64,000 nucleotides of DNA from Phycisphaeraceae bacterium (GTDB lineage Bacteria; Planctomycetota; Phycisphaerae; Phycisphaerales; UBA1924). Below are positions 1 through 64,000 of this stretch, piece by piece (position 1 is the stretch's first letter; every line of letters begins with the position of its first letter). Where the stretch lies: contig JAHBXD010000002.1 of NCBI GenBank assembly GCA_019636695.1, positions 1 through 64,000 on the forward strand, in the 5' to 3' direction. Position numbers and translations under genes: made by a program. A model generated the notes under the pieces. It was not told where the DNA came from, ran no database searches, and worked only from the letters and a program-made list of their open reading frames with translations.

Positions 1-60
<60 letters not shown>

Positions 61-130
61 CGATAAACCTTTGCTGAATCCGGAGTTACGGATACCCGCC
101 GGCGGTCGGCGGCGCAGCTCGAGCCAGATT

Positions 131-154
131 CAGCGCGGTGCGCGCACCGCGCTG
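131..154. promoter_or_regulatory. perfect 24-bp palindrome upstream of integrase
   Basis: Bases 131-154 are their own reverse complement over 24 bp, with core GCGCGGTGCGCGCACCGCGC. The palindrome ends 20 bp before the integrase ATG and just before its GGAGG-like ribosome site. GCTGAATC (73-80) and GATTCAGC (127-134) form a further inverted pair around it. It could be an operator for int or an integrase arm site; sequence alone cannot decide. Confidence 0.5.
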
Positions 155-174
155 GAGAACTCGGGAGGCGCCAG

Positions 175-1509
175 ATGCCCAAGACCCCCGGCTACCGGAA
201 GCGGCACGACCGCAACCAGGCCATCGTCACCCTGACCGACGCCGTCACCAAGCGGCGGCGCGATTACTGGCTCGGCGAGCCAGGTTCGGCCGAGAGCCGG
301 GAGCGCTACCACCGCGTCATCGCGGAGTGGGAGGCCAACGGCCGGCGGCTGCCGGACCTCGAGTTCGACGCTCCCGCCGGCGGCGATGAGGAGGCGATCA
401 CGATCAGCGTCCTTTGCGCGCGGTTCAAGCGCGTCCGCTGGCCCGCTCTCGACGAGAGGGAGTTCAGCCACTTCAAGGCGATCATCCGCCTGCTGCGCTG
501 CTTCTACGGCTCGACGCCCGCGACGCAGTTCGGCCCGCGGCGGCTGCAGCGGCTGCGGGAGGAGATGGTCCGCGGCGACACGACCGGCGGGACGAGCCGT
601 CGGCCCTGGTCCATCACCTACACGAACGCGCAGGTGCGCAGGCTGTGCCGGATGTTCAAGTGGGCGGCGGCGCAGGAGCTCGTCCCCGGGAGCGTACACC
701 AGGCGCTCCTCTCGGTGGACCCGCTGAGGCAGGGGCGCTGCAACGCCAAGCCCGGGCGCGTTGTCCGTCCTGTCCCGGACGACGTGGTCGAGGCGACGCT
801 GCCGTTCATGGCGAGCCCGGTGCAAGCGCTGGTGCAGCTCCAGCGGCTGACCGGAGCGCGGCCGGACGAGCTGCTCGGCCTGCGCCCGCGCGACATCGAC
901 ACGGCTGGCGCTAATGGCGTGTGGGTGGCGACGCCACATACGCACAAGACGCAGCGCCTCGGCAAGGACCGCTCGATCTACCTCGGGCCCAGGGCGCAGG
1001 AGATCGTCGCTCCGTTCTTGGAACGCGACCCCGAGGCATACCTCTTCAGCCCGGCCGAAGCGGACCAGGAGAAGCGGGCACGGCGGGCAGCGGCGCGCAC
1101 GACGCCGCTCTCGTGCGGCAACCGCGCCGGGACCAACAGGCGGGAAACGCCGAAGAAGACCGCGGGCGAGCGGTACACGCCGCGGAGTTACTACCGGTCG
1201 ATCCAGTACGCCTGCGACCAGGCGTTCCCGCCCCCGCCGCCGCTGGCCAAGCGCGAGGGCGAGACGCGGGAGGGGTGGCGTGAGCGGATCGAGCGCGACG
1301 GCCTCAAGCCCCGGCTGGACGAGTGGCGGCGCAAGCACCGCTGGTTCCCGTACCAGCTCCGCCACGCGGCGGCGACGGCGCTCCGACGGGCGCACGGCCT
1401 CGAGGCCTCGGCCCTCGTGCTGGGCCACGCGAGCGCCCGGGTCACCGACGCCGTATACGCCGAGCGGGATGCGGCGAAGGTGATCGAGGTGGTGCGGATG
1501 GTGGGGTGA
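175..1509 (+). CDS. int: tyrosine recombinase/integrase
   Basis: This 444-residue site-specific recombinase presumably joins the circular element to the chromosome at tRNA-Asp and may also excise it. The family's catalytic residues are visible: Arg229 in TGARPDEL, Arg396-His397 in YQLRHAAA, His418 in LGHAS and the nucleophile Tyr428 in VYAERD. The N-terminal 200 residues would hold the arm-binding and core-binding domains. The ATG at 175 follows GGGAGGCG at good spacing. The gene lies next to attL and reads away from it, the standard layout for tRNA-integrating elements. The catalytic set looks intact, so the element could still be mobile. Confidence 0.93.
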   Translation: MPKTPGYRKRHDRNQAIVTLTDAVTKRRRDYWLGEPGSAESRERYHRVIAEWEANGRRLPDLEFDAPAGGDEEAITISVLCARFKRVRWPALDEREFSHFKAIIRLLRCFYGSTPATQFGPRRLQRLREEMVRGDTTGGTSRRPWSITYTNAQVRRLCRMFKWAAAQELVPGSVHQALLSVDPLRQGRCNAKPGRVVRPVPDDVVEATLPFMASPVQALVQLQRLTGARPDELLGLRPRDIDTAGANGVWVATPHTHKTQRLGKDRSIYLGPRAQEIVAPFLERDPEAYLFSPAEADQEKRARRAAARTTPLSCGNRAGTNRRETPKKTAGERYTPRSYYRSIQYACDQAFPPPPPLAKREGETREGWRERIERDGLKPRLDEWRRKHRWFPYQLRHAAATALRRAHGLEASALVLGHASARVTDAVYAERDAAKVIEVVRMVG

Positions 1510-1663
1510 GGACGACGGCAGACCACCCACCCCGGCATGCACGGACCTTCAGAAGATTTGAAGGTTCATGCACGAGCTATTGGGCCACGGAACCGCCGTG
1601 AGGCAGGAGCCCGGCCACCAGTAACCGCCCCCGGCCGCCCCGAAAAAAACCTCGTTCCACCGA

Positions 1664-1691
1664 CGCCGCTCTCGCACCGGGAGCGGCGTTT
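1664..1691 (+). terminator. hairpin after integrase, possible terminator
   Basis: The arms CGCCGCTC and GAGCGGCG form an 8-bp stem followed by TTTGT, a weak T-run. It sits in the 285-bp gap 1510-1794, which holds no convincing gene. The same gap has a GGTTAC/GTAACC hairpin (1709-1724) followed by another GTAACC, which may be a binding site for the regulator encoded next. Confidence 0.4.
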
Positions 1692-1794
1692 GTCATGCGC
1701 CCACCACCGGTTACTCCGGTAACCGCGTAACCACGCAGAATCAAGCGAGAAAGTTCGCCCGTTGCAAGCGGCCGCACCGGCCGAGGAGCCACGG

Positions 1795-2160
1795 GTGAAC
1801 GAGCAGACGACCGCAACCGAGGAGCACTTGACCCTGTCGCAGGCCGCTCGGCTTGCCCCTGGGCGGCCATCGGCCAACTGCGTGTGGCGCTGGTGCCGCG
1901 AGGGCGTCAAGTCGAAGTCGGGCGATCGCGTCCGGTTGAAGCATATGCGCTTCGGCGGGCGCATCTACACGACGCGGGCCTGGCTCGAAGCGTTCGGGCT
2001 CGCACTCGCCGAGGCCGACGCGAAGCACTTCGACCGGGTCGAGGAACCGGATGAACCGCACGCGACGCCCCGGCGGCGTCCGCGGCGCGCCGTGCGCCTG
2101 AGCGAGGCGCGGCGCCTCCACCAAGAGGCCGAGCGTGAACTCGAAGCGGAGGGGTTGTAA
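1795..2160 (+). CDS. DUF1580-like helix-turn-helix protein (excisionase/regulator candidate)
   Basis: A 121-residue protein whose first 70 residues match the pattern of DUF1580, a small DNA-binding family I associate with planctomycetes: LTLSQAARLAP, then CVWRWCREGVKSKSG, then IYTTRAWLEAF. This is a MerR/excisionase-like winged helix. The C-terminal 50 residues are rich in Arg and Glu. The GTG at 1795 is preferred because GAGGAG lies 7 bp upstream; a TTG at 1762 is in frame but has no ribosome site. The stop codon overlaps the next ATG (TAATG). Its place just after int suggests a role in excision or early control, which is inference. Confidence 0.75.
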   Translation: MNEQTTATEEHLTLSQAARLAPGRPSANCVWRWCREGVKSKSGDRVRLKHMRFGGRIYTTRAWLEAFGLALAEADAKHFDRVEEPDEPHATPRRRPRRAVRLSEARRLHQEAERELEAEGL

Positions 2161-3107
2161 TGGCGCGCCGCGACCCCCAACACCCGCATCGACCCGGAGA
2201 CTCGACACCCCTCGTTCGGCTCGGGCAGGGCGCCTTCACGCGGGACATCAACGCCTCTGACCTGTCTGCCAACCCTGAGACGGTCCGGATGCCCGCGGCG
2301 GCAAGCATCGATCTCCACTTCCTCCACCGCGAGTCGGCCGATGTGTACCACGCCCGGGCGCGGGAGCATCTGACGTCGCACGCGTTGGCGGACTTCCGGC
2401 GGTGCCCGCTGCTGTTCCGGCGGAAGGAGCTCGGGCTCATCCGCGAGCGCGACACGGAGGCGTACCTCGTTGGGCGGGCGGCGCACGTGCTTGTGCTCGA
2501 GGGGCGCCAGCGGTTCGAGGCAGAGTTCGCGGTCGGCGGGCCGGTGAACCCGCGGACGGGCCAGCCCTTCGGGTCGGGCACAAAGGCGTTCGCGGAGTGG
2601 GCCGCGAAGGTCGGCAAGCCGGTGCTCGCCGACGACCAGGCGGCGCTGGTCGAGCAGATGGCCGTGAGCGTGCGCGAGCACATGTTCGCGCGCGAGCTGC
2701 TCGCCGACGGCGTGGCCGAGGGCGTCGTCCGGTGCGAGTACGCCGGGCACCGTTGCCAGGCGCGGATCGACTGGGTGAACCCGGTCGAAGGGCGCGGGAT
2801 CGTGGACCTGAAGACGTGCGACCGGCTCGATTGCTTCGAGCTGGACATCGGCGCGTTCGGCTACGTCCACCAGCTCGCGTTCTACCGCGCGCTCGTCTAC
2901 GTCGCCTCGGCCGAGGAACTGCCCGTCCACATCATCGCCGTCGAGAAGCGTGAGCCGTTCCGGTGCGGCGTGTGGCAACTGTCGGATCGTGTACTGGAGC
3001 AAGCCCGCCGCGAGAACGAGCGAGCAATACAGGAGATGACGCGTTGCCGCGCGACGGGCGTGTGGCCGACGCGCTTCGAGTCGCTGCGCCTGTTTGACCG
3101 TCTGTGA
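2160..3107 (+). CDS. PD-(D/E)XK nuclease, RecE/DUF3799-like phage exonuclease
   Basis: A 315-residue protein with the elements of a phage recombination exonuclease: LVGRAAHVLVLEG at about 103-115, Asp204 in CQARIDWVN, and Asp216-Leu-Lys218 in IVDLKT, the metal-binding D...DxK core. Family knowledge suggests it resects double-stranded DNA to expose single strands for annealing. It is translationally coupled to the preceding regulator and followed by a Sak4-like ATPase and a DUF669 protein, a typical recombination block. Whether it acts as an exonuclease or a Cas4-like nuclease cannot be told from sequence. Confidence 0.82.
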   Translation: MARRDPQHPHRPGDSTPLVRLGQGAFTRDINASDLSANPETVRMPAAASIDLHFLHRESADVYHARAREHLTSHALADFRRCPLLFRRKELGLIRERDTEAYLVGRAAHVLVLEGRQRFEAEFAVGGPVNPRTGQPFGSGTKAFAEWAAKVGKPVLADDQAALVEQMAVSVREHMFARELLADGVAEGVVRCEYAGHRCQARIDWVNPVEGRGIVDLKTCDRLDCFELDIGAFGYVHQLAFYRALVYVASAEELPVHIIAVEKREPFRCGVWQLSDRVLEQARRENERAIQEMTRCRATGVWPTRFESLRLFDRL

Positions 3108-3133
3108 ACCCCACACCCCACACGGAGGACCGC

Positions 3134-3922
3134 ATGAAGCTGAACCAGATCGAACGAGGAACCCGGGCCGCACCGCGCCGCGTGCTCCTCTACGGCACGC
3201 ACGGCATCGGCAAGAGCACGTTCGGCGCGATGGCCGACCGGCCCATCTTCATCCAGACCGAGGACGGCCTGGCCAACATCGACGTGGACCGTTTCCCGTT
3301 GGCCGTGGGCTACGGAGACGTGCTTGCAGCGCTGGGCGAGCTCTACACCCAGGAGCACGAATACCGCACCGTCGTGATCGACAGCCTCGACTGGCTCGAG
3401 CGGCTGATCTGGGGCGAGGTCTGCGCCAAGCGCGGCGTCGAGTCGATCGAGGACATCGGCTACGCGAAGGGCTACGTCTTCGCGCTCACCCAGTGGCGCG
3501 AGGTCCTGGCCGGGCTCGACGCGCTGCGCAACGAGCGGGGCATGCAGGTCGTCCTGATCGCCCACGCCCAGATCGAGAAGTTCGCCAATCCCGAGACCGA
3601 CACCTACGACCGCTACAGCCCGCGCCTCCAGAAGCTGGCCTCCGCGCTGGTCCAGGAGTGGTGCGACGAGGTCTTGTTTGCCACCTACCGCGTCCTCACC
3701 AAGACGACGAAGGAGGGCTTCGACCGCAAGCGCACGCAGGGCGTGGGCACGGGCGAGCGGATCATCCGCACCACCGAGCGCCCGGCGCATGTGGCGAAGA
3801 ACCGCCTGAACCTCCCCGACGAGATCCCCCTGGACTACCGCGTGTACGCCGCGTTCGTGCGCGGCGAGAACCCCCTCGCGGCCACCGACACCGAGACCAC
3901 CACTGAGCAGGAAGGAGTCTGA
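3134..3922 (+). CDS. RecA-like ATP-binding protein, Sak4-type recombinase candidate
   Basis: A 262-residue P-loop ATPase with Walker A GTHGIGKST (21-29) and Walker B TVVIDSLDW ending at Asp83. The compact RecA-like fold without a large N-terminal domain fits phage Sak4/AAA_24 proteins, which promote single-strand annealing with SSB. The ATG at 3134 has GGAGG 7 bp upstream. It lies between the exonuclease and a DUF669 protein, so the three probably form one recombination set. The assignment to Sak4 rests on length, motifs and neighbours. Confidence 0.8.
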   Translation: MKLNQIERGTRAAPRRVLLYGTHGIGKSTFGAMADRPIFIQTEDGLANIDVDRFPLAVGYGDVLAALGELYTQEHEYRTVVIDSLDWLERLIWGEVCAKRGVESIEDIGYAKGYVFALTQWREVLAGLDALRNERGMQVVLIAHAQIEKFANPETDTYDRYSPRLQKLASALVQEWCDEVLFATYRVLTKTTKEGFDRKRTQGVGTGERIIRTTERPAHVAKNRLNLPDEIPLDYRVYAAFVRGENPLAATDTETTTEQEGV

Positions 3923-3924
3923 GC

Positions 3925-4386
3925 ATGGCGAACCTGAACGGATTCGACGCGACCAACGTGGACCCGAACGTCCCCTTCGACCCGCTTCCCGCCGGGAAGT
4001 ACCTGTGCGTCATCACCGCCAGCGAGATGAAGGAGACCAAGGCCGGCAACGGCGAGTACCTGGAACTGGAACTGGAGGTCATCGACGGCCCGCACAAGGG
4101 GCGGAAGCTCTGGGACCGGCTCACGCTCAGGCACCCCAACGAGAAGACCGTGCAGATCGCGCGGGGGACGCTGTCGTCGATCTGCCGGGCGGTGGGCGTG
4201 ATGGCACCGCGCGACAGCGTCGAGCTGCACAACCTGCCGCTGGTTGTGAATGTCGGGCTGAAACGGCGCGAGGACACGCAGGAGATGGCGAACAGCATCA
4301 AGGGCTACGCGAAGCGCGAGGGCGCAGCGCCCGCGCGGCCGGCCGCCACGGCCAACGGGAGCACGCCGCCGTGGAAGCGGAAGTGA
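3925..4386 (+). CDS. DUF669-family protein, SSB-like
   Basis: A 153-residue protein opening with FDATNVDPNVPFDPLPAGKY, the hallmark start of DUF669. This family is common in phage recombination clusters and often stands where an SSB would. The middle has an OB-like beta-rich segment (LELELEVIDGPHKGRKLWDR). The tail is low complexity and ends PPWKRK, not a true SSB acidic tip. It follows the Sak4-like gene by 2 bp, with AAGGAG before its ATG. A role with single-stranded DNA is inferred from the family and context. Confidence 0.8.
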   Translation: MANLNGFDATNVDPNVPFDPLPAGKYLCVITASEMKETKAGNGEYLELELEVIDGPHKGRKLWDRLTLRHPNEKTVQIARGTLSSICRAVGVMAPRDSVELHNLPLVVNVGLKRREDTQEMANSIKGYAKREGAAPARPAATANGSTPPWKRK

Positions 4387-4568
4387 GGCGTCGCCGGAGC
4401 AGTGGGACCGCGGCACCTGCTCCGTCCCGTCGCGGGATCGGACTGCCGCAAGAACGTACCTGCCCGTCCCCGCCCATGTGTGCGTGATGGGGATGCACAG
4501 GTTCGCCTGGCGATGCCGCCCCAGCGCGCGGGCACGCGCGTTGGGACTTTACCGAGCAAGGAGGCCGC

Positions 4569-4928
4569 ATGATCCGCATCGAGTTGCCCTGGCCGCCGAG
4601 CGTCAACCGTTACTGGCGTTCGATCCCGCTGCGGCGGGGGTACCGCGTTGTGCTGAGCCGCGAGGGCCGGGCGTACCGCAGGGACGTGTGCGCCCGCCTC
4701 GCGGCTCATCGGTGGTCGCTGGCAGGCCGGCTCCACGTACGGGTGACGCTGTGCGCCCCGACGCGTCGGCCGATCGACCTGGACAACCGGCTCAAGGGAC
4801 TTCTCGACGCCATGCAGCACGCGGGCGTGTACGACGACGACGGGCAGATCGACCGGATCGAGGTGGAGCGCGGCGAGGTCATCGAGGGCGGCAGCGCGCT
4901 GGTGGAGATCACGGAGGTCATCGCATGA
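4569..4928 (+). CDS. rusA: RusA-type Holliday junction resolvase
   Basis: A 119-residue protein with the RusA signature: LPWPPSVNRYWR at the N terminus and the acidic metal-binding stretch DLDNRLKGLLDAM followed by YDDDGQIDRI. RusA dimers cut four-way DNA junctions, finishing phage recombination. It starts after AAGGAGG and overlaps the next ATG by 4 bp. The gap before it (4387-4568, 182 bp) shows no gene that I can support. Confidence 0.92.
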   Translation: MIRIELPWPPSVNRYWRSIPLRRGYRVVLSREGRAYRRDVCARLAAHRWSLAGRLHVRVTLCAPTRRPIDLDNRLKGLLDAMQHAGVYDDDGQIDRIEVERGEVIEGGSALVEITEVIA

Positions 4929-5140
4929 GACCGTGCACCGAAGGGCCGCACATCTGCATCGGGTGCGGGCGCCGAGACACTCGTGCTCGCTCGCAACTCT
5001 GCATCCAGTGTCGGCGAGTCCATCATGTCAGCGAGGACGACATGGAGGACACCAACTACGACGACGACAACCAAACGCTGATGGAGTATCTGCTGGGCTC
5101 GTCATCGGACGACGACGATGACGCCGAGGACGATGTATAG
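4925..5140 (+). CDS. small zinc-ribbon protein with acidic tail
   Basis: A 71-residue protein with two Cys pairs (CIGCGR and CIQCRR, about 18 residues apart) likely to bind zinc, and a very acidic C-terminal third (SSSDDDDDAEDDV). It overlaps rusA by 4 bp (ATGA) and abuts the helicase ATG, so it is translated within the same operon. I do not recognise a named family; the acidic tail could be DNA mimicry or a docking tail, which is speculation. Confidence 0.7.
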   Translation: MRPCTEGPHICIGCGRRDTRARSQLCIQCRRVHHVSEDDMEDTNYDDDNQTLMEYLLGSSSDDDDDAEDDV

Positions 5141-6847
5141 ATGGAACTCCGCCCCTACCAGCGCGAGGCCGTGGACGCGGTGTGGAAGCACATCTCCACG
5201 AGCGACACGAACCCCGCGATCGTCCTCCCGACGGGCTCGGGCAAGACGCACGTCATCGCAGAGCTCTGCCGTGACGCGGTGCAGAGGTGGAACGGCCGGG
5301 TCGCCGTGCTCGCGCACGTGAAGGAGCTGCTCGAGCAGGCGGCGGGCAAGCTGCGCGCCGCCGCGCCCGACCTGCCCATAGGCGTGTTCAGCGCCGGACT
5401 GGGCCGGCGCGACATCGGCTACGCGGTGACCATCGCGGGCATCCAGTCCGTGTACCAGCGTGCGCACGACCTCGGGCCGCTGGATCTGGTCATCGTGGAC
5501 GAGGCACACCTGATCCCTCCCGATGGCGAGGGCATGTACCGGCGCTTCCTGGCAGACGCCCGGGAGCTGTGCGACCACCAGCGCGTGATCGGGCTGACCG
5601 CGACGCCGTTTCGGATGAAGACGGGCACGATCTGCGGCCCGGACTCGGTGCTCAATGAGGTGTGCTTCGAGGCCGGCGTGCGCGAGCTGATCGTGCAGGG
5701 ATTCCTGTGCCCGCTGAGAAGCAGGGCCGGGAAGGCGACGGCCGACACCAGCGACCTGCACGTGCGGGGCGGCGAGTTCGTCCAAGGCGAACTCGAGGAC
5801 CGAATGGACGAAGATGGTCTGGTCGAGGCCGCGTGCGCTGAGGTTGTCGCCGCGACGTCTGAGCGCCGCTCCGTCCTGCTGTTCTGCTCGGGCGTGCGGC
5901 ACGGAGAGCACGTGGCGCGCGTGCTCCGGGAGCGCCACGGAGCCGAATGCGGGTTCGTCGAGGGCAACACACCGGCGAGGAAGCGCGACGAACTCATCGA
6001 TCGGTTCAAGCGGGGCGACCTGAAGTACCTCGCCAACGTGAACGTGCTGACTACGGGATTCGACGCGCCCAACGTCGACTGCGTGGCCATGCTGCGCCCC
6101 ACACTGTCGCCCGGTCTGTACTACCAGATGGTCGGGCGAGGCTTCCGGCCGACCGAGGGGAAGGCCGACTGCCTCGTCCTGGACTTCGGCGGGAACGTGC
6201 TGCGGCACGGGCCGGTCGACGCCATTCGTCTGGCGGAGCGCAACGGCGCGCCCGGAGAGGCCCCGGCCAAGCAGTGCCCGGAGTGCGATGCGCTGATCCA
6301 CGCCGCCTACGCCGTCTGCCCCGAGTGCGGGCACGCGTTCCCGCCGCGGCAGGTCAAGCACGCGGCCGCCGCCTCTGATGAGGCGATCGTCTCGGGCTCG
6401 GATGGCCCGGCCCGCCGCGACGAGCGCGTGCTCGATGTCGCGTACCTCGTCCACTACAAGCGCAACGACCCGCTCGCCAAGCCGACGATGCGCGTGGAGT
6501 ACCGGATCGGCTTCAACCGCTGGGTGCGCGAGTGGATCTGCTTCGAGCATCCCGAGGGCGGGTACGCCCGCAGGAAGGCGGAGCAGTGGTGGCGCCGGCG
6601 CTCAAACGATCGGGTGCCCGGCACGGTCGAGGAGGCGGTCGAGTGGGCCGACGCCGGCGCGCTGGCGCCGACGCTGCGCATCACGATCGAAAAGAAGCCC
6701 GGCGACGAGTGGGAGCGGGTCGTCGCCTACGAGCTGGGCGAGAAGCCGCCGCGGCTCGAGTCGTGCGACGGCCTGCCGGATGAGCCGAGTTCGCCGGTCG
6801 GCGCCGGCACCACCTGCGGCATCCCCGACGACGAGATTCCATTCTGA
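5141..6847 (+). CDS. DEAD/DEAH-box SF2 helicase with zinc ribbon and SSB-like tail
   Basis: A 568-residue helicase with Walker A PTGSGKT (30-36), DEAH box at 120-123, motif III LTATPF, and a C-terminal helicase domain with motif VI QMVGRGFRP. A four-Cys zinc ribbon follows (CPEC 379-382, CPEC 393-396). The last residues are DDEIPF, nearly the DDDIPF tip of bacterial SSB that recruits repair proteins. It sits between RusA and the primase and overlaps the next gene by 1 bp (TGATG). It probably unwinds or remodels DNA at element replication or recombination sites. Confidence 0.88.
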   Translation: MELRPYQREAVDAVWKHISTSDTNPAIVLPTGSGKTHVIAELCRDAVQRWNGRVAVLAHVKELLEQAAGKLRAAAPDLPIGVFSAGLGRRDIGYAVTIAGIQSVYQRAHDLGPLDLVIVDEAHLIPPDGEGMYRRFLADARELCDHQRVIGLTATPFRMKTGTICGPDSVLNEVCFEAGVRELIVQGFLCPLRSRAGKATADTSDLHVRGGEFVQGELEDRMDEDGLVEAACAEVVAATSERRSVLLFCSGVRHGEHVARVLRERHGAECGFVEGNTPARKRDELIDRFKRGDLKYLANVNVLTTGFDAPNVDCVAMLRPTLSPGLYYQMVGRGFRPTEGKADCLVLDFGGNVLRHGPVDAIRLAERNGAPGEAPAKQCPECDALIHAAYAVCPECGHAFPPRQVKHAAAASDEAIVSGSDGPARRDERVLDVAYLVHYKRNDPLAKPTMRVEYRIGFNRWVREWICFEHPEGGYARRKAEQWWRRRSNDRVPGTVEEAVEWADAGALAPTLRITIEKKPGDEWERVVAYELGEKPPRLESCDGLPDEPSSPVGAGTTCGIPDDEIPF

Positions 6848-8985
6848 TGGCCGAGGGCGCGAGCCATCTCAACGGAAACCTCGGCGCGCACGCGGCGGCG
6901 TGCGTCGCCGCCGGGCTGTGCGCGCTGCCGGCGGTGCGCCGGGGCGAGGAGAAGCGAGTCGCGCTGCGGGCGTGGAAGCCCTACCAGACGCGCCTGCCCA
7001 CGCACGACGAGGTCGGATCGTGGTTCGCGCCTTCGAATGAAGCGGGGCGGTCGCTGTGCCTGGTCTGCGGGTCGGTCTCCGGCAACCTGGAGATGATCGA
7101 CTTCGAACTCGGCGGCGAGGCGTTCGAGGCCTGGCGTGAGGCCGTCGAGTCCGCGTGCCCAGGGCTGGTCGCCCGGCTGGTGATCGAGTCCACGCCCTCG
7201 GGTGGTCGCCACGTCATCTACCGGTGCGAAGCGCCGGTGTCGGGAAGCACCAAGCTCGCCAGCAGCCGCATCGTCGTGGGGGGCGAGGTCGGCGACGGCG
7301 AGCCGGTGGTCATCGGCAGCAAGGAGTACGAGCCGCGGCGCGACGCCGGTGGAAGCTGGGTCGCCATCGTCACGCTGATCGAGACGCGCGGGGAGGGCGG
7401 GCTGTTCCTGTGCGCGCCGTCGGAGGGCTACGAGATCGTTCAGGGCGATCTGTGCCGCCCGCCGCTGATCACCCCCGACGAGCGCGACGTCCTGCTCGGC
7501 TGCGCATGGGCGCTCGACGAAGCACCGGCCAAGGTCGTGGGCCACGCTTCAGCACCGAGCACCCACGCCGGCGGCCTGCGCCCGGGCGATGACTTCAACG
7601 AGCGCGGCGACCCGCGGGACGTCTTGCTCCGGCACGGCTGGGCGCTCGCCAAGGCGGGCGATAACGAGTACTGGCGCAGGCCGGGTAAGGCCGCGGGCAC
7701 CAGCGCGACCCTCAAGGACCGCGTGTTCTACGTGTTCTCGACCAACGCCGCGCCGTTCGAGGCCCACAAGGGCTACTCGCCGTTCGCGGTCTACGCGCTG
7801 CTGGAGCACGACGGCGACTTCGCCGCGGCTGCCTCGGCGCTCTCGGCGCAGGGCTACGGCCAGGCGGCGAACGACACGCAGGGCGTCGATCTCTCGGCGT
7901 TCATCACTGAGCGGCCGCCAACCAACACGAGCCCGGTCGAGCCGTCGCCACTGCCGGTCCGTGACCTCGTCGCAGCGTACCCGCTGCTGCGCCCGCCCGT
8001 TATCCACGGCCTGCTCCGCGAGGGCGAGACGATGAACGTCATCGCCAGCCCCAAGACCGGCAAGAGCTGGCTCACGCTCGACCTAGCGATCGCGGTCGCG
8101 ACCGGGCGGCCGTGGCTCGAGCGGTACGAGACGGTGAGCGGGCCGGTCTTGATCATCGACAACGAGCTGCACCGCGAGACCAGCGCCCACCGCATCCCCA
8201 AGGTCGCCCAGGCCCGCGGCGTGGCCATGCGCGAGATCGACGATCGCATCTTCGTGGACAACCTCCGCGGGCGCCTGCGCGACATCTTCACGCTCGCGCC
8301 GTACTTCCAGGCGCTGGAGCCCGGCCGCTTCCGCGTGATCGTCCTCGACGCCTTCTACCGCTTCATGCCCGCCGGCGGCGACGAGAACGACAACGGCACG
8401 ATGGCCAACATCTACAACGCCATCGACGCCTTCGCCGACCGCCTCGGCTGCTGCTTCGTCCTGATCCACCACTCGACCAAGGGCAGCCAGTCGGCCAAGA
8501 GCGTGACCGACGTTGGCGCTGGCGCCGGCGCTCAGAGCAGGGCCACCGACACGCACCTCGTTCTGCGGCCTCACGAGGACGAGGGCGTAGTCGTACTTGA
8601 CGCCGCCGTCCGCTCGTGGCCGCCGATCGCGCCGACCTGCCTGCGGTGGAAATTCCCGGTATGGACCGTCGCGGACGGGCTCGACCCGGGGTCGCTCAGG
8701 AGCGAGAAGCCCGGCAAGAAGAAGGAGCCCGCCAACGTGAAGGCCGAGACGCCCAAGTCCGAGCCGTGGACCGTCGAGCGGTTCGTCGAGGCGTTCATCT
8801 CGGGCGAGCCGGTCAGCCTCGCGGAGCTGCGGGAGCGTGCCGCCCCCGAGCCCGGGCTCTCATGGCGGCGGGTTTCCGACCTGCTCTCGATCGCCGAGGG
8901 CCAGGGGCTGATCGAGCGCGTGCGACTGCCCGGCCGCGGCGGCCGCTGGGGGTACGTCCTGCCATCCGAGGAGACCGTCCGATGA
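6847..8985 (+). CDS. bifunctional primase/polymerase with RepA-like AAA ATPase
   Basis: A 712-residue replication protein. The N-terminal 330 residues resemble the prim-pol domain of phage and plasmid primases (SLCLVCGSVSGNLEMIDFEL, then ESTPSGGRHVIYR, which carries the His of the active site). The middle is a RepA/RecA-like ATPase with Walker A SPKTGKS (Lys406) and PVLIIDNELHRE and VIVLDAFYRF strands, as in hexameric RepA helicases. The C terminus looks like a winged helix. It likely starts and drives element replication. It is coupled at both ends by 1-4 bp overlaps. Confidence 0.85.
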   Translation: MAEGASHLNGNLGAHAAACVAAGLCALPAVRRGEEKRVALRAWKPYQTRLPTHDEVGSWFAPSNEAGRSLCLVCGSVSGNLEMIDFELGGEAFEAWREAVESACPGLVARLVIESTPSGGRHVIYRCEAPVSGSTKLASSRIVVGGEVGDGEPVVIGSKEYEPRRDAGGSWVAIVTLIETRGEGGLFLCAPSEGYEIVQGDLCRPPLITPDERDVLLGCAWALDEAPAKVVGHASAPSTHAGGLRPGDDFNERGDPRDVLLRHGWALAKAGDNEYWRRPGKAAGTSATLKDRVFYVFSTNAAPFEAHKGYSPFAVYALLEHDGDFAAAASALSAQGYGQAANDTQGVDLSAFITERPPTNTSPVEPSPLPVRDLVAAYPLLRPPVIHGLLREGETMNVIASPKTGKSWLTLDLAIAVATGRPWLERYETVSGPVLIIDNELHRETSAHRIPKVAQARGVAMREIDDRIFVDNLRGRLRDIFTLAPYFQALEPGRFRVIVLDAFYRFMPAGGDENDNGTMANIYNAIDAFADRLGCCFVLIHHSTKGSQSAKSVTDVGAGAGAQSRATDTHLVLRPHEDEGVVVLDAAVRSWPPIAPTCLRWKFPVWTVADGLDPGSLRSEKPGKKKEPANVKAETPKSEPWTVERFVEAFISGEPVSLAELRERAAPEPGLSWRRVSDLLSIAEGQGLIERVRLPGRGGRWGYVLPSEETVR

Positions 8986-9425
8986 CCCGCTCCACGACCC
9001 CGAACCTCGAGCGCCGCGAACTCCGAGCGCTCAGAGTTCACCCCGAAATGCGCTCGCGCTTCGGGTTGAACTCGAAGCGCGCGCACCCCCCATACCCCCC
9101 GCGGGTGCGCCGCCGGTTGGCGGCGACCCGCGAACCGCAAGCGCGTGCGCGCTTCGAGTTCGCGCTCGAAGTTCGGTGGCATGGTTCCTTCCCGGCGGAT
9201 TCTGCGCGGACAGGCCGCCGGGAACAGCCGCAAGGGGAGACTGAGTTTGTTGCCCCTGTCCGGTCCGGTTCCGACCCCGCCCGCGACGTTGGCGCACGTG
9301 GCCAAGGGGCCGCCCGGTGGCCCCGCCCTACCCCCGCGGCGGGAGGACGCGACGTGGGCCGCCCTGGGCCGCGACGTGGCGAGACGGCCGACGGCTCGGC
9401 GCGCCGGGCGGGAGGGCGGCCATGA
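8982..9425 (+). CDS. hypothetical Arg-rich protein
   Basis: An open frame of 147 codons bounded by 4-bp ATGA overlaps with the genes on both sides, which argues for translation. The product is very rich in Arg, Ala and Gly and resembles no family I know. Its DNA is full of imperfect palindromes (9018-9166), so the stretch may instead be mainly a structured, non-coding control or origin region that happens to be open. Confidence 0.4.
   Translation: MTRSTTPNLERRELRALRVHPEMRSRFGLNSKRAHPPYPPRVRRRLAATREPQARARFEFALEVRWHGSFPADSARTGRREQPQGETEFVAPVRSGSDPARDVGARGQGAARWPRPTPAAGGRDVGRPGPRRGETADGSARRAGGRP
9018..9166. other. cluster of imperfect palindromes, origin-like
   Basis: 9018-9039 is a 22-bp near-palindrome (10 of 11 arm bases pair; GAACTCCGAGC / GCTCAGAGTTC). 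9043-9064 is a looser one with three mismatches per arm. GAACTCGAAGCGCGC near 9068 is inverted at GCGCGCTTCGAGTTC near 9148. The cluster lies directly after the primase gene, where phage and plasmid origins often lie. No AT-rich segment is visible, so the origin reading is only a suggestion. Confidence 0.35.
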
Positions 9426-10114
9426 AGCGCCCTACCGACGCCGAGGTCCGCCGGACATACCTCCACGGGCCCGATGGGGTCCGCCTGGTCGGGCACCGCG
9501 AGTACGTCGGGGGCCTGTGGGACGAGGTCGGGAGGCTGCAGTTGCGGTTCCTCCGGGGCCGCGGGCTGCGACGGGACCACCGCGTGCTCGACATCGGGTG
9601 CGGCGCGCTGCGCGGCGGCGTCCACCTGGTCCGCTACCTCGACGCCGGTCGGTACACCGGTGTGGACAAGGAGCCGGCGCTGCTGCGCATCGGCGCCGAG
9701 GAGGAACTCGGACCGGCGCTCTTGGCGGCGAAGCGGCCGACGCTGCTGGCGCTGTCCGACTTCGAGTTCGACCGGCTGACCCCCACGGCGCGGCCGGACA
9801 TCGCGTGGGCGCACTCGCTCTTCACGCACCTGCCGATGGAGCACATCCGGCGCTGCCTGGCGAACCTGCGGCCGGTCATGATGCGCGGCGGGGTTCTCTA
9901 CGCCACGTTCGGCGAGTGCGATGCGCCGAAGGACAACCCGACCGAGCCGCACGACCACCGGCTGTTCGAGTACACGCCCGCGGAGATGACCGAGGCGGGG
10001 CGCGCCACCGGCTGGCGCGTCGAGCACCTCAGCAAGTGGGGGCACCCGCGCGGGCACCGAATGCTGCGGTTCTTACCCACCCCCAAGAGACACACGTCAA
10101 GGAGGACGGCATGA
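9422..10114 (+). CDS. class I SAM-dependent methyltransferase
   Basis: A 230-residue Rossmann-fold methyltransferase with motif I VLDIGCGALRGG (about 56-67), an acidic end of strand 2 at VDKEPALL, and DIAWAHSLFTHL in place of a motif IV. No (N/D/S)PP(Y/F) DNA-methylase motif is present, so the substrate is more likely a small molecule, sugar or protein than a DNA base. The ATG at 9422 overlaps the previous stop, and its own stop overlaps the next start (ATGA). Its role in the element is unknown. Confidence 0.75.
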   Translation: MKRPTDAEVRRTYLHGPDGVRLVGHREYVGGLWDEVGRLQLRFLRGRGLRRDHRVLDIGCGALRGGVHLVRYLDAGRYTGVDKEPALLRIGAEEELGPALLAAKRPTLLALSDFEFDRLTPTARPDIAWAHSLFTHLPMEHIRRCLANLRPVMMRGGVLYATFGECDAPKDNPTEPHDHRLFEYTPAEMTEAGRATGWRVEHLSKWGHPRGHRMLRFLPTPKRHTSRRTA

Positions 10115-11505
10115 AGATCGAGATGCGACCGATCGGAGAGGTCAAGCCCTACGAGCAGAACCCGCGGCTGAACGACGACGCGGTGGAGGCGGTCGCCGAG
10201 AGCATCAGGCGCTTCGGCTTCCGCCAGCCGATCGTGGTCGATGGCGACGGCGTGATCGTCTGCGGTCACACGCGCTGGAAGGCGGCCCAGAAGCTCGGCC
10301 TGGAGAAGGTGCCCGTACATGTCGCCCGCGACCTGACGCCCGAGCAGGTGCGCGCATACCGCATCGCCGACAACAAGACGGCGGAGTTGGCTGAGTGGAA
10401 CATGGAACTGCTCCCGATCGAGCTGGCGGAACTCCAGGACGCCGGCATCGACTGGTCGCTCCTCGGGTTCGATCAGGACGAGCTGGCGCAGCTGCTCGAC
10501 CCCGGCGTGAAGCACGGGCTGACCGACCCCGATGCCGTGCCCGAACCGCCGGACGAGCCGGTCACGAAGCGCGGCGACCTGTGGGTGCTCGGCGATCACC
10601 GCCTGCTCTGCGGCGATAGCGCCAGCGCCGAGGATGTCGATCGGCTGCTCGGCGGGCAGCGCATCCACCTGGTCAACACGGACCCGCCGTACAACGTGAA
10701 GGTCGAGCCGCGGAGCAACAACGCGATCGCGGCCGGCGTCACGTCGTTCTCGCGGCGCGAGGACCTCCAGTGCGAGCGGTCCAAGAGCGAACGCGGCAAG
10801 AAGGACCGTGAGCGCATGGCCCGGAAGGCCGCGGCGTCGCACCACCAGGGCTTCGACCTCGCGCGGCACCCGGAGAAATCCAAGCCCACCGGGAAGATGC
10901 GCGCGAAGGACCGTCCGCTCATCAACGACTTCGTATCCGACGAGGAGTTCGAGCGGCTGCTGCTGGCGTGGTTCGGGAACATGGCCCGTGCGCTGGAGCC
11001 CGGGCGCGGGTTCTACATCTGGGGCGGGTACGCGAACTGCGCCAACTACCCGCCGGCCCTGCGCGCGTCGGGGTTGTATTTCTCGCAGGCGCTCATCTGG
11101 GACAAGCAGCATCCCGTGCTGACGCGCAAGGACTTCATGGGCGCGCACGAGTGGTGCTTCTACGGCTGGAAGGAGGGCGCTGCGCACGTCTTCCTGGGGC
11201 CGAACAACGTGCCCGACCTCTGGCACGTCAAGAAGGTCAACCCCAACGCGATGGTCCACCTGACGGAGAAGCCCGTCGAGCTGGCGGTGCGGGCCATGCA
11301 GTACTCGTCGCGCCCGGGCGAGCACGTGCTCGACCTGTTCGGCGGCAGCGGCTCAACGCTGATCGCGGCCGAGCAGACGGGGCGGAAGGCGTTCCTGATG
11401 GAGATCGACCCGGCGTACTGCGATGTCATCGTGCAGCGATGGGAGCAGTTCACGGGGCGGAAGGCAGAGCGGGTCGCAGGCGTAGGAGCCGCCACGGATG
11501 CCTAA
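10111..11505 (+). CDS. ParB-like nuclease domain/DNA methylase fusion
   Basis: A 464-residue phage-type DNA methyltransferase. Residues 1-95 form a ParB/Srx-like domain (IGEVKPYEQNPRLND, then VDGDGVIVCGHTRWKAA). The methylase half has the catalytic NTDPPYNV motif (about 190-197) followed, after an insert with a basic stretch, by motif I VLDLFGGSGSTLIAAE near the C terminus. This motif order (IV before I) is that of beta-class amino-methylases, which make N6-methyladenine or N4-methylcytosine. No cognate nuclease adjoins it, so it is an orphan methylase, likely protecting element DNA. GGAGG lies before the ATG. Confidence 0.88.
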   Translation: MKIEMRPIGEVKPYEQNPRLNDDAVEAVAESIRRFGFRQPIVVDGDGVIVCGHTRWKAAQKLGLEKVPVHVARDLTPEQVRAYRIADNKTAELAEWNMELLPIELAELQDAGIDWSLLGFDQDELAQLLDPGVKHGLTDPDAVPEPPDEPVTKRGDLWVLGDHRLLCGDSASAEDVDRLLGGQRIHLVNTDPPYNVKVEPRSNNAIAAGVTSFSRREDLQCERSKSERGKKDRERMARKAAASHHQGFDLARHPEKSKPTGKMRAKDRPLINDFVSDEEFERLLLAWFGNMARALEPGRGFYIWGGYANCANYPPALRASGLYFSQALIWDKQHPVLTRKDFMGAHEWCFYGWKEGAAHVFLGPNNVPDLWHVKKVNPNAMVHLTEKPVELAVRAMQYSSRPGEHVLDLFGGSGSTLIAAEQTGRKAFLMEIDPAYCDVIVQRWEQFTGRKAERVAGVGAATDA

Positions 11506-11509
11506 CCCC

Positions 11510-12262
11510 TCAGTCCAGCTCAACGCCGGGGGGCGGCAACTCGGCCAGCCCGAGGAGGAGCCACTCGACGGCCGCCGCCTCGTAGGTCTCGATCGGGCAG
11601 TCGATGGGGTGCTCGGGTTCGCCAGCACGGACGTACTCCGTGAACAACCGAGTGACGTCAGGGTTGCGGCGCAGAAACGCCGCGGACCATGCCAGCACCG
11701 CGAGGTACGAGATCAGGTCACACGAGAGGTCGTTCTTGGGGCAGCTCGGGTCCGGAAGCAGCCGCTCTACACGCTCTCGTTCCTCTGCGATGGGCTGCTG
11801 CAACCAGGAGCGCGACAAAACCCGTTGCCACATGACTGCATCGTCCACGATGACGAAGAGACGCGGGTTCCAGAAGTGCAGGAACTTCGAAATCGCAACA
11901 ACGGATGGCGACTTCGTGGGCTTGATGCCCGACATCGACTTGATGATCTGCCAGCATCCGTCGAGGTCGGCGTCGCTCATCTGCGAGAGCGTCAGCGAGC
12001 GGTAGCGCTGATCGAGTCCCGCCAGGTGCTCATAGGTCTGGTCGGAACTCCACGGTGGGCCGTTAGCACGACGGAACGCCTGCCATTGACGGCCGAGCTG
12101 GTCGTACAACCAGCGGAACTCGGCAAGGTCGCCCCGCCCAAATGCTCGGTGCGCCTTCGACCAGCATCCGACGTGGTAGCCGACATCCCAGCCCCGTTGC
12201 TTCGCATAGACGCGTGCGTGTGCCTGGAAGGCCTGCTGGATGGCTTGGGTCGTCAACCTCAT
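11510..12262 (-). CDS. hypothetical protein
   Basis: A 250-residue protein starting MRLTTQAIQQAFQAH. I do not recognise its family. It is helix-rich with several Trp residues and contains the strand pair KFLHFWNPRLFVIVDD. It is the last gene of a five-gene minus-strand block (13747 to 11510) that runs against the replication genes, ending 4 bp from the methylase stop. In-frame codons exist upstream to 12301, but the ATG at 12262 begins the more protein-like sequence. Confidence 0.6.
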   Translation of the reverse strand: MRLTTQAIQQAFQAHARVYAKQRGWDVGYHVGCWSKAHRAFGRGDLAEFRWLYDQLGRQWQAFRRANGPPWSSDQTYEHLAGLDQRYRSLTLSQMSDADLDGCWQIIKSMSGIKPTKSPSVVAISKFLHFWNPRLFVIVDDAVMWQRVLSRSWLQQPIAEERERVERLLPDPSCPKNDLSCDLISYLAVLAWSAAFLRRNPDVTRLFTEYVRAGEPEHPIDCPIETYEAAAVEWLLLGLAELPPPGVELD

Positions 12263-12355
12263 GCCAGCGATTCTACAGGGGCTCTGTGCGCTCCCCGTCA
12301 CCGGAGAAACAGCCCCGGCGACCGCCGAGGCTGGGGAAGATGCATGGGGACGGGC

Positions 12356-12859
12356 CTACTCGTACCCGAAGGCCTCGTCGGCCGGCCCCTTCTCGCGCAG
12401 GGCGTGGTACTCGGTCATGGCGTCCTCGAACGCCACCTTGCCCGCTGCGGCGTGGGTGCGTCCGTGCTGCGGGACGACGACGCCCCGCTCCTTGAGGAAG
12501 GCGAACGCGACCGCGGCCTGCGTCCACGGCGCGTCGGTGGCCCGGCGGAGGTCCTCGAGCACGAACGTGCCGTCGGCCTCGTCGATGGCGTAGGCCACTG
12601 CCTCGAAGACATCCTTGTCGCAGCGGTGCTCGTACGGCTCGCCGCGCTTGGGGACGACGGAGCGGACGAGCGATCCGCCCTCATCGACGCGGAAGGTCTC
12701 CGTCCGCTCGTCCGGCGGCGGCTCGCGGCACGCCGCGACGGCGTGCTCGAGCGCGTCCCACTCGTCGGTGGTGAGCATCTGATCCTCGCGGGCGGCGAGC
12801 AGGGACTCGGCGGCCTCGAGAACAGAGCGGAGGCGATCCATGTCACTCGCGGCGCTCAT
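12356..12859 (-). CDS. hypothetical protein
   Basis: A 167-residue acidic protein with a helical N terminus (MDRLRSVLEAAESLLAARED) and a mixed C-terminal half (VFEAVAYAIDEADGTFVLEDL). No known family is recognised. The ATG at 12859 follows AGGAGGGA on the minus strand. It overlaps the preceding zinc-ribbon gene by 17 bp, so the two are co-expressed. Confidence 0.6.
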   Translation of the reverse strand: MSAASDMDRLRSVLEAAESLLAAREDQMLTTDEWDALEHAVAACREPPPDERTETFRVDEGGSLVRSVVPKRGEPYEHRCDKDVFEAVAYAIDEADGTFVLEDLRRATDAPWTQAAVAFAFLKERGVVVPQHGRTHAAAGKVAFEDAMTEYHALREKGPADEAFGYE

Positions 12860-13010
12860 GGTCCCTCCTTCCCGGCTCGTACACGGTGCCGCACATCTGG
12901 CACTCGACGCGCTGGTCGTCCTGCCAGACCAGGCGGTCGGCGTCGCGCTCCCCGCAGAGGGGGCATGCATCCTCCGGCGCGACCATGTTGTCATTGGCAC
13001 TGGCGTCCAT
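12843..13010 (-). CDS. small zinc-ribbon protein
   Basis: A 55-residue protein with two CxxC knuckles (CPLCGERD and CQMCGTVY) 19 residues apart, a classic four-Cys zinc ribbon. It starts 2 bp after the HARE-HTH gene and overlaps the following gene by 17 bp. Its role is unknown; such small ribbons in phages often bind DNA or host polymerase. Confidence 0.62.
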   Translation of the reverse strand: MDASANDNMVAPEDACPLCGERDADRLVWQDDQRVECQMCGTVYEPGRRDHERRE

Positions 13011-13012
13011 GC

Positions 13013-13432
13013 TCACGCCCCCTTCGCGGCGGTGAAGAGGCCGCGGTCGTGCTTGGCGAAGCGGGCGTCCTTCCCCTTCTTGGCGATCTCGCGGATGATC
13101 GCGGCGTAGAGCGTGGCCTCGGGCGTCTTGCCGTTGGTCTTCCAGCCCGCGGCGATGGCGCGCTCGGCGATGGTCTTGGCGTTGAGCGGCTCGCCCGCGT
13201 CGGTCAGGACCTTCGCCGCCAGGTCGAGCCCGCTGAGGCGCTTCGGCTTGCGCTCCTTGGCGGGAGCGGTCGCCTTGGCCTTCGCGCTCGCGGGCTTGGC
13301 GGCTGCGGCCAGCGCAGCCTTGGTGCGCTGCGCGCCCTCGGCGCGGGCCGCGCTCTTGGACATGCGCGGCTGTTTCGGGGCGGGCTTGCGGGCGGCCTTC
13401 TTCGTCGTCTTCTTCGTGGTCTTCGGTGCCAT
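13013..13432 (-). CDS. HARE-HTH protein with histone H1-like basic tail
   Basis: A 139-residue basic protein in two parts. Residues 1-62 are Lys/Ala/Pro-rich (MAPKTTKKTTKKAARKPAPK), like linker-histone tails and bacterial HU-tail proteins. Residues 65-138 form a HARE-type winged helix: LSGLDLAAKVLTDAGEPLNA, then RAIAAGWKTNGKTPEATLYA, then HDRGLFTAAKGA. HARE-HTH domains are found on restriction enzymes, RNA polymerase delta and ASXL proteins. A DNA-coating or control role is inferred. The ATG at 13432 has AAGGAG upstream. Confidence 0.78.
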   Translation of the reverse strand: MAPKTTKKTTKKAARKPAPKQPRMSKSAARAEGAQRTKAALAAAAKPASAKAKATAPAKERKPKRLSGLDLAAKVLTDAGEPLNAKTIAERAIAAGWKTNGKTPEATLYAAIIREIAKKGKDARFAKHDRGLFTAAKGA

Positions 13433-13492
13433 GCGGTTTCTCCTTGTGCATGGTGGGAACGGGAACGCGCCCGCACGCTGCGGGCGCTTGGA

Positions 13493-13747
13493 TCAGCAAC
13501 CGGCGACGCGCTCGATCTCGCTGAGCACGTCGTGGATCATCGAGTTGGTGGCGTTGGGCTCGCCGCGCTTGGTCGTACCGCAGACGACCTTGGCGGCGTT
13601 GTACGCGACGGCGTAGCGCTCCTCGCGGCTGTCGTCGCGCGCGACCTCGACCTCGACGTCGTTGGCGATCACCACCGCCCCGCGCTCGGTGCGGCGGACT
13701 TCGACGTCGCCTTCGACGCCTTCGATCACGATCTGCTTGATGAACAT
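13493..13747 (-). CDS. hypothetical small protein
   Basis: An 84-residue protein starting MFIKQIVIEGVEGDVEVRRT, with a beta-rich first half and a helical second half (SMIHDVLSEIERVAGC). AAGGAG precedes its ATG. It is the first gene of the minus-strand block and faces the tail-side genes across a 151-bp divergent gap (13748-13898) that should hold promoters for both directions. No family is recognised. Confidence 0.6.
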   Translation of the reverse strand: MFIKQIVIEGVEGDVEVRRTERGAVVIANDVEVEVARDDSREERYAVAYNAAKVVCGTTKRGEPNATNSMIHDVLSEIERVAGC

Positions 13748-13898
13748 GCTCGCGCTCCTTGTCCGCAGCGGCGTTCTCGTGGGGGCCGCTGGCGTGGGGC
13801 ACATGAGGGCCGGCATGTGGCGCGATTGCAAGGCCGCTGCGCGAGAATCTGCACGAAGTGGGCGCGATGTGGGCAACTGCGCGCGCGGAGGCCGGAAC

Positions 13899-14165
13899 AT
13901 GTCCGAACAGGCGCCTAGTCCGCAGGGGAACTCCTTGCCCGCCGGCGCGCCCGGGCGGCTGAATCCGGCGGCGATGCCCGTGGCCGATGCGGCGCGCCTG
14001 CTGTCGCGCGCGGGCGGGCAGCGCGTGACCGAAGCCATGCTTGCGGCGGACATCAACGCGGGCGCGCCGACCAACCCCGACGGCACGATCAACCTCGTGC
14101 ACTACGGCGCGTGGCTGGTGCGTGAGGCGGCGCGGACGCAGGGAGGGACGCCCGTTGGCGATTGA
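13899..14165 (+). CDS. small phage protein, HTH-like
   Basis: An 88-residue protein with a central helix-turn-helix-like segment: VADAARLLSRAGGQRVTEAM, then LAADINAGAPTN, then INLVHYGAWLVREAA. In-frame codons extend upstream, but the ATG at 13899 follows GGAGGCCGG and begins the protein-like part. The next frame starts at a TTG inside its end. The pair resembles what often precedes terminase genes, so it may once have been part of the packaging block. This is inference. Confidence 0.6.
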   Translation: MSEQAPSPQGNSLPAGAPGRLNPAAMPVADAARLLSRAGGQRVTEAMLAADINAGAPTNPDGTINLVHYGAWLVREAARTQGGTPVGD

Positions 14166-14250
14166 CCCTCGCAGCCTGCGCCCGGGCGAGCTGTGCCGTC
14201 TGCTGAACTCCACGCCGCTGGGCGAGGTGATCGGCGAGCGGCAGCTGCAC
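14155..14250 (+). pseudogene. 5' fragment of small DNA-binding phage gene, cut by deletion
   Basis: From a TTG at 14155, preceded by GGAGGGAC, about 32 codons look genuine (MAIDPRSLRPGELCRLLNST, then LGEVIGERQLHR). The frame then runs without protein-like character through the tail genes to 14982. The natural sequence appears to stop near 14250, where a different gene's 3' part begins in another frame. The product may have been a small terminase-like or regulatory protein. Confidence 0.55.
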
Positions 14251-14524
14251 CGTCAACCTGTTCTCACGACGCTTCACAGTGCAGAGCACCGACGGATGGG
14301 TCAAGGTGAGCGCCGACTCCGTCGTCGTCGACTGCGAGATCAGGGCGTCGCAGAACAACAACGTCGCCATCCGGCAGGTCGGCAGCGGCGTTCAGGAAGC
14401 GGACGCTGCGCAGTTGTCGAACACGCTCCAGCGCCTCAGCGGCGTCGACCTGTCCGAGATCGAGGTCTCGACGCCATCGGCGACGCCCCTCACCGTACAT
14501 GTGATCGGATTCAGCAGGAGATGA
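14231..14524 (+). pseudogene. 3' fragment of a tail or connector gene
   Basis: After a stop at 14228 in this frame, protein-like sequence begins near 14243 (CTVNLFSRRFTVQSTDGWVK) and runs 90-odd residues to a stop just before the tail tube ribosome site. The only good initiator is a GTG at 14279 with no ribosome site. This is best read as the C-terminal part of a longer protein whose 5' end was removed. Its place just upstream of the tail tube suggests a neck or tail-terminator type gene. The fragment may still be translated from the upstream TTG only if a frameshift occurs. Confidence 0.6.
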
Positions 14525-14527
14525 CGC

Positions 14528-14968
14528 ATGGCCATCCGCCTGGGCATGGAAGCCAAGGTCTACCGCAACACCGGCACATGGGCGACGCCCACGTGGGTCG
14601 AGATCACCAACGTCCGCGATGTGACGCTCAACCTCGAGACCGGCGAGGCGGACGTGACCACCCGCGCCAACAGCGGCTGGCGGGCGACCGCCGCGACGCT
14701 CAAGGAGGCGAGCGTCGAGTTCGAGATGGTCTGGGACACGGCCGACGCCGGCTTCACGGCCATCAAGGACGCCTTTTTCGACGGGGAGAGCATCGACCTG
14801 GCGGTGATGGACGGCGACATCACGCAGAGCGGCACGCAGGGCCTGCGGGCCGAGTTCTCGATCACGTCCTTCAGCAGATCCGAGCCGCTGGAGGAGGCGA
14901 TCACGGTGAGCGTCACCGCCAAGCCGGCGTACTCGGTCAACGCCCCGCAGTGGATGGTCGTGCCGTGA
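14528..14968 (+). CDS. phage major tail tube protein
   Basis: A 146-residue protein with the beta-rich pattern of siphophage tail tube subunits: an N-terminal MAIRLGMEAKVYRN, a central LETGEADVTTRANSGWRATA, and AAFKDAFFDG-like and TQGLRAEFSITSFSRSEPLE segments. Hexamer rings of this protein stack to form the tail tube. AGGAG precedes the ATG. The tail chaperone and tape measure follow in the expected order. Confidence 0.8.
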   Translation: MAIRLGMEAKVYRNTGTWATPTWVEITNVRDVTLNLETGEADVTTRANSGWRATAATLKEASVEFEMVWDTADAGFTAIKDAFFDGESIDLAVMDGDITQSGTQGLRAEFSITSFSRSEPLEEAITVSVTAKPAYSVNAPQWMVVP

Positions 14969-14978
14969 GGAGGGATGC

Positions 14979-15464
14979 ATGAAGGTGTTCAAGGACAACG
15001 CGGGGCGGGAGTGGACGGTCGAGGTCAACGTCGCCGCCCTCAAGCGCGTCAAGAGCCTTGCGGGCGTGGACCTGCTCGGCGTGCTCGACGGCACGCTCAT
15101 CGAGCGGCTCATCCGCGACCCCGTCCTGCTGTGTGATGTGGTCTATTCGGTCTGCAAGCCGCAGGCGGACGAGCGCGGCGTCACCGACGAGGACTTCGGC
15201 CGTGCGATGGCCGGCGACGCGATCGAGCACGCGACGGGGGCGCTGCTGGAGGAACTGGTGTCTTTCTGCCCGAGCCCGAGGGACAGGGCCAACCTCGGGC
15301 GGGTGCTCAAGGCCACGAGGGACGTGATGGACAAGGCCCGCGACATGGTCGAGGCCAGACTCGAGAGTGGAGAACTGGAGAAAGCCGCGGAGGAGGCGCT
15401 TCAGACGCTTGGAACCTCATCTGGCAGTGCGCCGGCCTCGTCGGGCTCGACCCCTCCGGACTGA
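14979..15464 (+). CDS. tail assembly chaperone, gpG-like
   Basis: A 161-residue helical protein between tail tube and tape measure, the position of lambda gpG and its analogues, which hold the tape measure during tail assembly. It begins MKVFKDNAGREWTVEVNVAA and ends in a Ser/Ala/Pro stretch (GTSSGSAPASSGSTPPD) that looks like out-of-frame reading of the next segment. The protein-like sequence continues in the -1 frame. GAGGAGG lies before the ATG. Confidence 0.75.
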   Translation: MKVFKDNAGREWTVEVNVAALKRVKSLAGVDLLGVLDGTLIERLIRDPVLLCDVVYSVCKPQADERGVTDEDFGRAMAGDAIEHATGALLEELVSFCPSPRDRANLGRVLKATRDVMDKARDMVEARLESGELEKAAEEALQTLGTSSGSAPASSGSTPPD

Positions 15465-15484
15465 CCCTGCGCGAACTCCTGGCG

Positions 15485-15709
15485 ATGGCCGAGGCCCGCC
15501 AGAAGCACGACTGGACCATGACCAGCAGCCTGATGGCCCTGATCGCCAACGCCCACCGCGACCCCAAGAAGCACGGACCGTTCAAGCCGACCGACTTCGA
15601 CCCTACCAGCCGCAGCACAACGCAACCCGTCAAAGCCGGCGTCGGCGTCCTCAAGGACGTCTTCATCGACAGGAAGGTTCCCTCTGTGGGCAAGGAGGTC
15701 CCATCGTGA
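15485..15709 (+). CDS. tail chaperone extension, gpT-like; probably made by -1 frameshift
   Basis: The ATG at 15485 gives 74 residues, but protein-like sequence in this frame starts further upstream, near 15413 (NLIWQCAGLVGLDPSGLTLR), overlapping the end of the gpG-like gene in the -1 frame. LLAMAEARQKHDWTMTSSLM and NAHRDPKKHGPF resemble the T part of phage gpGT proteins. It may be made mainly as a gpG-T fusion. I see no textbook slippery heptamer between 15375 and 15415, so the slip site is unknown. Confidence 0.62.
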   Translation: MAEARQKHDWTMTSSLMALIANAHRDPKKHGPFKPTDFDPTSRSTTQPVKAGVGVLKDVFIDRKVPSVGKEVPS

Positions 15710-16161
15710 ATCACCGCACCGTCGCGTATGCCTTCGGGCTCGTCATGCTCACCCTGGCTCTGGCCGCGTGCGCAGGCTTCGACCTCGGCGACGTCGTCAA
15801 GGTCAGGACGCCCAACGCCATCCAGCAGACCACCGGCCTGCCGGCGCGCGTCAGCCTCAACGAGGCGGAGGCCGAGTACCGGGCGTGGTTCGAGAACGTC
15901 CAGCGCACAGGCGCGCAGTGGAAGGCGTCGATTGAGCGCGCGGGAGAGATCCGCGGCCTGCTCGGCCAACTCACGCTCAGCGCTCTGGACGACGTCGGTC
16001 CGACACTGGCCGGCGTGCCCGTCGTTGGCCCGGCGCTGCCGGCGCTGACGGGCATCGTCGGCCTGTTCATCGGCTCGGGCCGCCTGCGCAAGGAGAAGGA
16101 GGCTTCGTTCAACAAGGGGCTCAAGGAGGGCAAGACGCTCAACGGAGGCGCGGCCGCGTGA
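15706..16161 (+). CDS. phage lipoprotein, unknown role
   Basis: A 151-residue protein from a GTG with AAGGAGG 8 bp upstream. It has a signal peptide and lipobox LALAAC with the lipid-modified Cys at about 22. The mature part holds a helical region and a hydrophobic stretch VPVVGPALPALTGIVGLFIG near residues 105-125, followed by a basic tail. It could be a lysis, superinfection-exclusion or membrane-anchor protein. It overlaps the next gene by 4 bp (GTGA). Confidence 0.65.
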   Translation: MNHRTVAYAFGLVMLTLALAACAGFDLGDVVKVRTPNAIQQTTGLPARVSLNEAEAEYRAWFENVQRTGAQWKASIERAGEIRGLLGQLTLSALDDVGPTLAGVPVVGPALPALTGIVGLFIGSGRLRKEKEASFNKGLKEGKTLNGGAAA

Positions 16162-16607
16162 TCGACGTGCGCGTCAAGCAGCTCTTCTTCGACCGGCCGC
16201 GCGTGGTCGCGGCTGTGGAACGGGCGAAGCGTAAGGCCCTGTCCCGCGGCGGCGCGTTCATCCGCCAGTCGGCCAAGACCAGCATCCGCAAGCGCAAGGG
16301 GTCGGCCCCGCCGGGAAGGCCGCCGCACTCGCACGAGGGGAGCCTGCGCCGGCTCTTCCTGTTCGGCTACGACAGGAGCACCGACTCGGTCGTCGTCGGG
16401 CCGGTGGGCTTCAAGAAGAGCACGGCGCCCAACGTGCTGGAGTTCGGCGGTCGAACCATCATCACACGGCGTGTGCGCGGCCGGCTCGTGCGTCAGCGCG
16501 TGAAGATCGCCGAGCGCCCCTACATGGGACCGGCGCTGGCGAAGGAGAAGCCCAAGCTCCCGAAGGCGTGGGCCAACAGCATTCGTGGGGGTCGGGGAGG
16601 GCCGTGA
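16158..16607 (+). CDS. HK97 gp10-like/minor tail protein
   Basis: A 149-residue basic protein with GGAFIRQSAKTSIRKRKGSA followed by PGRPPHS and a C-terminal RPYMGPALAKEKPKLPKAW. The pattern of a helical N terminus, a PPHS-like loop and a late 'RP+M.PAL' motif is that of phage virion morphogenesis/gp10-like proteins at the head-tail neck. It is the only neck-type protein left. Start is GTG in the GTGA overlap with the lipoprotein gene. Confidence 0.65.
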   Translation: MIDVRVKQLFFDRPRVVAAVERAKRKALSRGGAFIRQSAKTSIRKRKGSAPPGRPPHSHEGSLRRLFLFGYDRSTDSVVVGPVGFKKSTAPNVLEFGGRTIITRRVRGRLVRQRVKIAERPYMGPALAKEKPKLPKAWANSIRGGRGGP

Positions 16608-16610
16608 CGC

Positions 16611-18605
16611 ATGGCCGGCGCCAAGGGCATCCGCGCGGGACGAGCGTTCGTCGAGCTGGGCGTCAGCGACCGGCTGACGGCGGGTCTGCGCGCAGCGCAG
16701 CGCAGGCTCCAGGCATTCGGCGCCGGTGTCCGCTCCATCGGCACGCGCATCGCCGCGATCGGCACCGCAGGCCTGGCGCCCCTGGCCGCGAGCGTGCGGT
16801 CGTTCGCCAGCGCCGGCGACGTGCTTGAGAAGATGAGCCGGCGCACGGGCATCGGCGTCGAGGCCCTCTCCGAACTCGGATTCGCCGCCGAGCAGTCGGG
16901 CGCCGATCTGGAGACGCTGGAGAAGGGCGTCCGCACACTCCAGCGCACGATGAACGACGCCGAGCGCGGGCTGTCCACCGCCACGAACGCCTTCGCCGAC
17001 CTCGGCCTCAGCGTCGAGCGCCTGCGCGGCCTCACGCCCGAGGAGCAGTTCAAGTTGGTGGCCGAGGCGCTCAGCCGGATCGAGGACCCGTCCAAGCGGG
17101 CCGCGTTGGCGATGCAGGTTCTCGGCCGGGCCGGGACGCAGCTCCTCCCGCTCGTGCAGAACGGCGCGCGCGGGATCGAGGAGTTGCAAGCACAGGCAAG
17201 GGCACTGGGCCTGACGGTCTCCACGGAAGCCGCGGCCGAGGCGGCCCTTCTTACCGACACGCTCAACATCCTCTGGCGGGTCGTGAAGCAGGGCGTCTTC
17301 GAGATCGGCTCGGCGCTGGCGCCCACGGTCATCGACCTGGCCAATGCGGTCACTCGCGCTGTGGTCACCGCCACGCGGTGGGTGCGCGAGAACAAGGCCG
17401 TCATCGTCACGGCGGCGAAGATCGCCGCGGCCGTCCTCGCCGCCGGGCTGGCGCTGGTCGGACTCGGCCTGCTCATCTCAGGTGTGGGGGCCGTCTTCGG
17501 CGTTCTGGCCGGAGCGGTCGGCGCGGTCGGAACGGCGCTCGGCTTCATCGGAACGGTGCTCGGCGCGCTACTTTCGCCCATCGGTCTCGTGGTCGCGGCG
17601 GTCGCCGGCCTCGGCACGGCATTGCTGGTCTGGTCCGGCGCCGGCGGCGAGGCGCTCGCGTGGCTGCGTGACCAGTTCGGCAAGCTCCGGGAGTTCGTTG
17701 GAAAGGCGATCGGCGGCATCGCCGACGCGCTGGCCGCGGGCGACATCACGCTCGCCGCCGAGATCCTGTGGCTGGCCTTGAAACTCGCCTGGCAGCGCGG
17801 CGTCGCCGAACTGAATGCGATCTGGCTCCAGGCCCGCGCGTTCTTCGTCGGCACAGCGCAGAAGATGTGGTTCGGCGCGCTGGCCGCGGCCCAGCAGGTG
17901 CTGCACGCCCTCGAAGTCGCGTGGATCGAGACCACCGCGTTCCTCTCCAAGACCTGGACCCGGTTCACTTCGGGATTCACCAGGATCTGGGAGCGGGCCA
18001 GCGCCTTCGTCGCCAAACGGATGCTGGAGATCCAGGGGCTGTTCGACTCGTCCCTGAATGTCGAGGCCGCCAAGCGCGCTGTGGACGAACAGCTCGAATC
18101 GCGCCTCTCCGAGATCGACGAGGGTGCCCGGCGCGATCTGACGCGGCGAGAGCAGAGCCGGCAGGCCGAGCGCGAGCGCTCGCGCGAACTTAACGAAGCC
18201 ACGCTCGCCGAGATCGGGCGGCAGTTCGAGGAGGCGCAGGAGGCGCTCCGGCAGGGCACCGACGCCCGCCTGGCCGAGACACAGCGACAGCTCGAGGAAG
18301 CGCGTGCCCGACTGGACGAGGCGATCGCCGAGGCCCGCCGCAAGCGCGAGGAGGCCGACGCCGACGGCACGCCCCGCCGAGGTGTTGGCGATTTCTTGGC
18401 CGACCTAGAGGACCGCCTCGCGGGGATCGGCGACGCGATCGCCGCACGGATCAGCGTGCGCGGCACGTTCAACGCGCTGGCCGTGCAGGGCCTTGCCGGC
18501 AGCGCCGATGCCGCGGAACGCACCGCCGCCGCCACAGAGCAGACAGCCAAGAACACCAAGCGACTCGCCGACGCCGCGCGCACCGGCGGGCTGACCTTCG
18601 GATGA
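16611..18605 (+). CDS. phage tail tape measure protein
   Basis: A 664-residue protein. The N terminus has the tape-measure motif GVSDRLTAGLRAAQRRLQAF. Next come a hallmark SRRTGIGVEALSELGFAAEQ segment and a long hydrophobic stretch at about 255-345, rich in Ala, Gly, Val and Leu. The C-terminal third is a coiled coil with many Glu/Arg heptads (about 480-600). It sets tail length and is delivered into the host membrane at infection. The length suggests a short siphophage-type tail of roughly 100 nm if it still assembles, using the usual rule of about 1.5 angstrom per residue. Confidence 0.85.
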   Translation: MAGAKGIRAGRAFVELGVSDRLTAGLRAAQRRLQAFGAGVRSIGTRIAAIGTAGLAPLAASVRSFASAGDVLEKMSRRTGIGVEALSELGFAAEQSGADLETLEKGVRTLQRTMNDAERGLSTATNAFADLGLSVERLRGLTPEEQFKLVAEALSRIEDPSKRAALAMQVLGRAGTQLLPLVQNGARGIEELQAQARALGLTVSTEAAAEAALLTDTLNILWRVVKQGVFEIGSALAPTVIDLANAVTRAVVTATRWVRENKAVIVTAAKIAAAVLAAGLALVGLGLLISGVGAVFGVLAGAVGAVGTALGFIGTVLGALLSPIGLVVAAVAGLGTALLVWSGAGGEALAWLRDQFGKLREFVGKAIGGIADALAAGDITLAAEILWLALKLAWQRGVAELNAIWLQARAFFVGTAQKMWFGALAAAQQVLHALEVAWIETTAFLSKTWTRFTSGFTRIWERASAFVAKRMLEIQGLFDSSLNVEAAKRAVDEQLESRLSEIDEGARRDLTRREQSRQAERERSRELNEATLAEIGRQFEEAQEALRQGTDARLAETQRQLEEARARLDEAIAEARRKREEADADGTPRRGVGDFLADLEDRLAGIGDAIAARISVRGTFNALAVQGLAGSADAAERTAAATEQTAKNTKRLADAARTGGLTFG

Positions 18606-18615
18606 GGAAACCCGC

Positions 18616-19425
18616 GTGCCCATCGTCGTCGAGGAGCGATTCGAGAGCCGGTCCACCGTCGCGGGCAAGAGCCCGTCGGTCGAGCTGCGCTACTGGATCA
18701 AGGGCACCGACGACGACCTCGCCGCGCGCGGCGCGCTGGAGGCCGCGGCGCCGTCCGAGTACAGCGGCCTCGTCCGCCAGGACGTGCAGATCGAACCCCA
18801 GGGGCACGAACTGTGGGATGGCACCGTGCGCTACGCCGTGCCCTCCTTCGGCGGGCTCCAGACCGGCGAGAGCGTCTTCAGCTTCGACACCGGCGGCGGC
18901 ACGCGCCACATCACCCAGAGCCTTCAGACGATCACGCGCAAGGCCCCGCCGGGCCAGACCGCGCCTGACTTCAAGGGCGCCATCGGCGTCACCGACACCG
19001 GCGTCGAGGGCGTGGACATCGTCGTGCCGGTGTACCACTTCAGCGAGACGCACTACAAGCCCGACTCGCAGGTCACGCAGGCGTACAAGCTCACGCTCTT
19101 CGGCCTGACCGGCAAGGTCAACAACGGCTCGTTCCGAGGCTTCGCGGCCGGCGAGGTGCTCTTCCTCGGCGCGACGGGCTCGAAGCGCGTTGCGCCCGGC
19201 GGCTCGCAGGACTGGGAGATCACGTTCCGGTTCGCCGCCAGCCCGAACGCGACGGGGCTGAAGGTCGGTGACATCACGGGCATTAGCAAGAAGGGCTGGG
19301 AGTACCTGTGGGCGCGGTACGCCGACCGCACGGACGACGCCGCCAAGGCGCTGGTGAAGCGGCCCATCGCAGCCTATGTCGAGAAGGTCTACGAGGCGGG
19401 CAACTTCGGGGGGCTGGGCATCTGA
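18616..19425 (+). CDS. tail-region structural protein, unknown role
   Basis: A 269-residue protein starting at GTG (PIVVEERFESRSTVAGKSPS), beta-rich throughout with repeated short strands and few helices, in keeping with a distal-tail or baseplate subunit. It follows the tape measure by 10 bp, where the distal-tail protein usually lies. I do not recognise a named family. Confidence 0.6.
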   Translation: MPIVVEERFESRSTVAGKSPSVELRYWIKGTDDDLAARGALEAAAPSEYSGLVRQDVQIEPQGHELWDGTVRYAVPSFGGLQTGESVFSFDTGGGTRHITQSLQTITRKAPPGQTAPDFKGAIGVTDTGVEGVDIVVPVYHFSETHYKPDSQVTQAYKLTLFGLTGKVNNGSFRGFAAGEVLFLGATGSKRVAPGGSQDWEITFRFAASPNATGLKVGDITGISKKGWEYLWARYADRTDDAAKALVKRPIAAYVEKVYEAGNFGGLGI

Positions 19426-19437
19426 CCCGCGCGAGCC

Positions 19438-20784
19438 ATGGGCGACGCCTTCCGCAAAGTCCGGTCCGGCCAGCCGCTGGCGATCCCCGCCGCGGCGTAC
19501 AACGCCTTCGTCGATGCGGCGGTGGCGCACCGCGAGCAGGGCGCGGGAGCCGGCGATGCGATCCACGCCTTCCGCCAAGCGGGCATCGTGCCCGTGCTCA
19601 ACGCCAGCGGCAACGACAAGAGCCGCTTCGACATCCTCGGCATCGGCGGGCCGCTCATCTTCCCGAAGGAGAACTTCGACGAGTTCGCGGCGCGCGTGGC
19701 GCTGCGCGGTGTCGAGCCAAAGCCCAAGCACACCGGTCGCTTCGTCGTGCTGCTCGAACCCATCGCCAAAGGGGCGATCGGGCGCGCGTGCGTGGACGGC
19801 GTGTGCCCGGCGCGCGTTCGCATGCTCGACGAGTGCGACCGCTTCGCCGACATCGACCCCGACGCGGGCAGTTCCGGAGGCGGAGGAGGTGGTGGCGGTG
19901 GTGGCGGCTCCAGCGGGAGCGGCGGCGGAGGCGGTGGTGGCGGCGGTTCGGGCAGCGGCTCGGGTGGTTCCGGTTCCGGCGGTGGCTCTGGCGGAGGGGG
20001 CGGATCTGGCGGAGGAGGAGGCGGGGGGGGAGGAGGAGGTGGTGGTGGCGGTGGTGGAGGAGGGGGAGGCGGAGGCGGCGGGGGTGGAGGTGGTGGGGGT
20101 TCGGGCGGTGGCTCGGGCGGCGGCAGCGGCTCGTCCGGCTACAACTGCTTCCTCGAAGGCACGCTCGTGCGCCTGGCCGGCGGCGCGCTCGTTCCGATCG
20201 AAGATCTGCGGCCGGGCGACCGCGTGGCGTCCTTGCGCGTGCCGGGGCTCGAGGCGGACGCGCCGGACCGCGCGCAGTACCTGTGGCGCACCGATGCCGA
20301 CGAGTCAGACCTGGAGCGCTGCGCCGCGGAGATCGCGAGCGTCACGCGCGGCGAGCACGAAGGCTTCCACGTCATCAACGGGCGCATCAAGGCGACCTTT
20401 GAGCACCCGCTGCTCGCGCGCCGCGGCGATGAACTGGGTTTCTGCTACGTCGAGATGCTGCGCGTGGGCGATGCGCTCCTGCGCCACGACCTGACCGAAG
20501 AGCCCGTCGCCAGCATCGAACGCTTCGAGGGTGTCGTCTCCACCGTTGCCATCCACGTGCCCGGCACGAACACCTACGTCGCCGACGGGGTCTGGGCCCA
20601 CAACGACCTCGCCCAGTTCGCCGGGTCGGTCAGCAGTTCCAGTTCCGGCTCGGGCTCCGGCTCTTCGAGCGTGTCCGACTCCGGCAAGTCGAGCGGATCG
20701 TCGTTCAGCAGCAGCGCATCGTCGTCATCGGGCTCGAGTTCCGCTATCGTCGTGCCGTTCGGCGGCGTGACGGTGCCGTTCTGA
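19438..20784 (+). CDS. Hint (intein/hedgehog-type) domain protein 1 with poly-Gly linker
   Basis: A 448-residue protein in five parts: a tail-like N-terminal domain (1-143), a Gly/Ser linker of about 90 residues, a Hint autoprocessing domain from Cys237 (CFLEGTLVRLAGG) to His388-Asn389 (ADGVWAHN), a Ser-rich linker, and the end VTVPF. Inside Hint are the block-B-like FHVINGRIKATFEHPLLARR with its His and the late VSTVAIHVPGTNTYVADG strand. Residue 390 is Asp, not Cys/Ser/Thr, so cleavage rather than full splicing is likely, as in bacterial intein-like domains. The next gene repeats the design. Confidence 0.85.
   Translation: MGDAFRKVRSGQPLAIPAAAYNAFVDAAVAHREQGAGAGDAIHAFRQAGIVPVLNASGNDKSRFDILGIGGPLIFPKENFDEFAARVALRGVEPKPKHTGRFVVLLEPIAKGAIGRACVDGVCPARVRMLDECDRFADIDPDAGSSGGGGGGGGGGGSSGSGGGGGGGGGSGSGSGGSGSGGGSGGGGGSGGGGGGGGGGGGGGGGGGGGGGGGGGGGGGGSGGGSGGGSGSSGYNCFLEGTLVRLAGGALVPIEDLRPGDRVASLRVPGLEADAPDRAQYLWRTDADESDLERCAAEIASVTRGEHEGFHVINGRIKATFEHPLLARRGDELGFCYVEMLRVGDALLRHDLTEEPVASIERFEGVVSTVAIHVPGTNTYVADGVWAHNDLAQFAGSVSSSSSGSGSGSSSVSDSGKSSGSSFSSSASSSSGSSSAIVVPFGGVTVPF
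19867..20139 (+). repeat. G-rich low-complexity tract encoding poly-Gly/Ser
   Basis: About 91 codons of almost only Gly and Ser (GGN/AGC/TCN). The plus strand is a near-unbroken G-run (GGAGGCGGGGGTGGAGGTGG-like), able to form G-quadruplexes and prone to slippage. Changes of a multiple of 3 would only alter linker length; others would switch off the Hint domain. A shorter tract of the same kind lies at about 21019-21085. Confidence 0.8.
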
Positions 20785-20794
20785 GGAGGTAGCG

Positions 20795-21688
20795 ATGATC
20801 CTCAAGAGCAGCACCACCGGCTCCGCTCACCTGCTCTGGGTCCAGCCCAGAAGCCAGCGCGACGACCCCGACGTCGCGTGGACGATCGCGCGCATCGGCA
20901 ACCCGCACCTCAACCCGCCCTGCCCGAGTTCCAGCGGCTCGTTCAGCGAGAGCAGCGGGTCCGAGCCTTCCACGTCGGAGCCTTCGAGTTCCGAGAGTTC
21001 GGATGGAACGGGCGGCACCAGCGGCTCGGGCGGCGGGTCCGGTGGCGGGTCCGGCAGTGGCGGCGGAGGTGGCGGCGGGGGCGGGAACTGCTTCCTCTTC
21101 GGCACGCTCGTGCGCCTCGCGGATGGCAGGCTCGTCCCGATCGAGCGCCTCCAGCCCGGCGACGAGGTCGCGTCGCTCGACGTGCCCGGCCTGGCCCGCG
21201 ACGCCGACTGGCAGGCGCAGTACCGGTGGCGCGTCACCGGCGCTGCGACGCCTCGCCCGTGCATATCGCGCATCGCCACTGTGCGTCGCGGCACACACAG
21301 CGGGTTCTACCTGATCAACGGCCGCGTGAAGGCGACCTTCGAGCACCCGTTCCTGATCCGGCGTGGTGATGACACGGGCTTCTGCTCGGCCGAGCTCCTG
21401 CGCATTGGCGACCGTCTCGTCCGCCACGATCTGGCGGACGAGCGCATCGAGTCGATCGAGCGCATCGACCGCACGGTTCGCACCGTGGCTCTGCACGTTC
21501 CCGGCACCAATGTCTACCTCGCCGACGGCGTGTGGGTCCACAACGACGCGCTGAGTTCCGGCAGCGGTAGTTCTGCATCGAGCAGCGGCGGCGCGGGGAG
21601 CAGCAGCAAGAGCAGCGGCTCGTCCTTCGGCGGGTCCGGGTCGAGTTCCAGCGGCAGCTCAGGGAGCGGGATCACCGTGCCCTTCTGA
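20795..21688 (+). CDS. Hint (intein/hedgehog-type) domain protein 2
   Basis: A 297-residue paralogue of the preceding gene with a short N-terminal domain (MILKSSTTGSAHLLWVQPRS), a Ser/Glu then Gly/Ser linker, a Hint domain from Cys99 (CFLFGTLVRLADG) to His249-Asn250 (ADGVWVHN), a Ser-rich tail and the end ITVPF. It keeps the same residues as copy 1, including NGRVKATFEHPFLIRR and Asp after the final Asn. The N-terminal domain differs, so the Hint-linker-TVPF cassette looks modular. GAGGAGG precedes the ATG. Confidence 0.85.
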   Translation: MILKSSTTGSAHLLWVQPRSQRDDPDVAWTIARIGNPHLNPPCPSSSGSFSESSGSEPSTSEPSSSESSDGTGGTSGSGGGSGGGSGSGGGGGGGGGNCFLFGTLVRLADGRLVPIERLQPGDEVASLDVPGLARDADWQAQYRWRVTGAATPRPCISRIATVRRGTHSGFYLINGRVKATFEHPFLIRRGDDTGFCSAELLRIGDRLVRHDLADERIESIERIDRTVRTVALHVPGTNVYLADGVWVHNDALSSGSGSSASSSGGAGSSSKSSGSSFGGSGSSSSGSSGSGITVPF

Positions 21689-21704
21689 CGTGGGGGTGAG
21701 GACC

Positions 21705-22214
21705 ATGAAGACGATCGACATCCTCCAACGTGCACTCACCGCCCGCGATCGGCTCATGGCCGACGAGCGCATCCTCCACGCCGAGATCACCGGCTCGGTC
21801 CGGCGCGGCCTGCCCGAGGTCGGCGACCTCGACCTGCTCATCGTCACCAACGACCCTTGGGCGTTCCACGGCAATCCCGCCAAGCCGCGCAAGCCCGAAC
21901 GCGAGGCCGACCTGTTTGTCGCCACGCCGGAGACCTACGGGGCGGTGCTGGCCTTCTCGACCGGCCCGCGCGAGCTGAACCGCGCGCTGCGCGAGAAGGC
22001 GAGGGAGAGGGGATACCTGTTCGACTTCGCCTCCGACGGCACCGACGGCACGCCGACGATCGAGGCCAAGCACGGGCCGTTCGTCGGGCTCTACACGCTC
22101 GACGGCACGACCCCGACACCCACCCCCACACCAACCGAGGAGCAGTTCTTCCGCCTGGTCGGCGTGCCGCACGTGCCGCCGCCGTTCCGGGAGTGGCTCG
22201 CCACACAGCTATGA
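21705..22214 (+). CDS. DNA polymerase beta-like nucleotidyltransferase-fold protein
   Basis: A 169-residue protein with the minimal nucleotidyltransferase motif: ITGSVRRGLPEVGDLDLLIV supplies the GS...DxD signature (about 28-47). It has similarity in layout to the palm of family X polymerases but lacks the 8-kDa and thumb domains. The C-terminal segment FFRLVGVPHVPPPFREW also recalls the end of PolX palms, where GLPYVPPELRE-like sequence is seen. It overlaps the next gene by 4 bp. The substrate is unknown; DNA end filling or protein nucleotidylation are possible. Confidence 0.68.
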   Translation: MKTIDILQRALTARDRLMADERILHAEITGSVRRGLPEVGDLDLLIVTNDPWAFHGNPAKPRKPEREADLFVATPETYGAVLAFSTGPRELNRALREKARERGYLFDFASDGTDGTPTIEAKHGPFVGLYTLDGTTPTPTPTPTEEQFFRLVGVPHVPPPFREWLATQL

Positions 22215-23746
22215 CCACCGCCGCGACCATCTTCCCACCCCCGCCATTCGCCGACCGGGTCGAATCGGCTGTCGCCGCGCCCATAAAGAAGGATGCGGCG
22301 CCCGCACCCGGCTTGGCCGACGAGACCCTGAGACTCCTATCCGCCTCGGCGGGCGGCGCGGAGGTCCGCGCCCTGTGCATCAACCTCGACCGCCGCCCCG
22401 AGCGATGGGAGGCCTTCAAGCGCAACTGCCCGATCCGCGGCGTTCACCGCTTCCCCGCGATCGACGGCCGGGCCGTCCGCCCGCCGGCGTGGTGGCGGCA
22501 GGGCGGCGGGGCCTGGGGCTGCATGCTCAGCCACATCCGCATCCTCGAGCAGGCGCTGGCCGACGGCCTCGACCGCTGTGGGGGGCGCGGGGGCGTGCTG
22601 TTGGTGCTTGAGGACGACGCCCTCTTCCCGCCGGATTTCGCCGAGCGGGCGGCCCGGTTCATCCGCGCCCTGCCCGCCGACTGGGAGCAGGTCTACCTCG
22701 GCGGCCAGCACCGCGGTCTCCGAGTCCGCCAGCCGCAGCGGGTCAACGACGAGGTCGTCCGTCCCTTCATGGTCAACCGCACGCAGGCCTACGCCGTCCG
22801 CGGCCACTTCATCCGCGTGCTCTATCAGCACCTCTGCGACTGGCCCGCGCACGCCCGCTCGCCGCGCCACCACGTGGATCACCGGATGGAGTTGCTGCAC
22901 CGCGCGGGCAAGCACAAGGTCTACGCCCCGGCGAAGTGGATCGTCGGCCAGGCCGGCGGGCCCAGCGACATCTCCGGCCGCGTCACCCAGGACCGCTTCT
23001 GGAACGGCTGGGGCAAGGGGCCGCGGCAGGTCCATCGCCCGCCCGTGTGGGTCATCGGCCTGCACCGCTCCGGCTCGTCCGTCACCGCAGGCATCCTCCA
23101 CCGCCTCGGCGTGCACATGGGCAACCGCCTCATCGGCTACGAGAACCGCGGCGGCCGTGGCACCGGCGGCTTCGAGGCACACGGCTTGGCGATGATCTGC
23201 GAGCAGGCCTACCCGTTCCCGTCGGTCGAGCGCGCGGTGCCGGTCGAGACCACGCGCCGGCGCCTCCGCGAGTGGATCGACGCCCGCCAGCGCGAGGCCG
23301 CCTGGCGGGGCACGATCATGGGCGGCAAGTACCCGCACCTCTGCTTCATGATCGACCTGCTCCTGGAGCTCGAGCCCGAGAGCCGGTTCATCCACATCGA
23401 CCGCCCGATCGAGGAGTCGATCCACTCCCTGGTGGACCGCTCGGCCAAAGCCCACGGCTGGCTCCGGGCGACGCCGGAACTGTGCGAACGGCTCCAGCGG
23501 GCGCTGGGGGAGGCGAAGACGGAGGGGCTGGCGAGGGTGCCGGAGGGGCGGGTGCTGACCGTGCAGTACCACGACCTGCTCGCGGGCGCGGAGGACAGCA
23601 TCGACCGCGTCGTCGCCTTCCTTGGCTTGAAGGTGCGACCGGCGCAGCGCAGCGAAGCGCTTCGCCTCGTCGCCCCGGCGCGTGGTGTCCACGCTCTCTC
23701 CCTGGGCGGGCGGCCGTGCCAGTTTGAGAGCGGTGAACGGTTCTGA
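22211..23746 (+). CDS. GT25-type glycosyltransferase fused to sulfotransferase-like domain
   Basis: A 511-residue two-domain protein. Residues 50-250 match the GT25/LPS glycosyltransferase pattern: VRALCINLDRRPERWEAFKR, then GAWGCMLSHIRILEQAL, then VLLVLEDDALFPPDF with the EDD metal/nucleotide motif. Residues 275-490 start with PPVWVIGLHRSGSSVTAGIL, the PAPS phosphate-binding loop of sulfotransferases, and contain RFIHIDRPIEESIHSLV. It could glycosylate and sulfate a cell-surface or tail structure. It is the last gene of the phage-like block; 97 bp separate it from the CRISPR locus. Confidence 0.8.
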   Translation: MTTAATIFPPPPFADRVESAVAAPIKKDAAPAPGLADETLRLLSASAGGAEVRALCINLDRRPERWEAFKRNCPIRGVHRFPAIDGRAVRPPAWWRQGGGAWGCMLSHIRILEQALADGLDRCGGRGGVLLVLEDDALFPPDFAERAARFIRALPADWEQVYLGGQHRGLRVRQPQRVNDEVVRPFMVNRTQAYAVRGHFIRVLYQHLCDWPAHARSPRHHVDHRMELLHRAGKHKVYAPAKWIVGQAGGPSDISGRVTQDRFWNGWGKGPRQVHRPPVWVIGLHRSGSSVTAGILHRLGVHMGNRLIGYENRGGRGTGGFEAHGLAMICEQAYPFPSVERAVPVETTRRRLREWIDARQREAAWRGTIMGGKYPHLCFMIDLLLELEPESRFIHIDRPIEESIHSLVDRSAKAHGWLRATPELCERLQRALGEAKTEGLARVPEGRVLTVQYHDLLAGAEDSIDRVVAFLGLKVRPAQRSEALRLVAPARGVHALSLGGRPCQFESGERF

Positions 23747-23843
23747 CGGCTGGTCCCGTCGATGCGATCTTGCGGCCGCGGTTTCGGCGGGCTTATTGGA
23801 CGCCGGCGTGGAGCGGGGTCCGAATACAACCGATGGCACACTC

Positions 23844-25667
23844 ATGGAGCCGACGCTCTGGCCATGCCGAGGCGTCGCCGAGCACGCGTACTGCCCCCGC
23901 CTGTTCTACTACATGACGGTCGAGGGCGTGTTCGTCCCCTCGGCCGACACGGAGCAGGGTGCCTCCGTACATCGCCGGGTCGACCGGCCGAGCGCGGCGC
24001 CCGAAGGCGATGCGGCTGCCAAGTCGAAGAAGCGCAAGACCGTCGAGAAGCTTGAAGCGGACGAGAGCGACCCGGATCGACCGCGCAGCGTGCGCTGCCT
24101 GGCCCTCACAAGCGAGCGCCTGGGCCTGACCGCGAAGCTGGACCTGGCGGAGATCGACGGCAACCGCGCCGTGCCCGTCGAGTACCGCAAGGGCAGGCCG
24201 AAGCGATCCGGCCAGATCGTCGAGCCGACGGACGAGATGATGGAGGAGCCCCGGCTGCTCCCGGGGCCGGAGCCGTGGCCGACCGACCGCGTGCAGCTCG
24301 GCCTCCAAGTGCTGCTGCTGGAGGAGGCCGGGTACACGGTGCCGGAGGCGTACCTGTACTACGCGGCCGAGCGGCTGAAACTCCGCGTCATCGTCGATGA
24401 CGCCTTGCGCAACGAGGCCCTGGCGGAACTCGAAGCGGCGAAGCGAGCGGCAGAGGGGCCGCGGCCGCCGCCCCTGATCAACGACCCGAAGTGCCCGCGT
24501 TGCTCGCTCCAGCCAATCTGCCTGCCCGACGAGGTCAACCACCAGCGGTTTACGGCGGCGACGGTCGAGGGCGAAGGGGTGAAGGCGGCTGCGGATGGCA
24601 AGCCCGCGCCAGCGCCGGATGAACTGACGCCGCGCAAACTCTGGCCGCCGCGCGACGACGGCATCCATGTCGTGCTCCAGCGCGAGGGCGTGCGCGTAGG
24701 CGTGCGCGGGAAGTCTGTTCGGGTCACCGATAAAGACGGCGGGGTCGTCCGCGACCTGCCCCTGACGAGCATCGAGTCGCTCGCGGTGGTTGGAGGTGTG
24801 CAGGTCTCGACGCAGGCGCTGACGGTCTTTGCCGATCACGAAGTGCCCGTGGCCTACCTCACCGCCGCGGGGCGGCTGGTGGCGATGATGGACCCGATGG
24901 GACCGACCAGCGCGGCCGTCCGCGCGGCCCAGATCCGCACACTCGATCGCCCTGACAAGGCGCTCGAGCTGGCGCGGGCCGTGACCGTTGCCAAGATCAC
25001 CAACCAGCGCACGCTGCTGATGCGCAACCACGCCGACCTGCCGACGCGGGTCGCCCGCGACCTGCTCGGCTGCATCAACGCGGCGCAGCAGGCCGCAACG
25101 ATGGACGAGCTGCGCGGGCACGAGGGCAACGCTGCCGCGATCTACTTCGCGCACTTCAAGGGGATGTTCAAGGCCGGCGTAGAGGAGATCGGTGCACGGT
25201 TCGACGCCAACGGGCGCCAGCGCCGGCCTCCGCCGGACCCGATCAACGCCGTGCTCTCCTTCGGGTACTCGATGCTGACCAACGAGTGCGTGGCGGCGCT
25301 GCGCCTGGCGAGCCTGGAGCCGACGCTCGGGGCGCTGCACGCGACGCGTCCGGGCCGGCCGGCGCTGGCGCTGGACCTCGTGGAGCCGTTCCGCCCTCTC
25401 ATCGCGGACTCGGTCGCCGTCTCGGCGTTCAACCGCGGCGAGCTGACCGAGGGCCACTTCCTCGACACTGCGGCCGGGTGCGCGTTGACGGACTATGGGC
25501 GCAAGGGCTTCTTCTCCGCCTACGGACGGCGGATGGACACGGAGGTCACGCACCCCGTCTTCGAGTACCGGCTCTCGTACCGCCGCATGCTCATGCTGCA
25601 CGCCCGGCTGATCGCGGCGTGGCTGCTCGGCGAGGTGCCGACGCTGGCGTTCTTGACGACCCGCTGA
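23844..25667 (+). CDS. cas4-cas1: Cas4-Cas1 fusion, type I-G CRISPR adaptation protein
   Basis: A 607-residue fusion. The Cas4 part (1 to about 230) has the first iron-sulfur Cys in EHAYCPRLFYY, the nuclease strand AVPVEYRKGR and the Cys cluster CPRCSLQPIC. The Cas1 part (about 265-607) opens VLQREGVRVGVRGKSVRVTD and holds catalytic Glu in RGHEGNAAAIYF, His in GALHATRPGRPAL and Glu in LALDLVEPFRPLIAD. The fusion is the form known for type I-G (formerly I-U) systems. It trims and integrates new spacers with Cas2. ATG at 23844 begins the conserved sequence. Confidence 0.93.
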   Translation: MEPTLWPCRGVAEHAYCPRLFYYMTVEGVFVPSADTEQGASVHRRVDRPSAAPEGDAAAKSKKRKTVEKLEADESDPDRPRSVRCLALTSERLGLTAKLDLAEIDGNRAVPVEYRKGRPKRSGQIVEPTDEMMEEPRLLPGPEPWPTDRVQLGLQVLLLEEAGYTVPEAYLYYAAERLKLRVIVDDALRNEALAELEAAKRAAEGPRPPPLINDPKCPRCSLQPICLPDEVNHQRFTAATVEGEGVKAAADGKPAPAPDELTPRKLWPPRDDGIHVVLQREGVRVGVRGKSVRVTDKDGGVVRDLPLTSIESLAVVGGVQVSTQALTVFADHEVPVAYLTAAGRLVAMMDPMGPTSAAVRAAQIRTLDRPDKALELARAVTVAKITNQRTLLMRNHADLPTRVARDLLGCINAAQQAATMDELRGHEGNAAAIYFAHFKGMFKAGVEEIGARFDANGRQRRPPPDPINAVLSFGYSMLTNECVAALRLASLEPTLGALHATRPGRPALALDLVEPFRPLIADSVAVSAFNRGELTEGHFLDTAAGCALTDYGRKGFFSAYGRRMDTEVTHPVFEYRLSYRRMLMLHARLIAAWLLGEVPTLAFLTTR

Positions 25668-25678
25668 CGGGAGGCCCC

Positions 25679-25969
25679 ATGCGCCGCTGCTACCTGGTCT
25701 GCTACGACATCCGCGACGACAAGCGCCTCCGCCGCGTCCACAAGCTCATGAAGGCCTACGGCGAGGCATGGCAGTACTCGGTCTTCTACTGCACGCTCAA
25801 GGCCATCGACCGCGTGCGCCTCGAGGCGGCCCTGCGCGAGACGGTGAACCTCAAGGAGGACCAGGTCCTGATCGTGGACCTGGGCTCCAACGAGGAGGCC
25901 GCCCGCGAGTCGGCCACCGTCCTCGGCCCCGCCCTGCCCGAGGCCGAGAGCGGGGTGGTGGTAATCTGA
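25679..25969 (+). CDS. cas2: CRISPR-associated endonuclease Cas2
   Basis: A 96-residue protein starting MRRCYLVCYDIRDDKRLRRV, the usual ferredoxin-fold Cas2 opening with the Asp of the metal site, and SVFYCTLKAIDRVRLEAAL. Cas2 dimers bridge Cas1 dimers to capture and integrate spacers. It starts 11 bp after the Cas4-Cas1 stop, with GGAGG before the ATG. Confidence 0.95.
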   Translation: MRRCYLVCYDIRDDKRLRRVHKLMKAYGEAWQYSVFYCTLKAIDRVRLEAALRETVNLKEDQVLIVDLGSNEEAARESATVLGPALPEAESGVVVI

Positions 25970-25994
25970 CGCTTACCAAGCCGGGCCTGGCACC

Positions 25995-26104
25995 CTGACA
26001 GGACCCTGCCTCGGGTATACTCCTCCACCTCCGGACCCACGCTGACGGGGGTCCGGTATGGTGTTGGTCCGCTGACCAACCGGCCCGCTGCTCTCCGGCG
26101 GGCC
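25995..26104 (+). promoter_or_regulatory. possible promoter and three tandem hairpins between cas2 and cas3
   Basis: CTGACA (25995-26000) and TATACT (26016-26021), 15 bp apart, resemble a sigma-70 promoter with a slightly short spacer. Downstream are three consecutive perfect hairpins: CCGGACCC/GGGTCCGG (26031-26056, 8 bp), GTTGGTC/GACCAAC (26063-26080, 7 bp with a CGCT loop) and GGCCCGC/GCGGGCC (26082-26104, 7 bp). They would form the leader of a cas3 transcript. None ends in a T-run. Confidence 0.45.
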
Positions 26105-26134
26105 GATCGATCTCGGTAGTGGGTGGACGTTGCG

Positions 26135-28897
26135 ATGTCGCCACGCGAAGAAGAGCCAGGAGTGGACTTTGCGCTTGACTTCGCGGCGCTGACGGGCCAT
26201 ACGCCGTTCCCGTGGCAGGCCGCGCTCTTTCACGACTTCCTCTCCCGGGGAATCGTTCCGCGGTCGTGCACCATCCCAACGGGCCTTGGAAAGACCGCCG
26301 TGCTCGCGGTTTGGCTTATTGCTCTAGCCCGGCGCGCGACAGTCCCGCGTCGTCTCGTGTACATCGTCAACCGCCGGACGGTCGTGGATCAGACGACGCG
26401 CGAGGCCGAGAAGCTGAAGGGCAACGCGGGCAGAATCGGGATCTCCGACCTCGCCATCAGCACACTGCGCGGTCAATACGCCGACAACCGAGAGTGGTCG
26501 GCCGACCCTTCACGCCCCGCGATAATCTGCGGCACCGTGGACATGATCGGCTCGCGCTTGCTGTTTTCTGGATACGGCGTGGGATTCAAGGCCAGGCCGC
26601 TGCACGCGGGCTTCCTGGGGCAGGATGTGCTGCTCGTCCACGACGAAGCGCACCTCGAGCCCGCGTTCCAGCGGCTGATCGACAGAATCGTCTGTGAGCA
26701 GAGCGGGGGCCGTTGCGATGTCAACCACCATCATTGCACCATCGCCGTGAGTGGCCCCACCGATTTCCGCCCACTCCGCGTCATGCAGCTGACGGCAACG
26801 GAGCGTGCCAGCAACGGTGAAGGGCAGGGTACCAGCGGGCTAACGAGAGATGAGAAGAACCCACCCGAGACGCTCCCAGACCAGCCGACCGAGCCGATTC
26901 ATCATGTGTGGCGGCGGCTCAAGGCCGTCAAGGGGCTCGAGCTGCACGAAGTTGCCGATGACAAGGCCGTCGCAGACAGCATCGCCAGACTCGCGCTGAA
27001 GCACAAAGACTCGGGCGGAGCCGTGCTCGTGTTTGTTCGCCGGCTCAAAGACGTGGACACCATCTGCACGAAACTCAAGAAGGCGGTCGGCAACGATCAA
27101 ATTGAACGGCTTACAGGCACGATGCGGGGCCTGGAGCGAGACCATATGGCGGACCCGCGCCGCGACGGAGCGTCTCGCGTGTTCGCGCGATTCCTCAGGG
27201 CACCGTCTGCCGATGCGCCCGAAAGCGAGCGCTGGCGGGTGGAGCCGATGCCCGGCACCGTCTATCTCGTCTGCACCTCCGCCGGTGAGGTGGGCGTTGA
27301 CATCTCCGCCGATCACATGATCTGCGACCTCTCCCCGCTCGAGAGCATGGCGCAGCGGCTCGGCCGGCTGAATCGCTATGGCGATCGCGGCGACACGCGT
27401 GTCGCCGTCGTGTATCCCGAGAAGCTCGACGAGAAGGATCCACTGACATTGGCCCGGCGGGCCACACTGAACCTGCTGCGCAAGCTCCCCGAAATGGGCA
27501 GGACCGAGGATGACAAACCCATCTACGACGCCAGCCCGAAATCTTTGGGCGATCTCATGGCGGGACTGTCCGACAAGGAGCGGATGGACGCGTTCAGCCC
27601 CGAGCCGACCATCCTGCCCGCCACGGACATCCTCTTCGACGCGTGGGCGTTGACCAGTATTCGGGCAAGGCTGCCGGGGCGGCCTCATGTGGAGCCGTAC
27701 CTGCATGGCCTTCGCGACTGGGAGCCGCCGGAGACACACGTGGCATGGCGCGAGGAAGTCGAGCGAATCACCGGCGATCTGCTGACGCGGCACCCCTCGC
27801 AGGACTTGCTCGATGATTACCCGCTCAAGCCGCACGAACTGCTCCGCGACTGCTCCGATCGGGTGCTGGAACACCTGCAAACGCTGGCGCGCGAGCACCC
27901 GGATGCGCCAGCCTGGCTCGTGGATGACGATGGCCGGGTCATGGTGCATGCGCTGAGCCAGATCGCCGACCCGGGGCTGACAAAGGGCAAGGGAAAGAAC
28001 TCTCTCATCGAACGCATCGCGGGATGCACCGTCGCCCTGCCGCCTTCGATGGGCGGCCTCTCGGAGGGCGTGCTCGACGGCCAGGCCCAGCCACCCGAGA
28101 ACGGCACGCTCGATGTGGCCGATGAGCTGCGTGATCCCGCCGACCCTTCCCGCCCGCTCCGCGTTCGGGTGCGGTCGGACGATCCGGAGTACGACCAGAA
28201 GACCTCTGGCATGCGCCCGATCCGGTCCATCGAACTTGGCGACGAGTCCGACGAAACCGGGGTCACCTGGGACTGGTTCGTGCGAGCACCGGAGGGTACG
28301 CGGACCGCGCCCAGGCCTGTGCTCTGGTGCACCCATGTGGACGACGTTGAGTCGCGGCTGCGCGACATCGTCGGTCGTCTGGATCTCGGTGAGGATCTGA
28401 CCAATGCCCTGACCATCGCCGCTCGTCTCCACGACCACGGCAAGCGGCGTGAGCAGTTCCAGGCCGGTGCGCTCGGCAACCGGAGGTACCCTGAGGTGGT
28501 CTGGGCCAAGGGCGGCCGTCGCGCGGCTCGCCTTCCGGAGGTCTACCGCCACGAGTTTGGCTCGCTCATCGATGCCGAGGACGATGCCGAGTTCAAGAAC
28601 CTCAGCCCCGACCTGCGCGACCTCGTCCTGCACATCATCGCCGCCCATCACGGCCGGGCGCGCCCCCATTTCACACCGGAAGAGGCTCTCGACCCCGACC
28701 ACGGCGAGGCGGTCACGCTGCCGAGGGTGTGGGAGACGCCGCGGCGCTTCGCCTGGCTCCAACGTCGCTACGGCCGATGGGGCCTGGCGTACCTGGAGTC
28801 AATCCTCCGAGCCGCCGACTGGGCGGCCAGCGCGGAGCCCTCGGCATTCGTGGAGCAGCACGGCCCAAGCAGGGTGCCTGCGGAGGCGGCGTCATGA
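26135..28897 (+). CDS. cas3: Cas3 helicase-nuclease, helicase-HD order (type I-G)
   Basis: A 920-residue protein from the ATG at 26135; a GTG at 26123 is equally in frame. Helicase comes first: Walker A TGLGKT (Lys53), DEAH box at 170-173, motif VI AQRLGRLNRYGD. The HD nuclease is C-terminal: HDHGK at 766-770, YRHEFGSLIDAED, and HIIAAHHGRARP. This inverted domain order is typical of type I-G Cas3. It is recruited by the crRNA complex to unwind and degrade target DNA. Its stop overlaps the csb3 start by 4 bp. Confidence 0.92.
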   Translation: MSPREEEPGVDFALDFAALTGHTPFPWQAALFHDFLSRGIVPRSCTIPTGLGKTAVLAVWLIALARRATVPRRLVYIVNRRTVVDQTTREAEKLKGNAGRIGISDLAISTLRGQYADNREWSADPSRPAIICGTVDMIGSRLLFSGYGVGFKARPLHAGFLGQDVLLVHDEAHLEPAFQRLIDRIVCEQSGGRCDVNHHHCTIAVSGPTDFRPLRVMQLTATERASNGEGQGTSGLTRDEKNPPETLPDQPTEPIHHVWRRLKAVKGLELHEVADDKAVADSIARLALKHKDSGGAVLVFVRRLKDVDTICTKLKKAVGNDQIERLTGTMRGLERDHMADPRRDGASRVFARFLRAPSADAPESERWRVEPMPGTVYLVCTSAGEVGVDISADHMICDLSPLESMAQRLGRLNRYGDRGDTRVAVVYPEKLDEKDPLTLARRATLNLLRKLPEMGRTEDDKPIYDASPKSLGDLMAGLSDKERMDAFSPEPTILPATDILFDAWALTSIRARLPGRPHVEPYLHGLRDWEPPETHVAWREEVERITGDLLTRHPSQDLLDDYPLKPHELLRDCSDRVLEHLQTLAREHPDAPAWLVDDDGRVMVHALSQIADPGLTKGKGKNSLIERIAGCTVALPPSMGGLSEGVLDGQAQPPENGTLDVADELRDPADPSRPLRVRVRSDDPEYDQKTSGMRPIRSIELGDESDETGVTWDWFVRAPEGTRTAPRPVLWCTHVDDVESRLRDIVGRLDLGEDLTNALTIAARLHDHGKRREQFQAGALGNRRYPEVVWAKGGRRAARLPEVYRHEFGSLIDAEDDAEFKNLSPDLRDLVLHIIAAHHGRARPHFTPEEALDPDHGEAVTLPRVWETPRRFAWLQRRYGRWGLAYLESILRAADWAASAEPSAFVEQHGPSRVPAEAAS

Positions 28898-29721
28898 CCA
28901 ACCTCGCCGCCGCGCCCGACCCCAGGATCACAATCACGGTGGACGTGACCAATCCTGGTCAGTTCTTCGCCTGCTGCGGGTTGCTGGAACTGGCCGACCG
29001 CTTGTGGCCGAGGGCGGAGGTCGCAGGCTGGTTCTCAGCACCCCGCTATGAGCGGTCCCGCTTCTGTATCTCTGCCGGCATATCCATCAGCACCAGCGAG
29101 ATCGTGACGGCAGCCTTGAACTGCAAGCGGACGGCGGTTGACCCCTACCGGCCGATCACCGACGCGAGCGGAAAGCCCGTCAAGGACGCGAAGAAGACGA
29201 TGCCCGTCCTGCTCGGCGAGCCGCTATCTCTGCGGCTGAACTGGTGGCTGGATGAACCTGCGGGGAGGCAGACCGAGCTCAAGATGTGGGGCGCGCACCA
29301 AACGTCATCGGGGCTTATCAACGACATGGCGAAGGCAGTCAACCCCTCAACCATCAACGATTCCACGGCGCTCGGCTCTCCTGTGGGGATGACCGGCCGC
29401 ATCGGTCTTGACACGCGGAGCAGTTGGAACACGCTCGACGAAGGGTTTTCGCCCAACGATCAAAAGCTCCCAGTGGACACGTACCCCGCGACAGAACTAC
29501 TCGCCGCCATCGGCCTGGAGACGTTCAGACCAGCCGCGAACGGCGACGTATACGTGTACGCCACTTGGTCATCGCCATTGCCAGTAGTTGTCGCTCGCAC
29601 GGTCGCGTCAGGACGCGTTGCGCTGCAAGGCATCGCTCGTTACGGATTCCAGATCGCGTCGCGTGGAAAGTTCAAGTTTCTCACCGAGGCCTCATTGCTC
29701 GAAAGGAGCGGTAATGGCTGA
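28894..29721 (+). CDS. csb3: Csb3, type I-G effector subunit
   Basis: A 275-residue protein with the Csb3 hallmark NPGQFFACCGLLELADRLWP near residue 20 and WFSAP soon after. Csb3 (also counted as a Cas8-type protein of I-U/I-G) lies between cas3 and csb1 in known loci, as here. It probably helps recognise the target. It shares 4 bp with cas3 and 8 bp with csb1, so the operon is tightly coupled. Confidence 0.85.
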   Translation: MTNLAAAPDPRITITVDVTNPGQFFACCGLLELADRLWPRAEVAGWFSAPRYERSRFCISAGISISTSEIVTAALNCKRTAVDPYRPITDASGKPVKDAKKTMPVLLGEPLSLRLNWWLDEPAGRQTELKMWGAHQTSSGLINDMAKAVNPSTINDSTALGSPVGMTGRIGLDTRSSWNTLDEGFSPNDQKLPVDTYPATELLAAIGLETFRPAANGDVYVYATWSSPLPVVVARTVASGRVALQGIARYGFQIASRGKFKFLTEASLLERSGNG

Positions 29722-31306
29722 TGTCAACATCGGGGACCTCTTGAAGGCGGCTGGCCCGGTGGCCATCATCATCAAGCAGCCCCTGGCGCCGGTTGACGAG
29801 GACGATCGCGTCATCTTTCCTCCAACCTACCCGATCTCCAAGTGGAATGGTCGCGTCCACACCATCCGTGACGGCGATTACCGCGTTACCGTCGAGTTGC
29901 CGACGGGGGCCAAGGACGACAAGGACACGAACCGGGACAACCAGAAGCCCGGATACCAGATCGACCGTTTCCCGGACGGCAGCAACATCTGCGAGATCGA
30001 CAGCCCCCAGTCGCAGAGCAACCGCATCGAACCGAAGTTCAAAACGATTGCGGATGGGAACCTCGTGCCGCAGGTCGAGATCCAGGTGGGTAGCGAAAGG
30101 GTGAACCTGCTCGATGTCGGCCACCGGGCTGGCGACGCAATTGTGCGCATGTCCTCCTTGGCCGCCGACATCCACGATGCGTTCACGGAAGCCAGGTCGC
30201 GCGATTTCTTCAAACTGGCGACCATTGCTCCGACTTCGCTGGTCTTTGGTGTCTGGGATTCCCGGTCAACCTACGTCAAGCAGCAGCGCATACTCAAGGC
30301 GCACATCCGGGCCACGAACGTGCGCGAGGTGTCGAGGTCTGCCCAGTACACGCCTGCGGCGGCCTACGTCAACGTCAGCGCGATCGGGGAGGAGGCGGAG
30401 AAGAAGGAGCGCGGCCCGTCAGGCGAAGAGAGCAACCTCTCGCAGGAGGGCATGGTCCACGCGCTGAGCACACAGACCGCCGGGGGAGTGCTGCTGACCG
30501 AAGCGAGTCGGTTGGTGCGGACCGTGACCATCAATCTCGATGCGATCAGGGCACTCCGCGGGACAGCACCGGCGGATGGGCAGGATGGGGAGCGCCAAGA
30601 TGCGACTCGCGAGTTGCAGGAGTACATTCTCGGCCTGGCCCTCGTTGCGGCGCTGTCCGAACCCGATCTGAATCTCCGCGAGGGATGCCTGCTCAAGTAT
30701 CACGACAGCGAAGCACCCTCTGCAAAAACCGTCTACAGGACAAAGTCCAGCACGGATCTCGGAATCGGCGACAAGGAGGCGCTTAGGTTCGCCCGGAGTG
30801 CCACGATCGCGTTCTTCAAACGCGCCGGTGTCAAGGACGGTTCGCCCATTGATCGCAAGAATGCGGTCTTCGAGAGAGGCGTCGCCGAGAAGTTCCTTGG
30901 CTATTCGCAGGGGGACCGCGACAAGATCAGGAAACTGGGACCGATCACGGCGACTACGCTCGCTCGATTCGACGCGCAGGGCAAGGATCCGTTCAAGGGA
31001 GTGACTGACGCGCTGAAGGGGGTCAAGGAGACAATCGGGAGAAGGCCGAAGGGGAAGAACGCTTCACCAGTCCAACACGTTGAGGCGTTCAACAGCGTTG
31101 TGCAACTGCTGGAAAGTCTCGGCTCGGATGGCACCCTTCCTGAGGGCGCGGCAGATCTCGCTCGCGAGCTCATCGGCATCGCCAAGCAGCACGATGATTC
31201 CCATTCGGCATTCAAGCAAATCGAGGACAAGATCAAGGATTACAAGAAGGCGCGGAAGGAGGGTGCTCGAGGAGGAGATGGCGCCGGGACAGAGGCTTCA
31301 GAGTGA
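29714..31306 (+). CDS. csb1: Csb1, Cas7-family crRNA-binding backbone protein
   Basis: A 530-residue protein of the GSU0053/Csb1 family. It opens with a LKAAGPVAIIIKQPLAPVDE strand and has VFPPTYP-like and QIDRFPDGSNICEIDSPQSQ segments, then EIQVGSERVNLLDVGHRAGD, then SLVFGVWDSRSTYVKQQRIL, as in Cas7u. Several copies should coat the crRNA spacer. The last 140 residues or so (from about AIAFFKRAGVKDG) are helical and charged and look like an added domain. ATG has GGAGCG upstream. Confidence 0.88.
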   Translation: MADVNIGDLLKAAGPVAIIIKQPLAPVDEDDRVIFPPTYPISKWNGRVHTIRDGDYRVTVELPTGAKDDKDTNRDNQKPGYQIDRFPDGSNICEIDSPQSQSNRIEPKFKTIADGNLVPQVEIQVGSERVNLLDVGHRAGDAIVRMSSLAADIHDAFTEARSRDFFKLATIAPTSLVFGVWDSRSTYVKQQRILKAHIRATNVREVSRSAQYTPAAAYVNVSAIGEEAEKKERGPSGEESNLSQEGMVHALSTQTAGGVLLTEASRLVRTVTINLDAIRALRGTAPADGQDGERQDATRELQEYILGLALVAALSEPDLNLREGCLLKYHDSEAPSAKTVYRTKSSTDLGIGDKEALRFARSATIAFFKRAGVKDGSPIDRKNAVFERGVAEKFLGYSQGDRDKIRKLGPITATTLARFDAQGKDPFKGVTDALKGVKETIGRRPKGKNASPVQHVEAFNSVVQLLESLGSDGTLPEGAADLARELIGIAKQHDDSHSAFKQIEDKIKDYKKARKEGARGGDGAGTEASE

Positions 31307-32826
31307 CCGTTCTCCTCGTGACAGTCCGCTTCCTGGACGATCGCTACCACGGCCTGCTGGCGCGCGGGGGGCCGCCGGAGTGGCCGCCATCGCCGTTCCG
31401 GCTATTCTGCGCGCTCGTGGCGGGCGTCGCGAGACGCGGGGAACTGGATGCCGCGCCGGGGCGAGCGCTTTCGTGGCTCCAATCGCTTCAGCCTCCAGTC
31501 ATCGTCGCGCCCAAATCCCGAACGGGCCGAGTGATCACACGCTTCGTTCCCAACAACGACGGCGACGAGAAGCCCGACCGCCAGGAGCGCCTCACAGGCA
31601 AGCCCACGATCCCGACGCTGATGCGGTTCGGTGCCGATGCGAAGCCGGAAGTTCACTATCTGTGGGACATCCACGATCAACCGGAGGTTCCCTTCGCGGG
31701 GCTGTGCGAGGCGGCGCGCAGCCTGACCACGCTCGGCTGGGGCATCGACATGGCCTTCGCCGACGCCCGTCTGATCGATCATGCCAAGGCTGAATCACTT
31801 GGGGGCGTGCGTTGGCTTCCCAAGCCGGGCGTGTGGCGGAATGCTGGCATGCTCCGCGTCCCCGCGGTTGATTGCGAGCATGGGGAGTGCACGCTGAGCA
31901 ATCTGCGCCACTGCCACCAGACTGCGGTGAACCGCATCGAGCACGGCCAGCCCCTGCACAGTGTCGAGGAGCCGCGCGTCTTCGACCGGGTGTTCTACGC
32001 CAGTTCGGAGCGGCCCATCTCCCGCCCCTACCGCCTTTTCGAGCTCCGGACCTCCGACGGCGAGCGCTACCGCCATCCGCCGTCACGCCTCATGCACCTC
32101 GCGGGCATGGTCCGGCACCTGGCTATCGAGCAGATGAAGCGGTTCCCATCCTCCTTGGTGGCGGACGGCTTCGATGATCACGACGACTGGGTTCAGAGGT
32201 ATATCGCGGGGCACGCGCGCAACGACGGCACGCCGCACAGACAGCTTTCCTACCTTCCCCTTCCTTCGATCGGCCACGAGCATACAGACCCGGGCGTCCG
32301 GCGGGTCATGATCGCCGGGCCGGTGGGCGACGATGTCCTTCTCGCCTACGTCGCCCGCCGTCTGGCCGGCCAGACGCTCCGGCCCCGGCAGGGGAACGAG
32401 TTCGACGGGCGCGAGCCGCCCATGCTCGTTCCCATCCCGTGTTCGGGTGACGGCGTCACGCGCTGCTACACCGAGCCCTCGGACGAGTGGCACTCCTTCA
32501 CGCCTGTGGTCCTCCCCGGGCACGACGACCACAAGATGGGCAAGCGCCGGGCCCTCATCGAACGCACCCTCGCGCAGTCGGGCGTCGACCATCCCTGCGA
32601 GTTCGAGTGGTCCCCGATCTCGCGCTTTCCGAAGGCATACTCCGCATACAAGTACGACCGCGCCAAGCGGCCCGTGGGCTTCCTCCGTCCCGCTCATCTG
32701 CTCAGTCAAACGGCCGTGCACCTGACCATCCGTTTCAATGACGGCCTGCTCGTGCCCGGACCGCTGGCCATCGGGGCCGGGCGCCATTGCGGGTTGGGCC
32801 TGTTCGCAGTAGACTCGGCGGCGTGA
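31303..32826 (+). CDS. csb2: Csb2, Cas5-Cas6 fusion, type I-G signature protein
   Basis: A 507-residue protein of the GSU0054/Csb2 family, the signature of type I-G. It starts VLLVTVRFLDDRYHGLLARG with PEWPPSPFRLFCALVAG, a Cas5-like RRM fold. The C-terminal part is Cas6-like (WSPISRFPKAYSAYKYDRAK, then HLTIRFNDGLLVPGPLAIGA, then GRHCGLGLF, a Gly-rich loop). It should cut the palindromic repeat RNA and stay on the crRNA 5' handle. GTGA overlap with csb1. Confidence 0.9.
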   Translation: MTVLLVTVRFLDDRYHGLLARGGPPEWPPSPFRLFCALVAGVARRGELDAAPGRALSWLQSLQPPVIVAPKSRTGRVITRFVPNNDGDEKPDRQERLTGKPTIPTLMRFGADAKPEVHYLWDIHDQPEVPFAGLCEAARSLTTLGWGIDMAFADARLIDHAKAESLGGVRWLPKPGVWRNAGMLRVPAVDCEHGECTLSNLRHCHQTAVNRIEHGQPLHSVEEPRVFDRVFYASSERPISRPYRLFELRTSDGERYRHPPSRLMHLAGMVRHLAIEQMKRFPSSLVADGFDDHDDWVQRYIAGHARNDGTPHRQLSYLPLPSIGHEHTDPGVRRVMIAGPVGDDVLLAYVARRLAGQTLRPRQGNEFDGREPPMLVPIPCSGDGVTRCYTEPSDEWHSFTPVVLPGHDDHKMGKRRALIERTLAQSGVDHPCEFEWSPISRFPKAYSAYKYDRAKRPVGFLRPAHLLSQTAVHLTIRFNDGLLVPGPLAIGAGRHCGLGLFAVDSAA

Positions 32827-33055
32827 ACGGTCCCCGCGACATGCCGCGGCTCTTTGGCAACTACAGAATCTCCGCCGCGAGTGCGCCGGTGGTGGAGGGG
32901 GGGCCTGGGCACGCTCGCGGCCGGCAAACACGGCTGGATTCCGAGGCTCTTGGCGTCCTGCATGATGCCGTGCCGCCCCCACACGGTCTGCAATCCGGTC
33001 ACGCTCGCCCGAGCCCTCGGAAGCGCCTTGAATTGCAGGCTTTGCGAGGGCGGCA
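32827..33055 (+). promoter_or_regulatory. CRISPR leader region
   Basis: The 229 bp between csb2 and the first repeat hold no convincing gene and should contain the array promoter and the integration signals. The stretch is GC-rich, not AT-rich as many leaders are, and I see no clear -10/-35 pair. Its place at the leader end fits the degenerate repeat lying near the other end. Confidence 0.55.
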
Positions 33056-33719
33056 GCCTCCGCGGCTGATCAGCCGCGGCCCCATTGAAGCTCCAGGCCC
33101 AGCCCCAGCGGCGCCGGCACGAACTGCCTCCGCGGCTGATCAGCCGCGGCCCCATTGAAGCCAGTATTCGGGGTTCCTGGTGAAACTCGACAGCGCGGCC
33201 TCCGCGGCTGATCAGCCGCGGCCCCATTGAAGCAGTTTCAGCGGTTCGGCCACGGCCGATGCGGCGGCCTCCGCGGCTGATCAGCCGCGGCCCCATTGAA
33301 GCCCACAACCACCGGGCAGGAACGGGTGACGGAGATCATCGCCTCCGCGGCTGATCAGCCGCGGCCCCATTGAAGCGCCTCGGGCTCGATCTCGGCCACG
33401 TCGATGCCATGCCGCCTCCGCGGCTGATCAGCCGCGGCCCCATTGAAGCCCTCGAGGCGGTCGGCCAGATGCGCACCTGACGCGTGCCTCCGCGGCTGAT
33501 CAGCCGCGGCCCCATTGAAGCGCTTTCTCGCCGGCTGGGTCGTCCTCGACGAAGACGGCCTCCGCGGCTGATCAGCCGCGGCCCCATTGAAGCCGCTCCC
33601 GGATCCCGTTGATGGCGGCCCGGACCCGCCTCCGCGGCCCCATTGAAGGGATATCCACCTCGCCGCCGTAGACGTTCGCCGTGGCCTCCGCGGCTGATCA
33701 GCCGCGGCCCCATTGAAGC
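33056..33719 (+). CRISPR. CRISPR array, 10 repeats, 9 spacers
   Basis: Repeats are 36 bp, starting GCCTCCGCGG and ending CCCCATTGAAGC, at 33056, 33126, 33198, 33267, 33341, 33414, 33486, 33558, 33628 (short) and 33684. Nine are identical. The ninth is about 21-22 bp long, having lost 14 bp. Spacers are 33-38 bp (34, 36, 33, 38, 37, 36, 36, 34 and about 35). Bases 5-24 of the repeat are a perfect 20-bp palindrome centred on TGATCA. The ATTGAAGC end matches common type I 5' handles and sets the direction as plus, away from the cas genes. Confidence 0.97.
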
Positions 33720-33780
33720 TACGTTCCCCCACACCCAAACACGACTGAATCACTCAGCGTGGGCTCGGCCTTCGTCGAAG

Positions 33781-33859
33781 GCCGGCCCCGCGAGTGATTC
33801 GCGCATACTGGGCTTGGCTGGGTGGACAGGTGCCGCCGCGAATCACTCGCGGGGCCGGC
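33781..33859. repeat. 23-bp perfect inverted repeat after the array
   Basis: 33781-33803 and 33837-33859 are exact reverse complements over 23 bp, with a 33-bp spacer. A smaller hairpin GGCCTTC/GAAGGCC (33767-33783) abuts the left arm. The gap 33720-33910 holds no gene and divides the array from a convergent gene, so the structure could end transcription from both sides or be the end of a mobile cassette. Confidence 0.6.
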
Positions 33860-33910
33860 GGGTAGGACCGCGGAGCCCCAGATCTCCAGAGCGCTGGCCG
33901 ACGGGAAGCC

Positions 33911-36900
33911 TCAGGCCGACACGAACTCGAAGCAGACCAGGCGCAGGTTCTCGCGGCGGAGCGCGTGCCCGCTGGCACGATCGTCGTCCTTGGCGTAGTC
34001 GGATGCCAGCCGCTCCAGGTCAGCCACGAGATGGCCGGCATCCTGGTGGCCTTGCCACGCTTCACGGGCGCGCTTCAGGTGCTGCGCCACCGCTCGTCCG
34101 ATTGGCTGCCCCAGGAACCCCAGCACCGCCTTGGCGCGCTCGCGCGGGATCGCGCCCTTCCTGAGCGCGCCCTTCAGGTTCTCGGCGAGGGCCTGCTGGA
34201 TCGGGTCGTTGGCCACGCCGACAGCGGCCTTGGTCGCCGTGGACGCCTCCTCGGAGAGGATCTGCTCGATGACCCGATCCTGGAGCGCGAACAGATCCTG
34301 CGATCCAATGAATCGCGGCTCATCAGCCCTGCACGCGATGATCCGCGCGATCTCGAAGCGGTTGTCCGTGATCGTGCCCGAGGCGGCATCGATGTACCGC
34401 CAGAAATGACGCGACCCGCCCTCGGGGCGCGGCGCCTTGAAGTAGAAGAACATCCCGTCGTACCCGTCCCGCCGCAGACCAGAGTGGATGCCGTCCGGGA
34501 GATCCAGGGCGCCGTCGATGCCCTCCCGGTTCAGCATCTCGCGCAGCTGCTGGAGGAGCATCTCGGGCCCGCCGAGTTCGGCCCGGGCCTCTTCCTCGTC
34601 CAGCACTGACACGTCGGCGTCCCTCACGCGCCGGAGGGCGTTGAACGTCCGGGGGTGAACGACCTCTCCCAGCACGCTCGCGTCGAGGAGACCGAGGTCG
34701 TCGATCTGGCCGATGCGGCTCGTGAGGCGCTCCAGCAACCGGAGCAGATCCTCCAGTTCACGCTCGGGGAACATGTTCCAGATCTCGATCTCCCGGTGCG
34801 GGCTGCGCAGCCGGTCGATGCGCCCGCTCCGCTGCACCAGGCGGATCGGGTTCCACGTCAGGTCGTAGTTGATCAGGCAGCCGCAGTCCTGGAGGTTCTG
34901 CCCCTCGCTCAGCACGTCGGTGCTGATCAAGACGTCGATCTCCCGGTCCGTGGGGGTCGCCGTGCCCTCCATCGCTCGCGGGGCGAACGATGCCACGATG
35001 CCCATCCGTTCCTCGGGATGGTTGCCGCTGTCGATACGCCGCACGTGCGGGCGGCCGGCGGTCTGCAACCAGTCCTCGGCGGCCAGCTCCCGGCCCAGAT
35101 ACCGGGCCGTGTCCTTGTAGCTCGTGAAGATGATGACCTTGCGGCCGCGCAGCTCACCGGCCAGCAGGTCCTTGAGCCGTTGCAGCTTGGCGTCCCGTTC
35201 CACCAGCGGCTCGATCCGCCGGTGCAGATCCTCGAGGATCTTCAGATCCGCCTGCACCGCGGCCGCGAGACGGGGGACATCGAACTGCCTGAGGTCCACA
35301 GCGGGCAGGTCCCGGAGGTACTCCCGCACCTCCTCGTCGTCGAGCAGTTCATCCGTCAGCGTGTCCGCGTTCAGGTCATCCTCACCCTCCAGCCCGATGA
35401 TCTGGAGCATCTTGTAGAAGTCGCGACTGGCGATGACAGTCTTCTTGGCGAGCAGGTCGAGGTATACTCGCTCGAACACGATCGCCCGATGCACGCTCCG
35501 CCGGAACGCCTCGACGCTGCTCTCCAGCCGCTTGAGGAAGCGCGTCTTGAAGATGCCGACGAGGCCGACCTCACGCCCGCGCTCGAAGTCCGACTTCTCG
35601 TCGCGGAACTCGTCCCTGCGGTAGGTCTCAAGCGCGTAGGGCGCCAGGGAGAGTGCCTCGATCTGGTCCACGATGTGCCGGTAGAGCCCGCCCCACACCG
35701 CCTCCAGGCTGTACTCGATGGTCCGCAGCTGCCGCTCCGGGAAGTGCACCGGCTCGCCCTTGACCGTCGCGTTCGGGTACGCGGCACGGATGTACGGCCG
35801 CGTGTTGCGCACGACGAACTCGTCGAGCAGGTTGAACAGCACCTCGCCGGGCGAGCGGTCGTCGCTGCGCGCTGCACGCCGCGCCATGCGGAAGTAGCTC
35901 GCCAGGTCGCCGATGCCCGCCTCCCGGAAGTAGTCCTGCTCTCCCTGCGTGAACAGCTTCAACTGGGCGTACAGATCGAACAGGTCGTTGTTGATCGGCG
36001 TGGCGGACAACAGGATGACCTTCTTCCGCTCGCCGTCGCGCCCGCGCCCGCGGTTGCGCTGGATAATGTCGTCCAGCGCCAGGTAGCGGTTGGCCTTCTC
36101 GTTGCGGAAGTTGTGCGACTCGTCGATCAGGACCACGTCCGCGTCCGCCAGCGGCGCCGCGTCGAAGCCCTCCCGGCCCAGTTCCTCCATGCCGACGACC
36201 TGCGCCGCGATCGTGGAGGCCGCCAGCTCGCGCCTCCACATCTCGCGGAGGCTCGCGGGGCACACCACCACCGCCTTCTGCCGACGGTGGTAGGCGTAGT
36301 CCTCCAGCAGCCGCTTGCCGATCCACGTCTTGCCCAGCCCGACGCTGTCGGCGACGAGCACGCCGTCATAGCGCTGGAGGATGCGCCGGGCGCGCTTGAC
36401 CGAGTCCTCCTGGAACTCCGCCAGCTCGATCGCCGTCTTCCCCAGGAGCATATGGTCCGTGGCGTCGAGCTGGTCCCTCAGGTACTCGTACAGCGCCTTC
36501 AGATACACCTGGTACGGCGAGTACTGGTACTGCCCGAACTTGCTCCGGTTCAGCAGGTCGATCAGATCCTGCTTGAAATCGGCCCCGTCGGCCCAGTTCC
36601 GCTGGAACCACGCCTCCAGTTCCATGACCGCCCGCGCGCCCACCTCGCTCTTGATCAGCCGGCGCTCCGTGGGCGAGACGGGGTCGTTGGCCAGCGCCGC
36701 CCGTGGCGGCTCCTCTCGCAGGCGGCGGCCACCGTCAAAGAGGTGTGTGCCCGGCTCCCCCGCCGAATACGCCCCGTCGCGCAGGTACTCCGCGCGCTCC
36801 GCGGCCTCCGGGTCCGCCGCCGGGTCCTCCTCCGTGAACACGCGGTGGACGAGGTTGAGTTCCCGGTTGCTCGTCAAGCCCGGCCCTGTGAAGTTGCTCG

Positions 36901-37339
36901 ATCCCACGACCGCCGCGAATGGGCGCAGGCGGTCGTCCCGGTTGCCGGCGCCAACGCGATCCTGGTGGAAAATGTACGCCTTGGCGTGCAGGAAGCCCCT
37001 CTCATACAGCCGAACCTGCACGCGCTCTTCGCGCAGCAGCGCGATCAGATCCTCGACCAGCCGCAGCGTCGGCTCGTCCAGGGCCATCCCCGCCAGCTCC
37101 TCGCGCATGGCCGCGGCCGGGCTCGCCCGCACGCCGACATCCCCGCCCTCCGTCGGCTCGTGCCCCAGCAGCAGGCGGAACGCCCCGACGCCATCGAGGC
37201 CATCCCTCAGCTCCCGGTACCCGGTCACGCTGAAGTACGCCGTAGCGACATCGACGGGGCAGCCGCGGCTCATCGCCACCAGCCGCCGCAGGGCATCGGC
37301 CGCCGGGTGCGTCTGGTTGTCGATGACGAAGGGCAGCAT
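33911..37339 (-). CDS. PLD-family nuclease/SNF2-type helicase fusion
   Basis: A 1142-residue protein. The N-terminal part has one phospholipase D motif, HAKAYIF (about 118) with GSSNFTGPGL, suggesting a metal-free nuclease active as a dimer. The rest is an SF2/SNF2 helicase: Walker A ADSVGLGKTW (about 330-339), LIDESHNFRN, LSATPINND, and the C-terminal STDVLSEGQNLQ and RLVQRSGRIDRL. Such proteins serve as the nuclease/translocase of restriction-like defence (compare NgoAVII/CglI and DISARM-associated helicases). The companion methylase is at 38702-43423. TATACT lies 10 bp before the ATG, so the transcript may have almost no leader. Confidence 0.85.
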   Translation of the reverse strand: MLPFVIDNQTHPAADALRRLVAMSRGCPVDVATAYFSVTGYRELRDGLDGVGAFRLLLGHEPTEGGDVGVRASPAAAMREELAGMALDEPTLRLVEDLIALLREERVQVRLYERGFLHAKAYIFHQDRVGAGNRDDRLRPFAAVVGSSNFTGPGLTSNRELNLVHRVFTEEDPAADPEAAERAEYLRDGAYSAGEPGTHLFDGGRRLREEPPRAALANDPVSPTERRLIKSEVGARAVMELEAWFQRNWADGADFKQDLIDLLNRSKFGQYQYSPYQVYLKALYEYLRDQLDATDHMLLGKTAIELAEFQEDSVKRARRILQRYDGVLVADSVGLGKTWIGKRLLEDYAYHRRQKAVVVCPASLREMWRRELAASTIAAQVVGMEELGREGFDAAPLADADVVLIDESHNFRNEKANRYLALDDIIQRNRGRGRDGERKKVILLSATPINNDLFDLYAQLKLFTQGEQDYFREAGIGDLASYFRMARRAARSDDRSPGEVLFNLLDEFVVRNTRPYIRAAYPNATVKGEPVHFPERQLRTIEYSLEAVWGGLYRHIVDQIEALSLAPYALETYRRDEFRDEKSDFERGREVGLVGIFKTRFLKRLESSVEAFRRSVHRAIVFERVYLDLLAKKTVIASRDFYKMLQIIGLEGEDDLNADTLTDELLDDEEVREYLRDLPAVDLRQFDVPRLAAAVQADLKILEDLHRRIEPLVERDAKLQRLKDLLAGELRGRKVIIFTSYKDTARYLGRELAAEDWLQTAGRPHVRRIDSGNHPEERMGIVASFAPRAMEGTATPTDREIDVLISTDVLSEGQNLQDCGCLINYDLTWNPIRLVQRSGRIDRLRSPHREIEIWNMFPERELEDLLRLLERLTSRIGQIDDLGLLDASVLGEVVHPRTFNALRRVRDADVSVLDEEEARAELGGPEMLLQQLREMLNREGIDGALDLPDGIHSGLRRDGYDGMFFYFKAPRPEGGSRHFWRYIDAASGTITDNRFEIARIIACRADEPRFIGSQDLFALQDRVIEQILSEEASTATKAAVGVANDPIQQALAENLKGALRKGAIPRERAKAVLGFLGQPIGRAVAQHLKRAREAWQGHQDAGHLVADLERLASDYAKDDDRASGHALRRENLRLVCFEFVSA

Positions 37340-37417
37340 ACGACCGGTAGTATAGAGTTCAGCCCCGCGGATCACGCGCGGCCCGCATCGGCCGTCCGGC
37401 GAATAGCATTCGGCCTC

Positions 37418-38623
37418 GTGTTCAAGCAGCTCGACCCGAGCATGTACCGCGACGTCACCTCGGCGCTCTTGCCCCCTGGAATCGCGGCCGATGCCGAAGT
37501 GGCGCTCGAGGCCCTGAACGCGCAGTTCGGCGTTGGTGGGGGGGAAACGGCCATCCTCGACGGGATGCGAGTCACCAAGCATGATCCGTCCGGCCTGCTC
37601 ATCCGCGTCACCGCAGGCCAGATCGAAGGCGTTTGGGCCCCGGAAGCCGTGACCGACGAGCAGGTGGCCGACTGGCGGGAACGGATGGCCGCGGCGCTGA
37701 AACCCGCGGGCATCGCGTTGGTGAATCGGGTCGTGCTCTGTGCAGGACCCATCGAGCATCGGTGGGAGCTGCCGGAGGTCGGGGTGAGACTGTCCCCGCC
37801 ACCGATCGGTGCCCCGCGACCGCCGATGTTGATGGCGGACCACGCGGTGATGCTCCGGGTGCGCATCGAGACGTGCGCACAACGATCGATCAACGGCACC
37901 TTCGCCGCCCGCAAGCTGGAGTGGTGGACCTTGCTGCTGAATGCGGCGACGTACCTGCGCTGTGGGCACACCCTTCATCGCAGGAGTGCATGGGCTTGGG
38001 ACAGGCACAGGGACGATCGCTCCAAGTGGATGGATCTGGAGTACTTCTCGCCCGAGATCCTCGACGACACGGCCGTCGAGGCGGCGGCCTCGCAGGCGCC
38101 CTCCGGTTGCTGGGTGGACGACGCCGAGTACTACATCGGGTTTGGCGCCGCAACAGACCACTCCGCGGTCCTTCCGGCTTCGCTCGGCGCGACGCTCACC
38201 GCGGCCGAGTCGCTGGCGCCGGAGCATCACCGCGACCTGCGCCGCGCCTGTCGGTTGATCAGCGCCGCGGACGAGGCTGCGCCGATGTCAAGCTCGCTGT
38301 CCTATGTGGCGCTGGTGTCTGCGGTGGAGACGCTTGCGAAGAACTGGCGGCCCAAACTGGGGGCTACTGCTCGTTTCAAACAACTCCTGACGGACATGCT
38401 GCCTTGCTACCGAGACGTGGAGGATGGCGCGGCGGAGTTGTACCGACTGCGCTGCGATCTGGTGCATGAGGGCATCGTCTTCCCAGGTGACTGGATCGGC
38501 ATGTCCCATGACGAGGACCGGCGAGAATGGTCGGCTCACTGGGGACTTGCCCGCGTCGCCCGGCTGGCAACGGTCAACTGGCTGCGTGCACGCGCTGGCT
38601 TGCCACACGTGCCCGCGGCGTAG
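37418..38623 (+). CDS. HEPN-like protein in restriction cluster
   Basis: A 401-residue protein of no named family. The C-terminal region looks like a HEPN fold: helices SSSLSYVALVSAVETLAKNW and RFKQLLTDMLPCYRDVEDGA lead to RCDLVHEG (Arg345...His350), an Rx4H ribonuclease motif. The N-terminal 250 residues are mixed alpha/beta. It is divergent from the helicase-nuclease gene and convergent with the methylase gene. HEPN proteins in defence loci often cut RNA as toxins or suicide effectors. The GTG at 37418 is the chosen start; an ATG at 37442 is also possible. Confidence 0.62.
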   Translation: MFKQLDPSMYRDVTSALLPPGIAADAEVALEALNAQFGVGGGETAILDGMRVTKHDPSGLLIRVTAGQIEGVWAPEAVTDEQVADWRERMAAALKPAGIALVNRVVLCAGPIEHRWELPEVGVRLSPPPIGAPRPPMLMADHAVMLRVRIETCAQRSINGTFAARKLEWWTLLLNAATYLRCGHTLHRRSAWAWDRHRDDRSKWMDLEYFSPEILDDTAVEAAASQAPSGCWVDDAEYYIGFGAATDHSAVLPASLGATLTAAESLAPEHHRDLRRACRLISAADEAAPMSSSLSYVALVSAVETLAKNWRPKLGATARFKQLLTDMLPCYRDVEDGAAELYRLRCDLVHEGIVFPGDWIGMSHDEDRREWSAHWGLARVARLATVNWLRARAGLPHVPAA

Positions 38624-38701
38624 TACGCACGGACGTCGCCTGAACGCCGCGTTCTCCGCAGCGCCCACGATCAATCCGAGATCCCTTTGCTGAGGTTGAC
38701 G

Positions 38702-41700
38702 TCACCCTACGCCGAGGCGCGATCGATGATGAGTGTCCGCATCACCCGCGTGATCTTGCTCTGCATCCGGCACGCTCCCGTCCGGATTCAGGCCGACAAG
38801 CCGCCACACAACCTTGTCGATCGCATCGCGCAGGTCGATGAACCGTTGCCGATCAGTGGAAAGCGCTTCCACTTCACGCTCGAACCGACCTTGGACCTGC
38901 GTGAGCTGGCCATCGAGATCAGACCTGAATGCCCGGCGATTCCGGTGCAGAAGATCGACGAACTCGCCCCAGTCCATCGCGTCGAAGTCGGCCTGACCCC
39001 CGCGGAGCCGTGTAATGCCGGTGAACCTGTCCCCGTCGCCCCGCAGCCGCTGGAACAGCCAATCGGAGAACTCTTCGACGCGAGCCTGGCGTGACTCCGC
39101 CAGACTTGCCATCTCCCGTCCGGCCGCGGCAAGGGCATCGTGGACGCTGTCCGGCCACGATTCGGCGGACGCCGGCGTCTGCGAGATCTCGCCAACGACG
39201 GAGTCCAGCCATTTGGCTGGTCCGCCGGATCTCAGGAGCGCGGCCCACGGTTTGAGCTGGGTGGCTGGGCGATCGTTCGCAGCCAGCCGCTCGAACCGTG
39301 GGATGGGAAGCGCATTGATCTCATACGCATTGATGCTGTTGTTGGTGCTGGTGAGCGCAAATCGCCAGTCGGTCATGCATGAGTTGAAGAGAGCCAGGAG
39401 TGCATGCAGGTCATACGCTGTGGGTGCGGTGAAATAACGAATCTTGTGTACGCAGTAGTGGCCAACGGGAATGCGGCACGCGATGAGCCGTCTCCAGTTG
39501 TCGATCGGACTGCTCTCCTGGAACCCGATCCGTTCCTGCGTGTGGTGCATGGAGCGTGGATCGTTGGCGTACTCCTCCAAGTATTCTCGCTCCCGGAGGT
39601 ATAGCGGGGTCCCCTGCTTCGGCTCGTCCAGAAGGACGTAGTAGTTGATATTGGCCCCGCGCAGCAGGCGCGGCCCCACGGGCGATGGGTCGGTCAGGTG
39701 GGCGTTGCTCGCGTTCGTCATCAGTTCCCCGAGGTAGCAGGTCGCCGCGTCCGACCAGCGGGTCACACGTGGGGACGACAGGATCCGCCGCCAGCGGCGC
39801 AGGTCCGAATCGTCGATCGCAGGGAGGGCGAGGTACTCGGGGTCGAGCGCGCGGACTTCTGCCACCGTCAGGCGACAGCGCTTCGGGGTATCCGTGAAGA
39901 CGTGGCGAGGATACGTAGTGATCTCGATCGGTCGGTCCGGTTCGGCGGTTTTCTCGGCGCGATAGATGCAAGTGCTGAGCTTGGCCTCGAAGAACACCCG
40001 CGCATGCACGTCGTCCTTCTGGGGGAAGGCGGCAACCTCTCGAAGCCAGCCGTTCTCGAGCAGAAGCCGTCGCGTTCCTGCGGGAAAGGTATCGGCCAGT
40101 AGCGACATGGGCACGATGAACGCGTTCTGGCCTTGCCCCGCCATCAGGACCAACGACCGGACCATGAAGAGCCGGAAGAGGTTCAGCCGGCCTCCCTGTG
40201 CGGGTTTGTAGAGAGGGACCTGCCGGAAGAAGGCAAGTTCCGGCAGTTCGTGGCCGGCCGCGTGTTCGCTCAGTTCATCGTATGGCGGATTCCCCACGAT
40301 CGCGTCGAACCCCGCCTCCCCTTCCGCCAGGCGCTCGACCCGCCCGTCCGCCAGTCCGGCGAAGGTGTAGAAGACCTCCGGGAACTCCAGGTCCCAGTGG
40401 AAGAACCGCCGGTCCTTTGCCAGCGCATCGACGGCGCTGACCAGCCGCCGGTCGCTGGCGGTCAGACTCTCGAAGAACGCCTCGCGGCTGGAGAGGTCCA
40501 GATCGCTGCCGTGCTGCAGGATGGATGTGGCGGTGCCGTGCCCGAAGTGCCTCGCCACGAGGATGTCCAGCAGCACGCCATAGCCCGAGAGCGTGCGGCG
40601 GGCCTCGTCGAAGGCCCGCTTGCTCTCGGCGACCTCGCTCGCCGTCGCGTCGGCCAGGCGCGCGACGGTCAGCACGGCGTTGACCGCCCGGTGCAGGTGG
40701 CTCTCGTCGATCTTGAACAGTTGCTCCTCCAGCGCCTTCTCCAACCCGACCAGCGACGAGCCGATGAGCGAGTTGCCCGTCCGCAGGTGGTGGTCCAGGA
40801 ACGACAGGGGCGCGCCGAGCGTGAAGGCATCCAGCCAAAGCGAAACCTTCGCCAGCTCCGTCGCCAGCGGGTTCAGGTCCACACCGTAGATGCAGCGCTT
40901 GAGCACGTGCCGCTTGAGCAGGTGGACGTCCGTCAGTTGCCGCCTGAGGAACTCGTCGGTCTCGATGCCCTGCCCGCGGAGGGATTCGAGGATCGCCTCG
41001 CGCGTGCGCTCCAGGGCCGCGGAGACAGGGTTCACCGGGAATGCGTTCAGGAAGTCGAGCAGTTCATCGGTGATGAAGTCCACCGCCTCGACGAGGAAGT
41101 GCCCCGAGCCCATCGCCGGGTCGAGCACCTTTAGGTCGAAGAGCCGATCGACCAATCCCTTGTGCTCGTTGTAGGACTTCTCCAGCGCGAAGCGCCGGCG
41201 GTCGCGCTCGGTCGACTTGCCCCCCTCGCCTGCCGGCGGCGGCCCCCACGCCGGTCGCCATCCGAGCATGATGCGCGGGTCGGCCTCGGCGTTCGAGAGC
41301 CATCTGTGGAACGCCTTCTCCGCCTTGCGGAACTCCGGGCGCAAGGCCTCCAGCTTCCGCTTGAGTACCGGGCCGACCGTGTGCTCCACGATGTACTCGA
41401 CGATGTGGTCGGGCGTGTAGTACGACCCGGTGGCTTTGCGCTCCGCTTTGTCCTTGATGAGCAGCGGCTCGCCCTTGCGGTACTCGCGCTCGATGCGCCG
41501 GCGCCCACGCCCGCCCCGGGCCCTGGTGAGCGGTATGTGCTCGATCTTGGACTTCGTGCGCACGACGGCGAGGTCTTCCGTCGCCACGCCCAGGCGGAAC
41601 TCCAGCAGCCCCTCGTAGATCGAGCCGAGCTGGCGCACGCCGAGCGACTTGTAGTCCACGAACTCGAGCGTGCACGTCCGCGGGTTCTCGACGCGAGCCA

Positions 41701-43423
41701 GGCGGTCGATGGCCGCGGCGAGGAAGGCATCGGGCACTTTGTGCTCATTGAGGAACGCGCACACATCCGCCTCGTGCTCGTCGGCGGCCTCGCCCGGCTC
41801 GAGCCGGAACAGCCCGCCGTTGTACCGCGGCACGTTCGCGGCCGGCCGGCCCGAAGCCATCGCCGCGAACAGGCCCGCCTTCGGGTCGCTCAGCCGGTCG
41901 TACAGGTCGGTCGAGACTTTGGAATAGTGGGCATCGACCTTCGTGTCCGCCTCGGACTGCGCGACGCCCGCGACCTGCGCGATCTCCTCCTTCAGCTTCT
42001 TGAGGCTGACCCGGTAGTAGGGGTCCTCGCGCACGGGCAGCAGGTCGCGGCTCTCGGCGTAGAGCAGGAACAGGATGCGGTAGAGCAGTGTGAGCGTGCC
42101 ATGCCGGATGCGCTCGAGTTCCGCCTCCGACGGCTGCGCCGTCTTCTTGAGCCGCCGCCGCCGGTCGTGGAGGAACCCCTGCGCCAGCATCGGCACGACG
42201 TCGTAGAAGACCCGGCGCTTGAGTTCCGCCTCGACCTCGCGGGCGTAGTCGCGGCTGCCCTCGGCGACGGCGTCGAGCCAGACCCTCCCGGCATCGCCGG
42301 CGACCGGCAGGAGCGCCTCCAGCCGGAAGAACAGCCACCAGTACCGGAACGCCTCGTTCGGGTCCGACAGACCGCTGCTGAGCAGCGCATCCTGGAGGTC
42401 CACCTCGTAGAAGTTCGTGCTGCGCGAATGCGCCGCCCGACTGTAGAGCCGCCAGTGCTTGCCGTTGGTGACGATGGCCCACTCCGCCTCGCCTCGTTCG
42501 AGCAGAGACACGACTGCCGCGCCCGGGTTCTCGTCGGGCCGGTCGGGATCATTGGGGTCGGGGCCGTCGAGCCACCGCTGCCAGGGGTAGACGAGTGCCA
42601 CGGTGCGCGCCCGCCCCGCGCCGTCTTCGAGCCTGTAGTCAGGCGCCACGCCGTCATCGGGGTGGCGCGCGGCGGCGGCGCGGAAGCCGAGGATCGACCA
42701 CAGCGGCTCGTAGAACTCCTGCCGGGCTTCGGCGAGCGGTTTGCCGCCGATGCGGTCCGGCGCCGCGTCGACCAGCCGGCGCACGCTCTGGAACGCCGGG
42801 CCGGGGTCGGCGCGCCACGCCTGATCCTCCTTCAGCCGCGTCTCCAGGTAGTGATCCGCGAAGAGCGCACGGTTCGTGAAGTACGTGCCGCTGAAGTGGG
42901 CGGCGTCGAAGACGCTCCGGAGCTTGTCGAACTGGCGCAGCCCGTCGTCCATCGTGTACGTCAGCCGCCGCAGAATCCTCAGCGATTGGTGCGGCCACCG
43001 GCGTGGGACAACGAATACGCGCGATCGGGCGACAGTGGCAACTTCCCTGCGCACGCCGCGCCGCTGCCGCTGCTCCTTGTCGATGAGCACGAACTCCAGC
43101 GTGTCGAAGTCGCTGGTCAGGATGAGTATGTGGTCGGTGACGGCGTCGCGCGCGAACGCCCGGACTAGATCGGCGCGGGCCTTGGCCGTCACCGACCGCA
43201 GCCGCGCGAATACGACCCGCAGAAAGCCGTCCTCGTCCTCCGAAATCACCTCGGCGTGCGTGACCGCCCGTTCCGTCTCCCCCAGGCTCAGTCCCGCTGG
43301 GGCGAGCCCCCGCCGCTTCCCCGTCGGATAGCCCAGCTCGTGGAGGAATGCGGCGATCGCGTCGGCCGAGGTCAGTCGGCCGACTTGGTCCAGCTGGATG
43401 TCGAGGTCGAGGGTGAAAGGCAT
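38702..43423 (-). CDS. Eco57I-class DNA methyltransferase, modification subunit
   Basis: A 1573-residue protein. The long N-terminal region (1 to about 700) includes ILILTSDFDTLEFVLIDKEQ and AEWAIVTNGKHWRLYSRAAH, a layout I know from large methylases of restriction and DISARM/BREX-like systems. The methylase core has motif I DPAMGSGHFLVE (about 767) and the catalytic NPPYDELSE (about 1042), typical of N6-adenine methylation. The C terminus would be a target-recognition domain. No nuclease motif was seen. Its partner is probably the PLD-helicase at 33911. The ATG at 43423 begins MPFTLDLDIQLDQVGRL. Confidence 0.88.
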   Translation of the reverse strand: MPFTLDLDIQLDQVGRLTSADAIAAFLHELGYPTGKRRGLAPAGLSLGETERAVTHAEVISEDEDGFLRVVFARLRSVTAKARADLVRAFARDAVTDHILILTSDFDTLEFVLIDKEQRQRRGVRREVATVARSRVFVVPRRWPHQSLRILRRLTYTMDDGLRQFDKLRSVFDAAHFSGTYFTNRALFADHYLETRLKEDQAWRADPGPAFQSVRRLVDAAPDRIGGKPLAEARQEFYEPLWSILGFRAAAARHPDDGVAPDYRLEDGAGRARTVALVYPWQRWLDGPDPNDPDRPDENPGAAVVSLLERGEAEWAIVTNGKHWRLYSRAAHSRSTNFYEVDLQDALLSSGLSDPNEAFRYWWLFFRLEALLPVAGDAGRVWLDAVAEGSRDYAREVEAELKRRVFYDVVPMLAQGFLHDRRRRLKKTAQPSEAELERIRHGTLTLLYRILFLLYAESRDLLPVREDPYYRVSLKKLKEEIAQVAGVAQSEADTKVDAHYSKVSTDLYDRLSDPKAGLFAAMASGRPAANVPRYNGGLFRLEPGEAADEHEADVCAFLNEHKVPDAFLAAAIDRLARVENPRTCTLEFVDYKSLGVRQLGSIYEGLLEFRLGVATEDLAVVRTKSKIEHIPLTRARGGRGRRRIEREYRKGEPLLIKDKAERKATGSYYTPDHIVEYIVEHTVGPVLKRKLEALRPEFRKAEKAFHRWLSNAEADPRIMLGWRPAWGPPPAGEGGKSTERDRRRFALEKSYNEHKGLVDRLFDLKVLDPAMGSGHFLVEAVDFITDELLDFLNAFPVNPVSAALERTREAILESLRGQGIETDEFLRRQLTDVHLLKRHVLKRCIYGVDLNPLATELAKVSLWLDAFTLGAPLSFLDHHLRTGNSLIGSSLVGLEKALEEQLFKIDESHLHRAVNAVLTVARLADATASEVAESKRAFDEARRTLSGYGVLLDILVARHFGHGTATSILQHGSDLDLSSREAFFESLTASDRRLVSAVDALAKDRRFFHWDLEFPEVFYTFAGLADGRVERLAEGEAGFDAIVGNPPYDELSEHAAGHELPELAFFRQVPLYKPAQGGRLNLFRLFMVRSLVLMAGQGQNAFIVPMSLLADTFPAGTRRLLLENGWLREVAAFPQKDDVHARVFFEAKLSTCIYRAEKTAEPDRPIEITTYPRHVFTDTPKRCRLTVAEVRALDPEYLALPAIDDSDLRRWRRILSSPRVTRWSDAATCYLGELMTNASNAHLTDPSPVGPRLLRGANINYYVLLDEPKQGTPLYLREREYLEEYANDPRSMHHTQERIGFQESSPIDNWRRLIACRIPVGHYCVHKIRYFTAPTAYDLHALLALFNSCMTDWRFALTSTNNSINAYEINALPIPRFERLAANDRPATQLKPWAALLRSGGPAKWLDSVVGEISQTPASAESWPDSVHDALAAAGREMASLAESRQARVEEFSDWLFQRLRGDGDRFTGITRLRGGQADFDAMDWGEFVDLLHRNRRAFRSDLDGQLTQVQGRFEREVEALSTDRQRFIDLRDAIDKVVWRLVGLNPDGSVPDAEQDHAGDADTHHRSRLGVG

Positions 43424-43543
43424 GCTTCAGGGTCTGGGGCAGGGATGACCCGGGTATCGTACAACCAGTCGCTTGGCCGGTCCCGCGACGGCATCCCTGC
43501 CCTGACGGGCGTGAGGGGTCCGCGGCCTTCGTACACTGACTTC

Positions 43544-44293
43544 GTGTGCGGCCGCTACACGCATATGTTCAAGTGGAAGCAGCTCCACAGGCTCATGGAG
43601 TTGTTGTCGTGGCCGGACGAGGAGTTGACGCCCCGGTACAACGTCGCTCCGACGCAGATGGCGCCCGCGGTCCGGGCGGCGATTGGCGATGTTTGGAGCG
43701 GCGGGCGCGCGGGGCAGGGGACTTCGGGGAGGGAGGGCGTGCTGCTCTGCTGGGGGCTGATCCCCTCGTGGTCGGATGACCCGGCGATCGGCAGCCGGAT
43801 GATCAACGCCCGGGCCGAGAGCGTGGACACGAAGCCGGCGTTCCGGCAGGCGTTCCGCCGGCGGCGGTGCCTGGTGCCGATCAGCGGGTTCTACGAGTGG
43901 CGGAAGGTCGAGGGGGCGAAGCGGAAGCAGCCGTTCTACATCCGCCCCCGACCTGGGGTGAAGACCGACGGCGATGAGGCCCCCATCTTCGCGCTGGCCG
44001 GGCTGTGGGAGCGGTGGCGGGGAGAGGGCGGGCTGGTCGAGTCGTTCACGATCGTGACGACGGAGGCCAACGACCTGCTCAAGCCCCTGCACGACCGGAT
44101 GCCGGTGATCCTGCCGCGGGAGGCGTGGGAACTCTGGCTCGACCCGGGGGTTGACGATGCGGCCCGACTGAAGGGGCTCCTGCGGCCGTTCGACCCGGGC
44201 CGGATGGAGGCGTACCCGGTCGGGTTGGCGGTCAACCGCCCGGCGCACGACGCCCCAGACTGCATCCAGCCGCTGTCCGGCGGGCCGGCCTGA
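43544..44293 (+). CDS. SRAP-family protein (SOS response-associated peptidase, YedK/HMCES-like)
   Basis: A 249-residue protein from a GTG at 43544, chosen so that Cys2 is the catalytic residue after removal of Met (CGRYTHMF). It has YNVAPTQ, the ISGFYEWRK strand with the active Glu, and the C-terminal VNRPAHDAPDCI holding the catalytic His. SRAP proteins bind abasic sites in single-stranded DNA and form a thiazolidine cross-link through Cys2. It is followed by imuA and imuB, a common SOS grouping. Confidence 0.93.
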   Translation: MCGRYTHMFKWKQLHRLMELLSWPDEELTPRYNVAPTQMAPAVRAAIGDVWSGGRAGQGTSGREGVLLCWGLIPSWSDDPAIGSRMINARAESVDTKPAFRQAFRRRRCLVPISGFYEWRKVEGAKRKQPFYIRPRPGVKTDGDEAPIFALAGLWERWRGEGGLVESFTIVTTEANDLLKPLHDRMPVILPREAWELWLDPGVDDAARLKGLLRPFDPGRMEAYPVGLAVNRPAHDAPDCIQPLSGGPA

Positions 44294-44368
44294 CCCCTCC
44301 ACCTGCGGCTTAGAGGTCGGGCCGAAAGGCATGTTGACCGGGTTCTGTTCGGTTGTTACGCTGCTGGA

Positions 44369-45163
44369 ATGGGCATCGCTCTTCCGCCCCATTTCGGCGT
44401 CCCGGGCCGGTTCTGCCCGTCAGGCCTCGTCCACCGGCTGAGGGAGCGGATCGAGGCGATCGAGGGTCGGGACGGCCGGCGGGACTGGCCCGCCCTCTCG
44501 ATCGCCTTCCCCAGCCCGGAGACCGGGGTGGTCCTAACCGGCGGGGCGACGCACGAGTGGTTCCCTGCGGAGGAGGAGGGCGGGCGCTGGGCTCCGCCTC
44601 TGTTCGTGCTCGCCCATCTCGCCCGGCTGGCGCTGGAGGCCCGCGGCGAGGAATCGGTGGTGGTGTGGGTCGGGCGGCGGTGCTGGCCGTACCCGCCGGC
44701 GCTGGTGCTGGGCCGGGACGACGGCTACGTGCTGCTGCGGCGGTCGATGTTCGTCGACCCGCCGGACGCGGGTGCGCAGCTGTGGGCGATCGACTTGGCG
44801 CTGCGGTGCGCGGCGGTGGCGGCGGTGGTCGCGGACGGGAGCGGGCTGGACATGGCCGCGTCGCGCCGGCTGCAACTTGCGGCGCGGGCGGGCGGCGGGC
44901 TGGGGCTGCTGGCCAGGCCGGCGAGGGAGTTGAAGTCGGTGTCCGCGGCGACGCGCTGGGTGGTGGGCCCGGCGCCCGGGGCCGAGCCGCGATGGTCGGT
45001 GGAACTGGTGCGCTGCAAGGGAGTGCGCGCGACGGAGGGAGCACGGAGGTGGATCGTGGAGAGGGATCGTGCGCAGGGCCTTGTCGTTGTACCTGCCGAC
45101 GTGGGCGACCGACCTGGCGAGGCGGCGTCTGCGGCGGGCGAACCCGCGCGACGTACCGCCTGA
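44369..45163 (+). CDS. imuA: ImuA-like protein of SOS mutagenesis cassette
   Basis: A 264-residue protein with the look of ImuA, a RecA-like protein that works with ImuB and DnaE2. Hallmarks are LGRDDGYVLLRR, LWAIDLALRCAAVAAVVADG and ASRRLQLAARAGGGLGLLA, then SAATRWVVGPAPG and WSVELVRCKG. The Walker A of RecA is absent, as in ImuA. It overlaps imuB by 95 bp, an unusually long overlap; the last 30 residues may be an out-of-frame tail. The 75-bp gap before it shows TTGACC and TTACGCT but no sure LexA box. Confidence 0.78.
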   Translation: MGIALPPHFGVPGRFCPSGLVHRLRERIEAIEGRDGRRDWPALSIAFPSPETGVVLTGGATHEWFPAEEEGGRWAPPLFVLAHLARLALEARGEESVVVWVGRRCWPYPPALVLGRDDGYVLLRRSMFVDPPDAGAQLWAIDLALRCAAVAAVVADGSGLDMAASRRLQLAARAGGGLGLLARPARELKSVSAATRWVVGPAPGAEPRWSVELVRCKGVRATEGARRWIVERDRAQGLVVVPADVGDRPGEAASAAGEPARRTA

Positions 45164-46335
45164 GTTCGTGCTGCTGGTGGGCACGAGCGGGCAGAAGCGG
45201 GTCGTGGCGCGATGCTGCGCGCGCTCGGCCGCGGCTGGCGTGCGGCCAGGGATGACGGCGGCGCACGCTCGGGCGCTGCTGCAGGCGGCGGGCGGCCACC
45301 TCGAGGAGCACCGGCCGGAGCGCGACCTGGCTGCGCTGGGCGCGCTGGCGGCGTGGGCGATGCGGTTCTCTCCCGTCGTTGCGGCAGATGCGCCCGACGG
45401 ATTGCTCATGGACGTGACGGGGGGCACGCACTTGTTCGGCGGCGAACTGGCGATGGCCGAGCGAGTGGTCACAGCCGTGCGCAGGCTGGGGTTCGAGGCC
45501 CGCGCCGCGATCGCGCCCACGTTCGGCTGCGCATGGGCTGTGGCCCGCTTCGGCGATCGAAGCGTTGCGGTCGTATCGGAAGGCGGGCAGCGCGAGGCGC
45601 TCGCCTCGCTACCCATGCGCGCGCTGGGCCTCGACGACGAGACGGAGGCGGCACTTGGTGAGATCGGCGTCGAACGCATCGGGCACGTGCTCGACCTGCC
45701 GCGCTCGGAACTGCCGGCTCGCTTCGGAAGCGACCTGTTGCTCCGCCTCGACCGTGCGCTGGGCGACGCGATCGAGACGATCGAGCCGGTGCGGCCGGCC
45801 GAGGCGCCCCGGGTGGAGCGCATCTTCGACGGGCCGACAACTCGCTTGGAGTCCGTGGAGGCGGCGGCGCGGTTAGCGCTGGAGGATCTGTGCGGGGCGC
45901 TGGCCGCGCGCCAACGGGGCGTGCGGCTGCTGTACATGGAACTGGCCCGCTGCGATTGCCCGCCGGCGGACCTGGATATCACGCTGAGCCGGGCGAGTTG
46001 CGATGTCCGGCACCTGTGGTCGCTCCTGCGCCCGCAGTTGGAGCGTGTCAACCTGGGCTTCGGGGTGGAAGGCGTCACCCTGACCGCGGTGCGCACCGGA
46101 CGCCTGCGGCACGAGCAACCCGGGCTGGAGTCATCGCGCGACGGTCGAAGGGCCAGTCGCGGCGAGGGACATGTCGCGGCGCTGCCGTGCGCCGCAGTGC
46201 GGCGGCGGATCGGCGAACTGGTGGATGTGCTGGTGAACCGCCTCGGTGCCTCGCGCGTCACGCGGGCCGAGCCCGTCGCCTCGCACCTGCCCGAGCGAGC
46301 GTTCCGGCACGTGCCGGTGACCGAGACTGGACGCG
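45069..46335 (+). pseudogene. imuB: imuB (Y-family polymerase-like), 3' truncated
   Basis: From the GTG at 45069, about 420 codons match ImuB, the Y-family-like protein that brings DnaE2 to the beta clamp: RRALSLYLPTWATDLARR, GMTAAHARALLQAAGGHLEE, PDGLLMDVTGGTHLFGGELA, and SHLPERAFRHVPV. Homology stops around 46325-46335. The open frame continues to 47021 only as the antisense of a primase gene. The normal end with its clamp-binding motif and the following dnaE2 gene are missing. The cassette is probably inactive. Confidence 0.8.
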
Positions 46336-47254
46336 GGCCGATACACGAGAACGGAGCAACGGTTCCGGACCGGCCATCGGCACCATGCGCATCGAGTCTC
46401 GGGCGGATCGTGTCGTGCGGGTCATCCTCAGCCGAGACGAGGATCACCGATCCGGCGGGACATGCACTCGCGTCGGGCCAGGTGCGTCCGGTCGAAACGT
46501 GCGCCGCCAGCGCCGTCGTCAGGAAGCTCTTTCCTTCGCCGGGACGGCCCACGAGCAGCGAGATGCGCCCCAACGGCACGCGCCCGGGCCAAAGCCACCG
46601 AACCTCGCGGGGCTCGATATCAGCCAGGCAGCGGAGGACGGGGCCAGGTGCATCGGCTTTGGCCACTGCCTCAGTGTGCGGCTGCGCGGTCCCGATGAGC
46701 TGCGCGATGTCTTTGTCATCAGCGCCGCCGTCGGCAACCCATGCGCGGATGTCCTTGTGCGGCGCCGGCGGGAACGCGGTCCCGACCGATGCGCAGGAGC
46801 GTGCGAGTGCCGCGAGAAGAGTGTCGACGCTGCGCCGGCCAGGCTCGTCGTTATCACCGACAATGACGACGTGCCGGTCCTTGAGAAGCACGGCGAGATT
46901 CTCCGCGCCGCGGCCCGCCATCGGGACCCCGACTGCGGTGAAGCCCCACGAGATGAGGCACACAGCGTCGCTGGCCCCCTCAGCGACGAGTACCGGATCG
47001 CGCTTGCTGGTGCCCGCGTAGGCGGGAAGCCCATCGGCAGGGAAGATCAGCCCTCGCTTCGACTGCTTCGCCGCGGTGTAGCGCGGCTTCCCCATCGCCG
47101 GCGCGTCCCAGCGCGTGATCGTCCCGATGCGATCCCCTTGGGCGTCTCGTTCCGGATACCGCCAGCCGCCCTCGATGCGCTCCGCACCGATCGCCAGCCA
47201 GCCGTGCGGGGCCGTGCCTGGAGGCACCGCGTTCTCGTCGGCGCTGGTGCTCAT
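46336..47254 (-). pseudogene. Toprim/RepA-like primase-helicase, 3' truncated
   Basis: From the ATG at 47254 (MSTSADENAVPPG), about 300 residues look genuine. There is a Toprim domain (PVLVAEGASDAVCLISWGF, VVIVGDNDEPGRR) and the start of a RepA-type ATPase with Walker A GRPGEGKSF and Walker B ILVSAEDDP. Homology stops after RPRLDAHGAD, near 46340-46372, where the tail of imuB begins on the other strand. The frame then continues to 44534 as noise. It belongs to another phage or plasmid-like element. Confidence 0.8.
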
Positions 47255-47499
47255 CGGCGCACCCCCGCTCCCCCCGCCGCCTTGCTGTGGAGGTGATCGC
47301 GGAGATCAGAGAGCCTCCAGCGAACCACCCGTTCGCCCAGGCGGATCGGGGCCGGGATCTCGCCAGTCGCGGACAGCCGCCAGATGCTGCGGACATGAAC
47401 GCCCAGTAACTCCGCGACCTCCTTCGCGGTCAGGAGCTTCACGTCGTCCATCGGCGCGGCGGCTGCGACAGTGGTGGTGCCGAGTGCGTTACTGCGCAT
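47251..47499 (-). CDS. excisionase-like winged HTH protein
   Basis: An 82-residue protein with the MerR/excisionase fold KLLTAKEVAELLGVHVRSIW then GEIPAPIRLGERVVRW then LRDHL, as in phage Xis-type proteins. ATG at 47499 overlaps the end of the preceding gene and its stop overlaps the primase start by 4 bp. Another in-frame ATG lies at 47451. It would regulate or direct excision of the foreign replicon whose primase follows. Confidence 0.78.
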   Translation of the reverse strand: MRSNALGTTTVAAAAPMDDVKLLTAKEVAELLGVHVRSIWRLSATGEIPAPIRLGERVVRWRLSDLRDHLHSKAAGGAGVRR

Positions 47500-47701
47500 C
47501 GCGCACCCCCACGGCATCGTGCCGCTGAGCACGGTGAAGGATCACTCCCCGCGCGTTGTCGAGGTTGACCATCCATCGGCGGCCGACCAGGATCGCCGGA
47601 ACTCGGCCAGCGCACACCTCACGTCGCAGCCAGGCGCGAGGGACGCCCAGCGCTGCCGCCGCTTGACTGAGGGGCACAAATGTCGGACGGTTGTCTTCCA
47701 T
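47489..47701 (-). CDS. small HTH DNA-binding protein
   Basis: A 70-residue protein with VPLSQAAAALGVPRAWLRRE then GRVPAILVGRRWMVNLDNAR, an excisionase-like winged helix. Its start codon lies inside a palindrome (47701-47719), a likely operator. It is first of three overlapping genes with the excisionase-like gene and the broken primase. Confidence 0.7.
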   Translation of the reverse strand: MEDNRPTFVPLSQAAAALGVPRAWLRREVCAGRVPAILVGRRWMVNLDNARGVILHRAQRHDAVGVRDAQ

Positions 47702-47719
47702 GTGCCGAGTTTCGGCACA
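47701..47719. promoter_or_regulatory. palindromic operator candidate
   Basis: TGTGCCGAGTTTCGGCACA has 8-bp perfect arms and a 3-bp centre. It overlaps the ATG of the HTH gene at 47701, so a repressor bound here would block its own start. Self-control by the HTH protein is inference. Confidence 0.5.
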
Positions 47720-47778
47720 CGTCGAGCGGAAATCAGGTCATCAGCGCTCGCGTTCCGCTGTCTTCCGCCGTTGTCCGC

Positions 47779-48531
47779 CTAGTTTCCGCCGGCTTCCTGG
47801 AGGAAGATCTTGTCCGGCCATGCCGATTCCAGGTCGGCGAGGCGGTACACGTTCATGGCGCCCGCCTTCCGCACTTGCCATCCCTCCTTCTGAGCACGCT
47901 TGCGGATGGTGTCGGGATGGAGATTGCTCATGCGGCTGGCGGTATCGGCTCGCACCCAGCGCTCACCCTTTGGCGGCAACTGCTGCGAACGCGAGGAAGC
48001 AATCGCCGCTTCTATGTCGCGCAGCGCCTGCACGATGCCCGGCGTATCGACGGCGTCCCTCTGCACGGCTCCGGGTGCCGCGGACTCCGAGCCGAGCAAT
48101 CGGACGCTCGCGCGACCTTTGACTGGGTGATGCGCCAGGTACATGGCGAACAAGTCCGCGGCGTCAGGATCGGCACCGATGTCGGATTGCTGCGAGGCTC
48201 CGAATGTGGTCAGCCTGGCCTGAATGGTCGGCTGTAACTGCACCGCCACGGCTGATGCGCTCCAAGCCGGAATGGCACGACGGATTTCATCGGGCAGGAT
48301 GCTCTGCCGATCGGTATCGATCCACACGCCTGATGCCCGAAACTCGAATTCGATGGCGCTTCGGTCGGTCCACGCCTTGCCCCGCATGCGGAGTTCCACC
48401 AGGCCCGCACCGCAGAGGAGATAGATCGCCACGGCATCCAGCGGATCCGCATCGGTTGAAAAATCGCTCCAGCTGCTCGCCAGGCCGCGCAGGATCGTCA
48501 GGAGGCGTTGGTTGATCTCGTCGAGCGTCAT
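47779..48531 (-). CDS. hypothetical DNA-binding protein at end of HerA-NurA operon
   Basis: A 250-residue protein in two parts: an N-terminal region of no known family (MTLDEINQRLLTILRGLASS, with a beta-rich FEFRASGVWIDTDRQ) and a C-terminal HTH, RWVRADTASRMSNLHPDTIR then EGWQVRKAGAMNVYRLADLE. It starts 24 bp after the DNA methylase gene stop, so it may be the last gene of that operon. The role is unknown; a regulator or target-binding factor is possible. Confidence 0.6.
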   Translation of the reverse strand: MTLDEINQRLLTILRGLASSWSDFSTDADPLDAVAIYLLCGAGLVELRMRGKAWTDRSAIEFEFRASGVWIDTDRQSILPDEIRRAIPAWSASAVAVQLQPTIQARLTTFGASQQSDIGADPDAADLFAMYLAHHPVKGRASVRLLGSESAAPGAVQRDAVDTPGIVQALRDIEAAIASSRSQQLPPKGERWVRADTASRMSNLHPDTIRKRAQKEGWQVRKAGAMNVYRLADLESAWPDKIFLQEAGGN

Positions 48532-48555
48532 CCCGTTCTCCGCAGGCCACGCCGA

Positions 48556-49782
48556 TCATGCCGTGCGCGTAAACAGCACGACGCTTTCTCTTGCGGGAGT
48601 GCGGCCGTGTACCTTCATCTGCTGGGCACTGTTCCCGCGCTGTCGCACGATGCGGATCTCGTCACAATGAAGCCCTACCTGCCTGCCGATGAGGGCGGTC
48701 GCTTTGTCCACCTCGATGGGCACGCCATCATATTGAGCATTCCCGAGCACCAAGGCGGCTCTGCCCCCAGGCCTGAGTACCCGAGCGACCTCGCGCAGGG
48801 CCAAGTACAAGTCGAGGAAGTACCCGTGGAGCATTGCGACCAATCGCTCCCGCTCGTCATGCTGAGCGACCTGGCGTATGGCATCCGCGATGAACCTCGG
48901 CTCCGAGTAGCCGTCGGATGACGGCCGTTTCGGTCTTGCCTCGGGATGCGAGTGCATCATCTGGTAGCGCAGCGCTCGCGTCTTCTCCCAGTCCAGGAAC
49001 CCGAACATCAGCTCAACGCCAAACACGCGCGTGTAGTCGTGCCGGTTCGGATACGGAGGAGAGGTGATGACGGCGGACACGCTCGAGTCCTCCAGGGGGA
49101 GCGACCTCGCGTCGGCGGATCGGGCTGACCACCTACCGCGTGGGTGATGTGCCGCGCCGAGGTCCGCAATCATCTCGGTTATCGTCACCGAGAGCGTGTC
49201 GGCCAAGGAGGCAGCCGGGCGACGGTTTGGGCGCCAACTGAGCCATCCACCGGTCGGGACGGCGTTGCTGAACTGGGGAATCTGACGAATGAGCGCGAGC
49301 TGAAAATAGGAGCGAACGCGCGGAGGCGCGTCGAGCTCGGCGATTGCGGACTTGGCTCCATGAAATGTCGCCAGCTTCTTTCCCGGCAAGGCACTCCGGA
49401 CCAGTTCCGGGTAGGCCTTGGCCTCCCCGTTGGCGTGGCGCACCTTGACCTGCTTCCTCAGGCTGCTCCACGCCTTCTGCAACTCGTCCATATTGTACTT
49501 GGCGACCTTCACGCTGCTCGCAAGGGTCGCCAGGGGGGACAGATCACATCCGACGGCAGGGATACCAAGCTGCTTCGCGGTCAGCACCGTTGTGCCCGCT
49601 CCCGCAAAGGGATCAAGGATCTTGTCCCCTGTACCGAGCCGCCATTCTTCCGCCAACGCGCGAACGATGTCGTCGGTAAAGCTGTGCGGGAAGACGAGCC
49701 AACGGTGAACCGGACGGCTCCGAAGGGGCTCCGGTACAACCCATTTGCGCCACTCCAATCTGGTCCTGAACGGGTATCTCAT
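48556..49782 (-). CDS. DNA methyltransferase of HerA-NurA operon
   Basis: A 408-residue DNA methylase with motif I ILDPFAGAGTTVLTAKQLG (about 55-73) before the catalytic TSPPYPNRHDYTR (about 238-250). This order and the SPPYxNRxDY motif mark a family of stand-alone m4C/m6A-type enzymes often seen in defence loci. WLVFPHSFTDDIVRALAEEW lies at the N terminus. It overlaps herA by 4 bp. It probably supplies or completes the protective mark of the system. Confidence 0.85.
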   Translation of the reverse strand: MRYPFRTRLEWRKWVVPEPLRSRPVHRWLVFPHSFTDDIVRALAEEWRLGTGDKILDPFAGAGTTVLTAKQLGIPAVGCDLSPLATLASSVKVAKYNMDELQKAWSSLRKQVKVRHANGEAKAYPELVRSALPGKKLATFHGAKSAIAELDAPPRVRSYFQLALIRQIPQFSNAVPTGGWLSWRPNRRPAASLADTLSVTITEMIADLGAAHHPRGRWSARSADARSLPLEDSSVSAVITSPPYPNRHDYTRVFGVELMFGFLDWEKTRALRYQMMHSHPEARPKRPSSDGYSEPRFIADAIRQVAQHDERERLVAMLHGYFLDLYLALREVARVLRPGGRAALVLGNAQYDGVPIEVDKATALIGRQVGLHCDEIRIVRQRGNSAQQMKVHGRTPARESVVLFTRTA

Positions 49783-51632
49783 CGGTGCTGCTTGTACGCC
49801 GGCCTGGGGAAAGTGATTTTGATCGGCTGCCTGTAAATCGGATGAGTGACCACCAGATCGCCCTTGTCAAGGCGCGTGAGGTGCATCTTGACGTCGTCAT
49901 TGAGGAAGCGGTAGCTCGACTGCGTGAGCTCAGTCGGGGCGGTGCGGCCGAGTACCTTGGTGGCGGCATTGCCGATGATCCGATCGTGGACCGCGCTGGC
50001 AAACTGCTGGGCTGACATGAGCACGACCCCCAGCGAGCGACCACGCTCGCTGATCTCCAGCAGGTCCTCCAAAATCGGAGACTTCTTGCCGCGGTCGGAC
50101 GGAGCGTACTTGTTCAGTTCGTCCACGAAGATAATCACCTTCTTCGGCGGCTCGTAGTTCTGCTCATCGAAGTCACCAAGGTCCATCCCCATCTCCCCCG
50201 CGCCCGAGAACACGCCGTAGATGGTCCGCACAACGTCCCCGAAAACGAGCATCTGCTCGTTGTCGTGGAGCTTGGCGATGTCAACGACGTAGGTGTGACC
50301 GCCCTGGATTCTGCTCAGGACATCTCGCACGGTGACCCATGCTTGATTCCGCTTGTCAACAAAGAGGCCCGTCGTCCGGTGATAGACTGCCTTTCGGAGG
50401 TAGCGGAAGAACCGCTGGATCGATCGTGGTTGAATGGCGCCTGGGGCCTGCGCCTGCCCGTTTGCCCATTGGGTCAACGGACTGTTGTTGATGAGGTCCT
50501 GCCAGGTGCGGACCCGTTGCCAGGGCTGGCTGTTGCCCTCCAGCCCCTCGCGGACGATGCCCACGATGGCGTCGAGAACCCCGTACTCGTCCGGAATGTC
50601 CGCAAGCATGGCATCGAGCTTGTCGATGCAGTCCCTCAGCTCGTAGGCAAAGATCTTCGACTTCAGCAGATCTGGTTGTGGCGGATAGCAGTTGGCCCGG
50701 GCCGGATCGCGCTGACTATCCTTGCCGGCGGGCAGCAAGTAGGTCACGTTCCCGAATGGCTGCGGTTCCAGCCCCAATCGCCTCCAGAGCGCGATCTGGT
50801 CGGGGCCAAGGCCTCCATCGGGTGCTTCATCGATCGCGAGCAGGTCGTTGTACTTGACGTTCACCAGCACCACCGCGACGTCGCTGGAGCGAACGCGATC
50901 CTGTTGGCCGTTGATCCGTTTGTCCATCGTCTGCAGAATGGATTGGATGAGGAACATGACGTAGCTCGTCTTCGTCGCCAATCCCGAGATGCCGGAGATG
51001 TTGACGTGAGCGCCCTCCGGGCCGAGCACGTATTCCTTGTCGAGGAACGCGATGGCCTGAGTGCCGTTGCTCATCTCGATGAGGCCAGCGGGGACGCAGA
51101 TCGGGACTCGGCGCTCCTGCTCCTTCCTCTTCATGGTGTCTATGCCGAGCCCAGCATGGATGCCGTTCTCATCGGCGAACCACACGAGTGCCTCGTTCTG
51201 AACGGGCATGTAGGTCTCGGCCGTATTGGAGAGAACAGACACGTCAGCGACGTTCGTACCCTGGCGAGGCGTGTTCGGCTCAGCGATCAACTCGCCGAAG
51301 TCATTGGCGATGTAGTTGGACAGATGGCTGGGCGCGTCCGTGCTGTGGTGGATGTTAGTGATAAGGCCGTACGTCGTGCTCGCGTCGAGGCTCTGTTTGG
51401 CTGCGACGATGTCGAAAGGATTGATCATCCGACCGGGTCTGAGCCAGAACGAGAACTGCTCGGACGAGTTTGGAGCACGCTCGGTAGCCGTCGCTCGACC
51501 GATGGCTTGGTCGGGCGCTTGCTCTGTCGCCGTCTGCGCGGGTGCTGGCCCGGGCGCGCCAGTGGGAGTAGCCTCGGCTCGTGCCTGTGCTGCTGCGGGG
51601 TCGGGAGTGGCGGGCTGGTCTTGGTTTGGCAT
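49779..51632 (-). CDS. herA: HerA-like ATPase/DNA translocase
   Basis: A 617-residue protein of the HerA/FtsK superfamily. A beta-rich N-terminal region (INPFDIVAAKQSL, GLITNIHHSTDAPSH) resembles the HerA barrel (HAS) domain. A P-loop-like VNISGISGLATKTSYVMF lies at about 205-222 and Walker B VIIFVDELNKYAP at about 500-512. The C-terminal part has VVLMSAQQFASAV and the sensor-like NAATKVLGRT. HerA hexamers pump DNA for the NurA nuclease. ATG at 51632 has AAGGAA upstream; NurA is 17 bp before it. Confidence 0.83.
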   Translation of the reverse strand: MPNQDQPATPDPAAAQARAEATPTGAPGPAPAQTATEQAPDQAIGRATATERAPNSSEQFSFWLRPGRMINPFDIVAAKQSLDASTTYGLITNIHHSTDAPSHLSNYIANDFGELIAEPNTPRQGTNVADVSVLSNTAETYMPVQNEALVWFADENGIHAGLGIDTMKRKEQERRVPICVPAGLIEMSNGTQAIAFLDKEYVLGPEGAHVNISGISGLATKTSYVMFLIQSILQTMDKRINGQQDRVRSSDVAVVLVNVKYNDLLAIDEAPDGGLGPDQIALWRRLGLEPQPFGNVTYLLPAGKDSQRDPARANCYPPQPDLLKSKIFAYELRDCIDKLDAMLADIPDEYGVLDAIVGIVREGLEGNSQPWQRVRTWQDLINNSPLTQWANGQAQAPGAIQPRSIQRFFRYLRKAVYHRTTGLFVDKRNQAWVTVRDVLSRIQGGHTYVVDIAKLHDNEQMLVFGDVVRTIYGVFSGAGEMGMDLGDFDEQNYEPPKKVIIFVDELNKYAPSDRGKKSPILEDLLEISERGRSLGVVLMSAQQFASAVHDRIIGNAATKVLGRTAPTELTQSSYRFLNDDVKMHLTRLDKGDLVVTHPIYRQPIKITFPRPAYKQHR

Positions 51633-51649
51633 GGTTGAATGTTCCTTCG

Positions 51650-52810
51650 TCAACGCTCGACCGCTCTCCGCTCGAGCCCGGGCCACTTGATGCCGGCCTT
51701 CAGCACTTCGTCCGAGAAGAACCCGTTCTTGATGACTTGCTCCGCAAGATAGATGGGGTACAGGTGGGCATGCCACCGATTGTCTTTGCCGTGTGGTGTC
51801 ACACTGCGCTCTGCTACCATCGCCCGCGAAAGGCGATCGATGAGTGCCGAATCGATCATGGACCTTGACGGGTTGGGCAACTCGATCTTCATGACGCCCA
51901 TCATGGGGTACTCGAGGTGCCGCTGCTCGCGAATGCGCAGGTACCAGAAGACGACATGCCCGTCTCCGCGGGCGAAGGCCGCGGTGCGGTGCCCGACGCG
52001 AAGATTTGCCAGCAACTGGAAGAGGCTCAAGACCTTGGTCATGCCCCGGGACTTCAGCTCGAAGGACTGTTCCTTGCTGAAGTTCTTGATGACGCCAACA
52101 AAGCCTCGGTTGAACTCGTTGAGCTTGAATTCCTTGCCCAAGCCCCCATCGACAGCGATGTAGGCTCCGGTCGCATCGTGCTCTGCCAGCAGATCCTTGA
52201 GCAGCTCTCGCTCCAGCAACCGCATCTCCCAGTTGGCCTTGTGAGCCGCCCTCGACCGCGGCTCCTTATTCGGCCCGAACGCACGGCTGGTGTTGTGCGG
52301 GTCGTCCTCGTTTGTATCAACCAAGCCCATCGGGATCAGCGAGGCTGTCCCCTTGATCGCCGCCTCGGTCCTCGCCCACACCGGGTCGGACACCTGGGAC
52401 CTGTTCAAGAGCAGGACGATCCTCTTTCTGTTGTGAGCGGTTACAACATGGACGCGGCCATCGTTCTCGCGCTTGACTGCCGCGGCACCCAGCTGCGCGA
52501 GCAGCACCGGCGTATTTCGCTCATGCTCGACGAGCGTGCCTAGGAAGAAGGTCTTCACCGAGCCATCCACGAAGAACTGAAAGATGTGCTCCTCCGCTCG
52601 GGACAGCGGCGGCACCTCGACATACAGCCTGCCGCCCGGTGCCTCCATGACTTCGCTGACTCTCTTGTCGTCCTCCGTCCTGATGCGGTCGTAGTACTCG
52701 TCCACGTCGAACTGCTGAAGGTACTCCTGCGCCTGCCCGGTCGCTGGCAGGATCTCCGGGCCGTCCGACAGCGCCTCAAGGGCCGGGTGAAGTGGAGCGA
52801 ATGGGTTCAT
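51650..52810 (-). CDS. nurA: NurA-domain nuclease
   Basis: A 386-residue protein with the NurA catalytic core: FQFFVDGSVKTFFLGTLVEH (about 77-96) holds the first metal-binding Asp, and YIAVDGGLGKEFKLNEFNRG the second acidic strand. RAHLYPIYLAEQVIKNGF-like sequence near the end is the usual C-terminal block with its His (HAHLYPIYLAE). NurA dimers degrade DNA threaded by HerA. It overlaps the upstream methylase fusion by 4 bp (ATGA). In archaea the pair resects double-strand breaks; here, beside two methylases, a defence role is likelier. Confidence 0.82.
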   Translation of the reverse strand: MNPFAPLHPALEALSDGPEILPATGQAQEYLQQFDVDEYYDRIRTEDDKRVSEVMEAPGGRLYVEVPPLSRAEEHIFQFFVDGSVKTFFLGTLVEHERNTPVLLAQLGAAAVKRENDGRVHVVTAHNRKRIVLLLNRSQVSDPVWARTEAAIKGTASLIPMGLVDTNEDDPHNTSRAFGPNKEPRSRAAHKANWEMRLLERELLKDLLAEHDATGAYIAVDGGLGKEFKLNEFNRGFVGVIKNFSKEQSFELKSRGMTKVLSLFQLLANLRVGHRTAAFARGDGHVVFWYLRIREQRHLEYPMMGVMKIELPNPSRSMIDSALIDRLSRAMVAERSVTPHGKDNRWHAHLYPIYLAEQVIKNGFFSDEVLKAGIKWPGLERRAVER

Positions 52811-55800
52811 GCCTGCGCCCCCGGATTGCCAACGCAGTAACGAGTTCCCCGGCCGCGTCCTACTTGCACGAGGCGTCCATCCGCGACGAGCGCACGCACG
52901 AGGGGACGGAGCAAATCGACTCCTGCCGACAACGAGGCCGCGGCATCGGCGAGCGACGTCGGGCTTGGGCCGAACGCTGCAATGACCACATCAGCACTCA
53001 GTCCGTCGGCGTTGTTCGCTGTTGCTGCGAGCTCTCCATCAGCGTTTTCCGCTGCAGCCTCTCGCAGTGCTCTCAGATCCCCTTTCGTGAGTTCGTGCAT
53101 GCTCTCGGCGATCTGACTCAGCTCGTTCTCGCTAAGCATGTACACCGCGGCCACCGCAGCATCCAGTCGCGCCTCAAGGTCTGCAATCTCGGCGTCCGGA
53201 TGTTCCGCGACGCGAGCGTGAATCGCCCGCGAAATGTCGCCCACCTCACGATGTGCGGGCGTTTGCGGATTGAACCTGGGCACGTGGAGGTTCTCGAGGA
53301 TGTGCGGAGACCCAAAGCTCTTCCCTCCCGCTTGGGAATACGCGAGCGCCGCGAAGTTGAATGGCGTGCTGTTCATCACGCCCGCAAGGTAATGGGCCTC
53401 GTCGAGTGTCTCCACGGCGACCATCGCGTGCGTTTCCTGCGGGATGACGGGGCGACCATCCAACATCTCCACTACGGCGGCCCCGATGGGAGCAACCATC
53501 CGATGCCACACGACCTTGATCGGGGCAAGCGTGTATGCGCCGACATCGAACATCGAGTAGAACGGCCCGGATTCAATCGTTTGTCCGTTGTTCTCACGGG
53601 TGAAATACCGTTGAAAGGCCGCTCGTCGGCGGAGTGGCTCTTCGAAGCGTTTGAGATACCGGTGGGTTCGAGGCGACTCACGTTCCAATCGCGATTCCGC
53701 AATGCCCCGCTTGGTGGTTGGGTCTTGCACCAGAAGAATCTTCGCCGCAGGCCGAGCCTTCCACCGACGAACCTCAACTCCGCGCAGCAATGGGTAAAGG
53801 TGAAGTGCCTCGATATCAACTGTGACCTGCTCCACAGCCCGCCGAGCCCCATCAGTGATGTTCTGGACCACGACGATGTCGTCCGGCCGCTCATGCACGA
53901 TGCTAACCCAGTAGACGGAGTTTGCTCCCCCTGAGTTCACGCCGAGATGAGCCTCATACTGTGAGCGGCCGAGGAGGCGGGTTATTGCTTCGACCGCCGC
54001 CGGGCGAGCCGTCAGCCATGGCGAAGTCGCATCGTCTCTATTGACGGGGCGAGCGGCGAACGGGAGTCGCCGAGTCATCTCCAGCACTTCTGTCAGACTG
54101 GCATCCTGATCAACGGCCTGACGATGGGCCGTTTTCTGCCACAGGACGTATTCCACTGGGTACGTCATTGCGCGCCCCTTCTCCCACACGAAGGTGGCGG
54201 TCCGCGTGCTTGCCCCTTCGAACGCCTGGAAGTCGGTGAGGTCATGCACTCTCGCGACGCCCAACGTGATCACCGCCCCGGCGGCGCCATCCTGGAATCG
54301 AAAACGGCGGAACCCTTGACCAGCCCCGGCGGTCTTGAACACGCTCTGGGTGATGACGTACCCAAGCCGACCGCCGTGTTTCAGCAGTCGATCGCTGACG
54401 ACGTAACTCATCAGCATCGAGAGGTCCTTCTTGCCGCGCCCGAGGATGGTGTCCATGCCGCCGTGGGGAAACAGGCCGTAACGGACCCACAGTGGATGTG
54501 TGGCGCGGCGGTAGGCATCGGGGAGCGACTCCCACCCAATCCACGGCGGATTGCCTGCGATCACGTCGAACTCCCCCAAAAAGAGCGGCATGAACGCGTT
54601 CTGCAGGATGCGAGCCCAGATTCCGTCGAGTCCCTCGGCGTGTAGCGCCGTCAGTCGGCGGTACAGCGTCTGAAGGATGGACCGCGCGCCTTCGCCCTGT
54701 CCTCCACCCGACGCTCCCAGCCAATCCGGATCCGAGAGGTCGAGGGCCCCCCTCGTCCGATCCAGAAACACATCCTCCGCAACCTCCGCCGCGACACACT
54801 CCTCAAGGAGGTGGCATAGGGAATCGATCTGTTCGCGCCTGTTCAGCGTGCTCGGGATATCGAAGTCGCCGACCACCGTCTTGAGCTCATAGCGATCATG
54901 GCGGAAGAGGTCGCCGCCAGCTGCGGGCGTCAAGATAGAGTCGGCGAGATAGACCGGCAGATCGATTTCGGTGGTACGGTGGACGAGAAGATCACCAAGA
55001 GCCAGCACGAAGTTCGTTCTCGCGGCGATCACGGCGAGCGGATTGAGATCAATGCCCGCGATGTTTTGGAGCATAATATCGAGCGTTTCCTGCTCGTTCC
55101 TTCCATCTCGGAAGCACTTGTCCCTCAGCCGGCGAATGGCCAGGACGAGGAAGGTGCCGGACCCGCAGGCCGGATCGAGGAGGCGCGTCTCCGCATTGCC
55201 GTCGTAGCCGACCTCGTTCAGCACATGCTCCGCGAGCCAATCGGGCGTGTAGAACTCGCCGAGGTCGTGGCGCAATTCGCGCGGCATTAGACCGTGATAA
55301 AGGCGCTTGAGCAAGTCACGTGCCTGTTCGGGACTGACTTCGAGCGTGCCGGGGTCATAGTCCTTCAGCCGCTCCAGCAGCGTCCGAATGGCACGGGCCA
55401 CGTCGGCGTCCCAGGCGTCAAGGTACCACTTGAAGAAGTCCCCCTCGAGGAAATTCCGGATGCCGAGCGTGCGGAAGATTCCGCCGCGCTCCAGTTCCTG
55501 CATCTCGCGTTTCAGGTCATCGTCGCCGAGGTGGTACATGGACCCGAAGCGGGTGCCGAAACCCGAGACGAAGCGAGAAAGGGCGTAGTAGGCAATCAGT
55601 TTGATCAGAAGCGCGAAGTACGTGTGGACTGTGAAGAAGAGCCGCGGGGGATCGACGTTGCGAACGTCGAGGCCCATGCCCCGGGCAAACTCGCGAAGCT
55701 CCGGTCGGTTTCGAAGCGGGTGAGACTCCTCCTCGTATCCCGTCACCTCGCCGAAGAACGTCTGCCACTGCTCGAACAGCTTGTCAACGAGGTCCACCTG

Positions 55801-56433
55801 GTCGTCGTCGAGCGTGCGGGCCAGGCTCTGGTAGAGCGAACTGGCGATCCGCTGCGCGTAGATTGTGTTGCTGCCAAAGTCCTGGAGCAGGTTCTCGGGC
55901 AGGAGGGCCTTGCCAGAGGTGAGCGAAACCAGGAGCCGGAGGAAACGGGCGACGGACTGGTCATTGACCGGCTCCACCTCCGGGTCGGTCCAGTGGCCAT
56001 CGACCTTGCGGACGTAGATGAAGTAGCAGCCGTCGATGACGACGCCGATGAGGCGATGGATCTGCTGACGCTCGGCCCGGGCGACGCCTTCGACGTAGTC
56101 CTTGGCCTGCTGGATAGCGTGGGCCGTGGCTCCGTGATCGCAGTTGTCGCGCAGGCGCCCGGGCGCTTCGTACTCGATGACGAGGCGGTTGTACGTGGCG
56201 TCGGCGCGCCCGGTGGCGAGGGTGCGCTCCTCCCGTGCCAGCAGCGGGATATCGAGTGCGTTCGCCCACGGTTCAATCACCTGGGCGAAGAGCGACCGGA
56301 ACCTGGCCTCATTCCCCGGGTTCGCAGAGGCAGCCTCTCGAATCCGACGCGTGATCTCGGGCGCATCGCGGCCGATCCGCTCCCGTAGCGCCTCGATCCG
56401 ACTGGCCGCAGTTGGTGCCGCTCGTGCCGTCAT
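52807..56433 (-). CDS. PD-(D/E)XK-like/N6-adenine methylase fusion, type IIG-like
   Basis: A 1208-residue protein. The N-terminal region has GRADATYNRLVIEYEAPGRL (about 75-95) followed by AKDYVEG, the pattern of a PD-(D/E)XK nuclease, though the usual Lys is Glu here (EYE). The methylase has motif I DPACGSGTFLVLAI (about 419-432) and catalytic NPPWIGWE (about 626-633), for N6-adenine. DLGEFYTPDWLAEHVLNEVG precedes motif I, as in Eco57I/type I HsdM proteins. The C-terminal 400 residues are likely target recognition. It is coupled to wHTH and nurA by 4-bp overlaps. Confidence 0.86.
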   Translation of the reverse strand: MTARAAPTAASRIEALRERIGRDAPEITRRIREAASANPGNEARFRSLFAQVIEPWANALDIPLLAREERTLATGRADATYNRLVIEYEAPGRLRDNCDHGATAHAIQQAKDYVEGVARAERQQIHRLIGVVIDGCYFIYVRKVDGHWTDPEVEPVNDQSVARFLRLLVSLTSGKALLPENLLQDFGSNTIYAQRIASSLYQSLARTLDDDQVDLVDKLFEQWQTFFGEVTGYEEESHPLRNRPELREFARGMGLDVRNVDPPRLFFTVHTYFALLIKLIAYYALSRFVSGFGTRFGSMYHLGDDDLKREMQELERGGIFRTLGIRNFLEGDFFKWYLDAWDADVARAIRTLLERLKDYDPGTLEVSPEQARDLLKRLYHGLMPRELRHDLGEFYTPDWLAEHVLNEVGYDGNAETRLLDPACGSGTFLVLAIRRLRDKCFRDGRNEQETLDIMLQNIAGIDLNPLAVIAARTNFVLALGDLLVHRTTEIDLPVYLADSILTPAAGGDLFRHDRYELKTVVGDFDIPSTLNRREQIDSLCHLLEECVAAEVAEDVFLDRTRGALDLSDPDWLGASGGGQGEGARSILQTLYRRLTALHAEGLDGIWARILQNAFMPLFLGEFDVIAGNPPWIGWESLPDAYRRATHPLWVRYGLFPHGGMDTILGRGKKDLSMLMSYVVSDRLLKHGGRLGYVITQSVFKTAGAGQGFRRFRFQDGAAGAVITLGVARVHDLTDFQAFEGASTRTATFVWEKGRAMTYPVEYVLWQKTAHRQAVDQDASLTEVLEMTRRLPFAARPVNRDDATSPWLTARPAAVEAITRLLGRSQYEAHLGVNSGGANSVYWVSIVHERPDDIVVVQNITDGARRAVEQVTVDIEALHLYPLLRGVEVRRWKARPAAKILLVQDPTTKRGIAESRLERESPRTHRYLKRFEEPLRRRAAFQRYFTRENNGQTIESGPFYSMFDVGAYTLAPIKVVWHRMVAPIGAAVVEMLDGRPVIPQETHAMVAVETLDEAHYLAGVMNSTPFNFAALAYSQAGGKSFGSPHILENLHVPRFNPQTPAHREVGDISRAIHARVAEHPDAEIADLEARLDAAVAAVYMLSENELSQIAESMHELTKGDLRALREAAAENADGELAATANNADGLSADVVIAAFGPSPTSLADAAASLSAGVDLLRPLVRALVADGRLVQVGRGRGTRYCVGNPGAQA

Positions 56434-56642
56434 TCCTGCGCCTTCCCTTCACCGAGCCACCGATCAATCAACTCCTTGCGGAATCTCCAATGCTTCCCGA
56501 CTTTTTGACCAGGCACCTTGCCCTCCTGGGCGAGCTTGTAGAGGGATGACTTCGAGACCTGGAGATAGCGAGCCAACTCCTCAATCGTCATCACCGCCGG
56601 CGGCGGAGAAGGCTGCCTGCTCCGGAAGGGGGGACGGGCCAT
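56430..56642 (-). CDS. excisionase-like HTH, first gene of HerA-NurA operon
   Basis: A 70-residue protein with the classic helix-turn-helix/MerR-wing of excisionase-family proteins: MTIEELARYLQVSKSSLYKL then GKVPGQKVGKHWRFRKELID. It overlaps the methylase fusion by 4 bp. In restriction-type operons such a small HTH gene at the front usually acts as a control protein. The ATG at 56642 is chosen; MTIEELARY at residue 18 is an alternative. Confidence 0.8.
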   Translation of the reverse strand: MARPPFRSRQPSPPPAVMTIEELARYLQVSKSSLYKLAQEGKVPGQKVGKHWRFRKELIDRWLGEGKAQE

Positions 56643-56733
56643 GTCGTGGATAGTACCAGTTTCTGCCAGTTTGTGCTGGAGCCTGGGCCCTATCGGTGGG
56701 TTGCCGCTGGCGTTTCGCAGTTGACGAAGCGCA

Positions 56734-57162
56734 TCACCTTGCGCGACGACCGCCCCCCAATTCGCTCGTGAGAGATTCAAACTCCACCTTGGTGGCGGAG
56801 ACCGGGATTCGGAAAATGGTGGGGCGGCGAGGCATCGCCGACGCAACTACTTCGGGCCAGACTTTGACGGCCTTCCACGCAAACTCGGGCCACCTGAGAT
56901 CGAACCAGCCGCTGGCGAACAAAAAGAACGTGATCGGCAAGCCACGGAGGACCTGCAGTTCAGCCGGATTACGAAGGATGCGACCGTCGCCAGACAGGAC
57001 GACTGGAACCGGATCCCATGTCGCCACCGCAGACAGCCACTCCGTGTCCGGAGTGGTTCTTTCGAATCGGTCGTCGTGATAGATGACCGTATGGGTGCGG
57101 TCATAGTGACCCAGCATTCGGGCCAGAGCGATCGGCACATTGCGGTCGATGAAGAACTGCAT
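56734..57162 (-). CDS. PIN-like toxin candidate
   Basis: A 142-residue protein starting MQFFIDRNVPIALARMLGHY, the Asp-containing first strand of PIN-like (VapC45/DUF5615-type) nucleases. It also has PDTEWLSAVATWDPVPVVLS with GDGRIL, the usual D-x-D/E catalytic strand, and a C-terminal AWKAVKVWPEV. PIN toxins cut RNA. Its start overlaps the stop of the antitoxin-like gene (TAATG), and the pair is transcribed leftward. Confidence 0.8.
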   Translation of the reverse strand: MQFFIDRNVPIALARMLGHYDRTHTVIYHDDRFERTTPDTEWLSAVATWDPVPVVLSGDGRILRNPAELQVLRGLPITFFLFASGWFDLRWPEFAWKAVKVWPEVVASAMPRRPTIFRIPVSATKVEFESLTSELGGGRRAR

Positions 57163-57863
57163 TAGGCGGCATGTCCGGGGGCGAACTCGCCCTCGAACGC
57201 CACGGCCTGGTGGACCGATTCGGGCGATACATCGAAGAGGTCTGCCACGAGTTCCGCATCCTCGCCGTTGGCCCAGTACGCGCGTGCGAGCACGAACGTG
57301 GTCGTCCCCTCCGACGCGATGATCGGCTTGCCGAAAGCCCGCGCCGGGTCCAGCACAACGCCGGGGGCAATGTTCCAGCGGGCGGCCGTTTGGGTATCGT
57401 CGGCGTATTCGATCTGCTTCAGGTAAGGCTTCAGGATCTCGGGCATGGCTTTCTGGCCAGTCAGCACTTCGTGGAGGTGCTCGTCACCCACCTGGTCCAG
57501 CGTCTGCATGAAAATCGTGGTGCCGTCGGTAAGCAACCGGCGGTGGCTGAACGGATGCGGGGTGTCCAGTGACTCGCGCAACCGCGCATACACGCGGCGG
57601 ACCGTTTGGAAGGACACACCTTCGTCACGAAACCGTCCGACCACGAGGAGGTCGACCAGATCAAGGAAGGAAACGGCGTGCCGGTGCCCCACCGAAGGAA
57701 GATCGGTTTTGAACAGACGCCCGCGCCGGTCGTCCCCGGTTCCCGCGATCCAGCGACTGGCAGTCCGTACGTTCACCCGGGCGAAGCGCGACGCTTCGGG
57801 GATGCCGTATGATCCTGTGCCAACCAGCGTCTTCACCGCCTGCTCCTTCGGGACGGACATCAT
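57162..57863 (-). CDS. DUF433/VapB45-like antitoxin candidate
   Basis: A 233-residue protein from the ATG at 57863. The N-terminal part is a HTH (GIPEASRFARVNVRTASRWI), then VSFLDLVDLLVVGRFRDEGV, and the C-terminal DUF433 region has PIIASEGTTTFVLARAY then EDAELVADLFDVSPESVHQA. This order is that of VapB45-like antitoxins, which bind DNA and the PIN toxin. In-frame codons upstream to 57953 look less natural. It would be autoregulated. Confidence 0.82.
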   Translation of the reverse strand: MMSVPKEQAVKTLVGTGSYGIPEASRFARVNVRTASRWIAGTGDDRRGRLFKTDLPSVGHRHAVSFLDLVDLLVVGRFRDEGVSFQTVRRVYARLRESLDTPHPFSHRRLLTDGTTIFMQTLDQVGDEHLHEVLTGQKAMPEILKPYLKQIEYADDTQTAARWNIAPGVVLDPARAFGKPIIASEGTTTFVLARAYWANGEDAELVADLFDVSPESVHQAVAFEGEFAPGHAA

Positions 57864-58436
57864 AGGTGATCGGCCCGGCTGTCGCTCCGGCTTTGCGAAA
57901 CGCGGGGAATCCGAGGTGTCGGAGGCTTTGGCAACACGGGCGAAGGACCGCACTCGGACACCAAAAGAAAGTCTGTCTACCCTCGCGGCTGTTCCCGCGG
58001 GCGTGTCCTCTCGATCGCGGCGGGGAAGTACCTACGCCGCCCCGGCCCCACCCCGCTCGCGGCCGGCCCCGGCCAGACTTCGCCAGATTCGACAGACTTC
58101 GCCCAGCGTCCAGCATGGGCGGACTCTGGCGAGGCTGGCGAACTGTGGCGTGACGGAAGGGGGTGGACCCTCCCGGTCCGCGACCTCACGCCCGTCGGGC
58201 ACTCCGATTCCGCTCTCGACCGGCAGTCCCGCCTCACCGCGCCGGTGCGGACGCCTGCACCATCGCCGCGATGCCCGCCCGGACCGCCGCAGGTAGCGCT
58301 GGCCACGCCGCGACGACGGCGGCCAGGTCGGGCGGCAGCGGGGGTTCGGCGACCCGCGCTGCGATCGGCGCTGCGGGGGCGGGCGAGATGTCGCGTAAGT
58401 CCCCATGTTCTCGATGGTTACGCGATTCGCCCGGTT
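57864..58436. other. 573-bp region without a convincing gene, right end of element
   Basis: No frame here looks like a normal protein from a good start. On the minus strand, bases 58234-58500 are open for 88 codons across the att site. The first third is the antisense of the tRNA end, and the C-terminal part reads LPPDLAAVVAAWPALPAAVR, a motif I recall from proteins at the ends of planctomycete integrated elements. The plus strand near 58060-58150 has repeated GCCAGACTTCGCC-like motifs, possible integrase arm sites. Confidence 0.5.
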
Positions 58437-58483
<47 letters not shown>

Positions 58484-58486
58484 GAA

Positions 58487-58518
58487 AACGCCTCTGGCAT
58501 GATGCCGGAGGCGTTTTT
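58487..58518 (+). terminator. rho-independent terminator, probably of tRNA-Asp before integration
   Basis: AACGCCTC (58487-58494) pairs with GAGGCGTT (58508-58515); an inner GGC/GCC closes around ATGAT, and a T-run follows (TTTTT, 58514-58518). It starts 3 bp after attR. With the element removed it would lie right after the tRNA-Asp 3' end, where a tRNA terminator is expected. Confidence 0.82.
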
Positions 58519-58620
58519 ATTCGGACCTGCCTCGCGGCTCGTCCGTTGGCTAGAGAATGGCTAGGACTTGATCGCCCAGAGGGGGCGCGAAGTATTTCTC
58601 GCGCGGGTGGGGCCGAGAAC

Positions 58621-59670
58621 TCATGCGCTCGCGCGCTGAACCTCTTCGGGTGTCCAACCTCTCGCTACGAGGCCGCGCCGGAGGTACTCGTCCGGCGGGT
58701 GGAGGTCTGGCGAGCCGGGCATCCGCATTGTCGCCGGAATCATGCCGCGGAGTAGTTCGAGGCCGTCTCCAAGCCGTTGCCTCTGGAGGCCCGAGAGCAA
58801 CCGCTCATTGATTGCGGTTCGTCCGCCGGGGAGGAGGCCCAAGAGTCCGAAGTCATACGCACGATGGAGAAGCGGATTCAGCGCTACCCCGTTCCTCGTC
58901 TCGTCGGTGCTCGTCGGGTCCGACACAGGCACAACGTGCGCCGCATCGACGAGGCGGAGCGCTACCCCGGTGAGGCAGCATCGCCACCCATACGCGCGAA
59001 GGACTTGGGGACGGAACCTCGCCTCTCTGAACGCCCGCACAACCGAAGTGATCTTGTATCGACGCCCCGCGGCATCATCTGATGGTGCCTCGTCTATGAA
59101 CTCGCGCTCATCCTCTGGGGTGGCGTCTACGAGACCGGAGGCTTGCTGAACATCGGGGCCGCAATCGTAGAGATTCTCATACTCTCGGATGTACCAGAGG
59201 AGATAGTCCGGCTGAACCGCAATGGCGATTTCCTGCCCCTCTGTTGCGTCCCGCACCTCCGCGGCCATGCCAACGGTTGCCGCGCGTTCGAGGGTATCGA
59301 GCGAGATTTGGGAACTCGGAGACCTCGCTTGGGAGAGGATATGTCGGCGAACATCCCAGAAAGCGAATGTCCCGGTTTCCTCATGCCATCCGCCCATGAT
59401 GGTACGAACGCCAGCCTTGAGCACAAACCGCGGAGCAACTCGCCCCGGCCCCGTTCGCTGGATGCGATACTCTCTTGGCCGATTGCGCCCCTTCCCCCCT
59501 TGGGTTACAGTCCAGAGGTAGACCTCTAGGCGGTATGTCGTCTCACCCAACACAACGCCGAGCGCAAGCGGGCGTTCGCCTTCCCCCGACACTACAAGCA
59601 CCGTTGCTCCGGCCTTCTCCAGTTCGGCTATGAACTTCTCCGCAAGAGCGGAGAACCTGATTCCCGGCAT
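58621..59670 (-). CDS. HNH restriction endonuclease
   Basis: A 349-residue protein with a C-terminal HNH nuclease: AYGWRCCLTGVALRLVDAAH (Cys pair-like start, then the His of DAAHVVPV), DETRNGVALNPLLHRAYDFG with the Asn and His. The N-terminal 200 residues are mixed alpha/beta with no recognised domain, perhaps target recognition. It follows the methylase gene by 14 bp on the same strand, so the two form a type II-like restriction-modification pair. It lies just outside attR. Confidence 0.86.
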   Translation of the reverse strand: MPGIRFSALAEKFIAELEKAGATVLVVSGEGERPLALGVVLGETTYRLEVYLWTVTQGGKGRNRPREYRIQRTGPGRVAPRFVLKAGVRTIMGGWHEETGTFAFWDVRRHILSQARSPSSQISLDTLERAATVGMAAEVRDATEGQEIAIAVQPDYLLWYIREYENLYDCGPDVQQASGLVDATPEDEREFIDEAPSDDAAGRRYKITSVVRAFREARFRPQVLRAYGWRCCLTGVALRLVDAAHVVPVSDPTSTDETRNGVALNPLLHRAYDFGLLGLLPGGRTAINERLLSGLQRQRLGDGLELLRGMIPATMRMPGSPDLHPPDEYLRRGLVARGWTPEEVQRASA

Positions 59671-59684
59671 CCTTGCCTCACTCT

Positions 59685-60668
59685 CTAGGCGATTGTCCCC
59701 GTGATTGCGGCGCGAATCTTAGGATCAGTAAAGAGCGGGCCTTCAAGGAATCGGAGCATAGAACCTCGGAGGTACTTATCCTCTTGCTCGAAGGCAATCC
59801 ACCGATGCCCGCGCTCCTCTGCTACTGCGCCGGTGACGTTGCTACCGCCGAACGGATCGACGATGAGGCGCGGCGTCTCGTCCAAGAGGAAGTCTACAAA
59901 GAACTCCACCAACTTCGCGGGGAATCGGGCCGGATGAGGCTTGATATCGAACTCGCGGCAGAAGCGGAGATACGCGCTGTTTGATTCGGTGTTGGCGATG
60001 GTGAGGAGGTTCGGCGGGATCGCACCTCCATTGTCGCGCCCGAACTTGTCGGAGATGTCGTGTCCGCTTGGGCGCATCTTCGCCTTGTACCCATTCTTGA
60101 TGAGTGACTTCATCGAATCCGAGTAGGGAGTCAGCACTCGCCGATTGTCCGCGGTGGGGAACTCTGTCTTTCCGAACCACCAAACGGTGTTCACAGCATC
60201 CTTCACTCGCAATCGACGGACAGTGACCCACTCGGCGGGTGTCGGAAGGCGAGAGGGGTTGTACCAATAGAAGTCCTGCGCAAGGCGGAACATCTTCGAG
60301 AGGTGGACGGCCACCTCGAAGTGGTACATTGATCGAACGGGGGAGCCGGGAATCCATGCGCCGCCGATGTCTAGCACGAACGAGCCTGTAGGCTTGAGGA
60401 TGCGCTTGATCTCTTCGCAGAACGGGAGGAACCATGCGAGGTACCGCTCTATCGGTTCGTTCCCGTACTCTTTCTGGCGGGTGAGCGCGAAGGGTGGCGA
60501 GGTGAATACGAGGTCCACACTCTCCGCGGGCATCCGCTTCATCCCCGCCAGTGAATCGCCCAGAAAGGCCGCGCCGAGTTTGGTGTGGTAGAAGGGTTTC
60601 GTACTAGATAGGCCGATCCCCTCCAGCCATCCGAGTTCGGCTTTCTTGGGCTTTCCTAGTGCGAGCAT
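59685..60668 (-). CDS. beta-class DNA methyltransferase (N4-C/N6-A)
   Basis: A 327-residue DNA methylase with catalytic TSPPFALTRQKEYGN (about 57-71) before motif I VDPFGGSNVTGAVAE near residue 285, the beta-class order. The SPPFAL...KEYGN signature is typical of N4-cytosine methylases. AGGAGG precedes the ATG at 60668. It should protect host sites from the HNH nuclease encoded downstream. It is preceded at 17 bp by an HTH gene. Confidence 0.88.
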   Translation of the reverse strand: MLALGKPKKAELGWLEGIGLSSTKPFYHTKLGAAFLGDSLAGMKRMPAESVDLVFTSPPFALTRQKEYGNEPIERYLAWFLPFCEEIKRILKPTGSFVLDIGGAWIPGSPVRSMYHFEVAVHLSKMFRLAQDFYWYNPSRLPTPAEWVTVRRLRVKDAVNTVWWFGKTEFPTADNRRVLTPYSDSMKSLIKNGYKAKMRPSGHDISDKFGRDNGGAIPPNLLTIANTESNSAYLRFCREFDIKPHPARFPAKLVEFFVDFLLDETPRLIVDPFGGSNVTGAVAEERGHRWIAFEQEDKYLRGSMLRFLEGPLFTDPKIRAAITGTIA

Positions 60669-60684
60669 CCGGCAACCTCCTAGC

Positions 60685-60978
60685 CTAGTTGATTGAGATG
60701 GTATCCGATTCCGCCGGTGGGGGCCGATCCGCAACGGGTGGGGGTATTGACACCCCCTCCAGACAAGGGGTTGTCGGTTGCGCCGGGGGAGGAAGTATCC
60801 GCCCGATCGCTTCGAGGTCGTTCGGATGGATGCGCCAGCGCCCGAAGACAGAGACGGCGCGGATGCGGCCCTCGTGCCAGAGGCGGTAGAGGTCCGAGAC
60901 CGGCGCGCCCAATCTCTCCGCGGCCTCCGGGAAGGTGAGGGCCGGTTCGGGGTTCGGATATTGCTGTCGCTTGGCCAT
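60685..60978 (-). CDS. HTH protein upstream of restriction-modification pair
   Basis: A 97-residue protein with LTFPEAAERLGAPVSDLYRL then GRIRAVSVFGRWRIHPNDLE, an excisionase-like winged helix, followed by a Pro-rich tail. Its start directly follows the preceding gene's stop (TGA-ATG). It may act as the control protein of the restriction genes or be an excisionase of a small element. Confidence 0.75.
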   Translation of the reverse strand: MAKRQQYPNPEPALTFPEAAERLGAPVSDLYRLWHEGRIRAVSVFGRWRIHPNDLEAIGRILPPPAQPTTPCLEGVSIPPPVADRPPPAESDTISIN

Positions 60979-61539
60979 TCACCCCACCCCCGCGGGGAGA
61001 TGGTCGGCTCCCCCGTCCCGTCTCATCCGCTCGGCCACCTCCCGGAACTCGGGCCGGTCGGAGCCGGAGAGGGTCGCCCAAGTGGTGGTGAGGGCCGCAT
61101 TGGTGGCCGCGCCGATGATGCAAGGGCCGATGCGCCGGAGTGTCGCCCGCGCAGCATCGTCTAGCGCATCATCGCTCACCGTCCCGAGCCGTTCGGGGTT
61201 CGCATAGAACCCGGCAACGCACCATAGCGGATGCGAGCCGGGGCCGAGCCGGAGGAAGTGGCGGGCCGCGTGCTCCGTGGCGTCCCGCGCGTACTCGAAC
61301 GCCGCCCCGTCCGCGATGACGCGGCGGACGGAGGAGAGCACGCGGCGGACAAGCCGTCCGAAATCAGCACCCGCGGAGCGGATGCCCCGCCACATGCCGC
61401 AACGCCGGCGTAGTCCATAGATGCGGACGATGCGGGTTCCGAACGATCGGTGCTTGGCGCGGCTCACGTTGTATATCCTCCCGGCGAGGGTGATGCGGAA
61501 CCCTCCGAAGTGCGGTGCGCGGCCGCGTCGGGACTGCAT
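60979..61539 (-). CDS. hypothetical protein
   Basis: A 186-residue basic protein of no recognised family. The N-terminal region (RITLAGRIYNVSRAKHRSFG, then VRIYGLRRRCGMWRG) is Arg-rich; the rest is helical (LDDAARATLRRIGPCIIGAA). It heads the minus-strand cluster of HTH, methylase and HNH nuclease. Start is uncertain: ATG at 61539 or 61554. Confidence 0.5.
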   Translation of the reverse strand: MQSRRGRAPHFGGFRITLAGRIYNVSRAKHRSFGTRIVRIYGLRRRCGMWRGIRSAGADFGRLVRRVLSSVRRVIADGAAFEYARDATEHAARHFLRLGPGSHPLWCVAGFYANPERLGTVSDDALDDAARATLRRIGPCIIGAATNAALTTTWATLSGSDRPEFREVAERMRRDGGADHLPAGVG

Positions 61540-61646
61540 ACGTGACCTGTGCAATGCACATGTCGGGAAGGCGTTGCCTATCCGGGATACTCAGATGATC
61601 GGAGTTCCTCATATTCCTGAAAATCATCACATGATTGGATTCTTGC

Positions 61647-62099
61647 ATGTCCGGTAATCCTCGAATGCGTGTGTTGTTTCTGTGTACGGGCAATTCGTGC
61701 CGCAGCCAGATGGCCGAAGGTTGGGCGCGGGCATTGCGGAGTGATGTGCTGGAAGCTCACTCGGCGGGGACCGAACCGCATGGTCTGAACCCGTTGGCGG
61801 TGCGCGCCATGGCCGAGGTCGGGATCGACATTTCGTGGCATCGGTCGAAACGGCCCGAGGAACTCGACGGTCCGTTCGATGTCGTGGTGACGGTGTGCGA
61901 TTCGGCCCATGCATCGTGCCCGGTGCTGCCGGGCGCCCGCGTGGTGCACGTGGGGTTTGACGACCCGCCGCGGCTGGCGCGCGATGCCGCGAGCGATGAA
62001 GAAGCGATGGTACCCTATCGGCGGGTTCGCGATGAGATTCGGAGTTTCATTGAGTCACTGCCTGGAGCGCTGGAGTCGTTGACACAGAAGAAACCATGA
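61647..62099 (+). CDS. arsC: arsenate reductase/low-molecular-weight phosphatase-type protein
   Basis: A 150-residue protein with the CX5R P-loop VLFLCTGNSCRSQMAEGWAR near the N terminus, SAGTEPHGLNPLAVRAMAEV, and VVTVCDSAHASCPVLPGA holding the extra Cys of thioredoxin-coupled ArsC. It would reduce arsenate to arsenite, or act as a phosphatase. ATG at 61647 is chosen; 61665 begins the conserved sequence. The next gene overlaps by 4 bp. Confidence 0.87.
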   Translation: MSGNPRMRVLFLCTGNSCRSQMAEGWARALRSDVLEAHSAGTEPHGLNPLAVRAMAEVGIDISWHRSKRPEELDGPFDVVVTVCDSAHASCPVLPGARVVHVGFDDPPRLARDAASDEEAMVPYRRVRDEIRSFIESLPGALESLTQKKP

Positions 62100-62593
62100 G
62101 TGCCCGCGATGAACAACGACCGGAGCACGGCAAGGCCGGAAGCACGCCCCGGACGTATCTCGCGCGGCTGGAGCGGATTGACCGCCGGATTACTCGCTGG
62201 ATGCATCGCCACGGACATCGGGTTGAGAGGCTCGGCCTGGGCGTGGTGTTCATGTGGTTCGGCATGCTCAAGATTCTGGGACAGGAGAGCGCGACATCGA
62301 TCATCGCCAAGACGGTGTACATCGGCTCGCCCTCGGTGATGGTTCCCGCGCTTGGGGTGTGGGAAGTGCTGATCGGCGTGTGCCTGATGCATCGGCCGTT
62401 GCTGCGCGCCGGGATTGCGCTGCTGATGATTCGGCTGCCGGGAACACTGCTCGCTCTCGCGTTCAGATATGACGAGTGCTTTTCAGGATCCGTGCTGACA
62501 CCGACGGTTCAAGGGCAATATCTGCTGAAAGATGCCGCACTGCTCGGCGCTGCGCTGGTGCTCGGCTCGACGGTGCGTGCGCGATGGGGTTAG
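62096..62593 (+). CDS. small integral membrane protein, DoxX-like
   Basis: A 165-residue protein with about four membrane segments (LGLGVVFMWFGMLKIL, VMVPALGVWEVLIGVCLM, LLRAGIALLMIRLPGTLLAL, LKDAALLGAALVLGSTV) after a basic N-terminal helix. The pattern resembles DoxX/DUF417-type proteins. It is translationally coupled to the arsenate reductase gene (ATGA), so a link to redox or arsenic stress is possible but unproven. Confidence 0.68.
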   Translation: MSARDEQRPEHGKAGSTPRTYLARLERIDRRITRWMHRHGHRVERLGLGVVFMWFGMLKILGQESATSIIAKTVYIGSPSVMVPALGVWEVLIGVCLMHRPLLRAGIALLMIRLPGTLLALAFRYDECFSGSVLTPTVQGQYLLKDAALLGAALVLGSTVRARWG

Positions 62594-62640
62594 CGCGATT
62601 TTGCGGAATGTTGCTACGCGCCCGTCGAGCCGCAATACGG

Positions 62641-62717
62641 GTGGGCGGGGGGCAGGGGGCAATGGGGAATGGGCAGTAGGCAGTAGCAATGGGCAATAGG
62701 GAAAGGGGGAGGGGGAG
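62641..62717 (+). repeat. G-rich degenerate tandem tract
   Basis: A run of loose GGGCAGTAGGCAGTAG/GGGCAATAGGG units in the 283-bp gap 62594-62876. The tract codes for nothing likely and could form G-quadruplexes. The rest of the gap is AT-richer and shows no clear gene. Confidence 0.6.
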
Positions 62718-62876
62718 TACACTTTGGGGAGCCAGCATCTCGTGTCGTTATCCGTAGAATCCAGCAATTTCTCGGCCTCGTAAGTCTTGGCAGTTACTGT
62801 AGTTGCGTATTACAGTTTTCTCACAGTCAGGACACTAGCCTGGGCGCGAGAGTCGTTAGAGATCGGTGCTCAAGAC

Positions 62877-64000
62877 TCACGCCGCGAGGATCTGATAGGT
62901 CACGCATGCGGCGACATAGGCGAGGCTGCCCATCCACGCGAGTTGGAGGAAGGCCCATTTGATGTGCCCCGATTCTCGCGCGGTGACGGCGAGTGTGGGG
63001 AGGCACTGCATCGCGAGGACGTAATAGATCAGAAGCGACCACGCCACGGCTGTGGTGAAGATCGGTGTGCCGTCGTCACGGGTAGCGTGGGCGAGGCGCT
63101 CGCGAGGGCCGTCGCCCTCGATGTCGTCCGTGCCTGTGGTGATGACCGCCATCGTGGAGGCGAAGACCTCGCGCGCGGCGAAGCTTGCGAGCACCCCCAC
63201 CGCCAACTGGCGGTCGTAGCCCAGCGGCGCAAAGACCGGCTGAACGAAATCACCCATTCGGGCAATGAACGTATTTCGGGCCTGGTGGCGGGCTTCAATG
63301 GCCTCGGCTTCTTCGATGAGGGCTTCGTATTCATCGGAAGCCGTGACCTCGGCCTGAGCCTGTGCACGGAGCTGACCAGCCTCATCGGGCGGTTGAGCCT
63401 GCGGATAGGTGCTCAGCCACCAGAGCACGATCGAAATCGCCAGGATCACGGTCCCTGCTTTTTTCAGGAAAATGAAGCCTCGATCCACCGCAGTCATAGC
63501 TGCGGTCTTCAGGCTGGGTCGGCGATAGCTGGGAAACTCGAGGGCCATCGGCCTGCTCGGGCCGCGAAGGATCGTCCGCCGCACGACCAGTGAGCTGAAC
63601 AGGCCCGCAAAGATGCCGAGGGCATAGCACCCTGTGAATGCGAGCGCCTGCATTCCGGGACGGCCTGGAAAGAGGACGAAGACGAGCAGGGCGTAGACGG
63701 GAATTCGGGCCGAGCAACTCATGAAAGGGGCGACAAGGATCGCCGCGAGGCGATCGCGCCGGTCGGGGATCGCGCGAGCGGCCATGATGCCTGGCAGTGC
63801 GCAGGCATGGGCGCTTAAGAGGGGTACGAAGGCGTGTCCGTTCAGCCCGAAGGGACGCAGGAGTCGATCCATCACGAATGCCGCTCGTGCGAGATAGCCG
63901 GTATCTTCGAGGATTGCGATCAGGAAAAAGAGGAAGAGGATCTGCGGGAGGAAGACGAGGGTTGCCCCGACGCCGCCGATGATTCCTCCGGCGAGCAGGT
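62877..64000 (-). CDS. feoB: ferrous iron transporter FeoB, C-terminal part (5' end outside window)
   Basis: At least 374 residues of the FeoB membrane domain. Its Gate motifs are visible: IGGVGATLVFLPQILFLFF, AILEDTGYLARAAFVMDRLL, FMSCSARIPVYALL with the conserved Cys, and TLAVTARESGHIKWAFLQ near the end. The N-terminal G domain lies beyond base 64000. FeoB imports Fe(II) across the inner membrane. It is a normal core gene, in keeping with the region right of attR being chromosome. Confidence 0.92.
   Translation of the reverse strand, partial: LLAGGIIGGVGATLVFLPQILFLFFLIAILEDTGYLARAAFVMDRLLRPFGLNGHAFVPLLSAHACALPGIMAARAIPDRRDRLAAILVAPFMSCSARIPVYALLVFVLFPGRPGMQALAFTGCYALGIFAGLFSSLVVRRTILRGPSRPMALEFPSYRRPSLKTAAMTAVDRGFIFLKKAGTVILAISIVLWWLSTYPQAQPPDEAGQLRAQAQAEVTASDEYEALIEEAEAIEARHQARNTFIARMGDFVQPVFAPLGYDRQLAVGVLASFAAREVFASTMAVITTGTDDIEGDGPRERLAHATRDDGTPIFTTAVAWSLLIYYVLAMQCLPTLAVTARESGHIKWAFLQLAWMGSLAYVAACVTYQILAA

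Follow-up and report, generated by a model that had tools for sequence, protein, structure and literature searches.

A tRNA-Asp-associated planctomycete prophage most probably made defective by one deletion of its packaging and head genes

The element and its genes

The window, that is, the whole stretch analysed, comprises the first 64 kb of contig C2 from an assembly of 3.11 Mb in 9 contigs (94% complete); it opens at a contig end, with the contig start falling inside a tRNA gene. The element it contains is most likely a lambda-like temperate prophage with a non-contractile, siphovirus-like tail, integrated at a tRNA-Asp gene of a Phycisphaerales-type planctomycete host. It was compared with intact prophages from G007 (BJ19, JACTNA010000016.1; locus G007:C6), G034 (locus G034:C40) and L112 (PNC22, CP053450.1), and with a second related prophage on contig C1 of the same genome. 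The features of the element are listed below.

14–68, plus strand: left att-like copy, the 3' part of tRNA-Asp(GTC), at the contig start and directly left of the integrase; a 55-bp direct repeat, 96% identical to 58437–58489, with its core also left of the integrase in the intact G034 prophage
175–1509, plus strand: tyrosine integrase (PF00589), 70% identical over its full length to that of the intact G034 prophage
2160–11505, plus strand: early and replication genes (PD-(D/E)XK nuclease, AAA_24, DUF669, RusA, helicase, primase-like AAA_25, ParB-methyltransferase), recognised by Pfam and collinear with G034:C40
13899–14165, plus strand: small gene overlapping the terminase start, found directly upstream of full-length terminase in the intact relatives G007, G034, L193 and L196
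14155–14250, plus strand: 5' stump of the terminase large-subunit gene, about 33 of about 766 codons, at most 94% identical to the N-termini of open frames of 766–806 aa
14246–14254, no strand: probable deletion junction, 7.8–8.1 kb shorter than intact relatives and ambiguous by at most about 5 bases, placed by ungapped comparison with intact terminase DNA and the second prophage and by distances in four relatives
14252–14524, plus strand: 3' part of a small gene, about 90 of 92 codons with the native start lost, 97% identical to the intact MGANLFSRRF... gene at C1:985420-985695; an aligned family occurs in relatives
14528–14968, plus strand: major tail tube protein, intact and with its own start (PF06199, E 1.2e-12; PHROG 1407), 93% identical in intact G007
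14979–16607, plus strand: four more open tail-region genes, of tail assembly and tail completion types, matching G007:C6 gene for gene at 83–91% identity
16611–18605, plus strand: full-length tape measure protein (PHROG 8462, E 9e-40), 88% identical over 664 residues in G007
18616–21688, plus strand: tail-end genes in the same order as in G007 and L112, two with Hint domains behind glycine-rich linkers (Hint_2 and PT-HINT matches)
21705–23700, plus strand: Pol-beta-like nucleotidyltransferase and sulfotransferase/glycosyltransferase (Pfam), 79–85% identical to G007:C6, where the phage homology ends on the right

The full tail module that the initial annotation placed downstream is present, with the tube, tape measure and tail-end genes open and matched in G007. 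Two of the tail-end genes (19438–20784 and 20795–21688) encode long glycine/serine-rich linkers followed by Hint (intein-like) domains, an arrangement conserved in intact relatives; these are possible self-cleaving tail proteins. All tail genes of the window are open, and the changes that can be assigned to its branch comprise 71 silent and 33 protein-altering ones.

DNA homology to phage stops at about 23521, and phage homology as a whole ends at about 23.5–23.7 kb, after which type I-G CRISPR-Cas and other defence-like genes follow. The type I-G (I-U) system at 23682–33700 adjoins the right end of the prophage and matches models for a Cas4-Cas1 fusion, Cas3, Cas8g, Cas7g and Cas5/6g; on the minus strand, 33911–38230 and 38702–56433 hold an HKD/SNF2 helicase, large methyltransferase-like genes and a HerA-like ATPase, which resemble defence systems. 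The direct repeats at 14–68 and 58437–58489 bracket a 58-kb interval that includes the headless prophage, the CRISPR-Cas genes and the defence-like genes; a third copy of the tRNA-Asp repeat was sought near 23.7 kb, at the end of the phage homology, and was not found. The interval is either one element or a pile-up of two. The tRNA-Asp gene is the likely attachment site because the intact G034 prophage has the same core ahead of its integrase. In that genome (L101; G034:C40) the phage att copy is separated from the intact tRNA-Asp gene by about 12 kb of other DNA, a spacing that suggests tandem integration at one tRNA. A full tRNA-Asp gene also occurs at the end of contig C7 (L111; G000:C7:1-545); it shares its terminator with the right flank of the window and may represent either the left flank or another occupant of the attachment site.

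Two truncated genes at one junction

The initial annotation described a gene fragment starting at 14155 and another ending at 14524 that meet near 14240–14251, and both frames and the join are found as placed. Two points of it are corrected: the 5' partner is the terminase itself, and the 3' gene is almost whole. From the TTG at 14155 the frame encodes LAIDPRSLRPGELCRLLNSTPLGEVIGERQLHR and is thereafter out of phase until a stop at 14982, for a total of about 275 codons. In high-G+C DNA a long open frame is no evidence of protein; because this DNA is so rich in G+C, the long frame past the join was not counted as such. Terminase N-termini from dozens of relatives align with the 33 residues starting at 14155, the best at E 5.6e-17 with 94% identity to a 792-aa open frame; the matches span many genomes of the same family and order, with frames mostly of 766–806 aa. 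A full-length relative matches PF20454 (GpA_nuclease) and the terminase large-subunit families PHROG 38/15. The ATPase and nuclease domains are absent from the terminase of the window, of which only residues 2–35 are left, with the 3' limit of the stump also placed at about 14253. Pfam and PHROGs profile searches with either fragment alone gave no match; for the 5' fragment this silence, and the failure of the initial annotation to name the gene, follow from the survival of only the extreme N-terminus.

The frame at 14246–14521 is 97% identical to the intact 92-aa gene of the same genome (C1:985420-985695) over residues 3–92 (E 5e-53), and by this alignment the 3' gene is nearly whole, missing only its first three or so codons (the start and about two more); GTG 14279 may provide a putative alternative start. 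In relatives the slot of this gene lies between the neck genes and the tail-tube gene, and in most of the close relatives examined it holds a small variable protein with a common start and a VDxSxxEV-like motif. A peptide-pattern search of IMG/VR for the gene found no instance, in collections from which the source genome may be absent. The product is predicted to adopt a small beta fold (mean pLDDT 82); a structure search returned a best PDB match at E 0.03 and viral matches to unnamed proteins, and no function is claimed for it.

The two similarities change over at the scar. Similarity to intact terminase DNA ends at about 14248–14252, and DNA similarity to the C1 prophage starts at 14255 by blastn or about 14252 by eye. 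The pre-deletion sequence is not exactly recoverable, so that microhomology at the join is bounded at no more than about 5 bases. Exact scans of sequence collections for the junction returned no other record, again in collections that may lack the source genome.

The head block in intact relatives and in a second prophage

Comparison with intact planctomycete prophages shows what is missing. In G007, G034:C40 and L112 the gene order on both sides of the scar is as in the window and the tail tube is 67–95% identical; the G034 prophage also shares the tRNA-Asp att core. In G034:C40 the match to the window begins at the integrase, takes in the replication genes and reaches the gene preceding the terminase; next come genes for terminase, portal, capsid, cement, head-tail joining and neck and the small-slot gene, after which the match resumes with the tail of the window; G007:C6 is collinear from just 5' of the terminase to the right end, head block included. 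These prophages differ from the window in possessing the head block, which adds 7.8–8.1 kb between the same two points in G007, G034, L193 and L196. L112 was excluded from this measurement, its record being cut ahead of the terminase start, and the neck gene, which has no family match, is named by position only. The comparison proposed by the initial annotation thus gives the arrangement it foresaw, with terminase to head-tail genes lying between the full-length versions of both fragments and matching genes on both outer sides. A full-length homologue with the same ends as either fragment and an unrecognised capsid gene in the element were also sought; neither was found.

The head block is widely retained in this family. 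Reference genomes and IMG/VR supplied 160 loci carrying a related tail-tube gene, 102 of which have at least 4.5 kb of upstream DNA; capsid and head-tail joining genes are present in all 102, portal in 90 and terminase in 65, the absences of the latter two probably reflecting short loci that end before those genes. Thirteen tail loci from relatives were chosen on the grounds that no terminase start was seen nearby or that the terminase start or tube gene looked broken. Twelve of them (some overlapping with the 160) also keep capsid genes; the thirteenth, from G001, the only same-genus genome searched, is a decayed scrap with a partial ParB-methyltransferase and half a tube gene. G001 was considered as a shared headless ancestor and rejected, as only this scrap is there. 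The headless state is therefore private to the source genome as far as sampled. Most of the named relatives are metagenome assemblies from planctomycetes, and many belong to the Phycisphaerales. Another broken prophage was seen at L047 (G010:C41:15000-34999), with a terminase N-terminus in a 276-aa open frame; the head and tail genes searched for were not found in the roughly 10 kb after it.

The second prophage of the source genome (L003/L004; G000:C1:970900-990200) adjoins tRNA-Pro and contains an integrase, cargo genes, the C-terminal half of a terminase and complete head genes; breaks interrupt its terminase and its tape-measure gene, the latter at about residue 421. Its head genes match Phage_portal_2, Phage_capsid_4, Phage_cement_2 (twice) and a head-tail joining family. 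Here the intact 92-aa gene is flanked by a neck-type gene and the tail-tube gene, and the neck, head-tail joining, cement, capsid and portal genes are all 5' of it. The portal of this prophage is the only one in the whole assembly, and GpA-type terminase is limited to residues 2–35 in the window and 442–757 in the C1 prophage; an intact terminase of the family of the window is absent from the 94%-complete assembly. As judged from gene content, neither prophage would package alone, and combined they would still lack the terminase ATPase region. A search of the whole 64 kb of the window with the head genes of relatives matched nothing except the 92-aa gene, so the absence of terminase, portal, protease and capsid genes reported for the element stands, apart from the terminase N-terminus.

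Origin and fate of the headless state

The truncation of two genes, the missing block and its presence in intact relatives are established by comparison at the level of sequence. Integrase (PF00589), replication genes, tail tube (PF06199) and tape measure are all recognised, and the terminase-to-neck block is missing here while head genes are kept in G007, G034 and 102 of 102 comparable loci, which characterises a defective prophage. It is considered highly probable (about 0.92) that the prophage became defective through one deletion of about 8 kb that removed the packaging and head block. In this event, an illegitimate deletion, the left break would have cut the terminase large-subunit gene after about 33 codons, and the right break the small gene preceding the tail-tube gene after about 3; the genes for terminase, portal, protease-capsid, cement, head-tail joining and neck, which provide the procapsid and its filling with DNA, would have been lost together, with the integration, replication and tail genes left open. 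Integration and replication would still be possible for such an element, and in principle tail production too, but it would form no virions. The single deletion proposed by the initial annotation accounts for everything seen, as intact relatives carry the missing block exactly between the two points; the loss of the head block between two genes is also upheld, except that the 5' partner is the terminase itself rather than a separate gene. We infer that the loss happened once, that it is recent and that virions are absent; two successive deletions sharing outer ends would look identical to one. Recent loss from a working phage is suggested by the full length of the retained genes and the mostly silent changes in the tail, an excess that fits recent loss and equally fits later selection on the tail.

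That second possibility leads to domestication as a tailocin, in which selection in the host would maintain the tail module, headless non-contractile tails would be released against competitors, and the deletion would be the founding step. F-type pyocins are such headless non-contractile tails that kill competitors, and F-type tailocins resemble the window in having tail genes without head genes; the open tail genes with their gene-for-gene match to an intact relative and the predominance of silent changes on the branch of the window are compatible with this use. However, the ratio of silent to replacement changes cannot separate selection before the deletion from selection after it, and the window is a single occurrence, with none of the 102 comparable loci headless. 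The integrase and replication genes are still there, whereas classic tailocin clusters lack both; the neck genes are gone, and the junction breaks the gene beside the tube gene and leaves it startless. A lysis gene was not recognised among the scanned genes, although those of planctomycete phages may be unrecognisable. Domestication finds no positive support and is improbable. The variant in which the deletion founded tailocin-like tail use within the 58-kb tRNA-Asp-bounded island, headlessness being tolerated or selected since an island so enlarged has ceased to move as a phage, is rated quite improbable.

An assembly artefact, with the contig joining two distant places and the true prophage intact, could be prompted by the start of the window at a contig end inside a tRNA gene and by the second related prophage, since such a copy can confuse assemblers. 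Judged from the assembled contig without reads, an error is formally possible, but the join shares at most about 5 bases, far under any assembly overlap, which makes a false repeat join unlikely; at only about 90% identity to the second prophage, the tail side does not represent a collapsed copy, and no intact terminase of this family exists elsewhere in the assembly. The artefact is accordingly very unlikely. A split phage, with the window giving replication and tail genes and the C1 prophage its portal, capsid, cement and head-tail genes, is extremely unlikely, and autonomous packaging by such a pair is already contradicted: both terminase remnants lack the middle of the protein and neither is a working enzyme, which leaves the assembly about 400 residues short, the ATPase region among them. 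A gene transfer agent was rejected, as the element has no portal, capsid or working terminase.

The loss of the packaging and head block places the element among the cryptic prophages. A survey of 1384 prophages found that incomplete ones preferentially lose terminase, portal and capsid genes and are enriched in integrase and tail-fibre genes, and named tailocins as a possible fate of incomplete prophages (PMC7744054). The window shares with these the loss of terminase, portal and capsid and the retention of integrase and tail genes, but differs in having one clean scar with both stumps readable rather than scattered decay (PMC7744054). It thus follows the ordinary decay pattern of an integrated virus, as a new instance of a well-known kind; it opens no new kind of system, and the decay is unusually clean to see since intact relatives survive. 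A GpA-type terminase with a conserved N-terminal extension unites a family of planctomycete siphovirus-like prophages, and in a phylum whose phages are little studied the window provides a clear single-step case in which the packaging and head block is lost and the integrase, replication and tail genes are kept.
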